Assembly: GCF_002277895.1 (NCBI RefSeq)
Contig: NZ_CP023000.1
Span: 1 to 64,000 of the forward strand
From: Rhizobium sp. 11515TR
GTDB taxonomy: Bacteria; Pseudomonadota; Alphaproteobacteria; Rhizobiales; Rhizobiaceae
Length of the DNA stretch: 64,000 nt
Direction: 5' to 3'
This document shows, one piece after another, positions 1 through 64,000 of this stretch; position 1 is the first letter of the stretch; each line of letters opens with the position of its first letter. Made by a program: the position numbers and the translations under genes. The notes beneath the pieces were generated by a model. The model worked only from the letters and a program-made list of their open reading frames with translations. It made no database searches and had not been told where the DNA came from.

Positions 1-795
1 GACCGTGACATCGAAGTCCTCAAGGCTGCGCATTTGCCGATCGAACCAGTCCAGCGCGTTGGGGCGGAAGCGATCCGCCCAGGAAAGGCCTGTCCTGATC
101 GATTTCACCCCGAGCCGCTTCATCCAGGCGACCGCCTCGTCAAGGCGCGGATCTTCGAAGTGAAACCATTGAACCAGGCCGAGTTCCGGGACATGCCGGG
201 CGAAGGCGTCGAGGGCCGGCTTCGGCGTACCGTCCTCACGCAGAAGACCCATGTAGTAGTGCCGATAATAGGAAGAACCCTCCGCTTCCTTATGGCGCGT
301 CGTCGCTTCCCATGATCTCGGAAGGTCAAACAGACTGTACCACTGGAATTGCGGCACCTTTCCCTTGAGCAGCTCGACGGTACGGTTCAAGCCCCAAAGC
401 TGCACGTCTTCGGCGCCAAAACTGGATACGCCCACCTCGCTGACCCAGACGGGAAGATCGGTGACACCAGCGATTTCGGCAATTCTCTGCGGCCATTCGT
501 CGATCTGCCAGAGATTCCAATCCAGCGGAAAGCCGTGGACTGCGACGGCGTCGAGATGGTCCAAGACGCCGTAATTCTTCATTCGGTCCATGAAAGCGGG
601 ATCGATCGGAGAGATGCCGCCAAGCACCTTGATCAGATCGGGATTCGCAAGTGCGATCGCGTCAGCGGCCAATATCGCCATTTCGGCAAACCGGCTCCAG
701 TCCGGATCCATCTCCGGATCCCAGTGCGACTTGTTGTTTGGTTCGTTCCAAATCATAGCTGCTTTGATCATGCTGGTCTCCCGCGACGAGCTCAT
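1..795 (-). CDS. Glycosidase of clan GH-A type (GH39-like), 3' end cut by window edge
   Basis: The reading frame stays open for 265 codons from ATG at 795 to the window edge, so the C-terminus is missing. Near the N-terminus is IWNEPNNKSHW, where the Glu of the NEP motif fits the acid/base of clan GH-A retaining glycosidases. Further on, LPVWVSEVG offers a candidate nucleophile Glu. Together they suggest a beta-xylosidase/GH39-like fold, but the substrate cannot be read. No signal peptide is visible, so it is probably cytoplasmic. Its ATG overlaps the stop of the upstream histidine phosphatase (ATGA), which implies translational coupling in an operon with inositol-3-phosphate synthase. A role in trimming or recycling an inositol- or xylose-containing glycoside would fit this context but is inference. 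Confidence 0.75.
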   Translation of the reverse strand, partial: MSSSRETSMIKAAMIWNEPNNKSHWDPEMDPDWSRFAEMAILAADAIALANPDLIKVLGGISPIDPAFMDRMKNYGVLDHLDAVAVHGFPLDWNLWQIDEWPQRIAEIAGVTDLPVWVSEVGVSSFGAEDVQLWGLNRTVELLKGKVPQFQWYSLFDLPRSWEATTRHKEAEGSSYYRHYYMGLLREDGTPKPALDAFARHVPELGLVQWFHFEDPRLDEAVAWMKRLGVKSIRTGLSWADRFRPNALDWFDRQMRSLEDFDVTV

Positions 796-1391
796 GGATT
801 CATTTCATTGAGGGTGATGATTTTGGCTCCCCAATCTCCAACGACCATGTGGGTCACGGATGCTGGTTCCACATCGAACCTCGGCCAGGCGTCGATCGGC
901 AGGCCGAGAATGTGGCTGACGGCCGCCTTGATGACATCGCCGTGGGACACGAGCGCCAGCCTCTTGCCGTCAGCCTTGCTGGAGAGGTCAGCAATCAAAT
1001 TCCAAACGCGGGTCTGGACGTCGAGCATGGTTTCGCCGTTCGGCGCCCGTACAAGGCTGCGCATCGTGTTCCAGCGGCGCCATTGGGCGTCTTGATCGAG
1101 CGTCGAAAAGGTTTTGCCTGTCCAATCACCGAAGTTCACTTCATCCAGTGCCTCTTCGATCTGCGGCGAACCCAGCCCGCATGCGGAGATGATTGCCTCT
1201 GCTGTCTGCCGGGTGCGTTCGCGCGGGCTGCTGCAAACCGCGTCCAGATGTTCGCGCGCCATGCGCAGTCCAAGGCGATTTGCCTGCGACAAACCCGCTT
1301 CGCCGAGAACGATCCCCGGCGTGCGACCTGCAAGAAAAGCGCCGAGGTTGTCGTGAGCTGCGTGACGAACAAGGAACAAGGTCGTCGTCAT
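792..1391 (-). CDS. Histidine phosphatase family protein (phosphoglycerate mutase-like)
   Basis: A 199-residue protein of the branch-1 histidine phosphatase superfamily. [10 protein letters not shown] at residues 5-14 holds the RHG-like phosphohistidine motif (here RHA), [11 protein letters not shown] near 54-64 supplies the conserved Arg, EVNFGDWTG near 84-92 the acid/base Glu, and [10 protein letters not shown] near 147-156 the second His. It probably removes phosphate from a small phospho-sugar or phospho-inositol. It starts at ATG 1391, overlapping the stop of inositol-3-phosphate synthase by 4 nt, and is coupled to the glycosidase downstream. Its place directly after the synthase makes inositol phosphate or a derivative a reasonable, unproven substrate. 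Confidence 0.88.
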
Positions 1392-2491
1392 TCCGCCGCT
1401 CCGGGCAAGGCATCCTCCTGGTCCTCGATGAAGGCCTGTGTGCGCCTGCGGGCTTCCTGATCGGTAAATTGTCGGGGCGGCGATTTCATGAAATAGCTCG
1501 AGGGGCCGACCAGAGGGCCGCCGATGCCGCGATCGAGCGCCAGTTTGGCACAGCGTATCGCGTCGATAACCACACCGGCCGAATTGGGCGAATCCCATAC
1601 TTCCAGCTTCAATTCGGCATTGAGCGGCACGCCGCCGAATGTCGTGCCCTCCAGCCTGATGTAAGCCCATTTGCGGTCCGCGAGCCATGGAACATGATCG
1701 CTCGGTCCGACATGGATATCCGTCGGAGCGAGCGGTACATCGAGCTGACTCGTCACCGATTGCGTCTTGGAGATCTTCTTCGATTCAAGCCGTTCGCGCT
1801 CCAGCATGTTGAGGAAGTCCGTATTGCCGCCGAAGTTCAGCTGATAGGTGCGATCGACCCTTACGCCACGCTCGCGGAAGAGATTGACGAGCATGCGGTG
1901 GACGATCGTCGCGCCCACCTGGCTTTTGATGTCGTCCCCGATGAGGGGCAGGCGGCGCTCGGCAAAACGGCGCTGCCATTCGGGTTTGGAGGCGATGAAA
2001 ACGGGGATGCAGTTGACGAAGGCGCACCCTGCGGCGAGCGCCTGTTCGGCATACCATTGTGTGGCCTCCTCGGACCCGACCGGAAGATAGGAGACAAGCA
2101 CTTCTGTCTGCGTCTGGCGCAAAATTTCGACAACATCGGCGACCGGCTCTTCCGATTGCGGGATCTCGTCCTTCAGGTATCGGCCTAGGCCGTCGAGCGT
2201 CTTGCCGCGATTGACCTTGATGCCAGTTGAGGCGACCTCGGCAAAACGCTGGGTATTGTTCGGCTCAGCATAAATGGCTTCGGCGACATCCCTGCCGACC
2301 TTGGAGGCAGCGATATCGAAAGCCGCCGAAATCTCGACGTCGCGAACATGATATCCCCCGAGATCCACATGCATGAGGCCAGGAACGGGCTCGTTGCTTT
2401 CAGCATCGCGATAATAGGTCAGCCCCTGCACAAGCGAGGACGCGCAATTGCCGACACCGACGATAGCTACTCGAATGGAATGGGAACGCAT
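1388..2491 (-). CDS. ino1: Inositol-3-phosphate synthase (actinobacterial-type Ino1)
   Basis: A 367-residue NAD-dependent enzyme converting glucose 6-phosphate to 1L-myo-inositol 3-phosphate, the first step of inositol synthesis. The Rossmann motif [13 protein letters not shown] lies close to the N-terminus. The family-typical blocks [40 protein letters not shown] and [11 protein letters not shown] follow in order and closely resemble my memory of mycobacterial Ino1. An ATG at 2506 is possible, but ATG 2491 has a GGAG ribosome site and lies about 25 nt after the start expected from the promoter at 2524-2548. It heads an operon with a histidine phosphatase and a glycosidase. Its actinobacterial style and stress promoter suggest a protective inositol compound. 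Confidence 0.93.
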
Positions 2492-2523
2492 GTCTTTCTC
2501 CAGCATCTACAAAGCCATCCTCA

Positions 2524-2548
2524 AACAAAGAGAGCGGGCATCTGTTCC
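2524..2548 (-). promoter_or_regulatory. EcfG-type promoter for the ino1 operon
   Basis: On the minus strand the sequence reads GGAAC, 16 nt, TGTT (plus-strand AACA at 2524-2527 and GTTCC at 2544-2548). Transcription would begin near 2517, giving a leader of about 25 nt to ATG 2491. Confidence 0.8.
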
Positions 2549-2619
2549 CGAAAAATCTTTCAATGGATCGCAAACCGGTTTCGCGCGTTCGATATGGCTC
2601 GGATCGAAGAGGTGTAGCG

Positions 2620-4383
2620 ATGCTGGTCTATGGAGATATGGAGCGTGTCGAGGAGGCCGCGTCGATATGCTGCCGGATCTCAGGTTACATGGCGGCGTGC
2701 TTAAGCTTGAAGCCGGATCGCCATCGGCATGAACTCCTGGTGCAGACCTTCATTATGACGGGCGAGCTCGTCCAAGGGATTGCCGATCGTGAATTTCAGC
2801 AAAGAGGCTGCGACGAAATTTCCGACAGGCAGAATGCCGGGGCAGAGCTGCTGTTGCTGCAAGCTCGGATGATTCTGCAGTCATGGCAGGGAAATTTCAC
2901 CGGGTCTCTGACGCATTTGGCCGATTGGAGACCGTTGCTGGAGCGCCTCAGGCTTGAGGAACCCATCCGGATAAGGCGGCCCGAAGGTTATGCCCATTAT
3001 GCGCTCTATCCTGAGAGCTTTCTGGAGGCGGCTTTGCGTTCAGGCCTCGCCTCCGAGACCGTGGTGATCGGCGTGCGCAGTATCGGCGTCGGCCTTGGCG
3101 TGCTGGTCGCGGCTGCGCTCGGCTCGGGGCCCGCCTATTCCTTGCGGCCGACGGGCGATCCTTTCCGCCGGCACGTGCTGCCAGGGGAAACCTTGCAAAA
3201 TCGCATTCTGAGCCGATCCGATACGGATTTCGCCATTGTCGATGAAGGCCCCGGATTGTCGGGCAGTTCATTCGGCTGCATAGCGGATTGGCTCGAGACG
3301 AATGGCGTCCCGGCCGAGCGCCTTCATTTTTTTCCAAGTCACAAGGGCGAGCCAGGTGGGCAGGTTAGCAAGGCGCATCTTCACAGATGGAGGCAGCGCC
3401 GGCCCCATGTCGTCGATGTTCACGAGCTGATCCTGGATGGGCCGGAACAGAAACATAGTTTGAAGTCGTGGGCTTGTGAGCTCCTGGGCGTACGCGGAAA
3501 TTCCTGGCAGGACCTCTCGGGAGGCGAGTGGCGAAGGCTTCGCTATCAGGATCCGGAAAATTGGCCGCCAAGCCATCGGCAGCAGGAAAAGCTCAAATTT
3601 CTGCTGTCGGACGGCGAGGCGCGCTATCTGGTGAAATTTGCCGGGCTTTGCGATACGGCAACCAAGCAGGCAAGAGGCAAGCTATTGAGCGAGGCCGGCT
3701 TCACGCCGCCGGTGCTCGGAACCTGCCATGGCTTCATCGTCGAACCATGGGCAGAGGGCTGCTCAATCGCGGCCGATTCGTTATCGGCGGAGATGGTTGA
3801 GCAGATAGGCCAATATCTTGGTTTCCGGGCGCGTCACCTTCCTGCTGCCCATGGAGGAGCATCGCTTTCCGATCTATGTCATATGGCCGTCGTCAATATC
3901 GAGGAAGCCCTCGGAAGCGAGGCAGCTCATCGCATCGCGCGCTTGATCGGCCGGTCGCATCGCCTGACCAAATATTTGCGGCGGACGGATACGGACAATC
4001 GGCTCCACCGATGGGAATGGGTAAGGCGGCCGGACGGCCGCCTGATCAAGACCGATGCGCTCGATCACAATGCCTCTCATGATCTCATCGGATGCCAGGA
4101 TGTCGCCTGGGATATCGCAGGCGCCTGCGTGGAATTCGATCTATCGAAAGCGCAGCGGCTGCATTTGGCACAGATCGTTGCAACGCAAACCGGTCGCGAT
4201 GTGCGCGAGGATGTGCTTGACGTATTCGAGGCATGCTATCTGGGTTTTCAGATCGGCCTTTGGTCTTTGGCGGCACAAGGCCAAGATATTGCTGAACGAG
4301 GTCGTCTGACGAATGCCACGGCGCGCTATGAAGGCCACATCCGCACCTTAATGGCCGACCGTCCCGCCATCTTCAATGATTGA
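2620..4383 (+). CDS. Phosphoribosyltransferase-like / kinase-like fusion protein of unknown function
   Basis: A protein of 587 residues that I cannot name. Residues about 120-300 look like a type I phosphoribosyltransferase: VDEGPGLSGSSF near 207-218 resembles the PRPP-binding loop. The C-terminal half (about 330-587) resembles a phosphotransferase of the APH/choline-kinase type, with LVKFAG as a possible lysine strand, DALDHNASHDLIG in place of the catalytic loop, and DVAWDIAG in place of the metal-binding DxD region. Start 2620 was chosen over an in-frame ATG at 2563 because AGAGG precedes it at proper spacing. The gene is divergent from ino1, with no EcfG motif on its own side. A role in nucleotide or sugar-phosphate chemistry is inference. 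Confidence 0.7.
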   Translation: MLVYGDMERVEEAASICCRISGYMAACLSLKPDRHRHELLVQTFIMTGELVQGIADREFQQRGCDEISDRQNAGAELLLLQARMILQSWQGNFTGSLTHLADWRPLLERLRLEEPIRIRRPEGYAHYALYPESFLEAALRSGLASETVVIGVRSIGVGLGVLVAAALGSGPAYSLRPTGDPFRRHVLPGETLQNRILSRSDTDFAIVDEGPGLSGSSFGCIADWLETNGVPAERLHFFPSHKGEPGGQVSKAHLHRWRQRRPHVVDVHELILDGPEQKHSLKSWACELLGVRGNSWQDLSGGEWRRLRYQDPENWPPSHRQQEKLKFLLSDGEARYLVKFAGLCDTATKQARGKLLSEAGFTPPVLGTCHGFIVEPWAEGCSIAADSLSAEMVEQIGQYLGFRARHLPAAHGGASLSDLCHMAVVNIEEALGSEAAHRIARLIGRSHRLTKYLRRTDTDNRLHRWEWVRRPDGRLIKTDALDHNASHDLIGCQDVAWDIAGACVEFDLSKAQRLHLAQIVATQTGRDVREDVLDVFEACYLGFQIGLWSLAAQGQDIAERGRLTNATARYEGHIRTLMADRPAIFND

Positions 4384-4650
4384 TGGTTCACCGGCGGATG
4401 CGGATATGTCGGACGGCGAGCGAGGAATGTCAGCAGGATATCCCAAGGCTGTTCTGATGAGTTTGATGGATTGGATGCCGACACCCCTCAACATCAACAA
4501 TTGGTCGTCCGTCATGCCAGCAGCCTCGTTGCAGCGGGTAATGCCGTTATCGGCCAATGAACGAACCACCCAGCGCGGAAGTGTCGTTTCGGAAAGAACG
4601 TCCGAGCCTTGTATCGATGCGCCTGAGCCGTGGCTTTCACCCGATTGCAT
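4348..4650 (-). CDS. Stand-alone RNA polymerase alpha-CTD-like / helix-hairpin-helix small protein
   Basis: A 100-residue protein. The central part (LPRWVVRSLADNGI, then LLMLRGVGIQSIKLIRTAL) follows the pattern of the alpha-subunit C-terminal domain, where a helix leads to a GxG-containing helix-hairpin-helix. That fold normally contacts UP-element DNA and activators. The rest is polar and low in order. In-frame starts exist upstream (TTG 4725, ATG 4686), but both lie before or at the transcription start expected from the promoter at 4689-4713, so ATG 4650 is used. Its 3' end overlaps the convergent fusion gene by 36 nt. Possible roles are modulating RNA polymerase or binding DNA under stress, and I see no direct evidence for either. 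Confidence 0.65.
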   Translation of the reverse strand: MQSGESHGSGASIQGSDVLSETTLPRWVVRSLADNGITRCNEAAGMTDDQLLMLRGVGIQSIKLIRTALGYPADIPRSPSDISASAGEPSIIEDGGTVGH

Positions 4651-4688
4651 CGTAGCGATCCATAAGTTGATGCAGTGAGATCGCATCC

Positions 4689-4713
4689 AACTCGCCCGAG
4701 GGGCGCGGGTTCC
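4689..4713 (-). promoter_or_regulatory. EcfG-type promoter for the alpha-CTD-like gene
   Basis: The minus strand reads GGAAC, 16 nt, AGTT (plus-strand AACT 4689-4692, GTTCC 4709-4713). The predicted start near 4681 leaves a leader of about 30 nt to ATG 4650. Confidence 0.72.
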
Positions 4714-4731
4714 CGCTGTTTGCAAAAATCA

Positions 4732-5775
4732 CTATTCGCCAATGCCGTCGCTTCCGGCAGCATATATTGCATCAATGACTGCGGCAGAATTGATCAGGCC
4801 TTCGCAGGCAGGGTCATAGCTATTGTCTCTTGCCAAATGCGTTGCCCAGGCTGCCGCTGCCCGGCCGCCCCATTCATCCGGCGGTTCGACAAGAAGATCG
4901 CTGCGTGTTCCTCTGTATCGTTCTGCGGCAAAATCATAGAAAGAACCATTGAGGTTCCGCATGGCGGCCCCTCCCTCCGTTCCATGGAAGCTTGCGCCGA
5001 TGACTGCGTCGCGGCCAGCGTTGAGGCCCCAGGAGCAGGCCAATCGAAGAGTGACGCCATTCGACAAAGTTACGGTGGCGAAGGCGAAATCTTCCACATC
5101 GTTACTGTCGGGACGGATCGGAGCCCCCTTTCGAAGAAGGCGGCTTTGGACCTCGGAGACGCCGGGGAAGTCGAGTGTCCATAACGCCAAGTCGGCCAGA
5201 TGGATTCCAAGATCCATGACGCAGCCCCCGCCCGAGCGTTGCCTGTCGTAGAACCAGGGTTTGTCGGGTCCATAGGCGTTATGAAAGACCATATCGACGG
5301 CGAAGATCCGGCCGAGCTCTCCTTTGCGGACAATGTCACGGATGAGGCTCATGGCTTTCGTGTGCCTATAGGAAAGGTCCACCTGCATCAAGCGGTCTGC
5401 CTTCCGGGCTGCCGCAATCGCCTGTTCGACTTCGGTTCGGGTGCGTCCCAGCGGCTTTTGGCAAAAGACGGCAATGCCTTGCTCCAAGGCAGCAACGGTC
5501 TGCTCTGCGTGCAAGGCGCTTGGGGTGGCAATGATGATCCCATCGAGCGGTTCGGTCAGCAGATCATCGAAGTGAGGCACGATCTTGGCCTGCCCGGCAA
5601 GCTCTGCGGCTGTTTCCGCCATCTCCGCCGATGGGTCGCAGATGAACGTCTTTTCGACTAGCCCGGTGCCCAGGATAGCCTTCATGCGGTGCCTGCCAAT
5701 CCAGCCGACGCCCAGAAAACCAAGCCGGAGGCCCTTATCCCTCCTCCGGTAATAATATTCGTCGCCAATGCTCAT
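4732..5775 (-). CDS. Gfo/Idh/MocA family NAD(P)-dependent oxidoreductase
   Basis: A protein of 347 residues. LGFLGVGWIGRHRM near the N-terminus is the Rossmann dinucleotide motif, FCQKPLGRT near 105-113 is the family's EKP-type signature (QKP here), and MDLGIHLADLALW near 190-202 holds the conserved active-site GxH. The family oxidises or epimerises sugars, inositols and sugar acids; the substrate is not readable. Its ATG shares one base with the stop of the upstream medium-chain dehydrogenase, so the two are translated together. Both follow the stress promoter at 6822-6846 and are divergent from the glycan operon. A step on an inositol or hexose intermediate would fit. Confidence 0.88.
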   Translation of the reverse strand: MSIGDEYYYRRRDKGLRLGFLGVGWIGRHRMKAILGTGLVEKTFICDPSAEMAETAAELAGQAKIVPHFDDLLTEPLDGIIIATPSALHAEQTVAALEQGIAVFCQKPLGRTRTEVEQAIAAARKADRLMQVDLSYRHTKAMSLIRDIVRKGELGRIFAVDMVFHNAYGPDKPWFYDRQRSGGGCVMDLGIHLADLALWTLDFPGVSEVQSRLLRKGAPIRPDSNDVEDFAFATVTLSNGVTLRLACSWGLNAGRDAVIGASFHGTEGGAAMRNLNGSFYDFAAERYRGTRSDLLVEPPDEWGGRAAAAWATHLARDNSYDPACEGLINSAAVIDAIYAAGSDGIGE

Positions 5776-6761
5776 CAGTATATCACCAGGGCTTTGAGGA
5801 AGCCGCCGGGGCGGTCCCGCGTCATGTTCAAGGCATCATCAAGCCGCTCAAGCGGAAAACGATGGGTCAGGAAAGACCATGGATCGAGCCGGCCGGCTTC
5901 GATTGCCGCGATTGCATCGCGAATGCCTTGCACATAAACGGCAGGATCCCGTTCGTGAGCATTGACGACATCGAGCCCTCGCCAGTTCCACAACTGCATA
6001 TTGACCTGCCTTGGACCGTCTTGATGATAGCCTGCAATGACGAGGCGTCCACGTTCGCGGGTCAGTTCGGCTGCGAGATCGAGCGGCCATTGCTTGCCAA
6101 CGGCCTCGATCACACGATCGCAGAATTGCCCCCGCGTCGCTTGCTTCACCTTCTCGATAATCTGCCAGTGGTCCGCCATCTCTATAGTTTCGAAAGCCCC
6201 CACGCGTTTGGCGATCTCCAGAGAAAACGGCCGCCGGGAGATCGCGATGACATGCGCACCGGCAGCCACGCACAGCTGGGTCAGCAAAGCGCCGAGGAAG
6301 CCAATTCCGACGATGGCGATGAGCTGCCCTGGCTGAACGTCGCATCGCTCGAAAATATTCATAGCGCAACCCAACGGCTCTCCCGGAAACGGCCGATTGT
6401 CGAGCCAGGTGGGTAGCCGGACAACGTTGCTCTCAACGGCGAGATCGTAGGTGGCGTAAGCATGCTGGCTTAAAGTGGCAACACGATCGCCAACGGCAAA
6501 ACCGGCGACATCATCTCCGATCGCATCGATAGTCCCCCAGCCTTCATGTCCCAGTCCTCCTGGCTCTGTCGGAAACCGCATCCATTCCGGGCCTGACCAT
6601 GGCGTCAGGTTCGAGGCGCATACTCCGCAACCTTCCAATTTCACACGCAATTGACCGGCAGCGGGTTCAGGCAAAGCCATGCGTTGTACGTGCAGCTGCC
6701 CAGGGCCTGTAACGACGGCCGCTTTCATATCGTCTGCCTGCACTGATGTGATCGCGTTCAT
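5775..6761 (-). CDS. Medium-chain alcohol dehydrogenase-like oxidoreductase
   Basis: A 328-residue MDR-superfamily protein. GCGVCASNL carries the catalytic-zinc Cys and GLGHEGWG the His-Glu pair. The usual four-Cys structural zinc loop is absent, which is common in shorter sugar and polyol dehydrogenases. VGIGFLGALLTQL is the NAD(P)-binding glycine motif. The start at 6761 has AGGAG about 8 nt upstream and follows the promoter at 6822-6846 by roughly 55 nt. It is coupled to the Gfo/Idh/MocA gene and faces the glycan operon from the opposite strand. It probably oxidises a polyol or sugar. The pairing with a MocA-type enzyme recalls inositol or scyllo-inositol metabolism, but the substrate is unknown. 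Confidence 0.85.
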   Translation of the reverse strand: MNAITSVQADDMKAAVVTGPGQLHVQRMALPEPAAGQLRVKLEGCGVCASNLTPWSGPEWMRFPTEPGGLGHEGWGTIDAIGDDVAGFAVGDRVATLSQHAYATYDLAVESNVVRLPTWLDNRPFPGEPLGCAMNIFERCDVQPGQLIAIVGIGFLGALLTQLCVAAGAHVIAISRRPFSLEIAKRVGAFETIEMADHWQIIEKVKQATRGQFCDRVIEAVGKQWPLDLAAELTRERGRLVIAGYHQDGPRQVNMQLWNWRGLDVVNAHERDPAVYVQGIRDAIAAIEAGRLDPWSFLTHRFPLERLDDALNMTRDRPGGFLKALVIY

Positions 6762-6821
6762 TCATACTCTCCTGGGAGTTCTAGCCATCCGATCGTCGAA
6801 TTGGATCGAAGACGCGTGCCT

Positions 6822-6846
6822 AACTGGCACGCGCATGGCTTGTTCC
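6822..6846 (-). promoter_or_regulatory. EcfG-type promoter for the dehydrogenase pair
   Basis: The minus strand reads GGAAC, 16 nt, AGTT (plus-strand AACT 6822-6825, GTTCC 6842-6846). It is divergent from a second copy at 6953-6977, so one intergenic region of 260 nt serves both operons. Confidence 0.75.
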
Positions 6847-6952
6847 AGAAGATGATGAAGATGCTTCGTGGCAGGTACAAGGATCTCACCTGGCGAGCGA
6901 AACGAAGCGCATCATAGAAGAAGTCTACAAAGATAATGATGTCATAGCGTCA

Positions 6953-6977
6953 GGAACATTCCTTAGGGATCACTGTT
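6953..6977 (+). promoter_or_regulatory. EcfG-type promoter for the glycan operon
   Basis: GGAAC at 6953-6957, a 16-nt spacer, then TGTT at 6974-6977. The predicted start near 6985 lies about 37 nt before ATG 7022, the first of eight tightly packed genes ending at 15474. Confidence 0.82.
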
Positions 6978-7021
6978 AGGGGCGATCAAAAACCTCTCAA
7001 CTCAACAGCCCAGGATGTTCA

Positions 7022-8131
7022 ATGTCACATATTCTCGTCACCGGTGGATGCGGTTTTATTGGTCGGCATGTCACTGAGGAACTGCTTGAAAACGGATATC
7101 AGGTACGCATTCTTGATGCGTTGATCGATCAGGTTCACGGTCCTTCTGGCTTCCAGAACGTGATGGATACAACGGATGTTGTTCGTGCTGATGTGCGCGA
7201 TAAAGGGGCGGTCCGCGAGGCTTTGCAAGGCATTGATGCCGTCATCCACCTAGCGGCGGAGGTCGGTGTCGGCCAGTCCATGTACGAGATTGCCCGTTAT
7301 GTAGGTACCAACGATCTCGGTACCGCCGTTCTTCTGGAAGCCATGATCGGCCTTCCGATCAGACGAATTGTCGTCGCATCCTCGATGAGCGTCTATGGCG
7401 AGGGCATGTATGTCTCGCCGGTAGGGCATCGCCTCGGCTATATAAGGCGCGATGTCAGTCGTCTCGCCGAGGGACTGTGGGATCCGCTGAGCCCCAACGG
7501 TGAGCCGCTCCTGCCTGCGCCCACAGATGAGGAGAAACCCGTCGATCTGGTCTCGATCTATGCGCTGACAAAATATGCGCAGGAGCGCCAGACGCTCATC
7601 TTCGGCCGCGCCTATGGCATCGATGCAGTGGCATTACGTCTGTTCAACGTCTTTGGTGCCGGTCAGGCGCTTTCGAATCCCTATACGGGCGTGCTCGCCA
7701 ATTTCGCGTCGCGTCTTGCCAATGGCCAGCCGCCGATGATTTTCGAAGATGGCAATCAGCGCCGCGACTTTGTTCATGTGCGCGATGTTGCTCGCGCTTT
7801 TCGCCTGGCACTGGAGCGCAAGCCGGCGGCGGGTCACGTCATCAATATCGGCAGCGGCCAAGCCTATACCATAGCGCAGGTCGCAATGCTGCTTGCCGCA
7901 GCCATGGGGACTCCTGAATTGGCACCCGAAATTACCGGCAAATCCCGCAGCGGCGATATCCGTCATTGCTTCGCCGATATTTCAAAAGCGAGGGAATTGC
8001 TCGGCTTCGAGCCGCGTTACCATCTCGATGGATCGCTCGAGTCCTTTGCGGACTGGGTTTTGACGACCGAAGCTATCGATAGGAATGCCGAGATGACCCA
8101 GCATCTCAAGGAACGAGGGCTCATGTCATGA
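7022..8131 (+). CDS. NAD-dependent nucleotide-sugar epimerase/dehydratase
   Basis: An extended short-chain dehydrogenase of 369 residues. TGGCGFIGRH at the N-terminus binds NAD, HLAAEVGVG is the conserved second strand, SSMSVYGEG carries the catalytic Ser region, and YALTKYAQE is the YxxxK catalytic pair. FRRDFVHVRD-like sequence (here QRRDFVHVRDVARAF) is typical of UDP- or GDP-sugar 4-epimerases and dehydratases. At 369 residues it is slightly longer than usual because of an insert around 150-185. It is the first gene of the operon, with AGGA upstream of ATG 7022, and overlaps the next epimerase by 4 nt. It probably supplies an activated sugar to the four glycosyltransferases downstream; which sugar is unknown. 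Confidence 0.87.
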   Translation: MSHILVTGGCGFIGRHVTEELLENGYQVRILDALIDQVHGPSGFQNVMDTTDVVRADVRDKGAVREALQGIDAVIHLAAEVGVGQSMYEIARYVGTNDLGTAVLLEAMIGLPIRRIVVASSMSVYGEGMYVSPVGHRLGYIRRDVSRLAEGLWDPLSPNGEPLLPAPTDEEKPVDLVSIYALTKYAQERQTLIFGRAYGIDAVALRLFNVFGAGQALSNPYTGVLANFASRLANGQPPMIFEDGNQRRDFVHVRDVARAFRLALERKPAAGHVINIGSGQAYTIAQVAMLLAAAMGTPELAPEITGKSRSGDIRHCFADISKARELLGFEPRYHLDGSLESFADWVLTTEAIDRNAEMTQHLKERGLMS

Positions 8132-9192
8132 GATTACCCGAAGGCCCAATCATCATTGTTGGCGGCAGCGGCTTCATAGGAAGCAATCTCGCCGACAGCT
8201 ATCTTAGAGACGGTGAGGACGTGATCGTCCTCGACAATCTTAGCCGGCCCGGCGTCGAGCAGAATCTTCGCTGGCTGAAAAGCAATCACGGAGATCGCGT
8301 TCAATCGGCAATCGCGGATATCCGCGACTTCGATGCCATCGCTCCATTTTTCATAGGGGCACGGGCAGTCTTTCATCTTGCGGCTCAAACGGCGGTGACG
8401 ACCAGCCTCGACCATCCTCTGCATGATTTCGAGACGAATGCCCGTGGCACGCTCAATGTGCTGGAAGCTGTCCGCAAGGCGGGCAACACGGCGCCGATCA
8501 TTTTTTCCAGTACGAACAAGGTCTACGGCGACATTCACGACATCGCGATGGCCGGATTGGAAGATCGCTATATACCCGCCGACGAATTGCTGCGCGAGCA
8601 CGGCTTCGACGAGGATCGCAGACTGAATTTCTGCACGCCATATGGCTGCTCCAAGGGGGTCGCAGATCAATATGTCCTCGACTATGCCAAGTCCTTCGGT
8701 TCGCTTACCGCCGTTTTGCGCATGAGCTGCATCTATGGCCCACGGCAGTTTGGCACCGAAGATCAAGGCTGGGTCGCTCATTTCATGATCCGCGCACTGA
8801 ACGACGAAGCCATTTCGATTTATGGCGACGGCCGGCAAGTGCGAGACATTTTGCATGTCGATGATGCCGTTCGCGCCTATCGGGGCCTGCTGAACTCGAT
8901 CGATGAGGCCAAGGGCAAGGCCTTCAATCTGGGGGGAGGGCCTGACAATGCCGTGAGCATTCGCATCGTGCTCAGGGAAATCGAAAGGATCATCGGCAGG
9001 CCGATTGCGACCATGCACTCCGACTGGCGCGTTGGGGATCAGCTTTACTTCGTCACGAACACCGGCGCATTGCGCGAAGCCATCGGCTGGGCGCCCAAAA
9101 TATCATGGCGCAGCGGCGTGCGTGATCTTTGCGATTGGCTCGTGACCAACCGCCTGGGCGATTCTTATCGCGAGCGGAGGGTCTCAGCATGA
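8128..9192 (+). CDS. CDP-paratose/tyvelose 2-epimerase-like nucleotide-sugar epimerase
   Basis: A 354-residue extended SDR. GGSGFIGSNLADSYL binds NAD. The run STNKVYGD, PYGCSKGVADQYVLDY (with the YxxxK pair) and RMSCIYGPRQFGTEDQGW is a strong signature of RfbE-type CDP-paratose 2-epimerases, which invert C2 of a CDP-dideoxyhexose. No CDP-dideoxyhexose dehydratase or reductase is nearby, so a different nucleotide sugar is equally possible. It overlaps its neighbours by 4 nt on both sides. It acts in the cytosol with the preceding epimerase and the UDP-xylose synthase to build the sugar set for the CgeB-like transferases. Confidence 0.85.
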   Translation: MRLPEGPIIIVGGSGFIGSNLADSYLRDGEDVIVLDNLSRPGVEQNLRWLKSNHGDRVQSAIADIRDFDAIAPFFIGARAVFHLAAQTAVTTSLDHPLHDFETNARGTLNVLEAVRKAGNTAPIIFSSTNKVYGDIHDIAMAGLEDRYIPADELLREHGFDEDRRLNFCTPYGCSKGVADQYVLDYAKSFGSLTAVLRMSCIYGPRQFGTEDQGWVAHFMIRALNDEAISIYGDGRQVRDILHVDDAVRAYRGLLNSIDEAKGKAFNLGGGPDNAVSIRIVLREIERIIGRPIATMHSDWRVGDQLYFVTNTGALREAIGWAPKISWRSGVRDLCDWLVTNRLGDSYRERRVSA

Positions 9193-10352
9193 ATGGAGAG
9201 GTCGATGTCTGCCAATCCAGTTTGATACCTTCGCCGGTTTATAGGCTTAACGCTCGCAAGCCGCAGACGGTTCTCATGACGGTGGATGCCGTCGGCGGCG
9301 TATGGCGATACGCGATGGATCTCGCCAAGGGATTACAGCGGTTTGGGGTCCACACAGTGTTCGCCGGGCTTGGGCCGTCGCCTTCCTCCGAACAGGAGCA
9401 GGAAGCAATTGCAATGGGGCCATTGGTTTGGCTGGATGCACCCTTGGATTGGACGGCGGGAAATGAAGATGAGCTCGACACCATTTCCCATCTTCTCGGG
9501 GAGCTTATCGATCGGTATTCGATAGACTTGCTTCATCTCAATCTCCCCTCACAGGCTGCCGGTCTCGATATCGATCTGCCTGTCGTCGTTGTTTCGCATT
9601 CATGCGTGGTGACATGGTTTCAATCCGTGCGCGGTGTGGGTGTCCCCGATCCATGGAGATGGCAATTCTCGCGCAACCGGCGAGGTTTCGACCGCGCCGA
9701 TATCGTCGTTGCGCCGAGTCATAGTCACGCGCATGCGCTCCAAACGTGTTACGGGCCGATCTCCCCTTTGAAGGTCGTCCATAACTCAAGCGAACTCCAT
9801 GCGCAGCCAGCTCCAAAGGAGAATTTTGCCCTGGCGGTTGGCCGATGGTGGGACGATGGCAAGAATGGTGCGGTATTGGATGCAGCCGCACGCCTCTCAC
9901 GCTCGAAGATATTTATGGCGGGGGCTGTGGATGGACCGTCCGGCCAGCATTTTTCCATCAGGCATGCCGTTCAGCTGGGAGAATTGCATCATCACCAGGT
10001 CGCCGCCGTTATGACCCAGGCCGGTATCGTCGTGTCGCCTTCACTCTACGAACCCTTCGGGCTCGCTGCGCTTGAGGGAGCCCGTGCCGGAGCCGCGCTC
10101 GTATTAGCGGATATTCCGACCTATCGCGAGCTTTGGGACGGAGCCGCACTCTTTGCAGATCCGCACGACGCCGTCGGGTTTGCCGATGCGATCGATTTGC
10201 TGTCAGAGGACGAGAGGCTGCGGAAAGAGAAAGGTTTATCGGCACAAAATCGATCGCAGGCCTATTCGCTCGATCATCAGTGCCGGTCGCTTCTGAATGT
10301 TTACGCAAGCGCCATGCAACATGCCGATATGAGAGAGGCGGTGCATCCATGA
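9189..10352 (+). CDS. GT4-type glycosyltransferase
   Basis: A protein of 387 residues with the two-Rossmann GT-B fold expected of family GT4. The N-terminus has DAVGGVWRYAMDLAKGL (acceptor-side glycine loop). The C-terminal half carries YEPFGLAALEGARAG, the E-x7-E nucleotide-sugar motif. No membrane segment or signal peptide is visible, so it acts at the inner face of the membrane or in the cytosol. The ATG at 9189 overlaps the previous stop (ATGA). It is probably the first transferase in a chain followed by three CgeB-like enzymes. Donor and acceptor cannot be inferred from the sequence. Confidence 0.87.
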   Translation: MNGEVDVCQSSLIPSPVYRLNARKPQTVLMTVDAVGGVWRYAMDLAKGLQRFGVHTVFAGLGPSPSSEQEQEAIAMGPLVWLDAPLDWTAGNEDELDTISHLLGELIDRYSIDLLHLNLPSQAAGLDIDLPVVVVSHSCVVTWFQSVRGVGVPDPWRWQFSRNRRGFDRADIVVAPSHSHAHALQTCYGPISPLKVVHNSSELHAQPAPKENFALAVGRWWDDGKNGAVLDAAARLSRSKIFMAGAVDGPSGQHFSIRHAVQLGELHHHQVAAVMTQAGIVVSPSLYEPFGLAALEGARAGAALVLADIPTYRELWDGAALFADPHDAVGFADAIDLLSEDERLRKEKGLSAQNRSQAYSLDHQCRSLLNVYASAMQHADMREAVHP

Positions 10353-11470
10353 AATTCGTATTCTACACGCACTCTCTCGTTTCGGATTGGAACCATGGCA
10401 ATGCGCATTTCCTGCGGGGGGTCATGCGTGAGCTCCTCAAGCGCGGACATAGTGCGATTGCCCTGGAGCCTTCCGATTCCTGGAGCCGCCGCAATCTCCT
10501 CATGGATCAGGGTCCGCAGACGCTGGAAGCTTTCCGCCGCACATTCCCGCAGTTGACATCACTCTCCTACGACAGCGCCTTCGACCACGAGGAGGCGATT
10601 AGCGATGCTGATGTCGTCGTCGTCCACGAGTGGACGGATCCCGCACTCGTCAAGCGCCTTGGTAAAGCCAGACGCATCGGCGGGCGTTTCACACTCATCT
10701 TCCATGACACGCACCATCGCGCCGTCTCCGCACGGAGCGAAATCGCAGGCCTCGATCTTGAGAACTATGACCTTATTCTCGCTTTTGGCGAGACTTTGCG
10801 GCAGCGCTATCTCAAGGCAGGGTGGGGAAACAATGTCTTCACGTGGCACGAAGCCGCCGACGAGGCGTTGTTCAGGCCGATGCCCGAGGTGGAAAAGAAG
10901 GGCGATCTCATATGGATCGGCAATTGGGGCGACGATGAACGCAGTGCCGAGATCGGCCGTTTTCTCGTTGAGCCTGCGAGCCGTATCGGGAAATACGCAC
11001 TTACGACCAGCGTGCGAGGTGTGCGCTATCCTCCGGCCGCGCTTGAGGCTCTGCGCAAAGCCGGCATCCATTACGGCGGCTGGATCGCCAATGCCGAGGT
11101 GCCGCGGGCATTCGCCGAAAACCGCGTGACCGTGCATATTCCCCGTCGCCCCTATGTTGAATCCCTGCCAGGCATTCCGACGATACGTGTCTTCGAGGCA
11201 CTCGCCTGTGGGATTCCGCTGATATCCGCACCATGGGACGACTGCGAGGAGCTTTTCCGGCCCGGTAAGGACTTTCTCATCGCCGGAACCGGCGACGAAA
11301 TGACCCGCCTCATTCGCGATGTCCTTTCGGACCAGGCGCTCGCCGATGCGCTGATTGCATCCGGCCTGGAGCGCATACGCACGCGCCACACCTGCGGCCA
11401 TCGCGTCGACGAACTCCTGAAAATTCTGGATCGGCATAATGCAGTGGGTAAGCGGGAGGTTGCGGAATGA
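10349..11470 (+). CDS. CgeB-like glycosyltransferase, first of three paralogues
   Basis: A protein of 373 residues. It starts with FYTHSLVSDWNHGNAHFLRG, the N-terminal pattern shared by the next two genes, and ends with TIRVFEALACGIPLISAPW and a regular helical tail typical of the CgeB / Glyco_trans_1_2 C-terminal domain. CgeB of Bacillus takes part in spore-crust glycosylation. The family is GT-B fold and lacks the full GT4 E-x7-E motif. Start 10349 overlaps the previous stop by 4 nt. Being one of three tandem, diverged copies suggests stepwise addition of different sugars to one acceptor. Confidence 0.85.
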   Translation: MKFVFYTHSLVSDWNHGNAHFLRGVMRELLKRGHSAIALEPSDSWSRRNLLMDQGPQTLEAFRRTFPQLTSLSYDSAFDHEEAISDADVVVVHEWTDPALVKRLGKARRIGGRFTLIFHDTHHRAVSARSEIAGLDLENYDLILAFGETLRQRYLKAGWGNNVFTWHEAADEALFRPMPEVEKKGDLIWIGNWGDDERSAEIGRFLVEPASRIGKYALTTSVRGVRYPPAALEALRKAGIHYGGWIANAEVPRAFAENRVTVHIPRRPYVESLPGIPTIRVFEALACGIPLISAPWDDCEELFRPGKDFLIAGTGDEMTRLIRDVLSDQALADALIASGLERIRTRHTCGHRVDELLKILDRHNAVGKREVAE

Positions 11471-12555
11471 AGATCGCTTTCTACGGCTCGAGCCTTCTTT
11501 CGGCCTATTGGAACGGTGCGGCCACCTATTACCGCGGTCTGCTGAAGGCATTGGCGGCCAGGGGTTACCGCATCACCTTCTACGAGCCGGACGTTTATCA
11601 GCGCCAGGAACATCGCGATATCGATCCACCCGATTGGTGTGAGGTCGTCGTCTATGATGGAACGATTGCCGCCTTGAAGAAGGTTGCGGCCGAGGCCGCC
11701 CTTGCCGATATTGTCATCAAGACGAGCGGCGTCGGCTTCGAGGACGATCTGCTTTTGCAGGAGGTCATGACGGCTGCCCGGCCGGAGGCTCTCAAAATTT
11801 TCTGGGATGTGGATGCGCCGGCGACGCTTGCCGAAATGCAGACATCCGCGGATCATCCGCTTCGCAAGGCACTTGCCGACCTAGATCTGATTTTGACCTA
11901 TGGCGGCGGGGAGCCTGTCATAAAAAAATACCGGCAGCTTGGCGCGCCAGTATGTATTCCGATCTATAACGCGCTCGATCCGCAGACACATCATTCCGTC
12001 ATCGCCGATCCTCGCTTCGAGGCGACCCTTGGCTTTCTTGGCAACCGTCTGCCTGATCGAGAGGCGCGGGTCGAGGCCTTTTTTCACGAGCCGGCCGCAG
12101 CCATGCCTTCGCAGCGCTTTCTTCTGGGCGGTGCAGGCTGGGACGACAAGCCGATGTCGAGTAACGTCCGCTATATCGGGCACGTACCGACCCGCGATCA
12201 CAACGCCTTTAACGCGACACCGAGGGCGGTGCTCAATATCTCGCGCGAGAGCATGGCCGAAAATGGCTTTTCGCCAGCCACTCGGGTGTTTGAGGCGGTC
12301 GGCGCCGGCGCCTGCCTGATCACCGACTATTGGGACGGAATTGACCATTTTCTGACGCCGAACGAGGAGGTGTTTGTCGCGCGCGACGGCCGAGATGTGT
12401 GCGAAATCCTGTCCGGCCTGACACCCGATCGTGCAGCAGAGACCGGGAAAAGAGCGCTCGCTCGCGTGCTCGGCGCACACACTTATCAGCACCGGGCCGT
12501 CGAAGTCGATCAGCTCTTACGGTCCCGTTTCGCAAGCAAGGAGGCCGCCGAATGA
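11467..12555 (+). CDS. CgeB-like glycosyltransferase, second paralogue
   Basis: A protein of 362 residues. FYGSSLLSAYWNGAATYYRG at the start mirrors the first copy. The middle has FWDVDAPATLAEM, with aspartates where a sugar-nucleotide or acceptor site would lie. The C-terminus has ATRVFEAVGAGACLITDYW, the CgeB C-terminal signature. It is coupled to both neighbours by ATGA overlaps. The central DVDAPATLA block is shared with the third copy (DIDTPVTLA) but not the first, so copies two and three are the closer pair. The product is probably a glycoconjugate assembled under stress; donor and acceptor are unknown. Confidence 0.85.
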   Translation: MKIAFYGSSLLSAYWNGAATYYRGLLKALAARGYRITFYEPDVYQRQEHRDIDPPDWCEVVVYDGTIAALKKVAAEAALADIVIKTSGVGFEDDLLLQEVMTAARPEALKIFWDVDAPATLAEMQTSADHPLRKALADLDLILTYGGGEPVIKKYRQLGAPVCIPIYNALDPQTHHSVIADPRFEATLGFLGNRLPDREARVEAFFHEPAAAMPSQRFLLGGAGWDDKPMSSNVRYIGHVPTRDHNAFNATPRAVLNISRESMAENGFSPATRVFEAVGAGACLITDYWDGIDHFLTPNEEVFVARDGRDVCEILSGLTPDRAAETGKRALARVLGAHTYQHRAVEVDQLLRSRFASKEAAE

Positions 12556-13655
12556 GTCGCGCACTCGACATCGTGATATTGGGTCTCTCCTTGTCTTCCT
12601 CCTGGGGAAATGGTCATGCTACGACATTCCGTTCCTTGATCAGAGGTCTCCATGCCGAGGGGCATCATGTGCTTTTCCTCGAGCGGGATGTTCCCTGGTA
12701 TGCTGCGCATAGGGACCTTTGCGATGCGGATTTCTGTGAGCTTTCTTATTACGGCAATATCGATGAACTCAGAAGCCGCTTTAGGCAGCGATTGATCGCC
12801 GCCGATGCCGTCATCATCGGTTCCTATGTGCCGGATGGCGTAACGGTGATCGATACGGTTGCCGCGCTAAAGCCCCAGCTCTTATGCTTCTATGATATCG
12901 ACACGCCGGTTACGCTTGCGAAACTCGGACAGGACGACCAGGAATATGTCGCCAGGCGTCAAATGCCGATATTCGATGTCTATCTGTCTTTTTCGGGGGG
13001 AGGCGTTCTTAACCGGTTGATGGCGGAATTTGGCGTCTCACGCGCGGAAGCTCTCTATTGCTCGGTCGATGAGCGGCGTTACAGGAATACGGGCGAGGAG
13101 ACCTTTTGGGATCTCGGCTATCTTGGCACCTACAGCCGCGACCGCCAGGAGAAATTGCAGAAGCTTCTGATAGAGCCGGCGCGGCGGTTGCCGCATATGC
13201 GCTTTATCGTTGCCGGGCCGCAATTTCCCGCTGATATCGACTGGCCCGAGAATGTAACTCGCATTGAACACCTCGCGCCCGCCGATCATCCGTCCTTCTA
13301 CAGCCGGCAAAGGTTTACCCTCAATATTACTCGCTCCGACATGATCGAGGCAGGCTGGTCGCCAAGCGTGCGCCTGTTCGAGGCGGCAGCTTGCGGCACC
13401 CCGATCATCAGCGATTTCTGGCGCGGTATCGACGAGCTTTTCCCACAGGATCGCTCCATTTTGATCGCGCATGACACTGCAGACGTGGTCGGTGCGCTGA
13501 CCGGTCTTTCGGAGGAAACGAGGCGCGGAATGGCGGATCTCGCGCAGCGCATCGTCCATGGTGATCACACCGGGCGTGCCCGCGCCAGGCAGTTGGCGAA
13601 TATTCTGTCGGAAGGCCTGCCGCAAAATCGAGTAGGCCGACGTGCGTTAGCGTAG
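12552..13655 (+). CDS. CgeB-like glycosyltransferase, third paralogue
   Basis: A protein of 367 residues. LGLSLSSSWGNGHATTFRSL at the N-terminus, FYDIDTPVTLAKL in the middle and SVRLFEAAACGTPIISDFW near the C-terminus match the other two copies. ATG 12552 overlaps the previous stop. After it the spacing opens to 20 nt before the UDP-xylose synthase, which has its own strong AAGGAG site. Xylose is therefore an attractive donor for one of these transferases, but nothing in the sequence proves it. No membrane segment is seen. Confidence 0.85.
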   Translation: MSRALDIVILGLSLSSSWGNGHATTFRSLIRGLHAEGHHVLFLERDVPWYAAHRDLCDADFCELSYYGNIDELRSRFRQRLIAADAVIIGSYVPDGVTVIDTVAALKPQLLCFYDIDTPVTLAKLGQDDQEYVARRQMPIFDVYLSFSGGGVLNRLMAEFGVSRAEALYCSVDERRYRNTGEETFWDLGYLGTYSRDRQEKLQKLLIEPARRLPHMRFIVAGPQFPADIDWPENVTRIEHLAPADHPSFYSRQRFTLNITRSDMIEAGWSPSVRLFEAAACGTPIISDFWRGIDELFPQDRSILIAHDTADVVGALTGLSEETRRGMADLAQRIVHGDHTGRARARQLANILSEGLPQNRVGRRALA

Positions 13656-13675
13656 AAATCTAAAGGAGAAATTGC

Positions 13676-14707
13676 ATGCGGCAGGTAATCAAAAAGAACA
13701 TTCTCGTTGCTGGAGGCGCAGGCTTTGTCGGCTCTCACCTTTGCGACGCACTCATGGCCGGCGGCCATCGGGTCATTTGTGTCGACAGCTTTTTGACAAG
13801 CTCGCCCAATAATATCAAGCTATTGCAAAATAACTCTAATTTCACGCTTATCGAGCATGACATATGCGAAGAGCTTGAGATCGCCGAGCCGCTCCATCAA
13901 ATCTACAACCTGGCGTGCCCGGCCTCTCCGCCATTCTATCAGGCCGACCCTATCCATACGATGATGACCAGCGTGGCCGGAACGGGGAATCTCCTGAAAC
14001 TCGCAGAGCGTCATGGCGCCTCCTTCCTGCAGGCTTCCACGAGCGAAGTCTATGGCGATCCGGAGGAGCATCCGCAGCAGGAAGACTATTGGGGTCACGT
14101 CAATTGCATCGGACCGCGCGCATGCTACGACGAGGGAAAACGTGCGGCGGAGGCTCTCTGCTTCGATAGTCTGCGTGCGGGCTCCGTCGACGCGCGCGTC
14201 GTGCGCATCTTCAATACATATGGCCCTCGCATGCAGCCGAATGATGGGCGTATTGTCTCAAATTTCATCGTCCAGGCGCTGCAGCAAGAACCACTGACGA
14301 TTTACGGGGATGGCAACCAGACGAGATCCTTTTGCTACGTGTCCGATCTGGTTGAGGGGCTGATCCGCTCGATGAATGTGCAGCCAAATGTCGGCTTGCC
14401 AATCAATCTCGGCAATCCGGGGGAGTTTACGGTCAAAGAACTTGCGCAAGTGATCCTGGAGATGGTGCCGACAAACTCAGGCATTGCTTACCGGCCGCTG
14501 CCTATCGACGATCCACAGCGTCGGCGGCCGGACATAACGCGCGCAAAGCAACTTTTGTCCTGGGAGCCGAAGGTTCATCTCACCGAAGGCCTGGAATATA
14601 CCGTTGCCTGGTTTCGTCAGGCGCTTCACGAACCGCAATCTATCCAAAGGCCACGTCATAAGACCACGCCGATCCGGCGTCCGACGGGTCTTTCAATCGG
14701 AGCGTGA
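13676..14707 (+). CDS. uxs: UDP-glucuronate decarboxylase (UDP-xylose synthase)
   Basis: A protein of 343 residues that converts UDP-glucuronate to UDP-xylose with an internally recycled NAD. VAGGAGFVGSHLCDAL binds NAD. CPASPPFYQADPIHT, STSEVYGDPEEHPQ, YWGHVNCIGPRACYDEGKR (YDEGK is the catalytic YxxxK) and RIFNTYGPRM form the typical signature of this family and separate it from ordinary dehydratases. The N-terminus is short, so it is a soluble cytosolic form. AAGGAG lies 8 nt before ATG 13676. It makes the one nucleotide sugar in this operon whose identity can be named with confidence, pointing to a xylose-containing product. Confidence 0.92.
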   Translation: MRQVIKKNILVAGGAGFVGSHLCDALMAGGHRVICVDSFLTSSPNNIKLLQNNSNFTLIEHDICEELEIAEPLHQIYNLACPASPPFYQADPIHTMMTSVAGTGNLLKLAERHGASFLQASTSEVYGDPEEHPQQEDYWGHVNCIGPRACYDEGKRAAEALCFDSLRAGSVDARVVRIFNTYGPRMQPNDGRIVSNFIVQALQQEPLTIYGDGNQTRSFCYVSDLVEGLIRSMNVQPNVGLPINLGNPGEFTVKELAQVILEMVPTNSGIAYRPLPIDDPQRRRPDITRAKQLLSWEPKVHLTEGLEYTVAWFRQALHEPQSIQRPRHKTTPIRRPTGLSIGA

Positions 14708-14709
14708 TC

Positions 14710-15474
14710 ATGGAGAGCGAAGAGGAGTTGCGGCGCCAGATTGCCGAACTGGCGCCATGGTTTCACAACTTGCGTATAAGAGGCATCGAAACAGCTCCCG
14801 ATCATTTTCTCGGGGACTATCCAAGCTTCAAATGGCGGCGCTTCAAGGATGTCGTTCCCCTGGATTTGACGGGCAAGACCGTTCTCGACATCGGCTGTAA
14901 CGCGGGATTTTATTCGCTTGAGATGAAACGACGCAATGCAGACCGCGTGGTGGCGATCGATACAGATCCGCATTATCTGCGGCAAGCCGCATTCGTGGCA
15001 AAGCAGGCCGAGGTTGACATCGACTTCCGGCAAATGTCCGTCTACGAGATCGAGCAACTGCGCGAAAAGTTTGATCTCGTCCTTTTCATGGGTGTCCTCT
15101 ACCATCTGCGTCATCCCCTCCTGGCGCTTGACCTGCTTCGAGAGCACGTCGTCAAGGATCTGATGCTGTTTCAATGTATGCAGCGCGGCGTGGACGACAC
15201 GCCGGAACTGAAGGACGATTACGACTTCGAGGACAGAGAGATTTTCAATCGTCCTGATTATCCGAAGCTGTTCTTCGTAGAAAATCGCTATGCCGGGGAT
15301 CCGACAAACTGGTTCATACCGAACAAGGCGGCGACGGAGGCGATGCTGCGCAGCGCAGGATTTACAATGCTGCAGAATCCGGAACCAGAGGTATATCTCC
15401 TGCGGTGCAGTACCCGTCGTTTTATGGTCGAAAAACCACCTCTCATTCGCTTACAGGATGAGGGGCAAGGGTGA
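14710..15474 (+). CDS. SAM-dependent methyltransferase, CmoB/DUF1698-like
   Basis: A protein of 254 residues. VLDIGCNAGFYSLEM near 61-75 is the SAM-binding motif I, VVAIDTDPHYL near 82-92 is motif II, and FDLVLFMGVLYHLRHPL near 118-134 resembles the CmoB-type post-I region. An upstream GTG at 14704 overlapping the uxs stop is possible, but GGAG sits 7 nt before ATG 14710, so that start is preferred. As the last gene of the glycan operon it probably O-methylates a sugar or the finished glycoconjugate rather than tRNA. This placement argument is inference. The target atom cannot be read. Confidence 0.85.
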   Translation: MESEEELRRQIAELAPWFHNLRIRGIETAPDHFLGDYPSFKWRRFKDVVPLDLTGKTVLDIGCNAGFYSLEMKRRNADRVVAIDTDPHYLRQAAFVAKQAEVDIDFRQMSVYEIEQLREKFDLVLFMGVLYHLRHPLLALDLLREHVVKDLMLFQCMQRGVDDTPELKDDYDFEDREIFNRPDYPKLFFVENRYAGDPTNWFIPNKAATEAMLRSAGFTMLQNPEPEVYLLRCSTRRFMVEKPPLIRLQDEGQG

Positions 15475-15817
15475 TGCGTCTCAGTGGGCGCGAATGCTCT
15501 GCGTTTACTTCCGCTGCGCGAGCCCTGAGAGATTTGGATACGGAACATCGCCGAGAGAAGGTTTTGTGTGCCGTCTTTAGAAGGGCCGCATAGGATGCAG
15601 AGCCATTTGAAAGTTTCTCCTGACCTCATGGAACATGCTGGGCATGCAGCCGTTCCTTCGAAGTGTGAAAGCGTTTGAGTGCACCTCAGAACGGTTCTGG
15701 GTCATTTCCCTATTGCGGCGAATATCAAAGCGCGAAGTAGGCTTCATTTGAAATCACCGAGAGGATGTATCGGCGTCGCCAAAGATGTCAGGTCTGCATC
15801 CGGATCAGAGCTGCTGA
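15475..15817 (+). other. 343-nt intergenic region and sigma-gene leader
   Basis: No convincing gene is present. It contains the EcfG-type promoter at 15630-15654 and, in the leader after it, the near-palindrome CAGAACGGTTCTG at 15687-15699 (6-nt arms around one base), which could be an operator or part of an RNA structure. The leader from the predicted start near 15662 to ATG 15818 is about 155 nt, long for such a gene. Confidence 0.5.
15630..15654 (+). promoter_or_regulatory. EcfG-type promoter of the sigma-factor gene (autoregulatory)
   Basis: GGAAC at 15630-15634, 16 nt, CGTT at 15651-15654: a perfect match to the textbook consensus. The block is nearly palindromic, and the minus strand also reads GGAAC-N16-TGTT across 15632-15656. 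Confidence 0.85.
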
Positions 15818-16348
15818 ATGAGCGATACGGCAAAGGAGAATACAGTGATCCACCTGTCCCGTTCCAATCGTTTGCAGGCTGAAATCGTGGAGCTCATTCC
15901 AGCCCTGCGCGCCTTCGCCAGAACATTCCACCGAAATTCGACGGATGCCGATGACTTGGTTCAAGAGACACTGACAAAAGCTCTGGCCAATATCGACCAG
16001 TTCGATCCTGGCACTCGGTTGAAATCGTGGCTGTTCACCATCATGCGTAATACATTCTGCACAAAGTTCCGCATCGCCAAACGCGAGGCTCCGGGCAACA
16101 AGAAATGCATATCCGACGTCGGCGTCGCACCAGCGTCGCAGGAATGGACGATCCGGGCAAAGGAACTACAGCGGGCGTGCAACCGCCTGCCGGAACATTA
16201 TCGGATAGTGTTGGAATATGTGGTGATCGAAGGCCGCTCCTACGAAGATGCCGCTACGAAGTTCGGTTGTGCGATTGGCACCGTAAAAAGTCGCATCAAT
16301 CGGGCTCGCCAGCAGCTCGCGGTCCAGCTTGACGAGGACCTTTACTGA
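15818..16348 (+). CDS. EcfG-like ECF sigma factor (general stress type)
   Basis: A protein of 176 residues with only sigma region 2 and region 4, as in ECF factors. Region 2 (about 25-90) has DADDLVQETLTKALANIDQF and SWLFTIMRNTF, a pattern close to EcfG/RpoE2 proteins of alphaproteobacteria. Region 4 (about 115-170) has LPEHYRIVLEYVVIEGRSYE and GTVKSRINRARQ for -35 recognition. Its own promoter carries the GGAAC-N16-CGTT motif seen throughout the window, so it may direct the local regulon and itself. No NepR anti-sigma or PhyR gene is adjacent, so it is probably an accessory EcfG copy. Its stop lies 11 nt from the stop of a convergent receiver gene. Confidence 0.88.
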   Translation: MSDTAKENTVIHLSRSNRLQAEIVELIPALRAFARTFHRNSTDADDLVQETLTKALANIDQFDPGTRLKSWLFTIMRNTFCTKFRIAKREAPGNKKCISDVGVAPASQEWTIRAKELQRACNRLPEHYRIVLEYVVIEGRSYEDAATKFGCAIGTVKSRINRARQQLAVQLDEDLY

Positions 16349-16359
16349 CACTCCGGTTC

Positions 16360-16743
16360 TCAGATATCCAACCGTCGCGCACCGAACAACGCCAGGGCGA
16401 TATGCTCGATATCATCAACTTTTTCCCGCAGGATGAAGCCGGAAAATTGCGGGGGCGGGTTATCCGCTATGGCAAATACGTAGGGAAGCCCAGCTTCTTC
16501 AAGCGCTTCAGCCATCGCATATGCCAGATCTGAATCAAGCCGCATATCGATAATCGCCGCATCCACCTGATTGCCTTCGATCAAATCGAGAGCGTGCGGG
16601 ACATCAGCCATCGGGCCGATCAGAATAGCTCCCAGGGAACGCAACTTCCGGCTTGTCGCTTCTGTAAGGAAATAGTCGTCCTCGACGATCAAGAGCCGTT
16701 TGCCGGAAAACATTTTACTATACGCAGGTGTCGAATCGTTCAT
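16360..16743 (-). CDS. Single-domain response regulator receiver, atypical
   Basis: A protein of 127 residues consisting of a receiver domain only. LLIVEDDYFLTEATSRKL supplies the acidic pocket and AAIIDMRLDSD the phosphoacceptor Asp. The end is unusual: the Lys-Pro after strand 5 is replaced by LREKVDD, and the Thr/Ser after strand 4 is Ala (VFAIADN), so phospho-signalling may be altered. It belongs to the same receiver subfamily as two others in this window (17718 and 52650), which share GP and LD-L blocks. It has no DNA-binding domain, so it may pass or drain phosphate in a kinase network around the sigma factor. No EcfG motif was found upstream. Confidence 0.85.
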   Translation of the reverse strand: MNDSTPAYSKMFSGKRLLIVEDDYFLTEATSRKLRSLGAILIGPMADVPHALDLIEGNQVDAAIIDMRLDSDLAYAMAEALEEAGLPYVFAIADNPPPQFSGFILREKVDDIEHIALALFGARRLDI

Positions 16744-16917
16744 TGGCCAGCCTAGCTCAGATTATGCGATCATAGTTCGCTCTGCGTGAATTCAAAGTGA
16801 ATGCGAAGCCGATCCTCGCTTATAAACGCGGCCGAGCGAGCCGGCTGGTCGGGAGATCGCCAAGCATCGCCTCAATCCGGGAATTGTGGTGAGACAGTGT
16901 TCTCTAGAAGATCTTGG

Positions 16918-16942
16918 GGAACCAAAGCGTCCAAAAACGGTT
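16918..16942 (+). promoter_or_regulatory. EcfG-type promoter for the NUDIX gene
   Basis: GGAAC 16918-16922, 16 nt, GGTT 16939-16942. The predicted start near 16950 leaves about 83 nt to ATG 17033. The 289-nt gap between the divergent receiver and NUDIX genes holds nothing else that I recognise. Confidence 0.65.
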
Positions 16943-17032
16943 CGGAAACACAAGAGGCCAGAAGGGCAGGCCATTGAAGGTTCGCGGCAAAACCAAAGGA
17001 AATTCTAAGCGGCGACGCGAGTAAGGATTGTC

Positions 17033-17527
17033 ATGTCAAAGCACCGGCCGCATCTTGCGCGTCTCGCGCCGCATATCGAGACTATCGCAGCCGGAGACAT
17101 GGCCGAGCAATATGGCGCAGTCTGTTTTCGATATCGCGAGACCAAAGCCCTTGAGATTTTGCTCATTACGACGCGTGAGACAAAGCGCTGGATGATTCCG
17201 AAAGGCTGGCCGATCAAAGGCCTCGATGGAGGGCAGGTCGCCGAGCGGGAGGCTTGGGAGGAGGCCGGCGTCAGGGGCAAGGTCAAAAAGGGCACCTTTG
17301 GTTATTTTACATATTTGAAGTCGCTTGATGCGGACCAGGCGATACCGTCACTGGTCGAAGTCCACCTGCTTGAGGTTCGAAAACAAAGTCGAAACTTTCC
17401 TGAGAGCGGCCAGCGGACGATACAGTGGATGGTTCCGGAAGAAGCCGCGAGGCGGGTACGCGAACCTGAACTCAAGGGACTTCTGATGCGCTTCGCGCTG
17501 GAATATGCCTCTGCAAGGGTCGGCTGA
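17033..17527 (+). CDS. NUDIX hydrolase with degenerate NUDIX box
   Basis: A protein of 164 residues. The NUDIX helix is clear in REAWEEAGV (about 76-84), which carries the metal-binding glutamates, and PKGWPIKG precedes it. In the full pattern G-x5-E-x7-REUxEExGU the first Glu is Leu here. The family hydrolyses nucleoside diphosphates linked to another group; this subgroup resembles diphosphoinositol-polyphosphate or dinucleotide hydrolases, though that is uncertain. ATG 17033 has TAAGGA about 5-10 nt upstream. It is a single gene under a stress promoter, so house-cleaning of oxidised or signalling nucleotides is plausible. Confidence 0.82.
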   Translation: MSKHRPHLARLAPHIETIAAGDMAEQYGAVCFRYRETKALEILLITTRETKRWMIPKGWPIKGLDGGQVAEREAWEEAGVRGKVKKGTFGYFTYLKSLDADQAIPSLVEVHLLEVRKQSRNFPESGQRTIQWMVPEEAARRVREPELKGLLMRFALEYASARVG

Positions 17528-17717
17528 GAAGTTGCATTTGCGCGAACGTCCCGCCTTCGCATTCGCGGCGCTCGGAAGGGGCCTTTGCCTTCAGCCGTCG
17601 CCTGCCCATGAGGTGCCGGCGGCTCCTTGCCAGGCGGCTGCCGGGCAGTCCCTATGGCGCGATCAACACGACGCTTAGTCTGTCAAACGGCCTTAGAGAT
17701 CAGTGTGGAATCCTCTA

Positions 17718-18323
17718 TCAGCGCTCAAGATGTTCAGACAGGAGTCGGGATGCAATAAGTCCCCAATCAACGGGCTTTGTGACGGTCAAGGTAGAGCGAT
17801 AAAAGGCCGGTATATGACGATCGTCATATCCGGTTATAAAGGCAAACGGGATACTGCGCATCCTAAGGAAAGCGGCGACGGGATAGGTCATCCGACCATT
17901 CAGATTAATATCGAGGAGTGCAGCATCAAGTTTGCTGTCCGATCTTTCGACCAAATCCATCGCCTCGCAGAGAGTGCCCACGGGGCCGCTAACTTCCGCC
18001 CCCAGTTCCTTGAGTCTGCCAGCCGCTTCCGCGGCAGTCCAATATTCGTCTTCGACGACCAGAATTCGGCGTCCCTTGATGACCGAAAATGCCTGTGCCC
18101 GGTTTGAAAAGCGCGCCATCGCCGCCACCCGGCAAAGCGCTTCCAACGGCTCCGGCAAAACTAGCCCATGACTATAAACGCGAAGCACGTAACGCGCGAA
18201 TTCTGCACGCCGTTCGAGATCCGATGTGAACCATGGTTCTGCGCTGACGCGCATCACCGCATTTCTCACGATCAAGATATCTTCCGGCTGATAGATACCA
18301 TGCAGGATATCAAGCGAGGACAT
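17718..18323 (-). CDS. Response regulator with helical N-terminal domain and C-terminal receiver
   Basis: A protein of 201 residues. Residues 1-80 form a mostly helical domain of unknown function beginning MSSLDILHGIYQPEDILIV; it is not recognisably sigma-like, so this is not a PhyR. The receiver spans about 85-200: RILVVEDEYWTAAEAA (acidic pocket), AALLDINLNGRM (phosphoacceptor Asp), FAFITGYDD (Thr) and VTKPVDW (Lys-Pro), so all key residues are present. It has no DNA-binding output. It stands alone, 190 nt from the convergent NUDIX gene, in a gap where I see no other gene. It is probably a partner of an HWE kinase such as the one at 51670. Confidence 0.83.
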   Translation of the reverse strand: MSSLDILHGIYQPEDILIVRNAVMRVSAEPWFTSDLERRAEFARYVLRVYSHGLVLPEPLEALCRVAAMARFSNRAQAFSVIKGRRILVVEDEYWTAAEAAGRLKELGAEVSGPVGTLCEAMDLVERSDSKLDAALLDINLNGRMTYPVAAFLRMRSIPFAFITGYDDRHIPAFYRSTLTVTKPVDWGLIASRLLSEHLER

Positions 18324-18715
18324 GCCGGCCTCCTGGTTCCAACGATAAACGTTGCATTTTGGTTGTCACACGACAGGGCTAGTCGATCAAGAGACGATTG
18401 TTTGTCCGATCCTCTTCGTCCGCTGGCGGACCAAAGACCCTGGATTTTGCGCCGGAAACCGAGTGCGACCTGCGCCGAAATTGATCCACACGGTGCCGGC
18501 TCGATATTTATCTCCGTTCAGGAACAAATCTCGCACATGAAGGTTCGGCCGTCGGAGGGAAGTCAACGCCGGTCCCTCCTGGCTCGCAAGTCCGCGAGCG
18601 AGCCGCCTCCTGAGGCGCGTCATGAATTCAAAGGCCGCTGGGCCGGATTGGATTCATGGCGCGTCTGGCCGGAGACGCCGCTTGCGATAGCGAGCAGCCG
18701 CCCGCCTTTTCTTCA
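18324..18715. other. 392-nt region without a recognised gene
   Basis: Between the leftward response regulator and the small membrane protein I see no coding region I can support. It contains an orphan EcfG-type promoter on the plus strand at 18521-18545. Confidence 0.4.
18521..18545 (+). promoter_or_regulatory. Orphan EcfG-type promoter
   Basis: GGAAC 18521-18525, 16 nt, GGTT 18542-18545. No good plus-strand gene follows the expected start near 18553; only short weak frames are there, such as a 22-codon one at about 18619. It may drive a non-coding or antisense RNA across the small membrane protein gene, or be a chance match. Confidence 0.45.
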
Positions 18716-18880
18716 TTACTGTTGGGATTGATCCAGTGCATGGGGCGATGGCTGACCGGGCCGTTGCGGCTCATGTTGATAAAAGAAAAGGGCTCCCGCA
18801 ACCAAGACACAACCGGCAAGCACCGCCAATACGATATAGGCGATTAAAGCACTGTATTTTCCCTTTTCGAAGACGGGCAT
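18716..18880 (-). CDS. Small single-pass membrane protein (54 aa)
   Basis: A protein of 54 residues, unrecognised. A short polar start ([10 protein letters not shown]) is followed by one hydrophobic helix at about 11-34 ([13 protein letters not shown], then LVAGALFFY) and a Pro/Gln-rich polar tail. Start 18880 has GAAGGGAAAG upstream and follows an EcfG-type promoter at 18923-18947 by about 35 nt. Its plan resembles the 51-residue protein at 38963-39118, also under an EcfG-type promoter: basic head, one helix, Pro-rich tail. It probably sits in the inner membrane. The function is unknown. Confidence 0.68.
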
Positions 18881-18922
18881 GGCTGCACTTTCCCTTCGCT
18901 AGAAACCAGCGTTTCACATCCA

Positions 18923-18947
18923 AACCTCCTTCCGACTCGAAAGTTCC
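18923..18947 (-). promoter_or_regulatory. EcfG-type promoter for the 54-aa membrane protein
   Basis: The minus strand reads GGAAC, 16 nt, GGTT (plus-strand AACC 18923-18926, GTTCC 18943-18947). Predicted start near 18915. Confidence 0.7.
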
Positions 18948-19083
18948 TTTTTCAAATCAGGCTTCGCGCATGTCTGGTATTTGCAGCACTCGAACATCTC
19001 CCAAAGTCGATGCCGGCGATGATGCGCCGGCTTCCCATCGATTGCTCCGCTTCGAACCTCGGCCGGCAAATTTCAGTCGCTTG

Positions 19084-19108
19084 GGAACATCGTTGCGGCT
19101 CGACTGTT
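19084..19108 (+). promoter_or_regulatory. EcfG-type promoter for the alcohol dehydrogenase operon
   Basis: GGAAC 19084-19088, 16 nt, TGTT 19105-19108. The predicted start near 19116 is about 23 nt before ATG 19139. Confidence 0.8.
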
Positions 19109-19138
19109 TGGCGCAGGATCGAGATATTGGAGGAACCG

Positions 19139-20308
19139 ATGAAAGCACTGACCTGGCACGGCAAGCACGACATACGGTGCGAGAGTGTTCCCGATCCTCG
19201 GTTAGAAGATGAACGCGACATCATCATCAAGGTAACCGCGTGCGCGATCTGCGGTTCCGACCTCCATCTCTATGATGGCGTGATGCCCGCCATGGAAAGC
19301 GGCGATATCATGGGCCATGAAACCATGGGGGAAGTCGTCGAGGTCGGCAAAGGGATCTCGAGGTTAGCCGTCGGAGACCGCGTGGTCGTTCCCTTCACGA
19401 TCGCCTGCGGCGAATGCTTCTTTTGCAAGCGCGGTTTCTTCTCCGGTTGCGAGCGGACAAATCCCGATCGCTCGAAGGTAACGAAGCTTTGGGGAAATTC
19501 GCCAGCCGGCCTGTTCGGCTATTCTCACCTCCTTGGCGGCTACAGCGGCGGCCAGGCCGAATATCTGCGCGTTCCTTATGGTGACGTCGGGCCAGCCAAG
19601 GTTCCAAATGGGCTGGATGACGAACAGGTCCTGTTTCTCTCCGATATCTTCCCTACCGGTTATATGGCGGCAGAATTCTGCAGTATTCAGCAAGGCGATA
19701 CGATCGCAATCTGGGGATGTGGCCCGGTGGGTCAAATGGCCATTCGATCGGCTTTCCTGCTAGGTGCTGAACGCGTTATCGCCATCGATACCGTTCCAGC
19801 GCGTCTTTTGCTGGCTGAAGCTGGCGGCGCCGAGACGGTCAATTTCCTGGAAGAAGATGTCTATGACCGTATCATGGAAATGACCGGAGGACGAGGTGCC
19901 GATGCATGTATTGACGCGGTGGGAACTGAGGCCGAGGCTTCCGCCAGTTGGGATTCGAGATGGGACCGCATCAAGGTCGCGACCTTCATGGGTACCGACC
20001 GGCCCCACGTCTTGCGCCAGGCCATCCATTGTTGCCGCAACTTCGGCACCGTATCGATCGTCGGGGTTTATGGCGGGTATCTCGACAAGATTCCGATGGG
20101 GTCGGCGATCAATAGAGGCCTGACCTTCAAGATGGCGCAGACGCCGGTGCAACATTACCTGCCCATGTTGATGGAACGTATCGAAAAGAGCGAAATCGAT
20201 CCTTCCTTCGTCGTTACCCATCGCGGGGCCCTGGAAGATGGGCCCGACCTTTACAAGCTTTTTCGCGACAAACAGGACGGTTGCGTGAAAGTCGTGCTCA
20301 AACCTTGA
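19139..20308 (+). CDS. Zinc-dependent alcohol dehydrogenase, formaldehyde-dehydrogenase-like
   Basis: A 389-residue MDR enzyme. [13 protein letters not shown] holds the catalytic-zinc Cys and [12 protein letters not shown] the His-Glu pair. [15 protein letters not shown] (about 98-112) is the four-Cys structural zinc loop, and [15 protein letters not shown] binds NAD. It resembles the large glutathione-independent formaldehyde or threonine-dehydrogenase-like group found next to SDRs in stress loci. ATG 19139 has GGAGGAACCG upstream and lies just after an EcfG-type promoter. It is likely the first gene of a unit with an SDR, an 81-residue protein and a cysteine hydrolase. It probably removes toxic alcohols or aldehydes during stress. 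Confidence 0.9.
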
Positions 20309-20322
20309 GAAGGAGCAGGCGT

Positions 20323-21123
20323 ATGGCCAAACGGGCTTTGGAAAAAGGACTGGCTGTCGTCACGGGCGCCTCGAGCGGCATCGGTTATGAACTGGCGGCC
20401 TGCGCCGCTGCGGAAGGCTACAATCTCATCGTGGCGGCCGACGAGAGCGAGATCGAAACCGCCGCCGCCCAACTCAGAAAATTTGGCGGCGAGGTGCAGG
20501 CGGTGCAGGCCGATCTTTCGACACCATCCGGGGTCGACACGCTTTTGGCGAGCATCGCCGCGAACGGTCGGCCCGTTGATTTGCTCATGGCAAATGCCGG
20601 ACAGGGGTTGGGCCGGCAATTTCTCGATCAAGACTTTACCCGCGCCAGAAAGGTCATTGATACCAATATCGTCGGAACCGTGTATCTGATCCAGCACGTC
20701 GGAAATCAAATGAGAAGCCGCGGCCATGGTCGCATTCTGCTGACCGGCTCGATTGCCGGGTTCCTGCCGGGCGCCTACCAGGCGATCTACAATGGTACCA
20801 AGGCCTTTATCAATAGCTTCTCCTTCGCGCTGCGCGAAGAGTTGAAAGGTACCGGCGTGTCGGTCAGTTGTCTGATGCCTGGGGCAACGGACACGAATTT
20901 CTTCAAGCGGGCCGGCTTGATGGACACGGAAATTGGCCAGGCCAGCAAGGATAATCCTGCGGAAGTCGCCCGGATCGGCTTCGATGCGATGATGGACGGT
21001 GAAGCGGATGTCGTGAGCGGCTGGAAGAACAAGCTCCAAGCTGCGGTGGCGAACATAACACCGGCCAGCATCTTGGCGCACCAGCATGCAAAAACAGCCC
21101 GCCCGGCCTCGGCCGAACATTAA
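20323..21123 (+). CDS. Short-chain dehydrogenase/reductase
   Basis: A classical SDR of 266 residues. VVTGASSGIGYELA is the TGxxxGIG cofactor motif, MANAGQG the NAG strand, GSIAGFLPG carries the catalytic Ser, and YNGTKAFINSF is the YxxxK pair. The cofactor preference is not clear. ATG 20323 was chosen over an earlier in-frame start inside the alcohol dehydrogenase stop region because AAGGAG precedes it. It follows the alcohol dehydrogenase by 14 nt and shares its stress promoter. The role is probably reduction of a carbonyl compound. Confidence 0.88.
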   Translation: MAKRALEKGLAVVTGASSGIGYELAACAAAEGYNLIVAADESEIETAAAQLRKFGGEVQAVQADLSTPSGVDTLLASIAANGRPVDLLMANAGQGLGRQFLDQDFTRARKVIDTNIVGTVYLIQHVGNQMRSRGHGRILLTGSIAGFLPGAYQAIYNGTKAFINSFSFALREELKGTGVSVSCLMPGATDTNFFKRAGLMDTEIGQASKDNPAEVARIGFDAMMDGEADVVSGWKNKLQAAVANITPASILAHQHAKTARPASAEH

Positions 21124-21163
21124 ACAGCTTCCATGAGGTCCGACAAGCAAGCGAGGTATCATA

Positions 21164-21409
21164 ATGGCCAAGTCGAACAATCCAGGCGGAAAGAAGAGGG
21201 GAGATCCCACTCAGGACGCCAAGGGTCAGTATCGAAAACTGTTGCATGGCAGTCAGAGTGACGGTGTTGCGAGCGCCAAGCCAAGGGTCATTACCGGTTC
21301 CAGCGACGCGACCGTAAACAAGACCCCACCCGGATCGGCTGAACCCGAAAAAGACTGGGATCTCAACTATGATCCGCGTGACATGAACGAGGGCAAATAT
21401 CGCGGCTGA
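21164..21409 (+). CDS. Hypothetical hydrophilic 81-aa protein
   Basis: A protein of 81 residues, rich in Gly, Lys, Ser, Asp and Pro, with no hydrophobic segment and no Cys. It looks intrinsically disordered: the start is MAKSNNPGGKKRGDP and the end is WDLNYDPRDMNEGKYRG. GAGG lies upstream of ATG 21164. It follows the SDR by 40 nt on the same strand and probably belongs to the same stress-controlled unit. The composition recalls small hydrophilic stress proteins, but no family was recognised. Confidence 0.62.
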   Translation: MAKSNNPGGKKRGDPTQDAKGQYRKLLHGSQSDGVASAKPRVITGSSDATVNKTPPGSAEPEKDWDLNYDPRDMNEGKYRG

Positions 21410-21436
21410 ATTCCTATTTGGCTGGATGATGGCGGG

Positions 21437-22012
21437 ATGAAAACCTGGCTGCATTTGTGCATCGACATGCAATCTATGTTCTTTGAACCAACACCTTGGC
21501 AGGTGCCCTGGATGGCCCGCACGCTGGATCAGGTTGTGGAGGTGGCGGGGCGATTTCCCGAGCGGACGATTTTCACGCGCTTCATGCCACCGGCACAGCC
21601 GGACATCATGCCAGGCAAATGGCGGGCCTATTACGAGAAATGGAACATGATGACCGCCAGCAAGCTGCCTCAAGAGTTGATGGACGTGCTTCCAGTCTTC
21701 CGAGCCTTGACGCCGCCGGCGCGCATATTTGACAAATTCACCTATTCGCCGTGGGTGGATGGTCGTCTCCATCAGATATTGTCCCGTCAAGGCGTCGACA
21801 CTCTGGTCATAAGCGGGGGAGAGACGGACGTCTGCGTCCTGGCCGCGGCACTTGGCGCCATCGATCTCGGTTATGGCGTTATCATCCTGAGGGATGCCGT
21901 ATGCAGTGGTGATGACGATGCGCATGACGCAGCGCTTACGCTGTTTGAAAGGCGATTTTCCGTACAGGTCAAAATTGTGACGGTCGAAGAGTTTCTGTCT
22001 GCGGAAGGATAA
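21437..22012 (+). CDS. Isochorismatase-like cysteine hydrolase
   Basis: A protein of 191 residues. LHLCIDMQSMFFEP at the N-terminus contributes the catalytic Asp, FDKFTYSPW near 100 the Lys, and ISGGETDVCVLAAALGAIDLG near 124-144 the catalytic Cys following the cis-peptide region. This triad defines the isochorismatase-like superfamily, which includes nicotinamidases and N-carbamoyl hydrolases; the substrate is unknown. GGCGGG precedes ATG 21437. It is the last gene of the apparent operon starting at 19139, before the IS110 element. Confidence 0.86.
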   Translation: MKTWLHLCIDMQSMFFEPTPWQVPWMARTLDQVVEVAGRFPERTIFTRFMPPAQPDIMPGKWRAYYEKWNMMTASKLPQELMDVLPVFRALTPPARIFDKFTYSPWVDGRLHQILSRQGVDTLVISGGETDVCVLAAALGAIDLGYGVIILRDAVCSGDDDAHDAALTLFERRFSVQVKIVTVEEFLSAEG

Positions 22013-22099
22013 CGGCGATGGTTAGCTCGAACCGCCCTGTGCATGAGTCGGCGTAAATACAGGAGGTGGCATGAAGATGCCGCGCCCGTTGAGAGAACG

Positions 22100-23530
22100 G
22101 ATCATTGAGATGCAGGTGATGATGGAGGGACAGTCACACTTCCAGCCTTTCGGCGTACCTTATTGGGGTCGGCAAGATCTCAACAAGGGAGTTGGAAGCA
22201 TGACTGCCTCTTATGAATATCATATCGGGGTCGACTACCACAAATCCTACAGCCATCTGGTGGTGCAGGATTCGGCTGGCAAGACGCTGCGCTCTGGCCG
22301 GGTGAAGAACGATCGTCAGTCGCTGGGTGGCTTTCTGGAACGCTACCGCGAGAACTCGCATGCGGTTGTCGAGGCGACGCGCAACTGGATGGTGATCTAC
22401 GACTGGCTCGACGACATTTGTGATGATGTCGTTCTCGCCCATCCGCTGAAGGTGAAGGCGATCGCCGACGCCAAGATCAAGACGGACAAGATCGACGCGA
22501 CGGTGCTGGCGCATCTGCTTCGAGCCGATCTGGTTCCGGAGGCCTGGGCTCCGAGCGACAAGGCCCGAGAGCTGCGTGTCGCCCTGCGCGAGCGGATGTT
22601 TTACGTGCGGCTGCGCACGATGGTGAAGAACCGCATCGTCACGGTGTTCGATCGCTATCCGGAGCAGACGGCGCAGCTGAAGAAGCTCGGCGACCTGTTC
22701 GGCAAGGCTGGCCGCGTCCAGCTGGCTCAGGTGAAGGTCTCGGAGATCGACCGCATCCAGATCGACCGTGGTCTCGACTTCATCGGCGACATCGACGTGC
22801 GCATCAAGCAATCGGAAGCAACGATCCGGGCGATGACCAGGGCCAATGGCAATGTGAAGCTGTTGAAGACGATCCCCGGTATCGGCGAGTTCTTCGCTCG
22901 GCTGATCGATGCGGAGATCGACGACATCAAGCGGTTCCGCAATCCGAAGAAGCTTGCCGCCTATGCCGGCCTGGTGCCGTCGACCTATTCGAGCGGCGGG
23001 AAGACCTTCCACGGCAAGATCATACGGCAAGGCAACAAGTGGCTGCGCTGGGCCTTCGTCGAGGCGGTTACGCCCGCCATTGTCACCGATCCGCAGCTTC
23101 GCGCCCAATACGAGCATCTGAAGCTCAGAGGAGTAAACAAGGCGCGCGTCGCGATCGCGCGCAAGCTTTTGACGATCGCCTTCCAGATCCTGCGTGACCA
23201 GCGCGCTTACGAGCCGCGTGGCGAAAGCACCACGGAAGGCGCGTCGACGATATCCCGGCTGTCCTGATGACAAACTAGCGAGCCCGGCAGGACTGGGCTG
23301 CGCTCTTCCAGGAGAATGGGAAACCGGGAGCCGAACGCCACTCTGTGACCGAAGCCGCGAAGGCATCAGGGTCACGCATTGGAGATTGGTTCGAGAACCG
23401 AAGGACACCTTTGTCCTGCGGAGGAGAAGTTTTAGCCGATCGGCGAAGTTGCCGGTCAAAGAACAACCGAACCCAAGGAAAGCACGCAAACGCTGGTGTT
23501 TTACCCCTTGTGTTCTTTCATTGGAGGATT
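22100..23530 (+). mobile_element. IS110-family insertion sequence, ends not resolved
   Basis: One transposase gene (22200-23267) with non-coding flanks of about 100 nt before and 260 nt after. IS110-family elements lack clear terminal inverted repeats and target duplications, so both ends given are estimates. The segment after the transposase (23280-23520) has small hairpins, including GGTTCGAGAACC and AGGACACCTTTGTCCT, of the kind expected of a structured element RNA. The element lies between the cysteine hydrolase and the DUF2934 gene without damaging either, and the DUF2934 promoter at 23578 lies just outside the estimated end. Confidence 0.5.
22200..23267 (+). CDS. IS110-family transposase
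   Basis: A protein of 355 residues. The N-terminal RuvC-like DEDD domain has YHIGVDYHKSYSH (first Asp), VVEATRNWMVIYDWL (Glu) and IKTDKIDATVLAHLL (paired Asps). The C-terminal transposase_20 domain has LLKTIPGIGEFFARLIDAEI and NPKKLAAYAGLVPSTYSSGG, with the Ser region proposed to be catalytic in IS110 recombinases. The frame is intact, so the element may be active. ATG 22200 has GGGAG upstream. The frame extends upstream to an ATG at 22071 with an excellent AGGAGG site, but those extra 43 residues do not belong to the family. Confidence 0.92.
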   Translation: MTASYEYHIGVDYHKSYSHLVVQDSAGKTLRSGRVKNDRQSLGGFLERYRENSHAVVEATRNWMVIYDWLDDICDDVVLAHPLKVKAIADAKIKTDKIDATVLAHLLRADLVPEAWAPSDKARELRVALRERMFYVRLRTMVKNRIVTVFDRYPEQTAQLKKLGDLFGKAGRVQLAQVKVSEIDRIQIDRGLDFIGDIDVRIKQSEATIRAMTRANGNVKLLKTIPGIGEFFARLIDAEIDDIKRFRNPKKLAAYAGLVPSTYSSGGKTFHGKIIRQGNKWLRWAFVEAVTPAIVTDPQLRAQYEHLKLRGVNKARVAIARKLLTIAFQILRDQRAYEPRGESTTEGASTISRLS

Positions 23531-23577
23531 CCCATGATCGATCGCGGACCGGATTCATTGAGGGCCTGGTCCATTCG

Positions 23578-23602
23578 GGAACTCCGCGGCTCCGGCGCAG
23601 TT
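23578..23602 (+). promoter_or_regulatory. EcfG-type promoter for the DUF2934 gene
   Basis: GGAAC 23578-23582, 16 nt, AGTT 23599-23602. The predicted start near 23610 argues for ATG 23633 rather than ATG 23534 as the DUF2934 start. Confidence 0.7.
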
Positions 23603-23632
23603 GGATGTCGGTATCTGTGGAAGGGCTCTCCG

Positions 23633-23911
23633 ATGACAAAAGAGGACATCAGAAAGGCTGCCTATGCCAGGTGGGAAATGGAAGGAAAGCCGAATGGGCA
23701 GGAATTGCGCCATTGGTTAGATGCGGAACGTGAGCTAAAGGCGCGTGACGAAGATCTCCCGAAAACATCGTCTGATGACCATCATGCCGGCGTGGTGCCG
23801 GAGTCGGGGGATGAAACTCACCCAGCTCCCACGTCGTCGGATGCCATTCCCTCACGAGAAGCCAAGCCCGGGAGATTCAAGCCGGGAGAGCTTGCCTCCG
23901 AGAACAAGTGA
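23633..23911 (+). CDS. DUF2934 domain protein
   Basis: A protein of 92 residues. MTKEDIRKAAYARWEMEGKP followed by GQELRHWLDAERELK is the DUF2934 pattern (a short helical W-E-x-G ... HW-x-AE unit) common in small rhizobial stress proteins. The remainder is a polar, disordered tail. ATG 23534 is in frame with a good GGAGG site, but it precedes the predicted transcription start, and the 33 extra residues do not match the family. It is followed after 66 nt by the PQQ dehydrogenase on the same strand, so the two may be co-transcribed. The function is unknown. Confidence 0.75.
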   Translation: MTKEDIRKAAYARWEMEGKPNGQELRHWLDAERELKARDEDLPKTSSDDHHAGVVPESGDETHPAPTSSDAIPSREAKPGRFKPGELASENK

Positions 23912-23977
23912 GATGGCTTACTTCTTCTAATCGGTCGAACGCTTTGACCGTGCCTTGCGCCAATGGGAGGAGCCTTG

Positions 23978-26377
23978 ATGCGCGTTCTTTTCATGTTTAC
24001 GGCCTGTCTCGTAGGGTTAATCGGCATCACCATCGCGTGCCTCGGTGCATGGCTGTTCGTACTCGGCGGCACGTCCTATTATCTGATCGCCGGCGTCATC
24101 CTTTTATGTGTTGCGGTGCTGTTATCCAGGCGAAGCGTCTTCGGCCCGTGGTTTTACACGTTATTGCTGATCGGAACGCTGGTATGGGCTCTGACCGAAT
24201 CCGTATTCGATGGCTGGGCGCTTATCCCGAGATTGGTCGCCCCGGCGGTTCTTGGCTTATGGATCTGGTCCCCTTGGATTGCCGGCCGCATCGAGCGCTT
24301 GGCAAGGGCAAGAATGATCCTCGTCGCCAATCTCGTTTTTGCATTGGCGATCCTGATCTTCGTCTTTGGCTCGGGTTATCGGATCAGCGAAGCCAGGACC
24401 ATCAATTTCGGCGATCCCGCCCGCTGGAAGGTCATGGATGGAGATCAGAGCGATGCTGGTTCAGCAGGCGATTGGGCCTACTATGGAGGCACGCCAGCGG
24501 GAGACCGGTATTCGTCTCTCGACAAAATCACGGCTGACAATGTCAACCTTTTGAAACAAGCATGGTCGTTCTCGACGGGCGACAAGCCGAGGCCGAGTGA
24601 GAATTCCAAAGGCAGGGAGTTCAGCTTTGAAGCGACCCCGATAAAGGTTGGAAATAGCCTCTATTTCTGTACGCCGCATCGCGAGGTTATCGCGCTCGAT
24701 TCAACGACGGGACAGCTGAAATGGCGTTATGATCCGGGCGGCGACATGTCGCACAACGTCTATCAAGCTTGCCGCGGGGTTTCATATTACGACGCCTCGT
24801 CTGTGGCATCCGCGGGAGCATGCGCGCACCGCATAATCTCGACGGCATCGGATCTTCCAAGGCTATTCGAACTCGATGCCGATACGGGCAAGCCCTGCGA
24901 GCAGTTCGGTGAGCAGGGAATGGTCGATTTGCGCGATCACATGGGGCCGGTTCCGCCAGGGTTTCATTTCATTTCCTCGCCGCCGCTTGTCCTGAACGGG
25001 CGTATAGTTCTGGGAGGATGGGTCTACGACAATCAGACCGTCGGCGAGCCTTCAGGCGTCATACGTGCCTTTGACGCAAACACCGGGCGACTTGCATGGT
25101 CGTGGGACATGGGAAAGAATCCCGCTAATAAGCCGCTTGGTGCAGATGAAACCTATACACGTGGAACGCCAAACGGCTGGGGCGTCTATACGGCCGATCC
25201 AAAGCTCAATCTCGTCTTCGTGCCCCTGGGCAACGCAACTCCGGACTATTTCGGAGGGCAGCGCAGATCTTTCGATGACCGCTACTCAAGCTCACTGGTG
25301 GCGCTGGACCTTACCACCGGGCAGGAGAGATGGCATTTTCAGACCGTGCATCATGATCTGTGGGATTTCGATCTTCCCGTGGGGCCATCGCTTGTCGATC
25401 TCCCCGACGATGGGGGCGGCAGTATCCCAGCGCTCGTTCAAACCAGCAAACAGGGCCAGCTTTTTCTTCTTGACCGCCGTGATGGCCATCCTTTGGCCGA
25501 GGTCGACGAGCGGCCGGTACCGCCGGGCGATATACCGGGCGAACGCTATTCGCCCACACAACCGTTTTCGACCGGCATGCCGCAATTGCTCGCGCCCAAG
25601 CTTCGAGAAACGGATATGTGGGGTGCAACTCCCATCGATCAGCTTCTCTGCCGGATCTCCTTTCGGCGGATGCGGGACGACGGTTTGTTTACGCCGCCAG
25701 GATTGAAACCGACCATCGGCTGGCCAGCCTTCGACGGGACTTCCGATTGGTATGGCGCGACGATCGATCCAGAACGCAAACTCTTGTTTATCAATACGAC
25801 ATTCATGCCGTTTCAACTGCAGATGCTTCCCTATGCGTCTGCTCTCGCCAAAGGGCTCTTCGCGCCATGGGGCGGATGGAAGCAGCCATATCCTCAGCCT
25901 GACTTCCAAAATAATCCCGAGCATGGCACGCCTTTTTCCATTGTCGTCAAAGCTTGGCTCGGTGTGCTTGACATTCCCTGTACCCGCCCGCCTTGGGGTC
26001 AGATGCAGGCGATCGATTTGTTGACAAGAAAGGTCGCCTGGCAGCGTCCTCTGGGAACGACAGAGGATATGGGGCCATTTGGACTGCGCCTGCCCTTTGG
26101 TCTGCCCACGGGAATATTCAGCATGGGCGGGAGTGTTGCGACACGTAGCGGCTTGATCTTCATCGCTGCGACGACGGATCAATATATCCGGGCGCTCGAT
26201 GGCAAGACGGGAAAGGTCGTCTGGCAGTTTCACCTGCCGGCAGGTGGAAACGCCACCCCCTTGACCTATCTCGGCTCGGACGGAAGACAATATGTCGTCG
26301 TTGCAGCTGGCGGGCACGGCGGCGTGCAGTCGCGCAACGGTGACGAAATCGTAGCGTTTGCGTTGCCGCATCGCTAG
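23978..26377 (+). CDS. gcd: Membrane-bound PQQ-dependent glucose/quinate/shikimate-type dehydrogenase
   Basis: A protein of 799 residues with the plan of E. coli Gcd. About five transmembrane helices (residues 1-135) bind ubiquinone. Then a periplasmic eight-bladed quinoprotein propeller carries ITADNVNLLKQAW, YQACRGVSYYD, GVIRAFDANTGRLAWSWDMG, TVHHDLWDFDLPVGPSLVDL, DMWGATPIDQLLCR and the end block VVAAGGHGGVQSRNGDEIVA. It oxidises an aldose or cyclic alcohol in the periplasm and passes electrons to ubiquinone. Glucose is the usual substrate, but quinate or shikimate cannot be excluded. GGGAGGAG lies 5 nt before ATG 23978. No pqq genes are nearby. Its neighbour, the alternative complex III operon, could re-oxidise the quinol. 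Confidence 0.9.
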   Translation: MRVLFMFTACLVGLIGITIACLGAWLFVLGGTSYYLIAGVILLCVAVLLSRRSVFGPWFYTLLLIGTLVWALTESVFDGWALIPRLVAPAVLGLWIWSPWIAGRIERLARARMILVANLVFALAILIFVFGSGYRISEARTINFGDPARWKVMDGDQSDAGSAGDWAYYGGTPAGDRYSSLDKITADNVNLLKQAWSFSTGDKPRPSENSKGREFSFEATPIKVGNSLYFCTPHREVIALDSTTGQLKWRYDPGGDMSHNVYQACRGVSYYDASSVASAGACAHRIISTASDLPRLFELDADTGKPCEQFGEQGMVDLRDHMGPVPPGFHFISSPPLVLNGRIVLGGWVYDNQTVGEPSGVIRAFDANTGRLAWSWDMGKNPANKPLGADETYTRGTPNGWGVYTADPKLNLVFVPLGNATPDYFGGQRRSFDDRYSSSLVALDLTTGQERWHFQTVHHDLWDFDLPVGPSLVDLPDDGGGSIPALVQTSKQGQLFLLDRRDGHPLAEVDERPVPPGDIPGERYSPTQPFSTGMPQLLAPKLRETDMWGATPIDQLLCRISFRRMRDDGLFTPPGLKPTIGWPAFDGTSDWYGATIDPERKLLFINTTFMPFQLQMLPYASALAKGLFAPWGGWKQPYPQPDFQNNPEHGTPFSIVVKAWLGVLDIPCTRPPWGQMQAIDLLTRKVAWQRPLGTTEDMGPFGLRLPFGLPTGIFSMGGSVATRSGLIFIAATTDQYIRALDGKTGKVVWQFHLPAGGNATPLTYLGSDGRQYVVVAAGGHGGVQSRNGDEIVAFALPHR

Positions 26378-26525
26378 GTTTGGAAGCAATTTACCCTCCA
26401 GGGCGGTGTTTGGCCAGGCCTCTTGCCTTGCAATTCGGTTTCCAACGGAGCTGGCTATGTAACGGAGACCCGGTCGAACGCCGAAGAAGGAACTGCGAAT
26501 GACCATCTCGACTTTGGCGGGGTCG

Positions 26526-26729
26526 TCAATCGTCACCCTTTTGTTTCAGGGCGTCGGACACGCGGCGCTTGCGTGGATGATCAATATTTTCGCCGTGGGC
26601 ATCGCGCGCTTTTTCACCGCCATCCTTGGCCGGCAGATATCCAGCCGGCTTTGATCCAGCGGGTCCTTCCCATCGTGGCGATTGATCCGTCGTTCCTGGT
26701 GCGCCTTCACGAGGTTGCTGATGTTTCAT
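26526..26729 (-). CDS. Small hydrophilic stress-type protein (67 aa)
   Basis: A protein of 67 residues, unrecognised and highly polar, rich in Lys, Asp, Gly and Pro, with no hydrophobic stretch. Examples are QSPRWEGPAGSKPAGYLPA and DHPRKRRVSDALKQKGDD. Two signals support it as real. GAGGAGG sits 7 nt before ATG 26729, and an EcfG-type promoter on the same strand at 26817-26841 puts the transcript start about 80 nt upstream. A competing plus-strand frame (26499-26654) has a weaker site and no promoter. It lies between two rightward genes, divergent from the alternative complex III operon. It is probably disordered and stress-induced. Confidence 0.62.
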   Translation of the reverse strand: MKHQQPREGAPGTTDQSPRWEGPAGSKPAGYLPAKDGGEKARDAHGENIDHPRKRRVSDALKQKGDD

Positions 26730-26816
26730 GGCCGGGCCTCCTCTAGCATGTATTTTTAGCGTGTATTTTGTGGCGGTCGCGGCAGCGAGCAGCGACGGGT
26801 CCGCCTTCGTTCTTAA

Positions 26817-26841
26817 AACCGCCTGCGGTCCGTATTGTTCC
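26817..26841 (-). promoter_or_regulatory. EcfG-type promoter for the 67-aa protein
   Basis: The minus strand reads GGAAC, 16 nt, GGTT (plus-strand AACC 26817-26820, GTTCC 26837-26841). It is divergent from the copy at 26893-26917. Confidence 0.7.
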
Positions 26842-26892
26842 TAGCAAACTGGGATGGGGATGCGCCGTCTGTGGACAGCACTACAGACGGGT

Positions 26893-26917
26893 GGAACTTT
26901 CAAACCCGGTTTTCGTT
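26893..26917 (+). promoter_or_regulatory. EcfG-type promoter for the alternative complex III/oxidase operon
   Basis: GGAAC 26893-26897, 16 nt, CGTT 26914-26917: a full consensus match. The predicted start near 26925 is about 28 nt before GTG 26953 and excludes the upstream ATG at 26854. Confidence 0.83.
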
Positions 26918-26952
26918 TGACCTCATTGCGAGGGCGAATTCAGGGGAATTCC

Positions 26953-27621
26953 GTGGCGCAGATCTTTACGGCATCGGCTGATACGAGGTTGCGCGCGTCC
27001 CTGCTTGTTGCGGCCATCCTGATATTTCTGATCGTCCTGTTTGTCGGCGGATATGCGAGTTCCAGCTATGGCACCCTGGTCGGTTGGGTGCAGGATCAGC
27101 CGGTTCCCTTCAGCCATGAGCACCACGTGGCAGGTCTCGGTATCGACTGTCGGTATTGTCACACCTCCGTCGAGACAAGCGCCCGCGCGGGATTGCCAGC
27201 GACATATATCTGCATGAGTTGCCACTCGCAGATCTGGACCGGCGCTGGCATGCTGGCGCCGGTCCGACACAGCCTCGCGGCCAATGTGCCGCTCACATGG
27301 AACCGCGTCAGCCGGTTACCCGACTATGTCTACTTCAACCATTCGATCCATGTTGCCCGCGGTGTTGCCTGCGTAACCTGCCACGGGCGGGTTGATCGGA
27401 TGCCGCTGATGACGCGCGCACAGCCCTTCCAGATGCAGTGGTGCCTGGATTGCCATCGAAATCCGGCACCCAATCTGCGCCCGCCTGATCAGGTGACACG
27501 CATGGACTGGTCAGACTGGGACGCCAATCCTGAGCAGCACAAGGATTTCGGCGCGCAGGTGATGAAGGCCTATGGCATCGAACCGAGGAAACTCATCCAA
27601 TGCAATATCTGTCACAGGTGA
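26953..27621 (+). CDS. actA: Alternative complex III pentaheme cytochrome c subunit ActA
   Basis: A protein of 222 residues from GTG 26953 (GGGGA upstream). The start VAQIFTASADTRLRAS fits the MAQIF-type N-terminus I recall for ActA. One membrane anchor lies at about 14-33. Five CxxCH heme motifs follow: CRYCH (66-70), CMSCH (87-91), CVTCH (140-144), CLDCH (164-168) and CNICH at the very end (217-221). ActA passes electrons from quinol oxidation in the Act complex towards the monoheme subunits and oxidase on the periplasmic side. It is the first gene of a 12-gene unit running to 38763. Position 26854 as an alternative start is rejected because of the promoter between. Confidence 0.92.
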   Translation: MAQIFTASADTRLRASLLVAAILIFLIVLFVGGYASSSYGTLVGWVQDQPVPFSHEHHVAGLGIDCRYCHTSVETSARAGLPATYICMSCHSQIWTGAGMLAPVRHSLAANVPLTWNRVSRLPDYVYFNHSIHVARGVACVTCHGRVDRMPLMTRAQPFQMQWCLDCHRNPAPNLRPPDQVTRMDWSDWDANPEQHKDFGAQVMKAYGIEPRKLIQCNICHR

Positions 27622-27625
27622 TCCG

Positions 27626-30577
27626 ATGATAGATCGTCCGGTTCAAAAAAACACCGTCCGCGAGCGGCTGACCGGCAAGTCGGGGAAGCATTTCTGGCGG
27701 GCATTGGAGGAGCTTGCCGATACGGAGGAGTTTCACCGCTTCTCGCGACGCGAATTTCCGTTGTTGCATGGCAACGGTATTGTGATCGATCGCCGCTCAC
27801 TCTTGAAGATCATGGCAGCATCGCTTGCGCTCTCAGGTCTTTCAGCTTGCAAGGGCGAGGAGGACGAGGAGGCGCTCCCATACGTCCAGGCGCCCCAAGC
27901 TGTGAGCGTCGGCGTTGCCAAGTGGTTTGCAACTGCCGTGACCTTTGGCGGTTACGCGCAGCCTATTCTCGGCAAGACCTTCACCGGCAGACCGGTCAAG
28001 CTGGAAGGCAATCCCGATCATCCCGTATCCGGCGGCGCCACCGATGCCTTCACGCAGGCCTCACTCCTCGGCCTCTACGATCCCGGTCGCTCGCAAACAC
28101 CGCTTCATCTGGGCAAGCCCGCCGATTGGGACGCATTCGATGCCGAGATGGCGGCGAAAGCTGATGAACTGGACAAGACTAAAGGGGAGGGGTTCCGGCT
28201 GCTGACCGCACCTTTCAGTTCGCCGACCCTGCGCCGCCAGATCGAGGCGATGATGCAGCGGTGGCCAAAGGCACGCTGGCATATCTGCGATCCATTGCCC
28301 AACACGGCACGATTGAACGCGACGCAGCGCATTTTCGGTCGCCCTCTGGAGTTTCAGCCAGCATTCGCCGCCGCCGAGACCATCGTCAGCCTCGATGACG
28401 ATTTCCTCGGCCCAGGTCCGTGGCAGACGCCATATGCCCGTGCCTTTGCCGATCGCCGGCTGATGCGCCAACACATGCGGGGGCCGAGCCGGCTATTCGT
28501 GGCCGAACCGACACCTTCGGCCACTGGGGCGGTTGCCGATATGCACCTTGTCGCCTCACATTCGGGAATGGATCGCCTGCTGCGCGCCATAGGCGCCCAG
28601 ATCGGTCTCAAGAGTCTGGGGGATGTCAGCCTCGCTGACCACGAGCGGCAATGGGTGATGGCTGCCTCATCCGCCCTTCAAGCATCCAAGGCCAATGGCT
28701 TGCTACTGATCGGCGCCCATCATGGAGACGATCTTCAGGCGCTTGCTTTGCTGATCAATGAGAGCTTGGAAAGTCTCGGAAACACGCTTCGTTTCTCGGA
28801 GCCGGTCAATGCCCAAGCGCCGGACGGCCCGCGATCACTCGACATTCTGACCGCCGACATGACCGCCGGCAACGTGTCGACACTGGCGGTCGTCGGCACC
28901 GATCCCGCGTATTTTGCGCCGGCCGATCTCGCATTCCGCGATGCCTTGCAGAAGGTGAAGTTCCGCATTCACGCCGGGCTCTATGTCGACGAAACGGCGT
29001 CTCTTTCGCATTGGCATGTGCCACTTCAGCATGACCTTGAAAGCTGGAGCGACGCGCGAGCTGCCGACGGCAGCGTGACATTGATCCAGCCGTTGGTCCG
29101 GCCGTTCTATGCGGTGCGTGCGGCACATGTCGTGCTTGAAACACTGATGGGCCGCACGTCGAGCGATAGAGATCTGGTGCAGCACACCTGGCGCGCGGCC
29201 TGGGATGGAGAGTTCGACGAGCGCTGGCGCGATGCACTCTCTCGCGGCTTCGTTTCGGGCAGTGCCGCACCGCCGCTCGTCCCGGCCGTTCTGGAGCACG
29301 CGGTCCCGCAGGCTGCGCCGGACGCCTCTTCCGGCCTGTCCTTGGTCATCCGTCCTGATGCCGGTGTCTGGGACGGCACCCTCTCGGAAAATGCCTGGGC
29401 GCAGGAGACACCCCGGCCTCTGACCAAGATCACATGGGGCAATGTGATCCTCGTCAGCCCGCAATTTGCATCGGAACGGCAACTGGAAAGCGGCGCCGAA
29501 GTCAGATTGACGGCAGGAGGCGCTTCCATTCACGGGCCTATCTGGATCATGCCGGGTCAGGAAGGCAATACGATCGCCATTACGCTCGGTTATGGACGCA
29601 AGCTGAAGGATTCCATAGCGGCCGGTCTTGGCTATGACGCCTACGGCCTGCGGCGATCGGCAACGCTTTGGCATATCGCCGGCGTCACGATCGAGCCGAC
29701 AGGCAAGGTGCTACAGGTGGCAACGACGCAATTGCACCAGGCGATCGACGGTTTCGATTTCATCCGGACGGTCGAGGTTGGACAGCTCGATCGGCAGTCC
29801 CGGCCGGATCAGAAGCAACAGCCGCCATCGCTCTATCCGGACAGGCCGATATCTGATCCGTCCTGGGGCATGTCGATCGATCTCGATCTTTGCATCGGCT
29901 GCAATGCCTGCGTGACCGCCTGTCAGGCTGAAAACAACATTCCGGTGGTCGGCAAGGAGCTTGTGGCCGAAGGGCGGCAAATGCATTGGCTGCGGATCGA
30001 TCATTATCATGAAGGCGATGGAACGGCGCCGAAGTCCTATTTTCAGCCGGTCCCCTGCATGCATTGCGAGCAGGCGCCTTGCGAGATGGGCTGTCCCGTC
30101 AATGCAGCCGTCCATAGCATCGATGGCCTGAACCTGCAGGTCTATAATCGCTGCATCGGCACACGAACCTGCTCTTCCTACTGTCCCTATAAGGTGCGCC
30201 GTTTCAATTGGTTCGACTTGACCAGTGACGATGCGGAGTCGGTCAAAGCCATGCGCAATCCGGATGTGACGGTGCGCAGCCGCGGCGTCATGGAAAAATG
30301 CACCTATTGCGTCCAGCGTATCGCCGAGGCACGGATCGTGGCCGACAAGGAGGGCCGGCCGATCCGCGATGGCGAGATCGTTACAGCCTGCCAGCAAGCC
30401 TGTCCGACACAGGCGATTACCTTCGGCAATGTTGCAGACCCCAATTCCGGCGTCAGTCGGCTCAAGGCCGGTTTCCGTGACTATAGCCTGCTCGAGGAAG
30501 CGAACACCCGGCCGCGAACGACCTATCTCGCCCGGATCGAAGATCCGTCCCTCGGAAAGACGGAGGCGGCGGGATGA
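27626..30577 (+). CDS. actB: Alternative complex III iron-sulfur subunit ActB (molybdopterin-oxidoreductase-like)
   Basis: A protein of 983 residues. A twin-arginine-type signal (DRRSLLKIMAASLALSGLSA, about 55-74) directs it to the periplasm, and the Cys that follows could also be lipidated. Residues about 80-740 resemble a molybdopterin oxidoreductase; in the Act complex this domain is known to lack the cofactor. The C-terminal ferredoxin part has CIGCNACVTACQAEN, PCMHCEQAPCEMGCP, RCIGTRTCSSYCPYKVRRF and KCTYCVQRI followed by ACQQACPTQA, enough for four iron-sulfur clusters. It follows actA by 4 nt and overlaps actC by 4 nt. Confidence 0.92.
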   Translation: MIDRPVQKNTVRERLTGKSGKHFWRALEELADTEEFHRFSRREFPLLHGNGIVIDRRSLLKIMAASLALSGLSACKGEEDEEALPYVQAPQAVSVGVAKWFATAVTFGGYAQPILGKTFTGRPVKLEGNPDHPVSGGATDAFTQASLLGLYDPGRSQTPLHLGKPADWDAFDAEMAAKADELDKTKGEGFRLLTAPFSSPTLRRQIEAMMQRWPKARWHICDPLPNTARLNATQRIFGRPLEFQPAFAAAETIVSLDDDFLGPGPWQTPYARAFADRRLMRQHMRGPSRLFVAEPTPSATGAVADMHLVASHSGMDRLLRAIGAQIGLKSLGDVSLADHERQWVMAASSALQASKANGLLLIGAHHGDDLQALALLINESLESLGNTLRFSEPVNAQAPDGPRSLDILTADMTAGNVSTLAVVGTDPAYFAPADLAFRDALQKVKFRIHAGLYVDETASLSHWHVPLQHDLESWSDARAADGSVTLIQPLVRPFYAVRAAHVVLETLMGRTSSDRDLVQHTWRAAWDGEFDERWRDALSRGFVSGSAAPPLVPAVLEHAVPQAAPDASSGLSLVIRPDAGVWDGTLSENAWAQETPRPLTKITWGNVILVSPQFASERQLESGAEVRLTAGGASIHGPIWIMPGQEGNTIAITLGYGRKLKDSIAAGLGYDAYGLRRSATLWHIAGVTIEPTGKVLQVATTQLHQAIDGFDFIRTVEVGQLDRQSRPDQKQQPPSLYPDRPISDPSWGMSIDLDLCIGCNACVTACQAENNIPVVGKELVAEGRQMHWLRIDHYHEGDGTAPKSYFQPVPCMHCEQAPCEMGCPVNAAVHSIDGLNLQVYNRCIGTRTCSSYCPYKVRRFNWFDLTSDDAESVKAMRNPDVTVRSRGVMEKCTYCVQRIAEARIVADKEGRPIRDGEIVTACQQACPTQAITFGNVADPNSGVSRLKAGFRDYSLLEEANTRPRTTYLARIEDPSLGKTEAAG

Positions 30578-31911
30578 GCGAGAAAATTCGCAAACGGGAC
30601 GCTGCAGCCGCGGAGCGGATCACGCGGATCCCGTTGAAATATCCGGCGCCTCGCGCATGGTGGATATGCTTCGCATTTTCCCTGCTCCTGCTTTTATCCT
30701 TTGCGGTTTCGGCGGCGGTGCTTCTCATTTCCGGCGTCGGCGTCTGGGGCAACAATATCCCCGTCAATTGGGGTCTGGCGATTGCCAACTACATCTGGTT
30801 CCTCGGCATCGGGCACGCCGGGACGTTGATCTCGGCAATGCTGCTTCTATTGGGTGCTCACTGGCGTAATTCGCTCAACCGCTTTGCCGAAGCGATGACG
30901 CTGTTTGCCGTCATCTGCGCCGGCCTCTATCCCATCCTGCATCTTGGCCGACCATGGTTCTTCTACTGGATCGCGCCCTATCCCAATACGATGACGATTT
31001 CGCCGCAGTTCAAGAGCCCGCTGAGCTGGGATTTTTTCGCTGTGCTGACCTATCTCACTGTTTCCATACTGTTTTGGTATATCGGCATTATCCCGGATCT
31101 TGCCGCAGTGCGCGACCGCGCCAAGCGACGCTGGCAGCAGGTGATTTACGGGCTTGCGGCGCTCGGCTGGCGGGGGTCTGCCCGGCACTGGGCACGATGG
31201 AACCAGGCCTACAGGCTGACAGCGGCGATTGCCATTCCGCTCGTGGTCTCGGTTCATTCGGAAATTTCGCTTCTCTTTGCCGCCGGTCCGATACCGGGCT
31301 GGACCTCCACGGTCTTCCCGCCCTATTTCGTGCTTGGGGCCGCTTTTTCCGGTTTCGCCGTCGTCGCCATGATCGCCGTCGTGCTGCGCCACGCCCTCGG
31401 TCTTGGCATGCTGGTCACCGACCGCCATCTCGACTTGCTCGGACGCTTCCTGCTCGCAACCGGCCTGATGACGGCCTACGGCTATGTCGCAGAAGCGTTC
31501 GACAGCCTTTACGGCGGCGAATTGCAGGATGTGGGAACGCTTATGGACCGGCTGGTCGGCGCCTATGCCTTCAGCTATTGGGGTGCCGTCATTCTGAATT
31601 TCCTACCGCTGCAGCTGTTATGGTTCGAAAGCGTCAGACGCCAGCCGCTCATGCTCTTCCTGATCGGCCTGTCCGTCACGATCGGCATGTGGTTCGAGCG
31701 TTACATGTTGCTGACGACGTCGTTATATCGCGATTATCTGGTTTCCTCCTGGGGCCAATATCATACGAGCGTTTGGGAATGGGGCCTTTATGCCGGAATG
31801 CTCGGCGTCTTTCTGACGCCGTTCCTTCTCTTTGTGCGCTTCCTGCCTGTCATCTCCACATTTGAAGTGGAAGAGGCTTTACGCGAGACGGGGGATTTGA
31901 GGCATGCGTGA
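30574..31911 (+). CDS. actC: Alternative complex III membrane subunit ActC (NrfD-like)
   Basis: A protein of 445 residues with about ten hydrophobic helices and the polysulfide-reductase NrfD fold expected of ActC. It binds and oxidises menaquinol or ubiquinol at the periplasmic side of the membrane. Typical blocks are NYIWFLGIGHAGTLISA, HLGRPWFFYW and PLVVSVHSEISLLFA. The Lys-rich N-terminus is cytoplasmic. Its ATG overlaps the actB stop and its end overlaps actD by 8 nt. With ActF it makes up the large membrane pair of the complex. Confidence 0.9.
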   Translation: MSEKIRKRDAAAAERITRIPLKYPAPRAWWICFAFSLLLLLSFAVSAAVLLISGVGVWGNNIPVNWGLAIANYIWFLGIGHAGTLISAMLLLLGAHWRNSLNRFAEAMTLFAVICAGLYPILHLGRPWFFYWIAPYPNTMTISPQFKSPLSWDFFAVLTYLTVSILFWYIGIIPDLAAVRDRAKRRWQQVIYGLAALGWRGSARHWARWNQAYRLTAAIAIPLVVSVHSEISLLFAAGPIPGWTSTVFPPYFVLGAAFSGFAVVAMIAVVLRHALGLGMLVTDRHLDLLGRFLLATGLMTAYGYVAEAFDSLYGGELQDVGTLMDRLVGAYAFSYWGAVILNFLPLQLLWFESVRRQPLMLFLIGLSVTIGMWFERYMLLTTSLYRDYLVSSWGQYHTSVWEWGLYAGMLGVFLTPFLLFVRFLPVISTFEVEEALRETGDLRHA

Positions 31912-32464
31912 GCCGCGTCCCGGAGGAGATCTGTTTGGGCTGCTGGCCGAATTCGACAGGCCAGAGCGTCTGGTCGAGGCGGTGAAACGCGCGCGGAAGG
32001 CGGGCTTTACCGCCATGGAGGCATACTCGCCCTATCCTGTCGAAGAACTGACGGAGGCGCTCGGCTTCGAGGAGAACATCGTGCCGTGGCTGACTTTGGC
32101 AGGCGGCATCTTCGGCGCAGCGCTCGGCTACGGACTGCAACTCTATACCAACTACGCCTATCCGATCGAAATCGGCGGTCGTCCGCTCTATCCCTGGCAG
32201 TCCTTCATGCTCATCACCTTCGAACTCACGGTTCTTTTTGCCGTGCTTTCGGCAATTTTCGGCATGTTGCTTCTGAATCGCTTGCCGCGGCTGCATCATC
32301 CGCTGTTCGACATCGAGGCATTTCAGCTCGGACAGTCCGACAAGTTCTTTCTCATCATCCTCAGTAACGACGAGCGTTTCCATTCGAAGCGCACCCGCAC
32401 CTTCCTTGACATGCTCGATCCAGTCCGCGTGGAAGCCGTCGAGCATACGGAGCAACCGGAATGA
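31904..32464 (+). CDS. actD: Alternative complex III membrane subunit ActD (DUF3341)
   Basis: A protein of 186 residues. The N-terminal soluble part has LLAEFDRPERLVEAVKRARK and AYSPYPVEELTEAL, characteristic of DUF3341/ActD. Two transmembrane helices lie at about 63-83 and 100-122. The C-terminus has FFLIILSNDERF, the family's terminal strand. It is a structural subunit of the quinol oxidoreductase complex in the inner membrane, with no cofactor. It overlaps actC by 8 nt and actE by 4 nt. Confidence 0.9.
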   Translation: MREPRPGGDLFGLLAEFDRPERLVEAVKRARKAGFTAMEAYSPYPVEELTEALGFEENIVPWLTLAGGIFGAALGYGLQLYTNYAYPIEIGGRPLYPWQSFMLITFELTVLFAVLSAIFGMLLLNRLPRLHHPLFDIEAFQLGQSDKFFLIILSNDERFHSKRTRTFLDMLDPVRVEAVEHTEQPE

Positions 32465-32994
32465 GGTGCGGCCTTCTCATTCTTGCGCCGATGCTTCTGC
32501 TTGCCGGCTGCGATGACATGAACCATCAGCCGCGCTATGATTCCTACGAAAAGAGCCGGCTCTTTGCCGATGGCAAAGCCTTGCAGGCGCCACCGGATGG
32601 AACGATCGCACGAGACGATCTTCAGAATGCGCAGGCGCTTGCCGATCGTCCAGCGATGAATATCGAGCTTCTTCAGCGCGGGCAGCAGGAATTCGGCATC
32701 TATTGCACGCCCTGTCACGACACCGCCGGCTACGGCAATGGCACGGTGCCCGCGCGAGGCTTTCCCCATCCGCCGAGCTTCCACATCGACCGACTGCGAC
32801 AGGCGCCATCTCGTTATTTCGTTGAGGTGATCTCCAAGGGCCACGGCGTGATGTATTCCTATGGGGATCGTGTTTCTCCACGGGATCGCTGGGCGATCGC
32901 GGCGTATATCCGGGCGCTGCAGCTAAGTCAGGGCGCCAGTGTTGCGAGCCTGCCGCCGGAGGATCAGGCGCAGCTGAAGAGGGTAGGGTCATGA
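32461..32994 (+). CDS. actE: Alternative complex III monoheme cytochrome c subunit ActE
   Basis: A protein of 177 residues. LLLAGCDD at about 13-20 is a lipobox, so the mature protein is a lipid-anchored periplasmic protein starting with Cys. CTPCHD (about 82-87) is the single heme c motif, and GVMYSYGDRV supplies the likely Met ligand. ActE receives electrons from ActA and hands them to the terminal oxidase. It sits between actD and actF with ATGA overlaps. The length is normal for the family. Confidence 0.92.
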   Translation: MRCGLLILAPMLLLAGCDDMNHQPRYDSYEKSRLFADGKALQAPPDGTIARDDLQNAQALADRPAMNIELLQRGQQEFGIYCTPCHDTAGYGNGTVPARGFPHPPSFHIDRLRQAPSRYFVEVISKGHGVMYSYGDRVSPRDRWAIAAYIRALQLSQGASVASLPPEDQAQLKRVGS

Positions 32995-34043
32995 GCCGGG
33001 TCGAAGCCATGCCGACCCGCTTGCTGGCGCTGAGCGGCGTCATCTTCTGCATCGCGGCTCTTGCCCTGGTGCTGGTCGCGCCTGCGTCCGCCTTGCTCGG
33101 CTGGCTTTCCGCGCTGGTCTTCACGAGTGCGCTCCCGCTCGGTGCGCTTTGTCTGGTCATGATGATGCGCATCATTCCGGGGATCTGGCGGCATGATCTC
33201 GATCACGCGGCGAGATCGTCGCTATCGCTGCTGCCGCTTGTGCTGATCGCCTGGCTGCCGATCCTGTTCGGCCTGTCCTTCGTCTATGAATGGGTGCGGC
33301 AGCCTCTATCCGAACCCTTCAAGGCGATCTACCTGATGCCGTTATTCTTCGATCTCAGAACCCTGTTCATTCTCGCTGCCGCTTACCTCCTTGCTCAGGC
33401 ACTGTTGCGCAGCCAATCTCTATCCGTTGCGGTCGGCGGACTCATTGGCTTCGTCCTCTTGCAGGAAATCCTGGCAACCGATTGGCTGATGTCGCTCGAT
33501 CCGCACTTCCATTCCTCCGGTTTCGCGCTCTATGTGCTCGCGGGCCAAATGCTGACGGCACTTGCGCTGCTGATGCTTATGAGCCTTTGGGAAGGGGGCG
33601 TGACGAGGCCGAGCATATTCGGTGCACTCTTGGTCACCGCCATCCTCTTTTGGGCCTATCTGGCGTTCATGCAATATTTCATCATCTGGTCGGGCAATCT
33701 GGTTCAGGGCGCCCTCTGGTTTCAGCGCCATGGCACGGGCATTTGGTTCGCGGTCGAGGTCTCGATTGCCTTCCTGCATCTGACACCACTTTTCCTTCTG
33801 TTCTTTCCGCCGATCCGCCGATCCAGACGATGGTTGGTGGGTCTGATATCGATCATCCTCGCCGGGCGATTGCTGGAATATGCCTGGCTCATCCTGCCGC
33901 GGGTGACAGCCCATCTTGGATACGCAATCATAGCCTATGGCCTGTCGCTTGCCGGGCTTGCGCAGATCGCGCTTGCCATTCTTTCTCGCGCGAGCAAGGT
34001 CGCGCGCCGGCCGGCCGCGACCACGACGGCGGAGGCTTCATGA
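32991..34043 (+). CDS. actF: Alternative complex III membrane subunit ActF (NrfD-like, short)
   Basis: A protein of 350 residues with about ten hydrophobic helices. RIIPGIWRHDLDHAAR, FDLRTLFILAAAYLLAQ, LATDWLMSLDPHFHSSGFA and FMQYFIIWSGNL are blocks I associate with ActF, the second quinol-site-type membrane subunit. A conserved Asp-Trp plus His motif (TDWLMSLDPHFHS) may belong to the proposed proton path. It overlaps its neighbours by 4 nt on both sides. The complex appears complete (ActA-F) except for the optional ActG/H of some bacteria. Confidence 0.9.
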   Translation: MSRVEAMPTRLLALSGVIFCIAALALVLVAPASALLGWLSALVFTSALPLGALCLVMMMRIIPGIWRHDLDHAARSSLSLLPLVLIAWLPILFGLSFVYEWVRQPLSEPFKAIYLMPLFFDLRTLFILAAAYLLAQALLRSQSLSVAVGGLIGFVLLQEILATDWLMSLDPHFHSSGFALYVLAGQMLTALALLMLMSLWEGGVTRPSIFGALLVTAILFWAYLAFMQYFIIWSGNLVQGALWFQRHGTGIWFAVEVSIAFLHLTPLFLLFFPPIRRSRRWLVGLISIILAGRLLEYAWLILPRVTAHLGYAIIAYGLSLAGLAQIALAILSRASKVARRPAATTTAEAS

Positions 34044-34444
34044 TGGCTGCCTCGCTTTCCAGGAGGTCGCGGCGGCAAAAAGCGTCGCCGCAATTCGAAC
34101 CGAAGGATGTCTCGCCGCGGCTGGTGCTTTGGGTGACGTTTGGCCTTTTCCTCGGCATGGGTCTTTCTGTTCTCCTTGTCTTTGGCATTCTGTGGTGGAT
34201 TGCGCCGAACGTCGCACAGCCGCAGACGAAGTTCGGGTCTAGGCAGGCGGAGCTAGGCCCACGCCTCGAAGTATCACCATCCGCCAGTCGCGAGCTGATT
34301 CAACGGCAGGCGGAACAGCGCCTCGAGGGGTACGGCTGGATCGATCGTAAGACCGGCACGGCGCATATTCCAATCGACAGGGCCATGGCCATTCTGGGGA
34401 CGCGCGGCTGGCCGGACCGCAATGAACGGGAGGAAACGCGATGA
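34040..34444 (+). CDS. Small membrane-anchored protein of the complex III/oxidase operon
   Basis: A protein of 134 residues. A basic N-terminus (MMAASLSRRSRRQKAS) is followed by one transmembrane helix at about 27-54 and a polar periplasmic tail. The tail has the block LEGYGWIDRKTGTAHIPIDRAM, which recalls small proteins commonly placed between act genes and SCO genes; its function is not established. It overlaps actF and the SCO gene by 4 nt each. A role in assembly or in tethering the complex to the oxidase is inference from position. Confidence 0.75.
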   Translation: MMAASLSRRSRRQKASPQFEPKDVSPRLVLWVTFGLFLGMGLSVLLVFGILWWIAPNVAQPQTKFGSRQAELGPRLEVSPSASRELIQRQAEQRLEGYGWIDRKTGTAHIPIDRAMAILGTRGWPDRNEREETR

Positions 34445-35247
34445 GGACGGCCGCATTCACGCTGGCTCTTGCCTTGCTTCTCTGCGCCGGCGAGGTGCAC
34501 GCGGCAACCTTAGATCCGTTCACGGCGACCGGGATCGATCAGAAGCCGAATGCTTATATCCCTCTCGATCAGCCTTTCCGCGACGAGGGGAGGCACCTCG
34601 TCACTCTTCGCCAGCTTGGAGGCGGCAAACCGATCCTGCTGGCGCCTGTCCTGCATAATTGCCCCAATATTTGTGGCGTCACCCTGTCGGGTCTGATGCA
34701 GGCCGTTGAAGGACAATCATTTCGACCAGCTACCGACTTTACGATTGTTGCCTTCGGCATCGATGCGCGTGAGGGGGCGAAAGAAGCTGCAGCCTCGCTC
34801 GATCAGCTGAAGCGCCGGTTCCCCTCCCTCGAAAAAAATGGCGTGCATGCGCTGACGGGCGAGGCGGCCGCTATTCACGGCGTCACCGATGCGCTCGGCT
34901 ATCGTTATGCCTGGGATCCCGATATTGACCAATATGCCCACGATGCCGCCGTCGCCGTCTTGACGCCGGACGGGAGGTTGAGCCGCTGGCTTTACGGCCT
35001 GGCGCCGACAAGCCGGGATCTGAAACTGGCGCTCACCGAGGCCGGCGAGGGCCGGATCGGCAGCTGGCGTGACCAGCTTCTGGTGCTGTGCTATCACTAT
35101 GATCCATTCACCGGGCGATACTCATCCCTCATTCTGATGGCGCTTCGCCTCGCATCCGGCTTCGTCGCTATCGTCGGTGCCGGCCTGGTTGCCCTCCTGC
35201 TTGTTCGTGAGCGCCGGTCGAAAGAGACCGGGGGGAGGGCGTCGTGA
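34441..35247 (+). CDS. SCO1/SenC family copper-assembly protein with C-terminal membrane anchor
   Basis: A protein of 268 residues. A signal peptide occupies about 1-21 (LALALLLCAGEVHA). The thioredoxin-like domain has the copper-binding HNCPNICGVT (CxxxC) near 72-81 and the ligand His in QYAHDAAVAVL near 164-174. A C-terminal helix at about 230-252 anchors it in the membrane, unlike N-anchored SCO proteins. It supplies or reduces the CuA site of the oxidase subunit II encoded immediately downstream. It overlaps that gene by 4 nt (GTGA). Confidence 0.9.
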   Translation: MRTAAFTLALALLLCAGEVHAATLDPFTATGIDQKPNAYIPLDQPFRDEGRHLVTLRQLGGGKPILLAPVLHNCPNICGVTLSGLMQAVEGQSFRPATDFTIVAFGIDAREGAKEAAASLDQLKRRFPSLEKNGVHALTGEAAAIHGVTDALGYRYAWDPDIDQYAHDAAVAVLTPDGRLSRWLYGLAPTSRDLKLALTEAGEGRIGSWRDQLLVLCYHYDPFTGRYSSLILMALRLASGFVAIVGAGLVALLLVRERRSKETGGRAS

Positions 35248-36185
35248 ATTTCATTCCGCTTTGGCCACCCGGCGCGTCGGCTTATAGTCACCAGATCGAC
35301 CTGCTCGTCATTGCCTTCACCGTGCTGGTCGTGGCACTGTCGGCGCCGGTATTCATCCTGCTCCTCGTTTTCATCGTCAAATATCGGCGCGGTAAGGAGG
35401 CCGATCGCAGGCATGCGCCGGACCGCAACATCCCCCTAGAGCTTTCCTGGACCATCATCCCGTTTGTCGCCCTTCTCGGCTTCTATATCTGGTCGACGGA
35501 TCTCTTCGCCAGGCTCTATCATCCGCCCGCCGACGCCATGCAGATCGACGTCGTTGCCAAGCAATGGATGTGGAAATTCCAGCATCCCGAAGGCCAAGCC
35601 GAAATCAACGAACTGCATGTACCATCCGGTCAGCCGGTCAAGCTCACGATGGCGTCGCAGGATGTCATTCATAGCCTCTTCATCCCGGCCCTGCGCATCA
35701 AGCAGGATGTCGTGCCTGGGCGATATACGTCGAGCTGGTTCGTGGCCGACAAGACGGGCACCTATCGCATTGCCTGCTCGCAATATTGCGGCAGCAATCA
35801 TTCCGAGATGACCGGCAGCTTCGTCGTCATGAACCCCGCCGACTATGCCAAATGGCTGTCCCTGTCCTCGAATGAGGTTAACCTTGCCGCGGAAGGGGCA
35901 GCGCTCTTTCGCAGCCGCGGCTGTAGCGGCTGTCACGATCCGGGAGCGTCGGTGCGAGCGCCCTCTTTGGCGGGCATCTACGGCAATCCGGTGCCGCTTC
36001 AATCGGGAGAGATTGTCATCGCCGATGATCAATATATTCGCGACAGCATCCTGCTGCCGCAATCGAAGGTCGTCGCCGGCTATCAGCCAATCATGCCGAC
36101 GTTTCAAAACGTCCTGAGCGAGGAGGATGTCATGAAGCTTGTCGCCTATGTCAAATCGCTGAAGCAGGCGGGGGTGACACAATGA
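35244..36185 (+). CDS. Cytochrome c oxidase subunit II with fused cytochrome c domain (caa3 type)
   Basis: A protein of 313 residues starting at GTG 35244. Two N-terminal transmembrane helices (about 20-46 and 68-88) precede the periplasmic cupredoxin domain. The CuA site is [12 protein letters not shown], with Cys 178 and 182, His 186 and Met 189. A cytochrome c domain follows with CSGCH at 227-231 and a Met ligand likely in QPIMPTF. This fusion defines caa3-type oxidases and lets ActE or ActA donate directly. It overlaps the SCO and subunit I genes. Confidence 0.94.
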
Positions 36186-37852
36186 CCGACGTCGCTGATC
36201 CCAAGCTTGAAGAGGCAAATGTCGGTAGAGTCGGCTCGACGGAGACTGTGGCGCAGCGCGTCAGCTACCTGCGCGCCGGGCATAGTCTCAAGTCTTGGCT
36301 GCTGACGACGGACCATAAGCGGATCGGCGTTCTCTACACCCTCTCCATCACATTTTTCTTCTTCATCGGTGCGGCCGCGGCCGCGCTGATCCGGCTCGAT
36401 CTGCTGACGCCGGCGGGAGACCTAATGACCAATGAAGGCTACAATCGCGCCTTCACGGTCCATGGTGTGGTCATGGTATGGTTCTTTCTCATCCCATCCA
36501 TCCCCAACACCTTCGGCAATTTCCTGATCCCGTTGATGATCGGCGCGAAGGATCTCGCTTTTCCCAAGCTGAACCTGCTGAGCTGGTATATCTACATGCT
36601 CGCCGGGTTGTTTACGGTGTTCGTTCTGATCGCAGGCGGGGTCGATACGGGATGGACATTTTACACGCCCCTTTCGACGATGTATGCCAACGGCAACGTG
36701 ATCCTGGCCGCAAGCGCTGTGTTCATCGTCGGCTTTTCCTCGATCCTTACGGGATTGAACTTCATCGTCACGGTTCACACCCTGCGCTGCCCCGGCATGA
36801 CATGGGGCAGGCTGCCGCTTTTCGTCTGGTCGATCTATGCGACATCGTTGATCCTGGTGCTGGCCACGCCAGTGCTGGCGATCACGCTCGTGCTCATTTC
36901 GCTGGAACGGCTGTTCGGGCTCGGCATATTCAACCCGGCGATTGGTGGCGATCCGCTGCTGTTCCAGCATCTCTTCTGGTTTTACAGCCATCCGGCCGTC
37001 TATATCATGGTCCTGCCCGCCCTCGGGGTAGTCAGCGAACTTGTCGCAGCCGGTGCCCATAAGCCGATCTTCGGCTATCAGTTCGTGGCCGGCTCTTCGA
37101 TCGCGATCGCGGCCCTCGGCTTCTTCGTCTGGGGCCACCATATGTTCGTCTCGGGGCAATCGCTCTATGCGAGCGCGGCCTTTTCCTTCCTCAGCATCGC
37201 AGTGGCGATCCCCTCCGGCGTGAAGGTTTATAACTGGACGGCAACGCTGTTCAAAGGCCACATCTCGCTCGATCCGCCGTTTCTCTTCGCCATGACCTTC
37301 ATCGGCCTTTTCGTTTTCGGCGGATTGACGGGCCTGATGCTCGCCATGCTCGCAATCGATGTCCACGTGCACGACACCTATTTCGTGATCGCGCATTTCC
37401 ATTACATCATGGTCGGCGGAACGATATCGGCCTTCTTCGGCGCGCTGCATTACTGGTGGCCAAAGATCGTCGGACGCATGTATTCGCTGGCCTGGGGGCG
37501 GGTCACGGCGATCTTCTTCTTTATTGGATTCAACCTGACATTCTTTCCGCAATTTCTGCTCGGCTATCTTGGAATGCCGAGGCGCTATCATGTCTATCCG
37601 CCGGAATTTCAGGTGCTGAACGTCATATCAACCGGCGGCGCCGCCGTTCTCGGGGTCGCTTACGTTATGCCATTGATCTATCTCATCTATTCGATGCGCT
37701 ATGGCAAGCCGGCACCCAACGATCCATGGAATGCGACCGGACTGGAATGGACGACGCCCTCGCCGCCGCCGAAGCATAATTTCGGGGCATTGCCCGTCGT
37801 CGATCGCCCACCTTACGACTATGAGATCGAGATGAGGGACGAACATGTCTGA
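36182..37852 (+). CDS. Cytochrome c oxidase subunit I, A2-type heme-copper oxidase
   Basis: A protein of 556 residues with about 12 transmembrane helices. [11 protein letters not shown] is the classic subunit I start; [12 protein letters not shown] and HFHYIMVGG hold heme ligands, and [18 protein letters not shown] the CuB His and Tyr. The K-channel-side sequence is YSHPAVY instead of GHPEVY: the Glu of A1 enzymes is absent and the Tyr-Ser pair is present, which places it in the A2 group. It reduces oxygen to water while pumping protons. It overlaps subunit II by 4 nt and subunit III by 8 nt. Confidence 0.95.
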
Positions 37853-38480
37853 CGCAAGGCCAGTCACCGACCCATTCACCGATCCCCTTCAGCAGCATCG
37901 TGCCGCGATGATGGGGATGTACGTCTTTCTCGGCAGCGAAATCATGCTCTTCGGTGGTTTGTTCTGCGTTGCCGCTGCCGTGCGTCTGGCGCATGCGCCC
38001 GAGATCGTCCACGCCTCCCGTGCTCTGCATTTTGGGATTGGCGGGCTTAATACTGCCATCCTGCTGACTTCAAGCCTCTTCGTCGCCTTGGGCGTGGAGA
38101 GCGCCAACGGGGGCCGTGCCAAAATCACTTCCCGTTGGCTCGTTGGAGCCGCTGCCCTCGGCTTGGCGTTCCTTATGATGAAAGCCTATGAGTACCGGAT
38201 GGAATTTACCGAAGGGCTGCTCCCGATAGAGGGTGTGCATTCCCGCTATGCGGACGACGTTCAGCATCTCTTCATGAACCTCTATCTCATCGCCACCGGC
38301 CTACATGCGGTGCATCTGTCCATCGGTATCTTGCTTCTGATCGCGCTATCGTTTCGCTTGGCGTTCGGCTCGATCAAGCTGCCGGAGCGGGCGATCGTTC
38401 TCGTCACTGCTGGCCTCTATTGGCACCTGGTCGATGTGATCTGGGTCTTCCTCTATCCTGTATTCTATCTTGCGAGGTGA
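37845..38480 (+). CDS. Cytochrome c oxidase subunit III
   Basis: A protein of 211 residues. [19 protein letters not shown] is the hallmark of the short five-helix subunit III, and [20 protein letters not shown] is the conserved C-terminus. It has about five transmembrane helices. It stabilises subunit I and its proton uptake and carries no metal. Its start overlaps the end of subunit I by 8 nt. Confidence 0.93.
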
Positions 38481-38487
38481 ACCTTAT

Positions 38488-38763
38488 ATGCTGCGCCTCG
38501 CAAATCCTCTGGTCGTTATCTGGGCAATCCTGCTGGTTTTGCTAAGTGCCACTATCGCGGCAAGCTTCGTGCTGAGCGGGCCGGTGGGTCTCGTCGTCAG
38601 CCTTTCGATCGCGGCGATCAAATCCGCAATGATCTATTGGCGCTATATGCATCTGAACGAGGAGACGCCGCTTAACCGCATTGCCGCGCTTGCCGCCGGT
38701 CTCTGGCTGCTGATCCTGCTCGGCTTTCTCGGCGTCGATTACTGGACCCGCGCGCTCGTCTAG
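38488..38763 (+). CDS. Cytochrome oxidase subunit IV-like small membrane protein
   Basis: A protein of 91 residues with three transmembrane helices (about 5-28, 31-50, 66-87). IAAIKSAMIYWRYMHLNEE resembles the prokaryotic cytochrome oxidase subunit IV (COX4_pro) family, which aids assembly. An earlier TTG at 38470 inside the subunit III end is possible, but GAGGTGA lies about 7 nt before ATG 38488. It is the last gene of the operon begun at 26953. Confidence 0.82.
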   Translation: MLRLANPLVVIWAILLVLLSATIAASFVLSGPVGLVVSLSIAAIKSAMIYWRYMHLNEETPLNRIAALAAGLWLLILLGFLGVDYWTRALV

Positions 38764-38873
38764 TCGCGTTCGAGCCCTGTCGGGCGAGAAAAAACATGCA
38801 ACATTCGCCAGCGGATCATCACGCGCGATCGTGGCAAGCGATGGAGATATGCGCGCCCTTGAAAAGCCTCTTC

Positions 38874-38898
38874 GGAACATTGTCGGCCCAGTATGGTT
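38874..38898 (+). promoter_or_regulatory. EcfG-type promoter for the 51-aa membrane protein
   Basis: GGAAC 38874-38878, 16 nt, GGTT 38895-38898. The predicted start near 38906 is about 57 nt before ATG 38963. Confidence 0.7.
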
Positions 38899-38962
38899 CT
38901 ATCCTTGTCGACGATAGATGCCGAGCAGACAAGCACGAGTTGGTAGCTCGCGAGGAGACCAC

Positions 38963-39118
38963 ATGAACCATCACTCAGATGCACGCCGTCGCATGATGAT
39001 TTTTGTCGTGACGATTTTCGTTCTTGCCTGCCTCATCGCTGTCTATTTTGCCTTTGCACTTCATCCTGGCGAACCGACTCCGCCGACCACAGGGGCGGTG
39101 TCGTCTCAGGCTAACTGA
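38963..39118 (+). CDS. Small single-pass membrane protein (51 aa)
   Basis: A protein of 51 residues, unrecognised. A basic head (MNHHSDARRRM) is followed by one hydrophobic helix at about 12-32 (FVVTIFVLACLIAVYFAF) and a Pro/Thr-rich tail (PGEPTPPTTG). GAGGAGACC lies just before ATG 38963. It has its own EcfG-type promoter and so is independent of the oxidase operon that ends 199 nt upstream. Its plan matches the 54-residue protein at 18716-18880. It is probably an inner-membrane stress protein. The 238-nt gap after it shows no further gene. Confidence 0.66.
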   Translation: MNHHSDARRRMMIFVVTIFVLACLIAVYFAFALHPGEPTPPTTGAVSSQAN

Positions 39119-39356
39119 CAGCGCAATCACTTGCGAGCACGCAAACAGGCGGCAAGTAAATCGGCGTTGCCTAATCGATACAGCCCATTCCTAATAATCT
39201 GCCGAGGAGGTGCGCGCAGCGATTTTAAACCATGCCTGCGATGCCGTTGCATTATTGCTGATCCCCTGCAGAAGACTGACGCTCGATCCTGTGTTGATCT
39301 AGCAGCGCGGCGATGAATACGTGTCCGGCCGCAGAGGCGAACGCCGAAGGTGCTCG

Positions 39357-40250
39357 TCAACTGCAGGTGAGGCGCAAGATTGCGTCAAGGGTCTGCTTCG
39401 GCGCTTCCTGCGGAATGAAATGGCCGATCGCGTCGAGGACAATACGTTCGTATTGTGCCGCGAAATACTGGTCCTTGCCAGCCGAGGTATCAACGAGATT
39501 GCACCCGTCGGAAGCGCCGTGCAGTACCAGGGTCGCAACTTGGATCGCCGGGTTTTCGGCAAGCCTGCGCTCGACATCCTCGTGCTCCGGGGCGCCGGGT
39601 GTCTCTTTCCAACGCTGCAGATAGGCATCAATGCTGATTGGCGCCCAATCGTCGTTCTGAAGCGAGGGTGCCATCTCATCGAAATCCTGCCATTTCGTCG
39701 GCCAATCTGGAGACCACGTCGCCCAGAGAAATCTGGCAAGACGGAGGCGGTCTTTGTCCATTGCCTCCTGCCCTTGCTTGAGTGCAACAACCCACTCGTA
39801 CCAATATGCCCTCGCCAGGTCGTAGCTTATCTCCTTGATGGGCTGGGAGGTAGCGTAACCCGCAGCCATTGCCACCAGGCCGCGCAGACGCGCGGGAAAG
39901 AGTGCCGCCACACCATAACCGGCACGCGCGCCCCAATCATAACCGCAGATCACCACGTCACTCAGGTCGAGCGCTTCGAGGAACTCGGCAAGATCCTCGG
40001 TCAGTGCCGCGATTGCGCCGCTCCTCATTGTGTCTGCCGAGAGAAAGGTCGTAGGGCCTGTGCCGCGCAGATATGGAGCAATGACGCGATGACCGCCATC
40101 CACCAAAGCAGGAACGATCTTATCCCAACACCGGACATCATCGGGCCAACCATGGACAAGCACGACGGGCTTACCGCGCGGGTCACCGGCTTCCTCATAG
40201 GCGATATCGAGATCGTGTGTTTGCGTGTGTTTCGTCGTCGGCATGTCCAT
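39357..40250 (-). CDS. Alpha/beta hydrolase, epoxide-hydrolase-like
   Basis: A protein of 297 residues. VVLVHGWPDDVRCW (about 29-42) gives the oxyanion hole, VICGYDWGARAGYG (near 100) the nucleophilic Asp, and DAIGHFIPQEAPKQ (near 275) the catalytic His. An Asp nucleophile in GYDWGA points to an epoxide hydrolase or dehalogenase rather than an esterase. It is probably cytoplasmic, as no signal is seen. It is a single gene under an EcfG-type promoter at 40310-40334, divergent from the DUF892 gene. The role is probably detoxification of reactive epoxides; substrate unknown. Confidence 0.87.
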   Translation of the reverse strand: MDMPTTKHTQTHDLDIAYEEAGDPRGKPVVLVHGWPDDVRCWDKIVPALVDGGHRVIAPYLRGTGPTTFLSADTMRSGAIAALTEDLAEFLEALDLSDVVICGYDWGARAGYGVAALFPARLRGLVAMAAGYATSQPIKEISYDLARAYWYEWVVALKQGQEAMDKDRLRLARFLWATWSPDWPTKWQDFDEMAPSLQNDDWAPISIDAYLQRWKETPGAPEHEDVERRLAENPAIQVATLVLHGASDGCNLVDTSAGKDQYFAAQYERIVLDAIGHFIPQEAPKQTLDAILRLTCS

Positions 40251-40309
40251 GATCGATTAATCGCTTCGTTGGCCTCAGGCTCGGGGCGGATGAAATGGTC
40301 ACATCGACT

Positions 40310-40334
40310 AACCATAGCGCCTGCCTATTGTTCC
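40310..40334 (-). promoter_or_regulatory. EcfG-type promoter for the alpha/beta hydrolase
   Basis: The minus strand reads GGAAC, 16 nt, GGTT (plus-strand AACC 40310-40313, GTTCC 40330-40334). The predicted start near 40302 leaves about 52 nt to ATG 40250. Confidence 0.75.
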
Positions 40335-40484
40335 AAGGCTGATGGTCGGGTCAGACAGCTGGAATGCAGGATCATGAAAGGGCGAGGGAGGCGAAAACCT
40401 TGTTGGCGTGGACGCGGCATTGAGCCGAGCAGCAGTTCAATCGGAGGCTTCCAGGATCGCTCAAACCTGCTTTGGAATCTGATC

Positions 40485-40509
40485 GGAACATTTGGTCATT
40501 GCTCCGGTT
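40485..40509 (+). promoter_or_regulatory. EcfG-type promoter for the DUF892 gene cluster
   Basis: GGAAC 40485-40489, 16 nt, GGTT 40506-40509. The predicted start near 40517 is about 37 nt before ATG 40554. Further genes on the same strand to 44397 lack their own motif and may depend on it. Confidence 0.76.
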
Positions 40510-40553
40510 AGGAAGCTCATTACCCCGATCAAAGCGGTGAAAGGATTGCTGTG

Positions 40554-41051
40554 ATGCAGATCAGCAGTTTCAAGGACATGTATCTCGCCGAGCTTCAGGA
40601 GCTTGTCAGTGTCGAAAGACAACTCGCTGATTCGTTGCTGCGAATGGCTGAGGTCGCAGCACATCCGTCATTAAAGGATGCACTGGTCCACCATCGCGCG
40701 CAAACCGAGGTGCAAAAGGACCGCCTCGTGTCGCTCCTGCAGAAGCATGGAGCCGACCCGGCAACCCATACGGATCAGGCGATGCAGGCCTTGATCCATG
40801 AGACCGAAAAAATGGCTTCCATGCTGAAGGGAAATGACCTGCGCGATGCGGGTCTCATCGCTTCCGCTCAGAGGCTCGAACATTACGAGATCGCGGCATA
40901 CGGCACGGCTGCCGCTCTGGCCGGTCAGCTGGACCTGCGGGAGGATCAGGAGGTGCTGCACCGGAGCCTCGAAGAGGAGAAGCAGACGGATGTTCTGCTG
41001 ACCCGATTGGCCAAAGGCGAAATAAATCGAGATGCGCTGCCGTCTGACTGA
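40554..41051 (+). CDS. DUF892 (YciE/YciF-like) ferritin-like protein
   Basis: A protein of 165 residues, all-helical. FKDMYLAELQELVSVERQLA at the start, ALVHHRAQTEVQKDRL in the middle and ASAQRLEHYEIAAYGT later carry the Glu and His residues of a ferritin-like di-iron four-helix bundle, the DUF892/YciF pattern. These proteins are stress-induced in enterobacteria and rhizobia; the exact function is not settled. A GTG 3 nt upstream (40551) is possible, but AAAGGA spacing favours ATG 40554. Confidence 0.87.
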   Translation: MQISSFKDMYLAELQELVSVERQLADSLLRMAEVAAHPSLKDALVHHRAQTEVQKDRLVSLLQKHGADPATHTDQAMQALIHETEKMASMLKGNDLRDAGLIASAQRLEHYEIAAYGTAAALAGQLDLREDQEVLHRSLEEEKQTDVLLTRLAKGEINRDALPSD

Positions 41052-41106
41052 CGGACCACTATCGTGAATCTAGCCGGCTGTAAGCTCTATCTGAAAGGAG
41101 CATTCA

Positions 41107-41580
41107 ATGAAACACCAAGCCCTTCAAGACATTCAGACCATTGCCAATGTCAATCTCGGATATCCGCACCGGCTGCCTGCGATGACCAGGCGCGAACGTC
41201 TCGAACGGTGGGCGGATCTTCTCGATCACTGTGGGCATCAAGCACTTTCAACCCTGGAAGAGACAGAATTTCAGCCTGCGAGGGAACGCGCGGTCATGCG
41301 CGCAGACAACTCGCCTCTGTCAGTGGCGTTTGCCGACCAGCTCATGCACGAAGCGGGCTTGAAAGACGACAGCTACGGCGAAGCCAAGCGATTCTTCGAA
41401 CTGAGTAACAATCAAATGCATAGGCTTCTCTGTCATTGCCACTTCGGTCCGACGGTGAATGCATCGACGGCCGCGCATAACGTTCGTGCAATCATTGCTG
41501 CAGGCGATCGGCCGGGCATTTTGACTAGGCTGCGTAATATGCTCGGCGATAAGATCCGTTTGCTTAATCGTCGTTATTGA
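41107..41580 (+). CDS. Hypothetical 157-aa protein
   Basis: A protein of 157 residues, unrecognised. It is mostly helical and charged. MTRRERLERWADLLDHCG near 26-43 and FELSNNQMHRLLCHCHFG near 96-113 are the most distinctive parts, and the CHCH could bind metal or be redox active. There is no signal peptide or membrane helix. AAAGGAG is 7 nt before ATG 41107. It lies 55 nt after the DUF892 gene on the same strand, so it probably shares the stress promoter at 40485. Confidence 0.7.
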   Translation: MKHQALQDIQTIANVNLGYPHRLPAMTRRERLERWADLLDHCGHQALSTLEETEFQPARERAVMRADNSPLSVAFADQLMHEAGLKDDSYGEAKRFFELSNNQMHRLLCHCHFGPTVNASTAAHNVRAIIAAGDRPGILTRLRNMLGDKIRLLNRRY

Positions 41581-41615
41581 TAGGCCGGCTGGAACGAACT
41601 GAAATGGAGGTTCAA

Positions 41616-41867
41616 ATGAAAACGTTTATCATTGTTACCAGCGTAGCGTTGTGTCTCACGGCTTGCTCTTCGACAGAGCAAGGCGCCGGGATTGGCGCCG
41701 CCACGGGCGCCGTCGTTGGCGGCGTAGCAACGGGCAATGTTCGCGGCGCCGCGGTCGGTGCGGCCGTGGGCGGGGTATCCGGCGCCTTGATCGGGAACGT
41801 CGCAGGACAGCCCGGCCGCTGCTACTACCGCGACCGCAACGGGAACCGCTATGTCGATCGCTGTTGA
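41616..41867 (+). CDS. Glycine-zipper lipoprotein
   Basis: A protein of 83 residues. VTSVALCLTACSS is a lipoprotein signal with LTAC as lipobox. The mature part is a run of GxxxG repeats (GAGIGAATGAVVGGVATG and GAAVGAAVGGVSGALIGNVA), the glycine-zipper pattern of the Rick_17kDa/SlyB type, ending in RDRNGNRYVDRC. It is probably anchored in the outer membrane, supporting envelope integrity. ATG 41616 has TGGAGG upstream. It follows the 157-residue gene by 35 nt. Confidence 0.85.
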   Translation: MKTFIIVTSVALCLTACSSTEQGAGIGAATGAVVGGVATGNVRGAAVGAAVGGVSGALIGNVAGQPGRCYYRDRNGNRYVDRC

Positions 41868-41987
41868 GCTTAGCAGACGTGGTCGGTGTCGTTCTTGAAC
41901 AATCAATAGGAGCGGATTCGCCCTTGCGCCACGCCTCAAACGTCGCTGAAACGATCAGGAGAAGGACAAAAGGGCAAGGAGGCCAAG

Positions 41988-43979
41988 ATGGCCGACTACC
42001 AGCGCATGCGCGATCACATGGTCGAGGCGCACATTAAGCGACGCGGGATACGGGACGAGTATGTTCTCAATGCGATGCGTGCCGTACCAAGAGAACGCTT
42101 CGTCGCCGAGGGCATGGCCGAGTTCGTCTATGAGGATGCGCCTCTCGCCCTGGGTGAAGGGCAGACCATTTCCCAGCCCTATATCGTGGCTTTGATGATC
42201 GAGGCGGCGGAGGTGCGCCCGGGTGATCGCGTGCTCGAGGTGGGAGCCGGCTCGGGCTACGCGGCCGCGGTAATCGGCCAGATCGCGGCGAACGTCTATG
42301 CGATCGAGCGCCATGAAGCCTTGGCGGTGCCGGCAAGACGGCGTGTGTCCGATCTCGGCTATGACAATGTGGAGATATTTGCCGGCGACGGTACGCGTGG
42401 ATTTCCTGACCAGGCGCCATTCGACGCCATTCTAGTGGCTGCGGGCGGCCCTGCCGTGCCGGAGGCGCTGAAGGAACAGCTCGCGATCGGCGGGCGACTT
42501 GTAATTCCGGTGGGTGAGGAATTCGGCCAGAGGTTGTACAAGGTCGTTCGGCGCACGGCGGCAAGCTATGAGGAAACGGATCTCGGGGCTGTGATGTTTG
42601 TGCCCCTGATCGGCGAGCAAGGTTGGTCCGGGGATGGCCGGCGCGCCGCAAGCAATCACAAGCCGGGCGCGTCTCGCAAGCAGAGCCTGCCGGAAATGAT
42701 TGCCGAAGTAGCGGAAGACCTGCCGAACTTCGATGATCCCGCTTTCGGGCACCTGTTCGACCGCTTTGGTGACCGGCGCGTGGTTTTGCTCGGGGAGGCG
42801 AGCCACGGAACCGCCGAATTCTATAGCGCCCGAGCTGCGATCACGCGCTACCTGATCGCCCATCGAGGATACACGATTGTTGCGGTCGAAGCGGATTGGC
42901 CGGACGCGGCGAGAGTAGATCGATATGTCAGACATCGGTCGGCCTCAGGGCGTGAGGAGCCACCATTCACACGGTTTCCGACCTGGATGTGGCGCAACAC
43001 GGAGATTCAGGCGCTGATCGAATGGATGCGTAAGCATAATGCAGCTATCGACGCTGAGGGCCGCACTGGCTTCTACGGTCTCGACATCTACAATATGTCC
43101 GGTTCGATCGGTGCAGTGCTTGATTATCTTGATACGGTCGATCCGCGAGCGGCGGCAATCGCCCGGGAACGCTACGGCTGCCTGACGCCTTGGCAGAAAA
43201 ACCCTGCGACCTATGGCCGGGCGGCGCTCAGTCGCGGTTATGCGGAATGTGAGCAGGCGGTGATCGACCAATGCCGGGATCTCTTACATAGGCGGCTGGA
43301 TTATGCCAGGCACGACGGCGACGCTTTCCTCGACGCTGCCCAGAATGCCCGGCTGATCGCCTCCGCGGAGCGCTACTACCGCATCATGTATTATGGCGGA
43401 GCGGAAAGCTGGAATCTGCGAGACACCCATATGTTCGAAACGCTGCAACGCCTGCTTGACGCCAAGGGACCGGATGCCAAGGCGATCGTCTGGGCGCATA
43501 ACAGTCATATCGGTGACGCACGCTTTACCGATATGGGTGCAACGCGTGATGAGCTTAATATCGGCCAGCTTTGCCGAGAGGCTTTCGGAGGCGAGGCGGC
43601 TCTCATCGGTTTCGGCACCCATACTGGCACAGTGGCCGCCGCGCATGACTGGGATGGAGACATGGAAGTCATGCGTGTGAATCCCTCCCGACCCGACAGC
43701 TACGAGCGGATGTGTCATGATGCGGGAGGGGACAGCTTCCTGCTCGACCTGTCGCCTGGCAAGCACGAGTCACTCCGGCGCCGCCTTTCCGAGCCACGAC
43801 TGGAGCGCTTCATCGGCGTCATCTATCGGCCCGACACCGAACTGTGGAGCCATTATAGCCAGGCGATCCTTCCTGAGCAGTTCGATGCCTATGTCTGGTT
43901 CGATGAAACCCAGGCAGTGGAGCCGCTTGGGATCGAGCACCATCGCGGCATGCCGGAAACCTATCCCTTCGGTGAATAG
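41988..43979 (+). CDS. Fusion of protein-L-isoaspartate methyltransferase and erythromycin-esterase-like hydrolase
   Basis: A protein of 663 residues with two complete domains. Residues 1-215 are a protein-L-isoaspartate O-methyltransferase: IRDEYVLNAMRAVPRERFV, GEGQTISQPYIVALM and VLEVGAGSGYAAAVIG (SAM site). Such enzymes repair isomerised Asp in aged proteins. After a polar linker (about 216-235), residues 240-660 match the erythromycin-esterase family: VVLLGEASHGTAEFYSARA, VAVEADWPDAARVDRYV, IVWAHNSHIGDARFTDMG with catalytic Glu and His. There is no frameshift or stop at the junction. AAGGAGG precedes ATG 41988. It probably acts on damaged proteins or metabolites; the esterase substrate is unknown. 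Confidence 0.9.
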   Translation: MADYQRMRDHMVEAHIKRRGIRDEYVLNAMRAVPRERFVAEGMAEFVYEDAPLALGEGQTISQPYIVALMIEAAEVRPGDRVLEVGAGSGYAAAVIGQIAANVYAIERHEALAVPARRRVSDLGYDNVEIFAGDGTRGFPDQAPFDAILVAAGGPAVPEALKEQLAIGGRLVIPVGEEFGQRLYKVVRRTAASYEETDLGAVMFVPLIGEQGWSGDGRRAASNHKPGASRKQSLPEMIAEVAEDLPNFDDPAFGHLFDRFGDRRVVLLGEASHGTAEFYSARAAITRYLIAHRGYTIVAVEADWPDAARVDRYVRHRSASGREEPPFTRFPTWMWRNTEIQALIEWMRKHNAAIDAEGRTGFYGLDIYNMSGSIGAVLDYLDTVDPRAAAIARERYGCLTPWQKNPATYGRAALSRGYAECEQAVIDQCRDLLHRRLDYARHDGDAFLDAAQNARLIASAERYYRIMYYGGAESWNLRDTHMFETLQRLLDAKGPDAKAIVWAHNSHIGDARFTDMGATRDELNIGQLCREAFGGEAALIGFGTHTGTVAAAHDWDGDMEVMRVNPSRPDSYERMCHDAGGDSFLLDLSPGKHESLRRRLSEPRLERFIGVIYRPDTELWSHYSQAILPEQFDAYVWFDETQAVEPLGIEHHRGMPETYPFGE

Positions 43980-44100
43980 GCGATGCTTCGCGACATTGAT
44001 CGTGTCCTAGCCAAGCTCGCCGTGAGCTTCACCTCTTGCAGGGAAAAATGCGCTTTCTAAATTTCTCGGACATCAGCATGCGAGATTAAAGGAGGAAGCA

Positions 44101-44397
44101 ATGACAAGCCACGTGTTTGACCGCCCTCTTTTCGTGAGAAGGAAGCACTTCATTCAGGAAATATGCTGCCTCGACGACATTGTCGATTTCCTTGAGGAAT
44201 GGCCGGAGGAGAAACGCGGCGCCGCGCATGTCGTCATGCTGCGGGCCTGCAGAGATGCGGTAGTCGGTCAGTTTCCATTGAGTGCCGTGAGGAAGAATTT
44301 CGAGCGGTTCCTAAAGAAGAACGATATGTTGGCATCGATCGAGGAGTTTCCATTTCGTCAGCAGAGCGCCGGCGATCACAACATCGGTGACGTTTGA
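44101..44397 (+). CDS. DUF982 protein
   Basis: A protein of 98 residues. The pattern IQEICCLDDIVDFLEEWPEE, then a conserved Ala-Cys-Ala-type helix (MLRACRDAVVGQFPLSAVR) and a Phe near FERFLKKNDML fits DUF982, a small family abundant in Rhizobium with no known function. AAAGGAGGAAG precedes ATG 44101. It follows the fusion gene by 121 nt without a recognisable EcfG motif, so it may be read through from upstream. Confidence 0.78.
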   Translation: MTSHVFDRPLFVRRKHFIQEICCLDDIVDFLEEWPEEKRGAAHVVMLRACRDAVVGQFPLSAVRKNFERFLKKNDMLASIEEFPFRQQSAGDHNIGDV

Positions 44398-44473
44398 CGC
44401 TTTCGCACATCGTCGGCGAGATCCCGAATGCTTACCCGCCTGCATCCCGGCTTGTCTTGAGGGTCCCTCATGC

Positions 44474-44498
44474 GGAACTTCAACGGCCGCTGAGTGTT
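44474..44498 (+). promoter_or_regulatory. EcfG-type promoter abutting the epoxide hydrolase start
   Basis: GGAAC 44474-44478, 16 nt, TGTT 44495-44498. The -10 element ends only 8 nt before ATG 44507, so the transcript would be leaderless or nearly so. Confidence 0.75.
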
Positions 44499-44506
44499 TC
44501 CTGTAG

Positions 44507-45706
44507 ATGTCGGACAAAGACTTTCATATACGCTGGGATGCCTCCGCGCTCGCGTTGTTGCGGTCGCGCATTCGCGGCTTTGAATGGCCGTACAACGCTG
44601 CGGACAGCGGGTGGCGTTACGGCTGTGATCCCGATTTTCTGCGCCGTTTTTGCATTCATTGGGCAGACAGCTATGATATCGAAGCCGGCGAGGGCACACT
44701 CAACCGCTATCCGCAGCTGCTCGCCGAAGTCGCGCCGGGGATGCGGCTGCACGTCGTTCATGTATGCGGCGAGGCGCAGGGGCGGCGTCCGCTCCTGCTG
44801 ATCCATGGCTGGCCGGGTTCGGTCTACCAGTTCTGGCCGCTCATCGACGCACTGGCTTTTCCGTCACGCTTCGGCGGCGCGCCGATGGATGCATTCGACG
44901 TCGTCATCCCTTCGCTGCCCGGCTACGGCTATTCGGATAAGCCGGCCGCGCCAGTCGGCCCGCGTGCCACCGCCGGGTGGCTTGCGCGCTTGATGCGCGA
45001 CGCGCTTGGCTATCAAGATTATCTGGTGGCGGGGACCGACTGGGGTGTCGTCATCGCCGCCTGGCTCGCTCTGGATCACCGTAAAGACGTACGCGGCATC
45101 CACATCGACTATCCCGGCGCACAACCCGCGGCGGCGCCGACGACCGACGCGGAACGCGCCTATCTTGAGGCATTCGAAGCGGCCGAAAACCGGCTCGGTG
45201 CATACAGCCGCCTCCACGCGACGCGGCCGCAGTCGCTCGCCTTTCTGGCGGCGGGTAATCCCGTCGCGCAGGCGGCCTGGATTCTCGAGCGCTTCCATGA
45301 CTGGGCGGATCTGCGTGGACGTGCGATCGACGAGGTCTTCAGCCTCGATACCCTCATCACTAACCTCATGCTGACCGTCATGACCGATAGCTTCGGATCG
45401 GCGACCTGGATGTATGCCGGTGCAGAATCAGAGGGTACACGACGCCTGCCGGAAGGATGTCGGGTCCCCGTTCCGGCAGGGTTCGCGAGCTTCCCCGATC
45501 CGCGTCATCCGCGGCCGCCGCGGAGCTGGGTCGAAAAGGGTTACGACGTCGTTCATTGGCGAGAACACGATCGCGGCGGGCATTTCGCCAGCATGGAGGT
45601 GCCGGATCTCGTCATCGCCGATCTCCGGGATTGGGCGGCGTCTTTGGCCAATATCCACCGGAAGGTCGACGGTATCGTCGACCCTGAGAACAAGGCGATT
45701 GACTGA
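44507..45706 (+). CDS. Epoxide hydrolase with EHN N-terminal domain
   Basis: A protein of 399 residues. The N-terminal EHN region (about 5-110) has FEWPYNAADSGWRYGCDPDF and the linker YPQLLAEVAPGMRLHVVH. The alpha/beta hydrolase core has LLIHGWPGSVYQFWPL (oxyanion hole), LVAGTDWGVVIAAWLA (Asp nucleophile) and DRGGHFASMEVPD (catalytic His), typical of microsomal-type epoxide hydrolases. No signal peptide is seen. ATG 44507 has no ribosome site because the -10 element is so close; a leaderless start is proposed. It is likely involved in removing reactive epoxides formed under stress. Confidence 0.9.
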   Translation: MSDKDFHIRWDASALALLRSRIRGFEWPYNAADSGWRYGCDPDFLRRFCIHWADSYDIEAGEGTLNRYPQLLAEVAPGMRLHVVHVCGEAQGRRPLLLIHGWPGSVYQFWPLIDALAFPSRFGGAPMDAFDVVIPSLPGYGYSDKPAAPVGPRATAGWLARLMRDALGYQDYLVAGTDWGVVIAAWLALDHRKDVRGIHIDYPGAQPAAAPTTDAERAYLEAFEAAENRLGAYSRLHATRPQSLAFLAAGNPVAQAAWILERFHDWADLRGRAIDEVFSLDTLITNLMLTVMTDSFGSATWMYAGAESEGTRRLPEGCRVPVPAGFASFPDPRHPRPPRSWVEKGYDVVHWREHDRGGHFASMEVPDLVIADLRDWAASLANIHRKVDGIVDPENKAID

Positions 45707-45734
45707 GCGAGACAATCTCGTGGCGAAGTCGCCG

Positions 45735-45759
45735 GGAACCCTGTGGCGAATTCATGGTT
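45735..45759 (+). promoter_or_regulatory. EcfG-type promoter for the paoABC operon
   Basis: GGAAC 45735-45739, 16 nt, GGTT 45756-45759. The predicted start near 45767 leaves a leader of about 63 nt to ATG 45830. Confidence 0.75.
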
Positions 45760-45829
45760 AGACGTGCTCACGGCGGTCTTTCGGACCGTGTGGTCCTCCT
45801 GCTGAAATCGCCATCGGAAAGGGTATCGG

Positions 45830-46447
45830 ATGTCTAATCCAGAAGAAGCCTCAGCCTCGGGGGTTACGAGGCGCACACTCTTGGCGGGGACAATCACGTC
45901 TGCAACGGCCATTTCAGTCGGTGCTGCCTCGAAAGAGGAAAAAGCGCGGCTCGCGGCAGCATCGACGCAATCCACGGTCCCGGTAAAGATGAAGATCAAC
46001 GGCCAACCCTATCAGTTCAGCGTTGACCCGCGCACGTCGCTTCTGGATCTCCTTCGTGACCATGGGGGCCTGACGGGTACAAAGAAGGGCTGCGACCACG
46101 GGCAATGTGGAGCGTGCACGGTGCTCACCGATGGAAAGCGGACGTTGTCCTGCATGAGTTTCGCGGCGATGAATGACGGGCGCAAGATCACCACGATCGA
46201 AGGTCTTTCGTCGGCCGATGGACATCTGCATCCGATGCAGCAGGCGTTTATCGACCACGATGCCTTCCAATGCGGTTACTGCACGCCTGGTCAGATCCTA
46301 TCTGCAGTTGCCTGCGTGCACGAGGGACATGCCAGCAATGACGCCGACATTCGCGAATATATGAGCGGCAATATCTGTCGATGCGCCGCTTACCCCAACA
46401 TCCTCGCTGCCGTGAAACAGGCCCGCGACGAGATGGAGAAGCTCTGA
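45830..46447 (+). CDS. paoA: Aldehyde oxidoreductase 2Fe-2S subunit PaoA (xanthine dehydrogenase family)
   Basis: A protein of 205 residues. A twin-arginine signal (TRRTLLAGTITSATA, about 13-27) exports the folded complex to the periplasm. Two [2Fe-2S] clusters follow: the plant-type GCDHGQCGACTVL plus LSCMSF, and the helical CGYCTPGQ plus GNICRCAAYPN. This subunit passes electrons from the molybdenum site to FAD. GAAAGGG precedes ATG 45830. Its stop shares one base with the start of paoB. Confidence 0.93.
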   Translation: MSNPEEASASGVTRRTLLAGTITSATAISVGAASKEEKARLAAASTQSTVPVKMKINGQPYQFSVDPRTSLLDLLRDHGGLTGTKKGCDHGQCGACTVLTDGKRTLSCMSFAAMNDGRKITTIEGLSSADGHLHPMQQAFIDHDAFQCGYCTPGQILSAVACVHEGHASNDADIREYMSGNICRCAAYPNILAAVKQARDEMEKL

Positions 46448-47463
46448 TGCTACCTTTCAGCTATCAAAGTGTTCGTGATGTCGGCAGCGCCATCGCAGAG
46501 GCGGGCGAAGCAAAGGAAACTCCTCCAAACGCTGCACCGTCACAGTTCATCGCCGGCGGCACGAACATGTCCGATTACATGCGGCTAGGTGTCAATCGAC
46601 CGTCGCATCTGGTGGATATCAACTGCATCGAGGATCGATCATTGAAGACGATCGAGATCGGTGATCCCGACATTCATGTCGGGGCTCTGGTCCGCATGAG
46701 CGAGGTCGAGGACCATCCGGAAATCAACCGAAGGTGCCCGATGCTTGCCGAAAGCCTGAAGCTCGCGGCGAGCCGGCAGATCCGCAACATGGCAAGCCTT
46801 GGCGGCAATGTGCTGCAGCGGACCCGCTGCGAATATTTCCGCGAGATTTCATGGCCTTGCAACAAGCGCAATCCCGGCTCCGGCTGCGCGGCCATCGAAG
46901 GGTTCAACCGCCAGCATGCGGTGCTCGGAACCAGCGACTCCTGTATAGCCACCTATCACGGAGACTTTGCCCAGGCGCTGATTGCTCTCGATGCCTCCGT
47001 CGACATATCAGGGCAATCCGGCAAACGGCGTATCCGCTTTGCAGAACTGCATCGCCAGCCGGACGATCGGCCGGATGTCGAAACGACACTGCGGCCGGGC
47101 GAGATCGTTACCGCGATCGTCATGAATGTCCCGGCCTGGGTCGCTCGATCCCGATACCTCAAGATACGCGACCGCCAGTCCTATGCTTTCGCCCTGGCTT
47201 CCACGGCCGTCGCAATCGACCTCGATGGCGACATCGTTCGCGATGCGCGCATCGGTCTTGGCGGCCTGGCGACGGTCCCATGGCGCGCCACGGCGGCCGA
47301 GGAGGTGCTCCGGAACAAGCCGCTCACGGAGGAGAACGCCGCAATGGCGGCGCGGGCTGCTTTTGTGGACGCGCGTCCACGCCAGCATAACGCCTTCAAG
47401 ATCGAACTTGGAAAACAGACATTGGTGCGGGCCTTGCTTGAAGCCCGCGAGATGAGGATATGA
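46447..47463 (+). CDS. paoB: Aldehyde oxidoreductase FAD subunit PaoB
   Basis: A protein of 338 residues. PSQFIAGGTNMSDYMRLGVN near the N-terminus is the FAD-binding GG-T-N motif, and RQIRNMASLGGNVLQRTRC is the second FAD block. TRCEYFRE followed by WPCNKRNPGSGCAAIEG supplies the Cys residues that, in E. coli PaoB, hold an additional [4Fe-4S] cluster. It transfers electrons to an acceptor in the periplasm. ATG 46447 overlaps the previous stop by one base and the next start overlaps its stop by 4 nt. Confidence 0.92.
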   Translation: MLPFSYQSVRDVGSAIAEAGEAKETPPNAAPSQFIAGGTNMSDYMRLGVNRPSHLVDINCIEDRSLKTIEIGDPDIHVGALVRMSEVEDHPEINRRCPMLAESLKLAASRQIRNMASLGGNVLQRTRCEYFREISWPCNKRNPGSGCAAIEGFNRQHAVLGTSDSCIATYHGDFAQALIALDASVDISGQSGKRRIRFAELHRQPDDRPDVETTLRPGEIVTAIVMNVPAWVARSRYLKIRDRQSYAFALASTAVAIDLDGDIVRDARIGLGGLATVPWRATAAEEVLRNKPLTEENAAMAARAAFVDARPRQHNAFKIELGKQTLVRALLEAREMRI

Positions 47464-49745
47464 CTATGAACGAGGCCGCACCTCCTGCGAAGGAAAATAT
47501 GGGCGAGCCCCTGCCGCGGATCGACGCTCGCTTGAAGGTCACTGGAAAGGCATCCTACCCCGCTGATATTCCGGTCAATAATCTCGCTCATGCGATGTTG
47601 GTGACAAGTACTGTCGCGCGCGGCCATTTGACGGCGCTGCATCTGGCCAGGGCTCGGGCCGTGCCAGGTGTAATTGACATCATTACCCATGAGACCATCC
47701 AAGGTGAGCTGGAAGCTCCCGAATTCGGGGCGTCGGGATCGACATCCATCGGACCTCTCCACGATACGAAGATCTGGTATGACGGCCAGATCATTGCGCT
47801 GGTTGTGGCCGAAACCATCGAGGCTGCCCGCGAAGGCGCCATGCGCATCACCGCAGACTACGAGGCGGAGAAGCCGAGCACGAGCTTCGAGTCGGAGGGC
47901 ACGGAAACCGTGGCTGCGGCAGAGGTGAGCAAACAGTTCAAGGAAGACGTCAAGGCGGGCGATTTCAACGCCGCTTTCGCTGGCGCTGACCTCAAGATCG
48001 ACGCCGAATACGAGATGCCGACGCAGCATCACAATCCGATCGAACTGTTCTCCACGACTGCTTATTGGCGAGGGGATGAACTCGTCGTTCATGAACCGAG
48101 CCAGAATGTCTACGGCTGGAAAGTCGAGATCGCGCGGCAGCTGAAGATCAAACCTGATCAAGTAAGGGTGGTCAGTCCCTATATCGGGGGTGCCTTCGGA
48201 TCGAAGGGGCCGATCACGCCGCGAACGGCTATCGTCGCGTTTGCCGCACGCAGGCTTGGCAGGCCGGTGCGGTGTGTCGTGACCCGGCCGCAAGCGTTCA
48301 CCACACAGACCTATCGTGCCGAAACGCGCCACCATATCCAGATCGGTGCGACGCGGGACGGCAAGATTGCCGCTCTCAGGCATGAGGGCTGGGAGGTGAC
48401 GTCTCGTCCGGATCCTTATGTGGTCGGCGGAACGAAGACGACCGGCCTCATGTATGATTACGGATCGGTACTGACCAAGGTTTTTCTGGTCAAGGCGGAC
48501 AGGCCGACGCCGAGCTATATGCGTTCCCCGCCGGAAACCCCCTATGTCTATGCACTGGAAAGCGCGATGGACGAGATGGCGGTTGCTCTTAACATGGATC
48601 CGGTAGAGTTCAGGCGTGTCAACGATGCCGTAAGGGAGCCGATCGAAGGCCGGCCCTTCTCCAGCCGCTCGCTGATGGAATGCTACGATGAGGCGGCCCG
48701 CGAATTTGGCTGGTCGAAGCGCAATCTGGATGTAGGCAGTATGCGGGATGGTGACTGGCTGGTCGGCATGGGCTGCGCGACGGCGATCTATCCGACCAAT
48801 ATCGCGCCTTGCGCAGTCCGCGTCACCCTGACCGACGATGGGCGGGCACGGGTCCAGACCGCCTCCCATGAAATCGGCACCGGGGTGCGCACGATTGCCG
48901 CCCAGCTTGCGGCGGAACAATTGGGGCTCGACGTAAGCGCCGTCGAGGTCGAGATGGGCGATACGCGGCTTCCGCCGGCGCCCGTTGCCGGCGGCTCCAA
49001 TACGACGGCTAGCGTCTCTTCGGCGATCATCAAAGCTTGCGGAGAAATCCGCGAAAAGCTCGCCCATGCGGCGGTGACATCAAATGACGGGCCACTCGCC
49101 GGCCGCGATCCGAACTCGATCATGCTGCGAGAGGGTAAGCTCGTCATCGCCGAGAGCTCGCAGGACCTCAAGGACGCTTTCAAGCAGTTGGGAGCCGGCG
49201 TCATCGAGCAATATAGCGAATTTCGTCCTGACGCTGCTTCCGCGGGAGCCGTTTCCAACCTTTACAAGGGCAAGCTGGAAATGGTGAGCGGCGATCAGGG
49301 CAAGAAGGTGAAATATGCCTTCGGTGCTGAATTCGTCGAGGTCCGCGTTCACCCGAGAACCCGGGAAATCCGCGTCCCTCGGATCGTCGGCGCCTTTGGC
49401 GCTGGCCGCATCATGAATACCCGGACGGCTCGCAGCCAGCTGATGGGCGGGATGATCTGGGGAATTTCGTCGGCCCTTCACGAAACGACTGAATTCGACC
49501 GGCGCGATGCCCGCGTCGTCAATCGGGATCTGCAAGACTACCTCGTGCCGGTGAATGCAGACATCCAGGACGTAAAAGTCATCCTTGTGTCGGAGACCGA
49601 TCGGGACGTCAACCCGGCGGGCGTCAAGGGGCTTGGCGAACTCGGCAACGTCGGAACGGCGGCCGCGATCGCCAGTGCGGTCTACCATGCCACCGGCAAG
49701 CGTATCCGCAAACTTCCGATCCGCATTGATAACCTGATTGGCTAA
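47460..49745 (+). CDS. paoC: Aldehyde oxidoreductase molybdenum subunit PaoC
   Basis: A protein of 761 residues. LPRIDARLKVTGKASYPADI is the family's start, GGAFGSKGPITPRTAIVAF a molybdopterin-cytosine-dinucleotide binding segment, and PVAGGSNTTASVSSAI a late cofactor loop. VKGLGELGNVG near the end has the catalytic Glu. PaoABC oxidises a wide range of aromatic and aliphatic aldehydes in the periplasm. An accessory PaoD/XdhC-type maturation gene is not next to it and must be elsewhere. With the EcfG-type promoter at 45735, this makes aldehyde detoxification part of the stress response. Confidence 0.93.
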   Translation: MTMNEAAPPAKENMGEPLPRIDARLKVTGKASYPADIPVNNLAHAMLVTSTVARGHLTALHLARARAVPGVIDIITHETIQGELEAPEFGASGSTSIGPLHDTKIWYDGQIIALVVAETIEAAREGAMRITADYEAEKPSTSFESEGTETVAAAEVSKQFKEDVKAGDFNAAFAGADLKIDAEYEMPTQHHNPIELFSTTAYWRGDELVVHEPSQNVYGWKVEIARQLKIKPDQVRVVSPYIGGAFGSKGPITPRTAIVAFAARRLGRPVRCVVTRPQAFTTQTYRAETRHHIQIGATRDGKIAALRHEGWEVTSRPDPYVVGGTKTTGLMYDYGSVLTKVFLVKADRPTPSYMRSPPETPYVYALESAMDEMAVALNMDPVEFRRVNDAVREPIEGRPFSSRSLMECYDEAAREFGWSKRNLDVGSMRDGDWLVGMGCATAIYPTNIAPCAVRVTLTDDGRARVQTASHEIGTGVRTIAAQLAAEQLGLDVSAVEVEMGDTRLPPAPVAGGSNTTASVSSAIIKACGEIREKLAHAAVTSNDGPLAGRDPNSIMLREGKLVIAESSQDLKDAFKQLGAGVIEQYSEFRPDAASAGAVSNLYKGKLEMVSGDQGKKVKYAFGAEFVEVRVHPRTREIRVPRIVGAFGAGRIMNTRTARSQLMGGMIWGISSALHETTEFDRRDARVVNRDLQDYLVPVNADIQDVKVILVSETDRDVNPAGVKGLGELGNVGTAAAIASAVYHATGKRIRKLPIRIDNLIG

Positions 49746-49755
49746 TGTCAACGAA

Positions 49756-49771
49756 GGCGCTTTGTCGCGCC
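49756..49771. terminator. Possible bidirectional terminator hairpin
   Basis: GGCGC-TTTGTC-GCGCC forms a 5-bp stem between the convergent paoC and DUF2267 genes. A T-rich stretch (TATTTGTTTCT) follows on the plus strand after about 7 nt. The stem is short, so this is tentative. Confidence 0.35.
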
Positions 49772-49786
49772 AAGACGTATTTGTTT

Positions 49787-50227
49787 CTATTGGCGGGTAC
49801 CCGGATCGGGCCACAGTTCCCTTATGCCGGCAGGCAGCTCCTGCCGGGCTTTTTCCGCCTCGCCCGGATCCAGATAATGGTTCAGGGCTCGGAAAACCGT
49901 TCGAGTCGCCTCTTTCACGTCGACGGGACGTGATGCCGATAATTCTTTTCCTATCTGGTCCAGAAAAGCGGTTTGTGACCTTCCCGATGACGTGAGTCTC
50001 GTCGGAACGAACTGGTCGTAAAACGTGCCTGGCACAAGCAGAGGCAATTGAGCGGCCAGATGGGCGGCGGATTCGACGGATAGTCGATCTCGCGTCGCCC
50101 GAAGAACCGCGCCGAGAGCATGCCATGCCAATTGCCTGTCCGGCCCGAGAACATTCATAATGTCTGAAAGCCATATGTTCGTGGTCTGTAGGGTTCTGTC
50201 AAAGGTGGAAAGACCCGTGGTCGTCAT
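49787..50227 (-). CDS. DUF2267 protein
   Basis: A protein of 146 residues. TNIWLSDIMNVLGPDRQLAW and ALGAVLRATRDRLSVESAAH, then LPLLVPGTFYDQF and a helical C-terminus ending in LWPDP, follow the DUF2267 pattern seen in many stress-associated small proteins. It is all-helical, soluble, and of unknown function. An upstream ATG (50266) is in frame, but GAGGAGG lies 6 nt before ATG 50227. The nearest promoter motif on its strand is 350 nt upstream (50576-50600). Confidence 0.82.
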   Translation of the reverse strand: MTTTGLSTFDRTLQTTNIWLSDIMNVLGPDRQLAWHALGAVLRATRDRLSVESAAHLAAQLPLLVPGTFYDQFVPTRLTSSGRSQTAFLDQIGKELSASRPVDVKEATRTVFRALNHYLDPGEAEKARQELPAGIRELWPDPGTRQ

Positions 50228-50575
50228 GACGGCCTCCTCTTTCGATTCGCCGCGGCACTGCCGCAAATATGGTTTCGTGTCGCTAAAAGCCTGCCGCCGC
50301 TTGGAGTCCGGGACGGAGCATATCCTGTTCTGAGCAAGTCGCGCTTCCGAGCGTTCTCGAATGTCAGTGCGCTAAGGGTAGTGCACCCACACAGTCCGCT
50401 GCGCAACCTTCGCTGGCATTGGCGCAGTCTCGTACACTTGAGCGCAATTGTAACAATTCTCAATGCGATGCAGCGGCGTGACAGCGGACAGACCGGGAAG
50501 GCTGGGATATGATTGATTATCTCGCTGCCTCCGCCACACTCCTTTGCTGCGATTGATCCGTCGCTATCGGACCCG

Positions 50576-50600
50576 AACTCCGCTCGGATGAACAGGTTCC
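50576..50600 (-). promoter_or_regulatory. EcfG-type promoter, possibly for the DUF2267 gene
   Basis: The minus strand reads GGAAC, 16 nt, AGTT (plus-strand AACT 50576-50579, GTTCC 50596-50600). It is far from the gene, so assignment is uncertain. Confidence 0.5.
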
Positions 50601-50706
50601 CGCCCTCGCCTCCATTGAGAAACGTGTTCAAGGGAGCATTTGCACAGCTCGCCCAACAGAAACTCTGGAGCGATACCAAGATTGGGCCGATTTGTTCCAG
50701 GCGTCC

Positions 50707-50731
50707 GGAACAATGGTTTGCCCCGTCGGTT
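50707..50731 (+). promoter_or_regulatory. EcfG-type promoter for the CBS-domain gene
   Basis: GGAAC 50707-50711, 16 nt, GGTT 50728-50731. The predicted start near 50739 is about 26 nt before ATG 50765. Confidence 0.75.
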
Positions 50732-50764
50732 CGAATGCCGCGACTATCAAAGGAGGGTCCTATC

Positions 50765-51195
50765 ATGCAAATCAATGCTGTAATGACGCGTGACGTCCGC
50801 CTAGCAAACCCATCACAATCAATCCGAGAGGCTGCGACCGTAATGGCGGAGATGATATCGGCGTCCTACCGGTCGGTGATAACGATCGCTTGATCGGAAT
50901 GATCACGGACCGTGATATAGCGGTGCGCGGCGTCGCACTCGGGAAAGGCCCGGAAACCAAGATCGCCGACGTCATGTCGGAAGAAGTTAAATACTGCTTC
51001 GAAAATGATGACGTGGAAGCCGTTTTGGAAAATCTCGGCGACATCCAACTGCGCAGGCTTCCCGTGCTGAGTAAGGAAAAGAGGCTTGTCGGTATCGTTT
51101 CTATCGGCGATCTGGCCGAGTCGGTAGAGAATGGCGCAGCCGGTCCAGCTCTGGCTGAAATTTCCAGGCCTGGCGGCGCACACTCGCAAAGTTGA
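50765..51195 (+). pseudogene. CBS-domain pair protein interrupted by a one-base deletion
   Basis: The gene starts at ATG 50765 after a perfect AAAGGAGG and encodes VMTRDVRLANPSQSIREAA, the start of a CBS domain. Near 50854 the frame shifts. Read through, codons give VMAEM then ISASYRSV and a stop at 50893. Inserting one base restores MDIGVLPVGDNDRLIGMIT, an ideal CBS core, and the frame then continues to 51195 with the second CBS domain (IADVMSEEVKYC, RRLPVLSKEKRLVGIVS, IGDLAE). So one G is missing in GAGATGATATCGG. The promoter and ribosome site are intact, so the loss is recent, or it is a sequencing error. CBS pairs bind adenine nucleotides. Confidence 0.85.
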
Positions 51196-51669
51196 GAGTG
51201 GAATCCACGCTGAAGCGCACTTGTGTCTGGCTGAGCGAATTGAGGACTCTTCGAGCCTTTTGAACTGAACGCGGCGATCAACTCATTCCAACTCAGCGCT
51301 CGCACGAACCCGTGCAGTATCTCGCGACTGGCCAAAATTGCCGAAAGCGCGACGCAGCCTGCCGCTGCCATGAAGGTGCGGATTCCGGCGCCTCGCTTTC
51401 CGCCACCTTTATTGCGCCCGTTAGCGAACTCCACACCCACGAGGCACCGATGACCAATGCCAGCCGTTCGAAAGATGCGATGCTTTCCATCCCAATCCTT
51501 CACTCAGTGCGCCGCAGCACTTGCTATGCCTCCATCTGCTGGCGGCTGAAACCGAGCGGTCGCAGGTCGATTGCCACCGCTACCGGTCTTGCCAGTGCTC
51601 GGGCGGCCATTACTTTTAATAGGAAACCTGTGACACATGTCGGGTGCATCTGTTGGAGGAACGGGAGTG
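51196..51669. other. 474-nt region without a recognised gene
   Basis: Between the CBS gene and the HWE kinase there is no supported coding region on either strand. Minus-strand frames around 51290-51500 contain hydrophobic stretches split over two frames and could be a decayed small gene, but I cannot name it. No EcfG-type motif is present. Confidence 0.35.
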
Positions 51670-52653
51670 ATGCTGGAAGATCTATACCGCCTTTTGCGAA
51701 CCGGACATGTCCAGGCGCAGGGAGTGGTCGATACGATGACGCAGCCGATTGTCGTTCTTGATCAGAACTTATGCGTCGCGACCGCAAACAACGCTTTCTT
51801 GAAAACGTTCGAGGTCGAGCGGGATGATATTCTGGGAGAGAGTTTCTTTGATCTCGGCAACGGTCAGTGGGATATTACCGAACTCCGGCAGCTGATCGGC
51901 GCGGTCATCCCAAAAGCAGCCGCTGTCATCGGGTACGAAGTCGCGCATGATTTTCCAACTATCGGCAGACGCACGTTCCACGTCGATGCGCGCCGTCTTG
52001 TGCACCCGGATGACAATAGCACCAACATCCTTGTCCTCTTCGACGATGTGACGGAAATGCAGCGGCACGAGGCCGAGAAGGATTTCATCATTTCGGAAAC
52101 GCGCCATCGGATGAAGAATCTTTTCGCGGTCGTGCGATCACTAGCGATGCAGATGGATGCGGAAGATCTGACGGGCGTTGACTACCGCGATCGTTTCCTG
52201 GGGCGCCTAGAAGTCACTCTTCATGCCCAGGAGATCGCGGCCATCAACGAAACGACCGATTTTGAAACCCTGCTGAGGCAATCGGTCAGCGAACCTGGAA
52301 TAGATCGTCTCCATTGCCAGGGGCCAATAGTGCAGATTCGGGGCTCGGAGATCGTGCCAGTCAGCATGATGTTCCACGAGTTGGCAACGAATGCGTTGAA
52401 GTACGGCGCGCTATCCGTCCCGGAGGGTGCATTGCATGTCGAATGGTCACTGGAGGAAGGGCCGGAGAACCGCTCTTATTTCGTGTGCCGATGGCGCGAA
52501 ACGGGCGGTCCCGCGATCGTGCCGCCGAAGCGAAGAGGATACGGTACCGAGCTGATCGAAGGCACTTGCCGACATCTTGGCGGAACGGTGGAACTTAACT
52601 TCGATCCAAAAGGTTTGGCTGCCATCATCAAGCTCCCTTGGAAACGCTTATGA
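51670..52653 (+). CDS. HWE-family sensor histidine kinase with PAS domain
   Basis: A protein of 327 residues, cytoplasmic with no membrane helix. The PAS domain (about 15-130) starts TQPIVVLDQNLCVATANNAF. The phosphoacceptor motif is ETRHRMKNLFAVVRSLAMQ near 138-156. The ATPase domain has MMFHELATNALKYGAL (N box), FVCRWRETGGP (the W-x-E of HWE kinases) and KRRGYGTELIEG (G box). HWE kinases feed the PhyR/EcfG general stress pathway in several alphaproteobacteria. GGAGGAACGGGAG precedes ATG 51670. It overlaps the receiver gene by 4 nt, so the two form a signalling pair. What the PAS domain senses is unknown. Confidence 0.9.
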   Translation: MLEDLYRLLRTGHVQAQGVVDTMTQPIVVLDQNLCVATANNAFLKTFEVERDDILGESFFDLGNGQWDITELRQLIGAVIPKAAAVIGYEVAHDFPTIGRRTFHVDARRLVHPDDNSTNILVLFDDVTEMQRHEAEKDFIISETRHRMKNLFAVVRSLAMQMDAEDLTGVDYRDRFLGRLEVTLHAQEIAAINETTDFETLLRQSVSEPGIDRLHCQGPIVQIRGSEIVPVSMMFHELATNALKYGALSVPEGALHVEWSLEEGPENRSYFVCRWRETGGPAIVPPKRRGYGTELIEGTCRHLGGTVELNFDPKGLAAIIKLPWKRL

Positions 52654-53033
52654 ACGAACCTGAAATTGGCGAAGCTCCACCTAGGATCGTTCTTGTGGTT
52701 GAAGACGAGTTCTTTATCGCAATGGAGCTGGAGAGCGTGTTGACCAGAAGCGGATTTGAAGTCCTGGGCCCGGCGAGCTCGGTCAGGCAAGCCCTCGACT
52801 TGCTGAGGAGCCAGCGTCCGGATGCTGCTGTTCTGGATGTCACTCTCGGTAGTGAGAAGGTTACGCCTGTCGCCGTCCTTCTCAAGGCATGGAATGTTCC
52901 GTTCGTCCTCGCCAGTGCGAGCGATGCCGCGGAACTTGCCCGGCATGATGTTTTCGCCAAGGTGACCAATCTTGGAAAACCCACCGACATGAAACGTCTT
53001 GTCGACGTCGTTCGATCCCTTTGCAGCCTCTGA
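52650..53033 (+). CDS. Single-domain response regulator paired with the HWE kinase
   Basis: A protein of 127 residues, receiver only. IVLVVEDEFFIAMELESVL is the acidic pocket, AAVLDVTLGSEKV the phosphoacceptor Asp, FVLASASD the Ser/Thr region and TNLGKPTDMKRLV the conserved Lys-Pro. Its ATG overlaps the kinase stop. Such partners act as a phosphate sink or modulate the kinase (LovR-like). It is related to the receivers at 16360 and 17718, sharing GPxxSV-type and LDVxL blocks. Confidence 0.9.
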   Translation: MNEPEIGEAPPRIVLVVEDEFFIAMELESVLTRSGFEVLGPASSVRQALDLLRSQRPDAAVLDVTLGSEKVTPVAVLLKAWNVPFVLASASDAAELARHDVFAKVTNLGKPTDMKRLVDVVRSLCSL

Positions 53034-53085
53034 GATTATTCGAGATCCGGAATGCCAACCCTTTCGATCATCCAGGCGATGCTCG

Positions 53086-53110
53086 GGAACCATCTCAATG
53101 CGGAATAGTT
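53086..53110 (+). promoter_or_regulatory. EcfG-type promoter before a tiny ORF
   Basis: GGAAC 53086-53090, 16 nt, AGTT 53107-53110. The minus strand also reads GGAAC-N16-GGTT across 53088-53112. The predicted plus-strand start near 53118 is about 28 nt before ATG 53146. Confidence 0.62.
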
Positions 53111-53145
53111 CCGTCCGGCAGATGATCACGTGGGAAAGGGCTGTC

Positions 53146-53244
53146 ATGAAGAAGCAGAAGCACGAAGAGACGACAGATCTCCCTCGCTCGCGACCAGGGA
53201 AATATGAGGAAACGGAGGGCGCGACCGGTGCGATGAAAGGGTAG
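53146..53244 (+). CDS. Tiny hydrophilic protein (32 aa)
   Basis: A protein of 32 residues (MKKQKHEETTDLPRSRPG, then a Glu/Gly-rich tail), with GAAAGGG 5 nt upstream of ATG 53146 and an EcfG-type promoter about 60 nt upstream. It is very polar and probably disordered. A second, smaller lysine-rich frame (53260-53331, 23 codons) follows and also begins after CTGTC, but it lacks a ribosome site. Both are too short for certainty. Confidence 0.42.
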   Translation: MKKQKHEETTDLPRSRPGKYEETEGATGAMKG

Positions 53245-53355
53245 GCCATTCCGCCTGTCATGAAAAAGGGAGAAAAGCCGTCTTCCGAGAAAAACAAGCA
53301 GAAGGGCGATGCCGGCGGGGAAGGGGACTAAACCTCGCAGTTGCGCAGTAGGGCT

Positions 53356-53459
53356 TAGAGCAATTCCAGGAAAAGTGCGAAGCGGTTTTCCGTCCGGAAT
53401 TGCGAGAGAATAAAAGGATAGAGCGTTTTCGCGATTCGGAGAAAAGCAGAAACGCTCCA
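53356..53459. repeat. Two-stem intergenic repeat, Rhizobiaceae type
   Basis: A block of about 104 nt made of two imperfect hairpins. The first pairs GCAATTCCAGGAAAA with TTTTCCGTCCGGAATTGC, and the second pairs GAGCGTTTTC with GAAAAGCAGAAACGCTC. I recall near-identical blocks scattered through Rhizobium and Agrobacterium intergenic regions, but only one copy occurs here. It lies directly after the stop of pit, where the hairpins could also serve as a terminator for the leftward phosphate operon. Confidence 0.68.
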
Positions 53460-53465
53460 GCGGGT

Positions 53466-54470
53466 CTATGCCACCCAGTTCGTGATCCAGTAGGCTATTG
53501 CCGAGATAGCAGCTGCCGCGGGCAGCGTTATTATCCACGCGACGACGATATTGCTCGCCAATCCCCATCGAACCGCCGAGATCCGCCGTGCGGCGCCGAC
53601 ACCGACGATTGCGCCCGTGATCGTATGGGTCGTCGAGACCGGGATGCCAAGCCATGTCGCGGCAAACAAGGTCAAGGCGCCACCGGTCTCAGCGCAAAAG
53701 CCCTGCATTGGATTGAGCCTCGTGATCTTCGAGCCCATCGTGTGCACGATCCGCCAACCGCCAAACAGTGTCCCGAGCGCCATCGCGGACTGACAGGATA
53801 ACACCACCCACAGGGGCACGTGGAACTCCGCTCCGGTATGACCTTGGGAGTAGAGCAGTACGGCGATGATGCCCATGGTCTTCTGGGCGTCGTTTCCGCC
53901 ATGGCCGAGGGAGTAGAGAGAAGCGGAGACGAATTGCAGGACGCGGAAGGTGCTATCGACGGCGAAAGGCGTCTGGCGAACGAATATCCATGTCACGCAT
54001 AGGACAAGGAAGAGCGCGAGCACGAAGCCGAGCAGTGGCGACATGACGATGGCGCCGGCCGTCTTCAGCAGGCCGGACCAAACAATGGCATCCATGCCTA
54101 TCTTCGCCACGCCGGCACCGACGAGGCCACCGACCAGAGCATGCGACGAGCTTGATGGAATGCCGAGTACCCAGGTCACGATATTCCATATGATCGCCCC
54201 CATCAGGGCGGCAAAGATGACCTGTGGCGTGACGATGTTAGGATCGATAATGCCGGTGCCGAGGGTTTCGGCGACGTGGAGCCCGAAGAACAGGAAAGCG
54301 ATGAAATTGAAGAATGCGGCCCATAACACGGCATATTGCGGTCGCAGGACCCTTGTCGAGACGATGGTGGCAATTGAATTGGCGGCATCGTGCAGCCCAT
54401 TCAAAAAGTCGAAGAACAATGCCACCGCGATGAGGCCCGCCAGCAATGGGAAAGCGAGAGTGGCCTCCAT
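53466..54470 (-). CDS. pit: Low-affinity inorganic phosphate transporter Pit (PiT/PHO4 family)
   Basis: A protein of 334 residues with about ten transmembrane helices. The two inverted family signatures are present: DFLNGLHDAANSIATIVSTR near the N-terminus and GHGGNDAQKTMGIIAVLLYS in the centre. It imports metal-phosphate complexes using the proton gradient. It shares one base with the stop of the DUF47 gene, the orfA-pit arrangement of Sinorhizobium, where PhoB represses the pair when phosphate is scarce. The 3' end is followed by the intergenic repeat at 53356. Confidence 0.93.
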   Translation of the reverse strand: MEATLAFPLLAGLIAVALFFDFLNGLHDAANSIATIVSTRVLRPQYAVLWAAFFNFIAFLFFGLHVAETLGTGIIDPNIVTPQVIFAALMGAIIWNIVTWVLGIPSSSSHALVGGLVGAGVAKIGMDAIVWSGLLKTAGAIVMSPLLGFVLALFLVLCVTWIFVRQTPFAVDSTFRVLQFVSASLYSLGHGGNDAQKTMGIIAVLLYSQGHTGAEFHVPLWVVLSCQSAMALGTLFGGWRIVHTMGSKITRLNPMQGFCAETGGALTLFAATWLGIPVSTTHTITGAIVGVGAARRISAVRWGLASNIVVAWIITLPAAAAISAIAYWITNWVA

Positions 54471-55108
54471 CAGACGTTCTCGATTACGATGCCGCTGATT
54501 TCATTGGCGACATCCTCGAAACGATCGACGACCTTCTCCAGTTCGCCAAAGATCTCGCTGCCGATGATATAGGCCATTGGGTTGGTGCCGCCATACCGGC
54601 GAAAGAGATCTTTTAGACCTTGATCATGTAGCTCATCGGAGCGACCCTCGACCTTTACGACCTCTTCGGTGAGTGCGCTGAGGCGCGAAGAGTTGGCACT
54701 CATGCGATCAAGGAGAGGGATTGCCTCGGCTACCAGTTTCGCAGCCTCGACGATCGCTTTGCCCATTTCCTGCATACCGGGATCAAAACTGTCCTGTTCG
54801 AATAGCCGGATCGTCTTGACCGTCTTGTGCATCATGTCGATCGCATCGTCCATTGACATGATAAGATCCTTGATGTCGCCACGGTCAAAGGGCGTGATGA
54901 AACTGCGCCGAGTGGCAAGCAAAACTTCGCGCGTGATGTCATCGGCCTCATTCTCGAGCTCTACGATGCGCTGGCAGTGCTGCTCCGTGTCTTTGCCGGC
55001 CAGCAATTCGTTCAGAGCTTCCGCCGCGCTGACGATCGTGCGCGAATGTCGAGAGAAAAGATCAAAAAAACGGTCTTCTCTCGGCATCAGTCTACGAAAC
55101 CAGTTCAC
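54470..55108 (-). CDS. DUF47/PhoU-like protein (OrfA of orfA-pit)
   Basis: A protein of 212 residues, all-helical. VNWFRRLMPREDRFFDLFSR at the start, LENEADDITREVLLATRRSF in the middle and DAIDMMHKTVKTIRLFE later are the DUF47 pattern, related to PhoU. It regulates or helps assemble the neighbouring Pit transporter. GTG 55108 is chosen because GGAG lies 8 nt upstream; GTG 55117 is an alternative that overlaps that site. A PHO-like box lies just upstream. Confidence 0.9.
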   Translation of the reverse strand: MNWFRRLMPREDRFFDLFSRHSRTIVSAAEALNELLAGKDTEQHCQRIVELENEADDITREVLLATRRSFITPFDRGDIKDLIMSMDDAIDMMHKTVKTIRLFEQDSFDPGMQEMGKAIVEAAKLVAEAIPLLDRMSANSSRLSALTEEVVKVEGRSDELHDQGLKDLFRRYGGTNPMAYIIGSEIFGELEKVVDRFEDVANEISGIVIENV

Positions 55109-55129
55109 TTTCCGCACTCCAAACAGGCG

Positions 55130-55147
55130 TTGTCATAAATCCGTCAT
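55130..55147. promoter_or_regulatory. PHO-box-like PhoB site upstream of DUF47-pit
   Basis: TTGTCAT-AAAT-CCGTCAT matches the 18-nt PHO box (two CTGTCAT repeats, 4-nt spacer) with two mismatches. It reads on the plus strand while the genes read leftward, and lies only about 20 nt from the DUF47 start, a position better suited to repression than activation. Confidence 0.6.
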
Positions 55148-55227
55148 AAATGACGAAGCCTGACATGGAAAGCCGAGACATCCGCAAAACGACGCTCTCT
55201 GACAGCGTCATCACAACATTTGAACTG

Positions 55228-56280
55228 TTATACGGGGTCTAATCTGTTTCCGTGACAGTCGAAGAAATGCAGGCTCCCGGCTGAAGCGGTAACCATGCAT
55301 TCGGTGTCCATTGCGATCCGGGACCGCCCTGAAACTCGAAAGACGATGGTTTGGCCGTCCGCCAGGGTACCGTAGACATAGCTCTCCGCCCCGACGAGCT
55401 CCACCGCCTGGACACGCACTTTCGCGCTGAAAGCCGCATCGCTCGCGCCGCCGGCAAGGTGAAGATCCTCGGGCCGGATGCCGATCGTCATGTCAGCGCC
55501 GCTAAGGCGGCTGTCAGACGAAAGCGCAATTGTGCTGCTTTCGGTAGGTTTCAGAAGATTCATCGAAGGCGAGCCTATGAAGGTCGCAACGAAGGTCGTG
55601 GCGGGTCGTTCATAGAGCTCGATGGGTGTGCCGACCTGTTCGATCCGCCCGCTATTCAAGACGACCAGGCGATCGGCCAGCGTCATGGCCTCCATCTGGT
55701 CATGGGTGACATAGACGCTCGTGGTCGCGAGAGATCGTTGCAGCCGTCTGATCTCGACACGCATTTGCACTCGCAGCTTGGCATCGAGATTGGAAAGCGG
55801 CTCGTCGAACAGGAACGCTGCCGGCTCGCGCACGATGGCACGACCCATTGCTACGCGTTGCCGCTGACCACCGGAGAGTTGACGTGGCCTGCGCTCGAGG
55901 AAGGGTTCGATTTCAAGCGATCGTGCCGCTGATTGGATGCGCTGGTTTATTTCGGCTGCCGGGACCTTCCTGTTCTTCAGGCCATATGCCAGATTCTGAC
56001 GCACGGTCATGTGCGGATAAAGCGCATAGTTCTGAAAGACCATCGCGATGTCGCGCTCCGAGGGTTCCAGGCGATTGACGATACGGCCGCCTATGTTGAT
56101 TTCGCCTGACGTGATGGCTTCAAGGCCTGCGATCATGCGCAGGAGCGTGGACTTGCCGCAGCCGGAAGGTCCGACCAGGACGATAAGTTCGCCATCGGCG
56201 ATATCGAGCGACACGCCCTTGATTGCGTCGACGTTGCCGCCGTAGCTTTTACGGACATCCTTGAGAGTGATCCCGGCCAT
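55228..56280 (-). CDS. ugpC: sn-Glycerol-3-phosphate ABC transporter ATP-binding protein UgpC
   Basis: A protein of 350 residues. [18 protein letters not shown] is Walker [16 protein letters not shown] the ABC signature and [15 protein letters not shown] Walker B; a C-terminal TOBE/MalK-type domain starts near 240 ([12 protein letters not shown]). It hydrolyses ATP for import of glycerol 3-phosphate or its diesters. ATG 56280 overlaps the ugpE stop by one base. The gene order B-A-E-C is standard. Confidence 0.92.
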
Positions 56281-57128
56281 TATTTCTCCGTCTCCACCAG
56301 ACCTTTGACGAACCAGCGCTGCATCAGCACCACGACGAGGATGGGCGGAATGATCGCCAGGATCGCCGTGACCATCACAAAATTCCACGGTGTCGCCGCA
56401 TCGGCGAAATCCACCATCTTCCGGAGCCCGATGATGATCGTCGACATCTTCGCGTCATTGGTGACCAGGAGCGGCCACAAATATTGCGTCCAGCCATAGA
56501 TGAAGAGGATCACGAAAAGGGCTGCGATATTGGTCTTCGACAGCGGCAACAGGATATCGCGCATGAAGCGGAATGGGCCGGCATTGTCGATGCGGGCGGC
56601 TTCAAGGAGTTCAACCGGCACTGTCAGGAAGAACTGCCGGAACAGGAATGTCGCGGTCGCTGATGCCATCAGCGGTAAGGTCAGGCCCGCATAGGTGTCG
56701 ATCATGCCGAGATCCACGATGACCTTGTAGGTCGGCAGGATGCGCACCTCCACCGGCAGCATCAACGTGACGAAGATCATCCAGAAGAACACCATCCGCA
56801 GCGGAAAGCGGAAGAAGACAATGGCGAAGGCTGAGAGAAAGGAGATTGCGATCTTGCCGGCGGCGATGACGACAGCGACAACAAACGTATTCCAGAGCAT
56901 CCGTTCAAGGCTGACGCCGACCACGCGTTCGACACCGCCGTTCAGCGCCTCGCCATAGTTCTCGGCGAAATGGCCGCCGGGCAACAGCGAGATCGGCGGC
57001 CGCAAAATCTCGGCTGACGTCATCGTCGAGGCAACGAAAGTGTAATAGATCGGGAAGGCGACGATGATGATGCCGATGATCAGCATCAGATGGCCGATGA
57101 GATTGGCGACGGGACGCTTTTCGATCAT
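56280..57128 (-). CDS. ugpE: sn-Glycerol-3-phosphate ABC transporter permease UgpE
   Basis: A protein of 282 residues with six transmembrane helices. [20 protein letters not shown] is the EAA loop that contacts UgpC, and [20 protein letters not shown] is typical for UgpE. GAGG lies 8 nt before ATG 57128; a TTG 6 nt upstream is less likely. It forms the inner-membrane channel with UgpA. Confidence 0.92.
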
Positions 57129-57137
57129 CGGCAAGCC

Positions 57138-58019
57138 TCACGCATAATGCACACGCTTCTCGACGAAGCGGAATTGGAATGCCGTCAGCGCAATGACAAT
57201 CACCATCAGGATGACGGACTGAGCCGCAGACGAGCCAAGGTTGAGATTGACGAAGCCGTCATTGTAGACCTTGTAGACGAGAGTCTCCGTCGCCTTCGCC
57301 GGGCCGCCGCCGGTGACGGCATGGATGATGCCGAAGGTGTCGAAGAAGGCGTAGACCGTGTTGACCACCAGGAGAAAGAATGTCGTCGGCGCAAGCAGGG
57401 GAAAGACGATCGTCCAGAAGCGCCGGTTGCCGCGGGCGCCATCGATGGATGCGGCTTCCAGCAATGATTTTGGGATTGCCTGCAGCCCGGCAACGAAGAA
57501 CAGGAAATTGTAGCTGATTTGCTTCCAGGCGGCGGCGATGATGACAAGCACCATGGCCTGATTGCCGTTTAGCAGGGGGTCCCAGGCAAATCCGTTGCGG
57601 CGCAGGATGTAGGCCAAGGTACCCATGGCCGGATTGAACATGAAGAGCCAGAGCATGCCGGCGACGGCGGGTGCAACCGCATAGGGCCAGATCAGCAGCG
57701 TTCGATAGAGCGTCTGCCCGCGCACCACCTTGTCGGCGGCGGTTGCAAGCGCGAGCGCGACGATCATCGACAGCAGTGCCGTCGCGATACTGAAGATCAC
57801 CGTCACCTGGAGGGAATGCAGGTAGGTCTCGTCGGATAAGATGGTGCGAAAATTCGCAAGCCCTACGAAGCCGCTCTTCAGCCCGAAAGGGTCTTCGCGC
57901 TGCGTCGATTGATAAAGCGCTTGGCTTGCCGGCCAGAAGAAGAACACGACCGTCAGGATGATTTGTGGCGCGACGAGGAAATAGGGTAGGACCTTGTTGG
58001 GAAAGACAACGCGCTGCAC
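57138..58019 (-). CDS. ugpA: sn-Glycerol-3-phosphate ABC transporter permease UgpA
   Basis: A protein of 293 residues starting at GTG 58019 with AGGAG 7 nt upstream. It has six transmembrane helices. [20 protein letters not shown] is the EAA loop, and [20 protein letters not shown] and [11 protein letters not shown] are UgpA-like N-terminal blocks. It lies 9 nt before ugpE and is separated from ugpB by a strong hairpin. Confidence 0.92.
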
Positions 58020-58045
58020 GGCGATCTCCTAGGACGAGAAAACGG

Positions 58046-58068
58046 CCCGCAGCCTTGTCGGCTGCGGG
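58046..58068 (-). terminator. Intercistronic hairpin between ugpB and ugpA
   Basis: A perfect 9-bp stem, CCCGCAGCC and GGCTGCGGG, with a 5-nt loop. On the minus strand CCGTTTTC follows. It is probably a partial terminator or 3' stabiliser that raises the binding protein above the permeases. Confidence 0.6.
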
Positions 58069-58085
58069 TCAATCGCATCAGCCCA

Positions 58086-59408
58086 TCAATTGCCAATGGC
58101 TTGCTGGATTGCGGCATCGCCACGCTGGACGGCCTTGTCGAGGGCCGTCTTGGCATCTTCCTTGCCGGCCAGCATAGCCTCGAACTCCTCGTTCATGATG
58201 TCGCGCACCTGCGGCAGGTTGACGAGGCGCACACCTTTGGAGTTGGCTGTGGGAGCCTTGCCGAGCATTTGCAGGATCGGCGTTTCGCGGCCGGGATTCT
58301 TGTCATAGAAGCCGGATTTCTTGGTTTCATCATAGGCGGCCGTCGTTACCGGCAGATAGCCGGAAACCTGATGCAGGCGTGCCTGGATCTTGGTCTGCGA
58401 CAGGAAATGGAAGAATTCGGCGATGCCCTTGTATTCGGTGTCGCTCTTGCCGGCAAACACCCAGAGGCTGGCGCCGCCTGGAATGGTATTCTGTGGACGG
58501 CCTTCGCCTTCATAGTAAGGCAATTGGCCGATGCCGTAATTCATGCCGCTCTTGATGATGTCGCCGAGGCCTCCCGACGATTCCGTCAGAATGCCGCATT
58601 CTCCCGAGGTAAAGAGCTGCTTTGCCTCCGACGTGCGGCCGCCATAGCGGAAGGTGCCGTCCTTGGCGAGATCGGCGATCGACTGGAAATGCTGGACGAA
58701 GAGAGGCGTATTGAACGCCAGCTTGACGTCGGTGCCGCCGAGACCATTTTCGTTGGAGCCATAGCTGATATTGTTCCAGGCAGCGAAATTCTCGGTCTGA
58801 ATCCAGGTGAGCCAGGTGGAGGTGAAGCCGCAGGCCGATGCCCCGCTCGACTTGATCTTCTTGGCAGCGTCGAAAACCGCCGGCCAGGTTTTCGGCGGGT
58901 TCTCGGGGTCGAGCCCGGCCTTCTTGAAGGTATCCTTGTTGTAATAGAGGATCGGCGAAGACGAATTATAGGGGAAGGACAACATCGTGCCGTCCGGCTT
59001 GGAATAGTAGGAAACGATGCCGGGCAGATAGAGCGACTTGTCGAATGTATAGCCGCCCTTTTTCAGAACTTCAGCCGCCGGCATGATCGCGCCTTCCGCA
59101 CCCATCATCACGCCACTGCCGGCGTCGAAGACCTGCAGGATCGCCGGCGCCTGCTTGGCGCGAAACGCGGCAATACCGGCATTCAGCGCTTCCGGATAGG
59201 TGCCTTTGAACACCGGAACAATCTTATAGTCCTTCTGGCCCTCGTTGAACTCCTTGGCCAATTGCTCGACGACTTCGTTGTTGGCGCCCGACATGGCATG
59301 CCACCACTGCAGCTCGGTCACTGCAAACGCGTGCGACGTTCCTCCGAATGAAATTGCAGCCGCTACTAGGCAGCTCCACGCGAGGCGATTAGGCATTTTT
59401 CCTCCCAT
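58086..59408 (-). CDS. ugpB: sn-Glycerol-3-phosphate periplasmic binding protein UgpB
   Basis: A protein of 440 residues. A signal peptide of about 27 residues (LVAAAISFGGTSHAFA) is followed by the mature start VTELQWWHAMSGANNEVVEQ. FKGTYPEALNAGIAAFRA, QVFDAGSGVMM and CGFTSTWLTWIQTENFAAWN are characteristic of UgpB. It captures glycerol 3-phosphate and glycerophosphodiesters. ATG 59408 was preferred over 59423 because AAGGA lies 6 nt before it; ATG 59396 is a third option. I found no convincing PHO box in the 145 nt upstream. Confidence 0.92.
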   Translation of the reverse strand: MGGKMPNRLAWSCLVAAAISFGGTSHAFAVTELQWWHAMSGANNEVVEQLAKEFNEGQKDYKIVPVFKGTYPEALNAGIAAFRAKQAPAILQVFDAGSGVMMGAEGAIMPAAEVLKKGGYTFDKSLYLPGIVSYYSKPDGTMLSFPYNSSSPILYYNKDTFKKAGLDPENPPKTWPAVFDAAKKIKSSGASACGFTSTWLTWIQTENFAAWNNISYGSNENGLGGTDVKLAFNTPLFVQHFQSIADLAKDGTFRYGGRTSEAKQLFTSGECGILTESSGGLGDIIKSGMNYGIGQLPYYEGEGRPQNTIPGGASLWVFAGKSDTEYKGIAEFFHFLSQTKIQARLHQVSGYLPVTTAAYDETKKSGFYDKNPGRETPILQMLGKAPTANSKGVRLVNLPQVRDIMNEEFEAMLAGKEDAKTALDKAVQRGDAAIQQAIGN

Positions 59409-59553
59409 TATAATTCCTTCCATGAAACGGGTTGGTCGATCCTCCTCGATCGGCCGACCCGCATTGCGCTACACTGCCGCAGGATGTGACGGTCAAAATT
59501 GCAAGCGCGTTCATCTAAACTAATATCTGCTCAGTTCTTGTCTACCGTGAAGT

Positions 59554-60354
59554 TCATAAGCCAGCTATCTTTTTGAGGTCGTCGATCGCGCCCGGAGCGG
59601 CGCCTAGAACCACCGACCCCTTGGTCAGACGTTCACCTTCAGTCGGGAAGGGATGGTACCAACCCCCGGCTTCCTTCACGAGGCAATAGCCGGCCAGGCA
59701 ATCCCAGGCATGCATATAGGGTTCGTAGTAGCCGACCAATCGGCCAGCCGCCACATAGGCGAGCATCAGGGCGCCTGAGCCGTTACGGATGAAATTGCCC
59801 CCGGCTTCGAGAACCTGCTCGACCATTTTCGCGACGAAGGCCGGCGAGACATGGTTGTTGGCGCCGATGCCAGTCACGGCGTTACGGATATTGCGCGATG
59901 CATCCAGCTTGAGGCTCTTGCCGTTCAAGGTAGCCCCTTTGCCGTGCGCGGCGACGTAAAGCTCGTCGTGGCATGGTGCGGAAATGACGCCGATCACGGG
60001 AATGCCCTTATGCAAGACCGCGATGGAGACGCACCAGTTGGGCATGCCGCTGACGAAGGGACTTGTGCCATCGATCGGATCGACGACCCAGGTGTAGCCG
60101 GAGCTGCCCGTTTCGAGGCCATATTCCTCGCCGAGAATGCTGTCCTGAGGATGCGCTTCATGGATGCGGCTGCGGATGAGATTTTCAACCTCCCGGTCGG
60201 CGATCGAGACGACATCCTGCAGGTCGCGCTTGGTTTCGATAATCAAAGTCTCGCGCCGGTTGAAATAGTCGAGAGCGAGCTTGCCGGCCTCGCGGGCGAT
60301 GGTCTCGGCAAGGGCGAGACGTGCTTCAAGATCGGCGAGGGGAACGGAGGTCAT
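59554..60354 (-). CDS. Inositol-monophosphatase family phosphatase
   Basis: A protein of 266 residues. GEEYGLETGSSGYTWVVDPI followed by DGTSPFVSGMPNWCVSIAV forms the metal-binding WVVDPIDGT motif, and EPYMHAWDCLAGYCLVKEAG is the second motif with the WD pair. Members hydrolyse inositol monophosphates, histidinol phosphate, PAP or other sugar phosphates. It lies 38 nt after the ABC ATPase gene, as the last gene of the transporter operon. Dephosphorylation of an imported sugar phosphate is the natural reading but is inference. Confidence 0.88.
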   Translation of the reverse strand: MTSVPLADLEARLALAETIAREAGKLALDYFNRRETLIIETKRDLQDVVSIADREVENLIRSRIHEAHPQDSILGEEYGLETGSSGYTWVVDPIDGTSPFVSGMPNWCVSIAVLHKGIPVIGVISAPCHDELYVAAHGKGATLNGKSLKLDASRNIRNAVTGIGANNHVSPAFVAKMVEQVLEAGGNFIRNGSGALMLAYVAAGRLVGYYEPYMHAWDCLAGYCLVKEAGGWYHPFPTEGERLTKGSVVLGAAPGAIDDLKKIAGL

Positions 60355-60392
60355 GCAATTATGTCCTTAATCATCTGATGTTTGACGGCCAA

Positions 60393-61457
60393 TCAGCCGC
60401 CGATGACGGCAATGCCGCGATCCTTGAAAGCGATCGTGACATCGGTGTTGGGAGGAAGGGCGGAATCGACCGTGGCATCGACAACGAAGAGCGATCCGCG
60501 ATCGGTCTTTACCTCATACTCGACGTGATCGCCGAGATAGGCGGAATGAGTGATCTGGCCATGGAACTGGCCGTTGGCAGTTCCCGGCGTCAGAATGATT
60601 GCGTTTGGCCGCACGGCGAGCTGCGCGGGGCCATGTTTGACGGAACGGCTGTTGACCCTGTGGCGAAGCCCTGCGATGGCGATCGTGACGCCATCGTTGT
60701 CGGTCTCGACGACATCGCACGGCATGACATTGGCCTCGCCCATGAAATCGGCGATAAAGGCCGAGGCTGGGGCATCGTAGAGCTCGCGCGGTGCACCTTG
60801 CTGCGCGATACCGCCATCCTTCATGACGATGATGCGATCGGAAACGGCAAGTGCTTCGTCCTGGTCATGGGTCACATAGACGGCAGTAAAGCCAAGCCGT
60901 TGCTGCAATTCGCGAATATCCGTCCGGACGCGCCGGCGCAACCGGGCATCAAGATTGGAAAGCGGCTCGTCGAGAAGCAGCACCTGAGGTTCGACGACGA
61001 GCGCACGCGCCACGGCGACACGCTGCTGCTGGCCACCGGAGAGTTCGGCCGGAAGGCGCGAGCCCATGCCGGCAAGGCCGACAAGGCCAAGCGCATCCTC
61101 CGCCTTCTCGCGCGCTGCCTTGCGTTTCATGCCTGAGGATTCCAGTCCATAGGCGACATTGTCGAGCGCCGTCATATGCGGAAACAAGGCATAGCTCTGG
61201 AAAACCATCGAGACGTCACGCTCGTTAGCCGGAAGCATGGTGACATCCTTGCCGCCAATCAGAATGCGGCCGGAGGAGGGGTGCTCCAGCCCCGCCAGCA
61301 TGCGAAGCGTCGTCGTCTTGCCGCAGCCGGAAGGGCCGAGCAGGGTGACGAGCGTACCGGGCTCGATGGTGAGCGAGAGATCGGGAATGGCCGTGAACGC
61401 GCCGAAGGTTTTTCGAACATTCTCGAAGACGACGGAACCGGGAGCCTTCGGATTCAT
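60393..61457 (-). CDS. ABC transporter ATP-binding protein (FbpC/AfuC-like)
   Basis: A protein of 354 residues. LLGPSGCGKTTTLRMLAG is Walker A, LSGGQQQRVAVARAL the signature and [15 protein letters not shown] Walker B. A C-terminal TOBE domain follows (about 255-350). It is of the iron(III)/sugar-phosphate/polyamine group. ATG 61457 overlaps the permease stop by 4 nt. Family alone does not fix the substrate; the phosphatase next door favours a phosphorylated compound. Confidence 0.9.
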   Translation of the reverse strand: MNPKAPGSVVFENVRKTFGAFTAIPDLSLTIEPGTLVTLLGPSGCGKTTTLRMLAGLEHPSSGRILIGGKDVTMLPANERDVSMVFQSYALFPHMTALDNVAYGLESSGMKRKAAREKAEDALGLVGLAGMGSRLPAELSGGQQQRVAVARALVVEPQVLLLDEPLSNLDARLRRRVRTDIRELQQRLGFTAVYVTHDQDEALAVSDRIIVMKDGGIAQQGAPRELYDAPASAFIADFMGEANVMPCDVVETDNDGVTIAIAGLRHRVNSRSVKHGPAQLAVRPNAIILTPGTANGQFHGQITHSAYLGDHVEYEVKTDRGSLFVVDATVDSALPPNTDVTIAFKDRGIAVIGG

Positions 61458-63691
61458 GCGGTTTTCTCCTGAGCAAGGGATGCGGGCGCGGTCGGCGGTG
61501 GTGTTATTGCGACACGGTTTACGCGCCGCAGCCGCCTTTCTCCGACGAGCAGCTGGAACCCGGCAATGACTGATATCATGACGACGATGAGGGCGGAGGA
61601 ATAAGCGATTGCGACGCCATACTCGCCGTTTTCGACGAGGCCGACGATATAGGCCGTGGACATGTTGTACTGGGCGCTGACGAGGAAGATAACGGCGCTG
61701 ATCGAGGTGATGGCTCGCACGAAGGAATAGACCAGCGCCGCGGTGATCGCCGGCCGCAGCAGTGGCAGGATCACCTTCCGAATGGTGCGCAGGCTGTCGG
61801 CCCGCAATGTCAGCGATGCCTCATCGAGGCTTTTGTCTAGCTGGCTCATGGCGGCAACGCCACCGCGTACACCGACCGGCATGTTACGAAAGACGAAGCA
61901 GGCAACGAGAATCAGCGCCGTTCCGGTCATCTCCAGGGGCGGCAGGTTAAAAGCCATGATGTAGCTGATGCCGATGACCGTGCCGGGGATGGCAAAGCTC
62001 ATCATCAGCGCGAATTCGAACAGGCCGCGACCGACGAATTTCTGGCGCACGATCAGATAGGCCGTCAGCAGGCCGACGGCAGCCGTCAAGGGTGCGGAGA
62101 TCAGGGCGATCTCCATCGTCGTCCAGAAGGAGTTCCAGGCAACGCCGGTCCAGGCAAGGCCGCCATCGTCGCGCAGGCCGATCGAGAAGGCCTTGACGTA
62201 ATGTTCCACCGTCAGCGTGTTGTCGAGACCCCAGGTGCGGACAAAGCCGCCGAAGAGGATCATGACGTAGACGACGACGGTAAAGATCATCCAGGGGATG
62301 ACGAGCGCATGGACGGTGATGGAGAGGCCGCGGGGCAGGGCGCTATGAGCGCCCGAATCTCCCTTGCCTGTCACCGTCGCAAAGCTCTTGCCCTGCAGCC
62401 ACAGGCGTTGCGCGAGGAAGGCGCTGAGCGTGAAGACGAGCAGGATCATGGCAAGGACTGCCGCGCGCGACGGATCGTTCTGTGCGCCGACGACACTGAA
62501 GAAGATCTCCGTCGACAGAACCCCGTGGCTGCCGCCGAGAACCATCGGATTGCCGAAATCGGCCATGCTTTCGATGAAGCCGATCAGGAAGGCGTTTGCG
62601 AGGCCCGGTTTCATCAGCGGCAGGGACACCCGCCAGAAGGTGCGCCAGCGATTAGCGCGTAAAGTTTGAGAAGCCTCTTCCATCGACGGGCTGACGCCTT
62701 CGACCACGCCGATGAGGACAAGAAAGGAAATCGGCGTGAAGGAGAGAACCTGGGCGATCCAGATACCGGTCAGGCCATAGAGCCAGCGGCTAGGTTCCGT
62801 TCCGAAGATTGAGGCCGCGGCTTGTGTCACGACGCCGGCCCGTCCGAACAGCAGGGTCAGCGCGAGACCGACCACGAAGGGCGGCGTGATGATCGGCAGG
62901 ATTGTGAGAAGCCTCAGTCCCTTCTTGAAGGGAAAGCGGGTGCGGGTGGCCACAAGGGCAAAGCAGAGCCCGAGCAAGGTCGACCCGCTTGCCGTCAGGA
63001 TAGCAAGCCAAAGAGTGCGCCAGGCGACGCCGCAGCGGTCGCCGCCGACAATGCAGCTGAGGCTCCAGATCGACGGGTCCTGGATGTTCGTTGTGAAGCC
63101 GCTGGGATCGAAGGATCCGTCAAACGACTGGAAGGCTCCGACGAACATGCTGCCGACGGGATAGAAGACGAAGATGGCCACAAGGACGATCAGCATGGTA
63201 ATGGCGCTGACGACGAAGGCATCGCCCTTCATCGCGCCGCGTTCGGCAAGGCCGAAGGAAAAGAACAGGACGAAGACGATACCAAGGATAATGGCGCCGG
63301 CACCCATCGCTGGCTGGCCGTCCGCCAGCGCACCGAAGATGGTCTCGCAGATCGACCAACTCCAGCCCGACGACGTGATCGCTAGTCCCTGCAGCGACAA
63401 AAAGGCAAAACCCAACGCACCGGCGAGCGCCATCACCGCACCGCGCGGCATCGGTTTGGAGATGAAGCGCGCGATGCCACCGAGCATAAGGAGCCCGGCG
63501 GCAATCGCGAGCCACCATCGACCGTAACTGACGATTTGCAAGATTCCCGGCGCTGTGGAGGGATCGCCGAGAAAGCCGCTCAGCCAGCCAAGGCCGAAGA
63601 AGCCGCCCTCTATGCGATACCATGGGAGTAGTATCAGGGCGGCAATGCCGAAGATCAGCGCAACATCCAGCCGGCGTTTGCTATTGGTCAT
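61454..63691 (-). CDS. ABC transporter permease, two fused membrane domains (FbpB/AfuB-like)
   Basis: A protein of 745 residues with an N-terminal block of about five hydrophobic helices (1-200) and two permease domains. The EAA-type loops are GVSPSMEEASQTLRANRWRT and MSQLDKSLDEASLTLRADSL. The fused architecture and length fit AfuB/FbpB-type permeases. ATG 63691 is chosen over ATG 63769 because the longer version would run through the intercistronic hairpin and has no family-like residues. Confidence 0.9.
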   Translation of the reverse strand: MTNSKRRLDVALIFGIAALILLPWYRIEGGFFGLGWLSGFLGDPSTAPGILQIVSYGRWWLAIAAGLLMLGGIARFISKPMPRGAVMALAGALGFAFLSLQGLAITSSGWSWSICETIFGALADGQPAMGAGAIILGIVFVLFFSFGLAERGAMKGDAFVVSAITMLIVLVAIFVFYPVGSMFVGAFQSFDGSFDPSGFTTNIQDPSIWSLSCIVGGDRCGVAWRTLWLAILTASGSTLLGLCFALVATRTRFPFKKGLRLLTILPIITPPFVVGLALTLLFGRAGVVTQAAASIFGTEPSRWLYGLTGIWIAQVLSFTPISFLVLIGVVEGVSPSMEEASQTLRANRWRTFWRVSLPLMKPGLANAFLIGFIESMADFGNPMVLGGSHGVLSTEIFFSVVGAQNDPSRAAVLAMILLVFTLSAFLAQRLWLQGKSFATVTGKGDSGAHSALPRGLSITVHALVIPWMIFTVVVYVMILFGGFVRTWGLDNTLTVEHYVKAFSIGLRDDGGLAWTGVAWNSFWTTMEIALISAPLTAAVGLLTAYLIVRQKFVGRGLFEFALMMSFAIPGTVIGISYIMAFNLPPLEMTGTALILVACFVFRNMPVGVRGGVAAMSQLDKSLDEASLTLRADSLRTIRKVILPLLRPAITAALVYSFVRAITSISAVIFLVSAQYNMSTAYIVGLVENGEYGVAIAYSSALIVVMISVIAGFQLLVGERRLRRVNRVAITPPPTAPASLAQEKTA

Positions 63692-63731
63692 GGTCGGATT
63701 CGCATCCCGTTCAGCAAAAATCAGAGATGAA

Positions 63732-63761
63732 GCAGGCCGGATGCACGAGGAGCCGGCCTGC
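63732..63761 (-). terminator. Intercistronic hairpin between binding-protein and permease genes
   Basis: GCAGGCCGG and CCGGCCTGC form a perfect 9-bp stem with a 12-nt loop. No strong T-run follows. It probably stabilises the binding-protein message, as with the ugpB-ugpA hairpin. Confidence 0.55.
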
Positions 63762-63781
63762 GAGGGCAATCGAAAAAGCCG

Positions 63782-64000
63782 TCAGTTGGCCTTTGCGCCG
63801 ATTTCCTTGTCCCATCGGGCAAGCAGGGCCTTACGGATCGTGGGATCGCCGTATTTCTTGAAGTCGTAGTCGATCAGTTTGATCTCCTCGAATTTCGGAG
63901 CCTCCTTCGGCACCTCGGCCGACTTGTTGGAGGGAAGCTGGTAGGACTTGGCATCCTTCATATGCGATTGTGCCTCGGCGCTGAGTGCCCAGTCGTACCA
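63782..64000 (-). CDS. ABC transporter substrate-binding protein, C-terminal part only
   Basis: Only the last 72 codons are in the window; the start lies beyond 64000. The sequence WYDWALSAEAQSHMKDAKSY, then FEEIKLIDYDFKKYGD and a final WDKEIGAKAN, is the usual end of FbpA/AfuA-type type-II periplasmic binding proteins. It is followed by a hairpin and the permease gene. The ligand could be iron(III) or a sugar phosphate. AfuABC is known to import hexose phosphates, and the phosphatase in this operon supports that reading. Confidence 0.8.
   Translation of the reverse strand, partial: WYDWALSAEAQSHMKDAKSYQLPSNKSAEVPKEAPKFEEIKLIDYDFKKYGDPTIRKALLARWDKEIGAKAN

Follow-up and report, generated by a model that had tools for sequence, protein, structure and literature searches.

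The eight-gene operon in the window (the whole stretch of 64,000 nucleotides that was analysed) was found to be one half of a two-module pathway that is patchily distributed across Alphaproteobacteria. Module A encodes a 4-epimerase-like SDR, a CDP-tyvelose-2-epimerase-family SDR, a GT4 glycosyltransferase, three PF13524 transferases, a UDP-xylose synthase and often a TIGR04290 methyltransferase. Module B carries Ino1, a histidine phosphatase, a clan GH-A-like glycosidase and often a methyltransferase. This glycosidase is circularly permuted relative to a domain that, in most of the tested genomes lacking Ino1, is fused in unpermuted order to the 2-epimerase, a relationship that is new here, and the permuted form is associated with Ino1. 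In total, about 16 genes make up the putative stress-switched set. The chances appear evenly balanced that they form a general-stress-response pathway towards a soluble, cytosolic, O-methylated and xylose-containing oligoside, built on inositol when Ino1 is present and served by a dedicated processing glycosidase.

Operon layout, enzyme families and promoter-like sites

Module A spans positions 7022-15474 and consists of eight co-directional genes, all on the + strand. The epimerases, GT4 enzyme, three CgeB-type paralogues, UDP-xylose synthase, methyltransferase and overlaps listed in a sequence-only reading were all recovered, each gene exactly where it had been placed. Six of the seven junctions are 4-base overlaps (five ATGA, one GTGA), and the seventh is a 20-bp gap 5' of the UDP-xylose synthase gene. 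The first product (EPI1, 7022-8131) is an extended SDR of GalE/4-epimerase-like type (PF01370, 2.1e-54), and its best PDB matches were NAD-dependent epimerases (1.1e-44). The second (EPI2, 8128-9192) has no glycosidase domain here. It displayed full-length homology to TyvE structures (PDB 9rl0, 1.9e-81; 1orr, 1.1e-79), the next family being far weaker (2.1e-37), and is thus a member of the CDP-tyvelose 2-epimerase family, which is an assignment of family and not of substrate.

The GT4-type glycosyltransferase (9189-10352; PF13439, PF00534) scored 40.7 bits against the MshA model TIGR03449, whose cut-off is 462.5, a score that places it outside MshA and leaves any use of inositol conjectural. 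The three following transferases, A (10349-11470), B (11467-12555) and C (12552-13655), matched PF13524 with E-values of 6.7e-35, 7.1e-37 and 5.3e-36, respectively. Identity was 31% between B and C (E 3e-53) and 24% for A-B and A-C (E about 1e-16 to 2e-16), so that the three are true paralogues. No match to the PDB was obtained in a profile search with protein C.

The product of 13676-14707 is a predicted UDP-xylose synthase (UDP-glucuronate decarboxylase). It aligned over residues 6-330 with UDP-glucuronic acid decarboxylase 1 (PDB 4gll, 5.5e-115), with STSEVYGDPE and YDEGK (the YxxxK region) visible in the full-length alignment; no NCBIfam model was matched over its cut-off. The last gene (14704-15474) encodes a methyltransferase of the TIGR04290 (Rta_06860) family, related to CmoB, which covers model positions 1-225 of 226 with 381.7 bits (cut-off 300) and matched a tRNA mo5U34 methyltransferase structure at 1.5e-16. 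The UDP-xylose and the methyltransferase proposed earlier are both supported.

EcfG-type promoters had been proposed for three transcription units. Sites of the form GGAAC-N16-TGTT lie 5' of the main operon (GGAACATTCCTTAGGGATCACTGTT, 6953-6977, + strand) and of the ino1 operon (2524-2548, - strand), while the site 5' of the dehydrogenase pair (6822-6846, - strand) is a poorer pattern match, GGAAC-N16-AGTT. Within one genome such sites do not exceed chance: the window holds three matches to GGAAC-N15-19-CGTT where 2.3 are expected, the operon site with its TGTT not being among them, and over the whole genome GGAAC-N16/17-YGTT had 181 matches, fewer than its reversed control (232). For lack of such enrichment, single-genome sites were dropped as evidence and replaced by a comparison across orthologues, from whose counted rows the window itself was left out.

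In non-redundant orthologous regions, sites up to 130 bp from the start were found for epi1 in 15/43, ino1 in 9/27 and adh in 8/41 (shuffle means 0.06, 0.05 and 0.08). The corresponding counts at other genes were 0/44 for cgeA, 0/39 for cgeB, 0/66 for mt and 1/48 for uxs. With a looser pattern over 300 bp, epi1 gave 23/54, ino1 9/29, adh 11/43 and orf606 2/8, and the remaining genes gave 3/82 (mt), 5/60 (cgeA), 3/67 (uxs) and 0/5 (gt4). In divergent genomes, the sites thus recur beyond chance 5' of Module A and of Module B and are rare before internal genes, although 28 of the 43 epi1 regions lack the pattern. The recurrence of promoter-like sites of the EcfG regulon type (GGAAC-N16/17-CGTT near the start, with TGTT at the operon site of the window) supports the stress control that had been suggested.

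A further gene, absent from the earlier finding, encodes a paralogue of the EcfG/PhyR-type ECF sigma factors (15818-16348, + strand; PF22029 at 3.5e-13, PF04542, PF08281). It shares 53% identity with the sigma factor encoded close to the cassette of R. leguminosarum, and a consensus site, GGAAC-N16-CGTT, was matched 188 bp 5' of it (15630-15654, + strand).

Module B and the permuted glycosidase

Module B lies to the left of the main operon and spans the contig origin. Ino1, myo-inositol-3-phosphate synthase, is encoded at 1388-2506 (- strand; PF01658, 2.2e-35), with an annotated orthologue in S. meliloti. It is followed by a 199-aa protein of the histidine phosphatase superfamily (792-1391, - strand; orthologue PF00300, 1.1e-42), whose gene has an ATGA overlap on each side. 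The N-terminal part of the glycosidase occupies 1-795 (- strand) and the open frame continues across the contig origin to C3:1497182. Three other genes lie between the ino1 and main operons. The first (2620-4383, + strand) codes for a two-domain protein with a predicted C-terminal kinase of choline-kinase/APH fold (AF2 pLDDT 88.4, pTM 0.88; LicA Z 19.7, rmsd 4.5 over 264 residues), for which neither a Pfam match nor a PDB match by profile was found; its VDEGPGLSGSS is presumably a PRPP-like motif. The other two are the dehydrogenase pair, a Gfo/Idh/MocA oxidoreductase (4732-5775, - strand; PF01408, PF22725, no NCBIfam cut-off reached) and a zinc-type alcohol dehydrogenase-like oxidoreductase (5775-6761, - strand; PF08240, PF00107).

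The stand-alone glycosidase is permuted at the acid/base strand relative to the fused form. In all 14 stand-alone proteins aligned, the last 100 residues corresponded to the N-terminal portion of the domain found in the fusions, which ruled out a merely truncated or mis-started protein. When the stand-alone sequence was doubled, one continuous match was obtained in 11/14 and the match was still split in 3. The window glycosidase, joined across the origin, gave the same swapped-order match to the fused domain. The stand-alone form was present in 34/86, 15/15 and 11/20 of the loci read, with the order swapped every time; L117, L130 and L166 fall under the automatic cut-off (profile start >100) with values of 80, 97 and 99 and are swapped all the same, and L124 reads in two pieces. 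In L122 and L125 the glycosidase start overlaps the preceding stop. Two ideas were discarded. The N-terminal region of the long EPI2 proteins is the glycosidase and not a radical-SAM or B12 domain. Seven Mesorhizobium loci, in which a small family (F25) seemed to replace the glycosidase, all proved to contain it, F25 thus being an alternative reading frame.

In clan GH-A, the acid/base Glu follows an Asn on strand 4 of a TIM barrel and the nucleophile Glu lies on strand 7. The Glu of NEPN and that of E-V/T/A-G were invariant in 14/14 permuted and 12/12 fused sequences aligned. In the predicted model of the permuted protein, which folds as a TIM barrel and for which seven strands of at least three residues are listed, they fall on the first and fourth strands, the same spacing. 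The protein is hence a candidate clan GH-A retaining glycosidase. The Pfam GH39 threshold was not reached: against PF01229 (gathering score 26) one fused domain scored 12.8 bits, and the other fused domain and both permuted proteins in that comparison gave no match. The structure searches confirm the fold and not the family, because many unrelated TIM barrels and no GH39 entry were among the matches listed; the fused-domain profile had no match in the PDB.

The inositol link, previously a guess from one genome, is now a solid association across genera, in many of which the Ino1 module is linked to the cassette or to its methyltransferase. Across a sample of 289 genomes from the class, our own included, the methyltransferase was found in 14, Ino1 in 29 and both in 6 (Fisher p 0.001); all six carried the two genes on the same contig, no more than about 14 kb apart. 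Ino1 was present in 13/13 genomes with stand-alone EPI2 and in 3/31 with the EPI2-glycosidase fusion (p 1e-8), and in these three (L060, L155, L158) an Ino1 module sits elsewhere, with a glycosidase of its own. This test used 44 of 80 named loci, picked because the stretch retrieved for them showed no Ino1. Loci that did show it (e.g. L058, L122, L124 and L125, all with stand-alone EPI2) were omitted, which works against the association. Among 86 loci, the 33 with Ino1 all carried the stand-alone swapped-order glycosidase, and none of the 35 with the fused form had Ino1 in view. In another sample, of 20 loci, the glycosidase could be read in 17; it was permuted in 11 (10 with Ino1) and fused in 6 (none with Ino1). 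Two exceptions were noted: G207 (L135) has a permuted glycosidase without Ino1, and L141 is an Ino1 locus with no glycosidase on its 10.3-kb contig.

Ino1 was absent from 8/14 methyltransferase genomes of the class sample and from 28/44 of the picked cassette genomes, the latter share being biased upward by the selection. Inositol therefore cannot be the universal de novo acceptor. We consider it possible, if somewhat doubtful, that there are two interchangeable forms of the pathway (Ino1 with the permuted GH-A glycosidase, or no Ino1 with an unpermuted copy fused to the 2-epimerase), that the permutation marks a change of acceptor, and that the product is a new class, a stress-induced O-methylated inositol oligoside. 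Switches between the versions recur among close relatives, e.g. Devosia geojensis and D. nitrariae. The methyltransferase tree left out L069, L127, L129 and L130, and its group labels were assigned by script from neighbouring genes.

Candidate pathway and other possible products

In the proposed pathway, Ino1 would form inositol 3-phosphate and the histidine phosphatase would release free inositol, while UDP-xylose would be supplied by the UDP-xylose synthase and one or two further NDP-sugars by the two SDR epimerases. The GT4 enzyme and the three PF13524 transferases could then attach sugars, about four at most, one after another to the acceptor, which would be inositol where Ino1 is present and otherwise another acceptor or imported inositol. 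The TIGR04290 enzyme would methylate the product at some position, and the clan GH-A glycosidase might trim or recycle it, as MmpH does for mycobacterial methylmannose polysaccharide. The resulting soluble glycoside may have a protective role. In line with a cytosolic pathway, the eight operon proteins have no TM segment. Against this reading were counted the genomes without Ino1 (8/14 and 28/44), the exceptions G207 and L141, the GT4 score of 40.7 bits, the pyruvyl-transferase/FrhB genes next to Module B, and a promoter pattern that is absent from 28/43 epi1 regions and unenriched genome-wide.

The pyruvyl-transferase (PyrT)/FrhB pair bears on an alternative that we hold to be unlikely. In it, the cassette, with PyrT/FrhB as a part, would make a surface glycan (capsule, LPS or EPS side group, or glycolipid cap) whose export relies on housekeeping machinery from other loci. 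The pair, commoner in surface-polysaccharide loci, flanks Module B in 13/15 Ino1 stretches and also here, after the glycosidase gene and beyond the contig origin; moreover, the nearest solved relative of the glycosidase is PslG (3.6e-5 by profile), an enzyme of the Psl polysaccharide. However, the glycosidase begins at a barrel strand with no space for a signal peptide, and the fused form couples it to an NDP-sugar enzyme. The earlier statement that flippase, polymerase and export genes are lacking also held in the Pfam scan of the operon genes, near flanks and conserved neighbour families (some small ORFs lay outside the scan), so that the locus does not resemble a Wzx/Wzy- or ABC-dependent polysaccharide locus. 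Nor was an initiating sugar-phosphate transferase found in the scanned neighbour families from at least five loci, a set that left out F25, F27, F28, F29, F30, F35, F37 and rarer ones.

It is rather improbable that a specialised diffusible glycoside (a signal, nutrient or antimicrobial) is made under stress, with a role like that of rhizopines. The inositol chemistry and the patchy accessory distribution, with the cassette in 14/61 genomes (our own and relatives), the methyltransferase in 14/289 and plasmid-borne copies in several Rhizobium and Sinorhizobium strains, would suit such a compound, but a dedicated exporter or self-resistance gene is absent from the scanned conserved set, and the cassette is conserved over many families with its promoter type unchanged. 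A resting-cell coat, suggested earlier by analogy with the CgeB-glycosylated Bacillus spore crust, is very improbable: CgeB carries PF13524, as do the three transferases, but this family is broad and hence weak evidence for CgeB likeness, and no coat or surface protein acceptor is in the scanned conserved set.

If the cytosolic oligoside is indeed the product, it would be a further small-molecule output of the alphaproteobacterial general stress response, besides trehalose. Model symbionts carry the cassette, S. meliloti 1021 among them, which makes the proposal directly testable, and the permuted/fused pair would represent a natural experiment in which a TIM-barrel enzyme was rewired along with the pathway acceptor.

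Comparison with known systems

The NCBIfam model TIGR04290, a hypothetical equivalog, is also the name annotated in the cassettes of S. meliloti and R. leguminosarum; it covers the methyltransferase alone, not the cassette. A related set of genes goes under the name 'rhizo-twelve', used by NCBI staff. The literature search yielded no paper naming TIGR04290 or using 'rhizo-twelve', none on a permuted GH39 among the matches listed, no mention of the cassette in the titles or abstract starts of the matches listed, and no expression, mutant or metabolite data on it. A guessed range of S. meliloti locus tags returned one unrelated paper and was absent from the main texts of PMC6180224 and PMC3616915; passages of PMC8877191 and PMC4167512 were uninformative.

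Synthesis of mycothiol, an inositol glycoside, uses Ino1, MshA and a phosphatase. Ino1, a phosphatase and a GT4 enzyme are common to both routes, and loci of the Mesorhizobium type further encode a GNAT protein and a deacetylase resembling BshB2 (PIG-L type). In contrast, the GT4 enzyme here is far under the MshA cut-off, and the genes scanned at the window locus included no MshB- or MshC-like one. With PslG and the GH39 glycosidases, the acid/base Glu in NEPN and the second invariant Glu are alike, whereas the stand-alone form is circularly permuted and does not reach the GH39 Pfam cut-off.

Passages of PMC3188799 and PMC3892343 describe EcfG2 (PF00052) of Rhizobium etli as a second, non-canonical EcfG sigma factor on an accessory replicon, and no target list in these passages names the cassette. 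By description, the sigma gene of the window is alike, being also a second EcfG-type sigma on an accessory replicon. According to the abstract of PMC9883506, the mycobacterial MMP cluster brings together a glycosyltransferase (ManT), a methyltransferase and the dedicated glycosidase MmpH. The pathway proposed here would resemble it in outline, with glycosyltransferase, methyltransferase and glycosidase in one cluster, and differs from it by four transferases, UDP-xylose and Ino1.

Gene content and neighbourhood of the operon

The eight genes of the operon (7022-15474) overlap at ATGA five times and at GTGA once, and a 20-bp gap separates the remaining pair, in agreement with the layout described in the sequence-only reading. 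The enzyme families proposed there were also recovered. The product of 13676-14707, predicted as UDP-xylose synthase, clearly matched UDP-glucuronic acid decarboxylase 1 (PDB 4gll, 5.5e-115), and the last product, called a methyltransferase, exceeded the curated cut-off of TIGR04290 (381.7 vs 300 bits) and is akin to CmoB-type tRNA methyltransferases. The epimerase call on the second SDR protein (EPI2) could be narrowed to the CDP-tyvelose 2-epimerase family (1.9e-81; next family, 2.1e-37); the first (EPI1) is GalE-like, with nothing closer. The three CgeB-type proteins (PF13524) are diverged paralogues, as claimed, with 24-31% identity. Hydropathy analysis of fourteen window proteins, a set leaving out the glycosidase and the phosphatase, flagged membrane-like segments in just three (Ino1, orf606, the zinc dehydrogenase) and in none of the eight operon proteins.

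The window is the opening 64 kb of a 1.50-Mb contig, in a genome of three contigs. The closest plasmid record was from Rhizobium sp. AB2/73 (91.7% identity across the entire 10.7-kb query). The leftward operon encodes Ino1 (1388-2506), a histidine phosphatase (792-1391) and a glycosidase whose gene crosses the contig origin, to position 1497182 of the same contig (C3); a polysaccharide pyruvyl-transferase and an FrhB-type protein follow. The S. meliloti annotation shows the same order (pyruvyl-transferase, FrhB, 'beta-xylosidase', phosphatase, Ino1, hypothetical, Gfo/Idh, dehydrogenase, then the operon); GT4 is missing from that annotation table, and its region was matched by tblastn in strain 1021. 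A kinase-like gene (2620-4383) gave no match in the Pfam scan. The predicted model of its product (pTM 0.88) displayed a choline-kinase/APH fold at the C-terminal end and aligned with LicA (Z 19.7, rmsd 4.5, 264 residues), and its middle part contains VDEGPGLSGSS, which we take to be a PRPP-like motif.

Further along the window, an IS110-type transposase (22071-23267) lies about 6.6 kb past the cassette. An operon at 27572-38763 combines genes similar to alternative complex III (Fe-S subunit, NrfD, ActD) with genes for SCO1 and a caa3-type oxidase (COX2, COX1); some Sinorhizobium/Ensifer loci also have cytochrome-oxidase genes close to the cassette. A protein-isoaspartate methyltransferase domain fused to an erythromycin-esterase-family domain (41988-43979), a phosphate transporter with a PhoU-like protein (53466-55117) and ABC transporter genes (55228-63769) around an inositol-monophosphatase-family gene (59554-60354) were also observed.

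Permuted and fused glycosidases and their relation to Ino1

Loci were compared by all-against-all BLAST in a set of 86, composed of the best 80 named loci by methyltransferase match and six further stretches, the window included. In 35 of the 86, EPI2 has about 690 residues, because a second domain sits N-terminal to the EPI2 domain. This fused domain and the glycosidase encoded in the Ino1 operon are homologues, with the halves of the match in exchanged order: the fused-domain HMM matched all 14 aligned stand-alone glycosidases in two pieces (positions 116-300, then about 6-113), and doubling the stand-alone sequence restored a single continuous match in 11 of 14. When the stand-alone profile was compared with PslG, the alignment opened at PslG residue 133, and the stand-alone enzyme is therefore the permuted form. 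Its start lies seven residues ahead of WNEPNN in 13 of 14 aligned rows (in the fourteenth, L094, the start was set at the motif by the coordinates chosen), and at two loci, L122 and L125, it overlaps the stop codon of the preceding gene. The predicted model has a TIM-barrel fold (pLDDT 75.5, pTM 0.78). Both the permuted and the fused alignments show an invariant Glu in NEPN and another three strands further on. Since the enzyme falls below the Pfam GH39 cut-off, it is named clan GH-A-like.

With all frames searched, the stand-alone glycosidase was found, always in swapped order, in 34 of the 86 loci, in all 15 further Ino1 stretches and in 11 of 20 loci with the same genes taken from whole-genome samples of the class and the phylum (13 families by their codes). 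The fused form was present in 35/86 and 6/20 loci; two of the latter six (L137, L138) end inside it, so that the domain end alone is visible. Neither a stand-alone unpermuted nor a fused permuted glycosidase was detected in any frame of these 86, 15 and 20 loci.

The fusion state follows Ino1. Among the 86 loci, the permuted form accompanies Ino1 in 33 of 33 cases, and Ino1 is in view in none of the 35 fused loci. A genome-wide search in 44 of the 80 named genomes detected Ino1 in 13/13 with stand-alone EPI2 vs 3/31 with fused EPI2 (p 1e-8, kinship ignored). Those three, R. esperanzae, Phyllobacterium endophyticum and R. aethiopicum, encode the permuted enzyme in a distinct Ino1 module (L155, L158 and L060). 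All 15 further Ino1 stretches contain Ino1, phosphatase and glycosidase, with the kinase-like gene in 14 and the pyruvyl-transferase/FrhB pair in 13. The fused label changes about nine times on the methyltransferase tree, at least three changes being forced by well supported branches, so the association is more than the history of one clade. Two exceptions were found: a sampled genome (G207, locus L135) has the permuted glycosidase and no Ino1, and L141 has Ino1 with no glycosidase found on its 10.3-kb contig.

Distribution and probable stress control

The cassette is sparse, occurring in 14 of 61 relatives, 14 of 289 genomes of the class sample and 14 of 398 of the phylum sample, all 14 inside the class (own genome counted each time). 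At two loci (L145, L146) the operon and the Ino1 module form one divergent block. The methyltransferase gene lies, depending on the genome, at the end of the former or inside the latter, and a tree of 77 methyltransferases places 20 of the 28 copies from Ino1 modules together on a single branch with strong support (100/99). The survey of co-occurrence with ino1 proposed in the sequence-only reading was run on the class sample, where Ino1 is present in 29/289 genomes: 6 of 14 methyltransferase genomes have it vs 23 of 275 others (Fisher p 0.001), and in all six both genes share a contig, at most about 14 kb apart. The idea of an inositol core is strongly supported as an association with Ino1, and its chemistry is not yet supported. 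Ino1 is absent from eight of the 14 genomes with the methyltransferase, which means that de novo inositol synthesis is not a constant part of the pathway.

In four Rhizobium-type loci (L060, L066, L129, L130) the TIGR04290 gene adjoins the Ino1 module behind another common gene group that includes an aldo-keto reductase. Parts of the cassette also occur on MAG contigs (L094, L099, L108) classified as Acidobacteriota, Gemmatimonadota and Verrucomicrobiota, which may reflect transfer or a binning error. The Ino1 operons of Mesorhizobium-type loci (L102-L123) contain one more PF13524 transferase and a sugar-phosphate nucleotidyltransferase and, further on, a BshB2-like (PIG-L type) deacetylase, GT4, GNAT and a second methyltransferase, a set that recalls mycothiol synthesis.

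The motif GGAAC-N16/17-YGTT was found within 130 bp of the epi1, ino1 and adh starts in 15/43, 9/27 and 8/41 non-redundant loci (shuffle means 0.06, 0.05 and 0.08); the exact site is therefore absent from most orthologous regions. Control genes gave 0/44 (cgeA), 0/39 (cgeB), 0/66 (mt), 1/48 (uxs), 0/8 (orf606) and 0/1 (epi2). The site also precedes the matched domain of the genome's own PhyR gene (C1:3371160, on another contig) by about 80-105 bp. An EcfG paralogue lies 3' of the operon (15818), and R. leguminosarum WSM1325 has a sigma gene about 4 kb past the cassette on the opposite strand. Eight PhyR_sigma2-like matches over the cut-off were counted in the genome (C1:3370480-3371321 and elsewhere), the window sigma gene among them. 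R. etli EcfG2 is described in PMC3188799 as required to survive oxidative stress, which for the cassette is a lead only.

Proposed pathway

The cassette is a real, conserved pathway, and it is probably stress-regulated; its substrates, reaction order and phenotype we infer. Inositol, UDP-xylose, one or two more NDP-sugars, four transferases, a methyltransferase, a dedicated glycosidase and the lack of membrane-like segments in the eight operon proteins point to a cytosolic oligoside. The four transferases would assemble it in the cytosol from inositol, UDP-xylose and the further NDP-sugars, and the methyltransferase would methylate it. In the mycobacterial MMP cluster, as described in PMC9883506, a dedicated hydrolase primes new chains; on this model, the cassette glycosidase may have a similar role in trimming or recycling the product.
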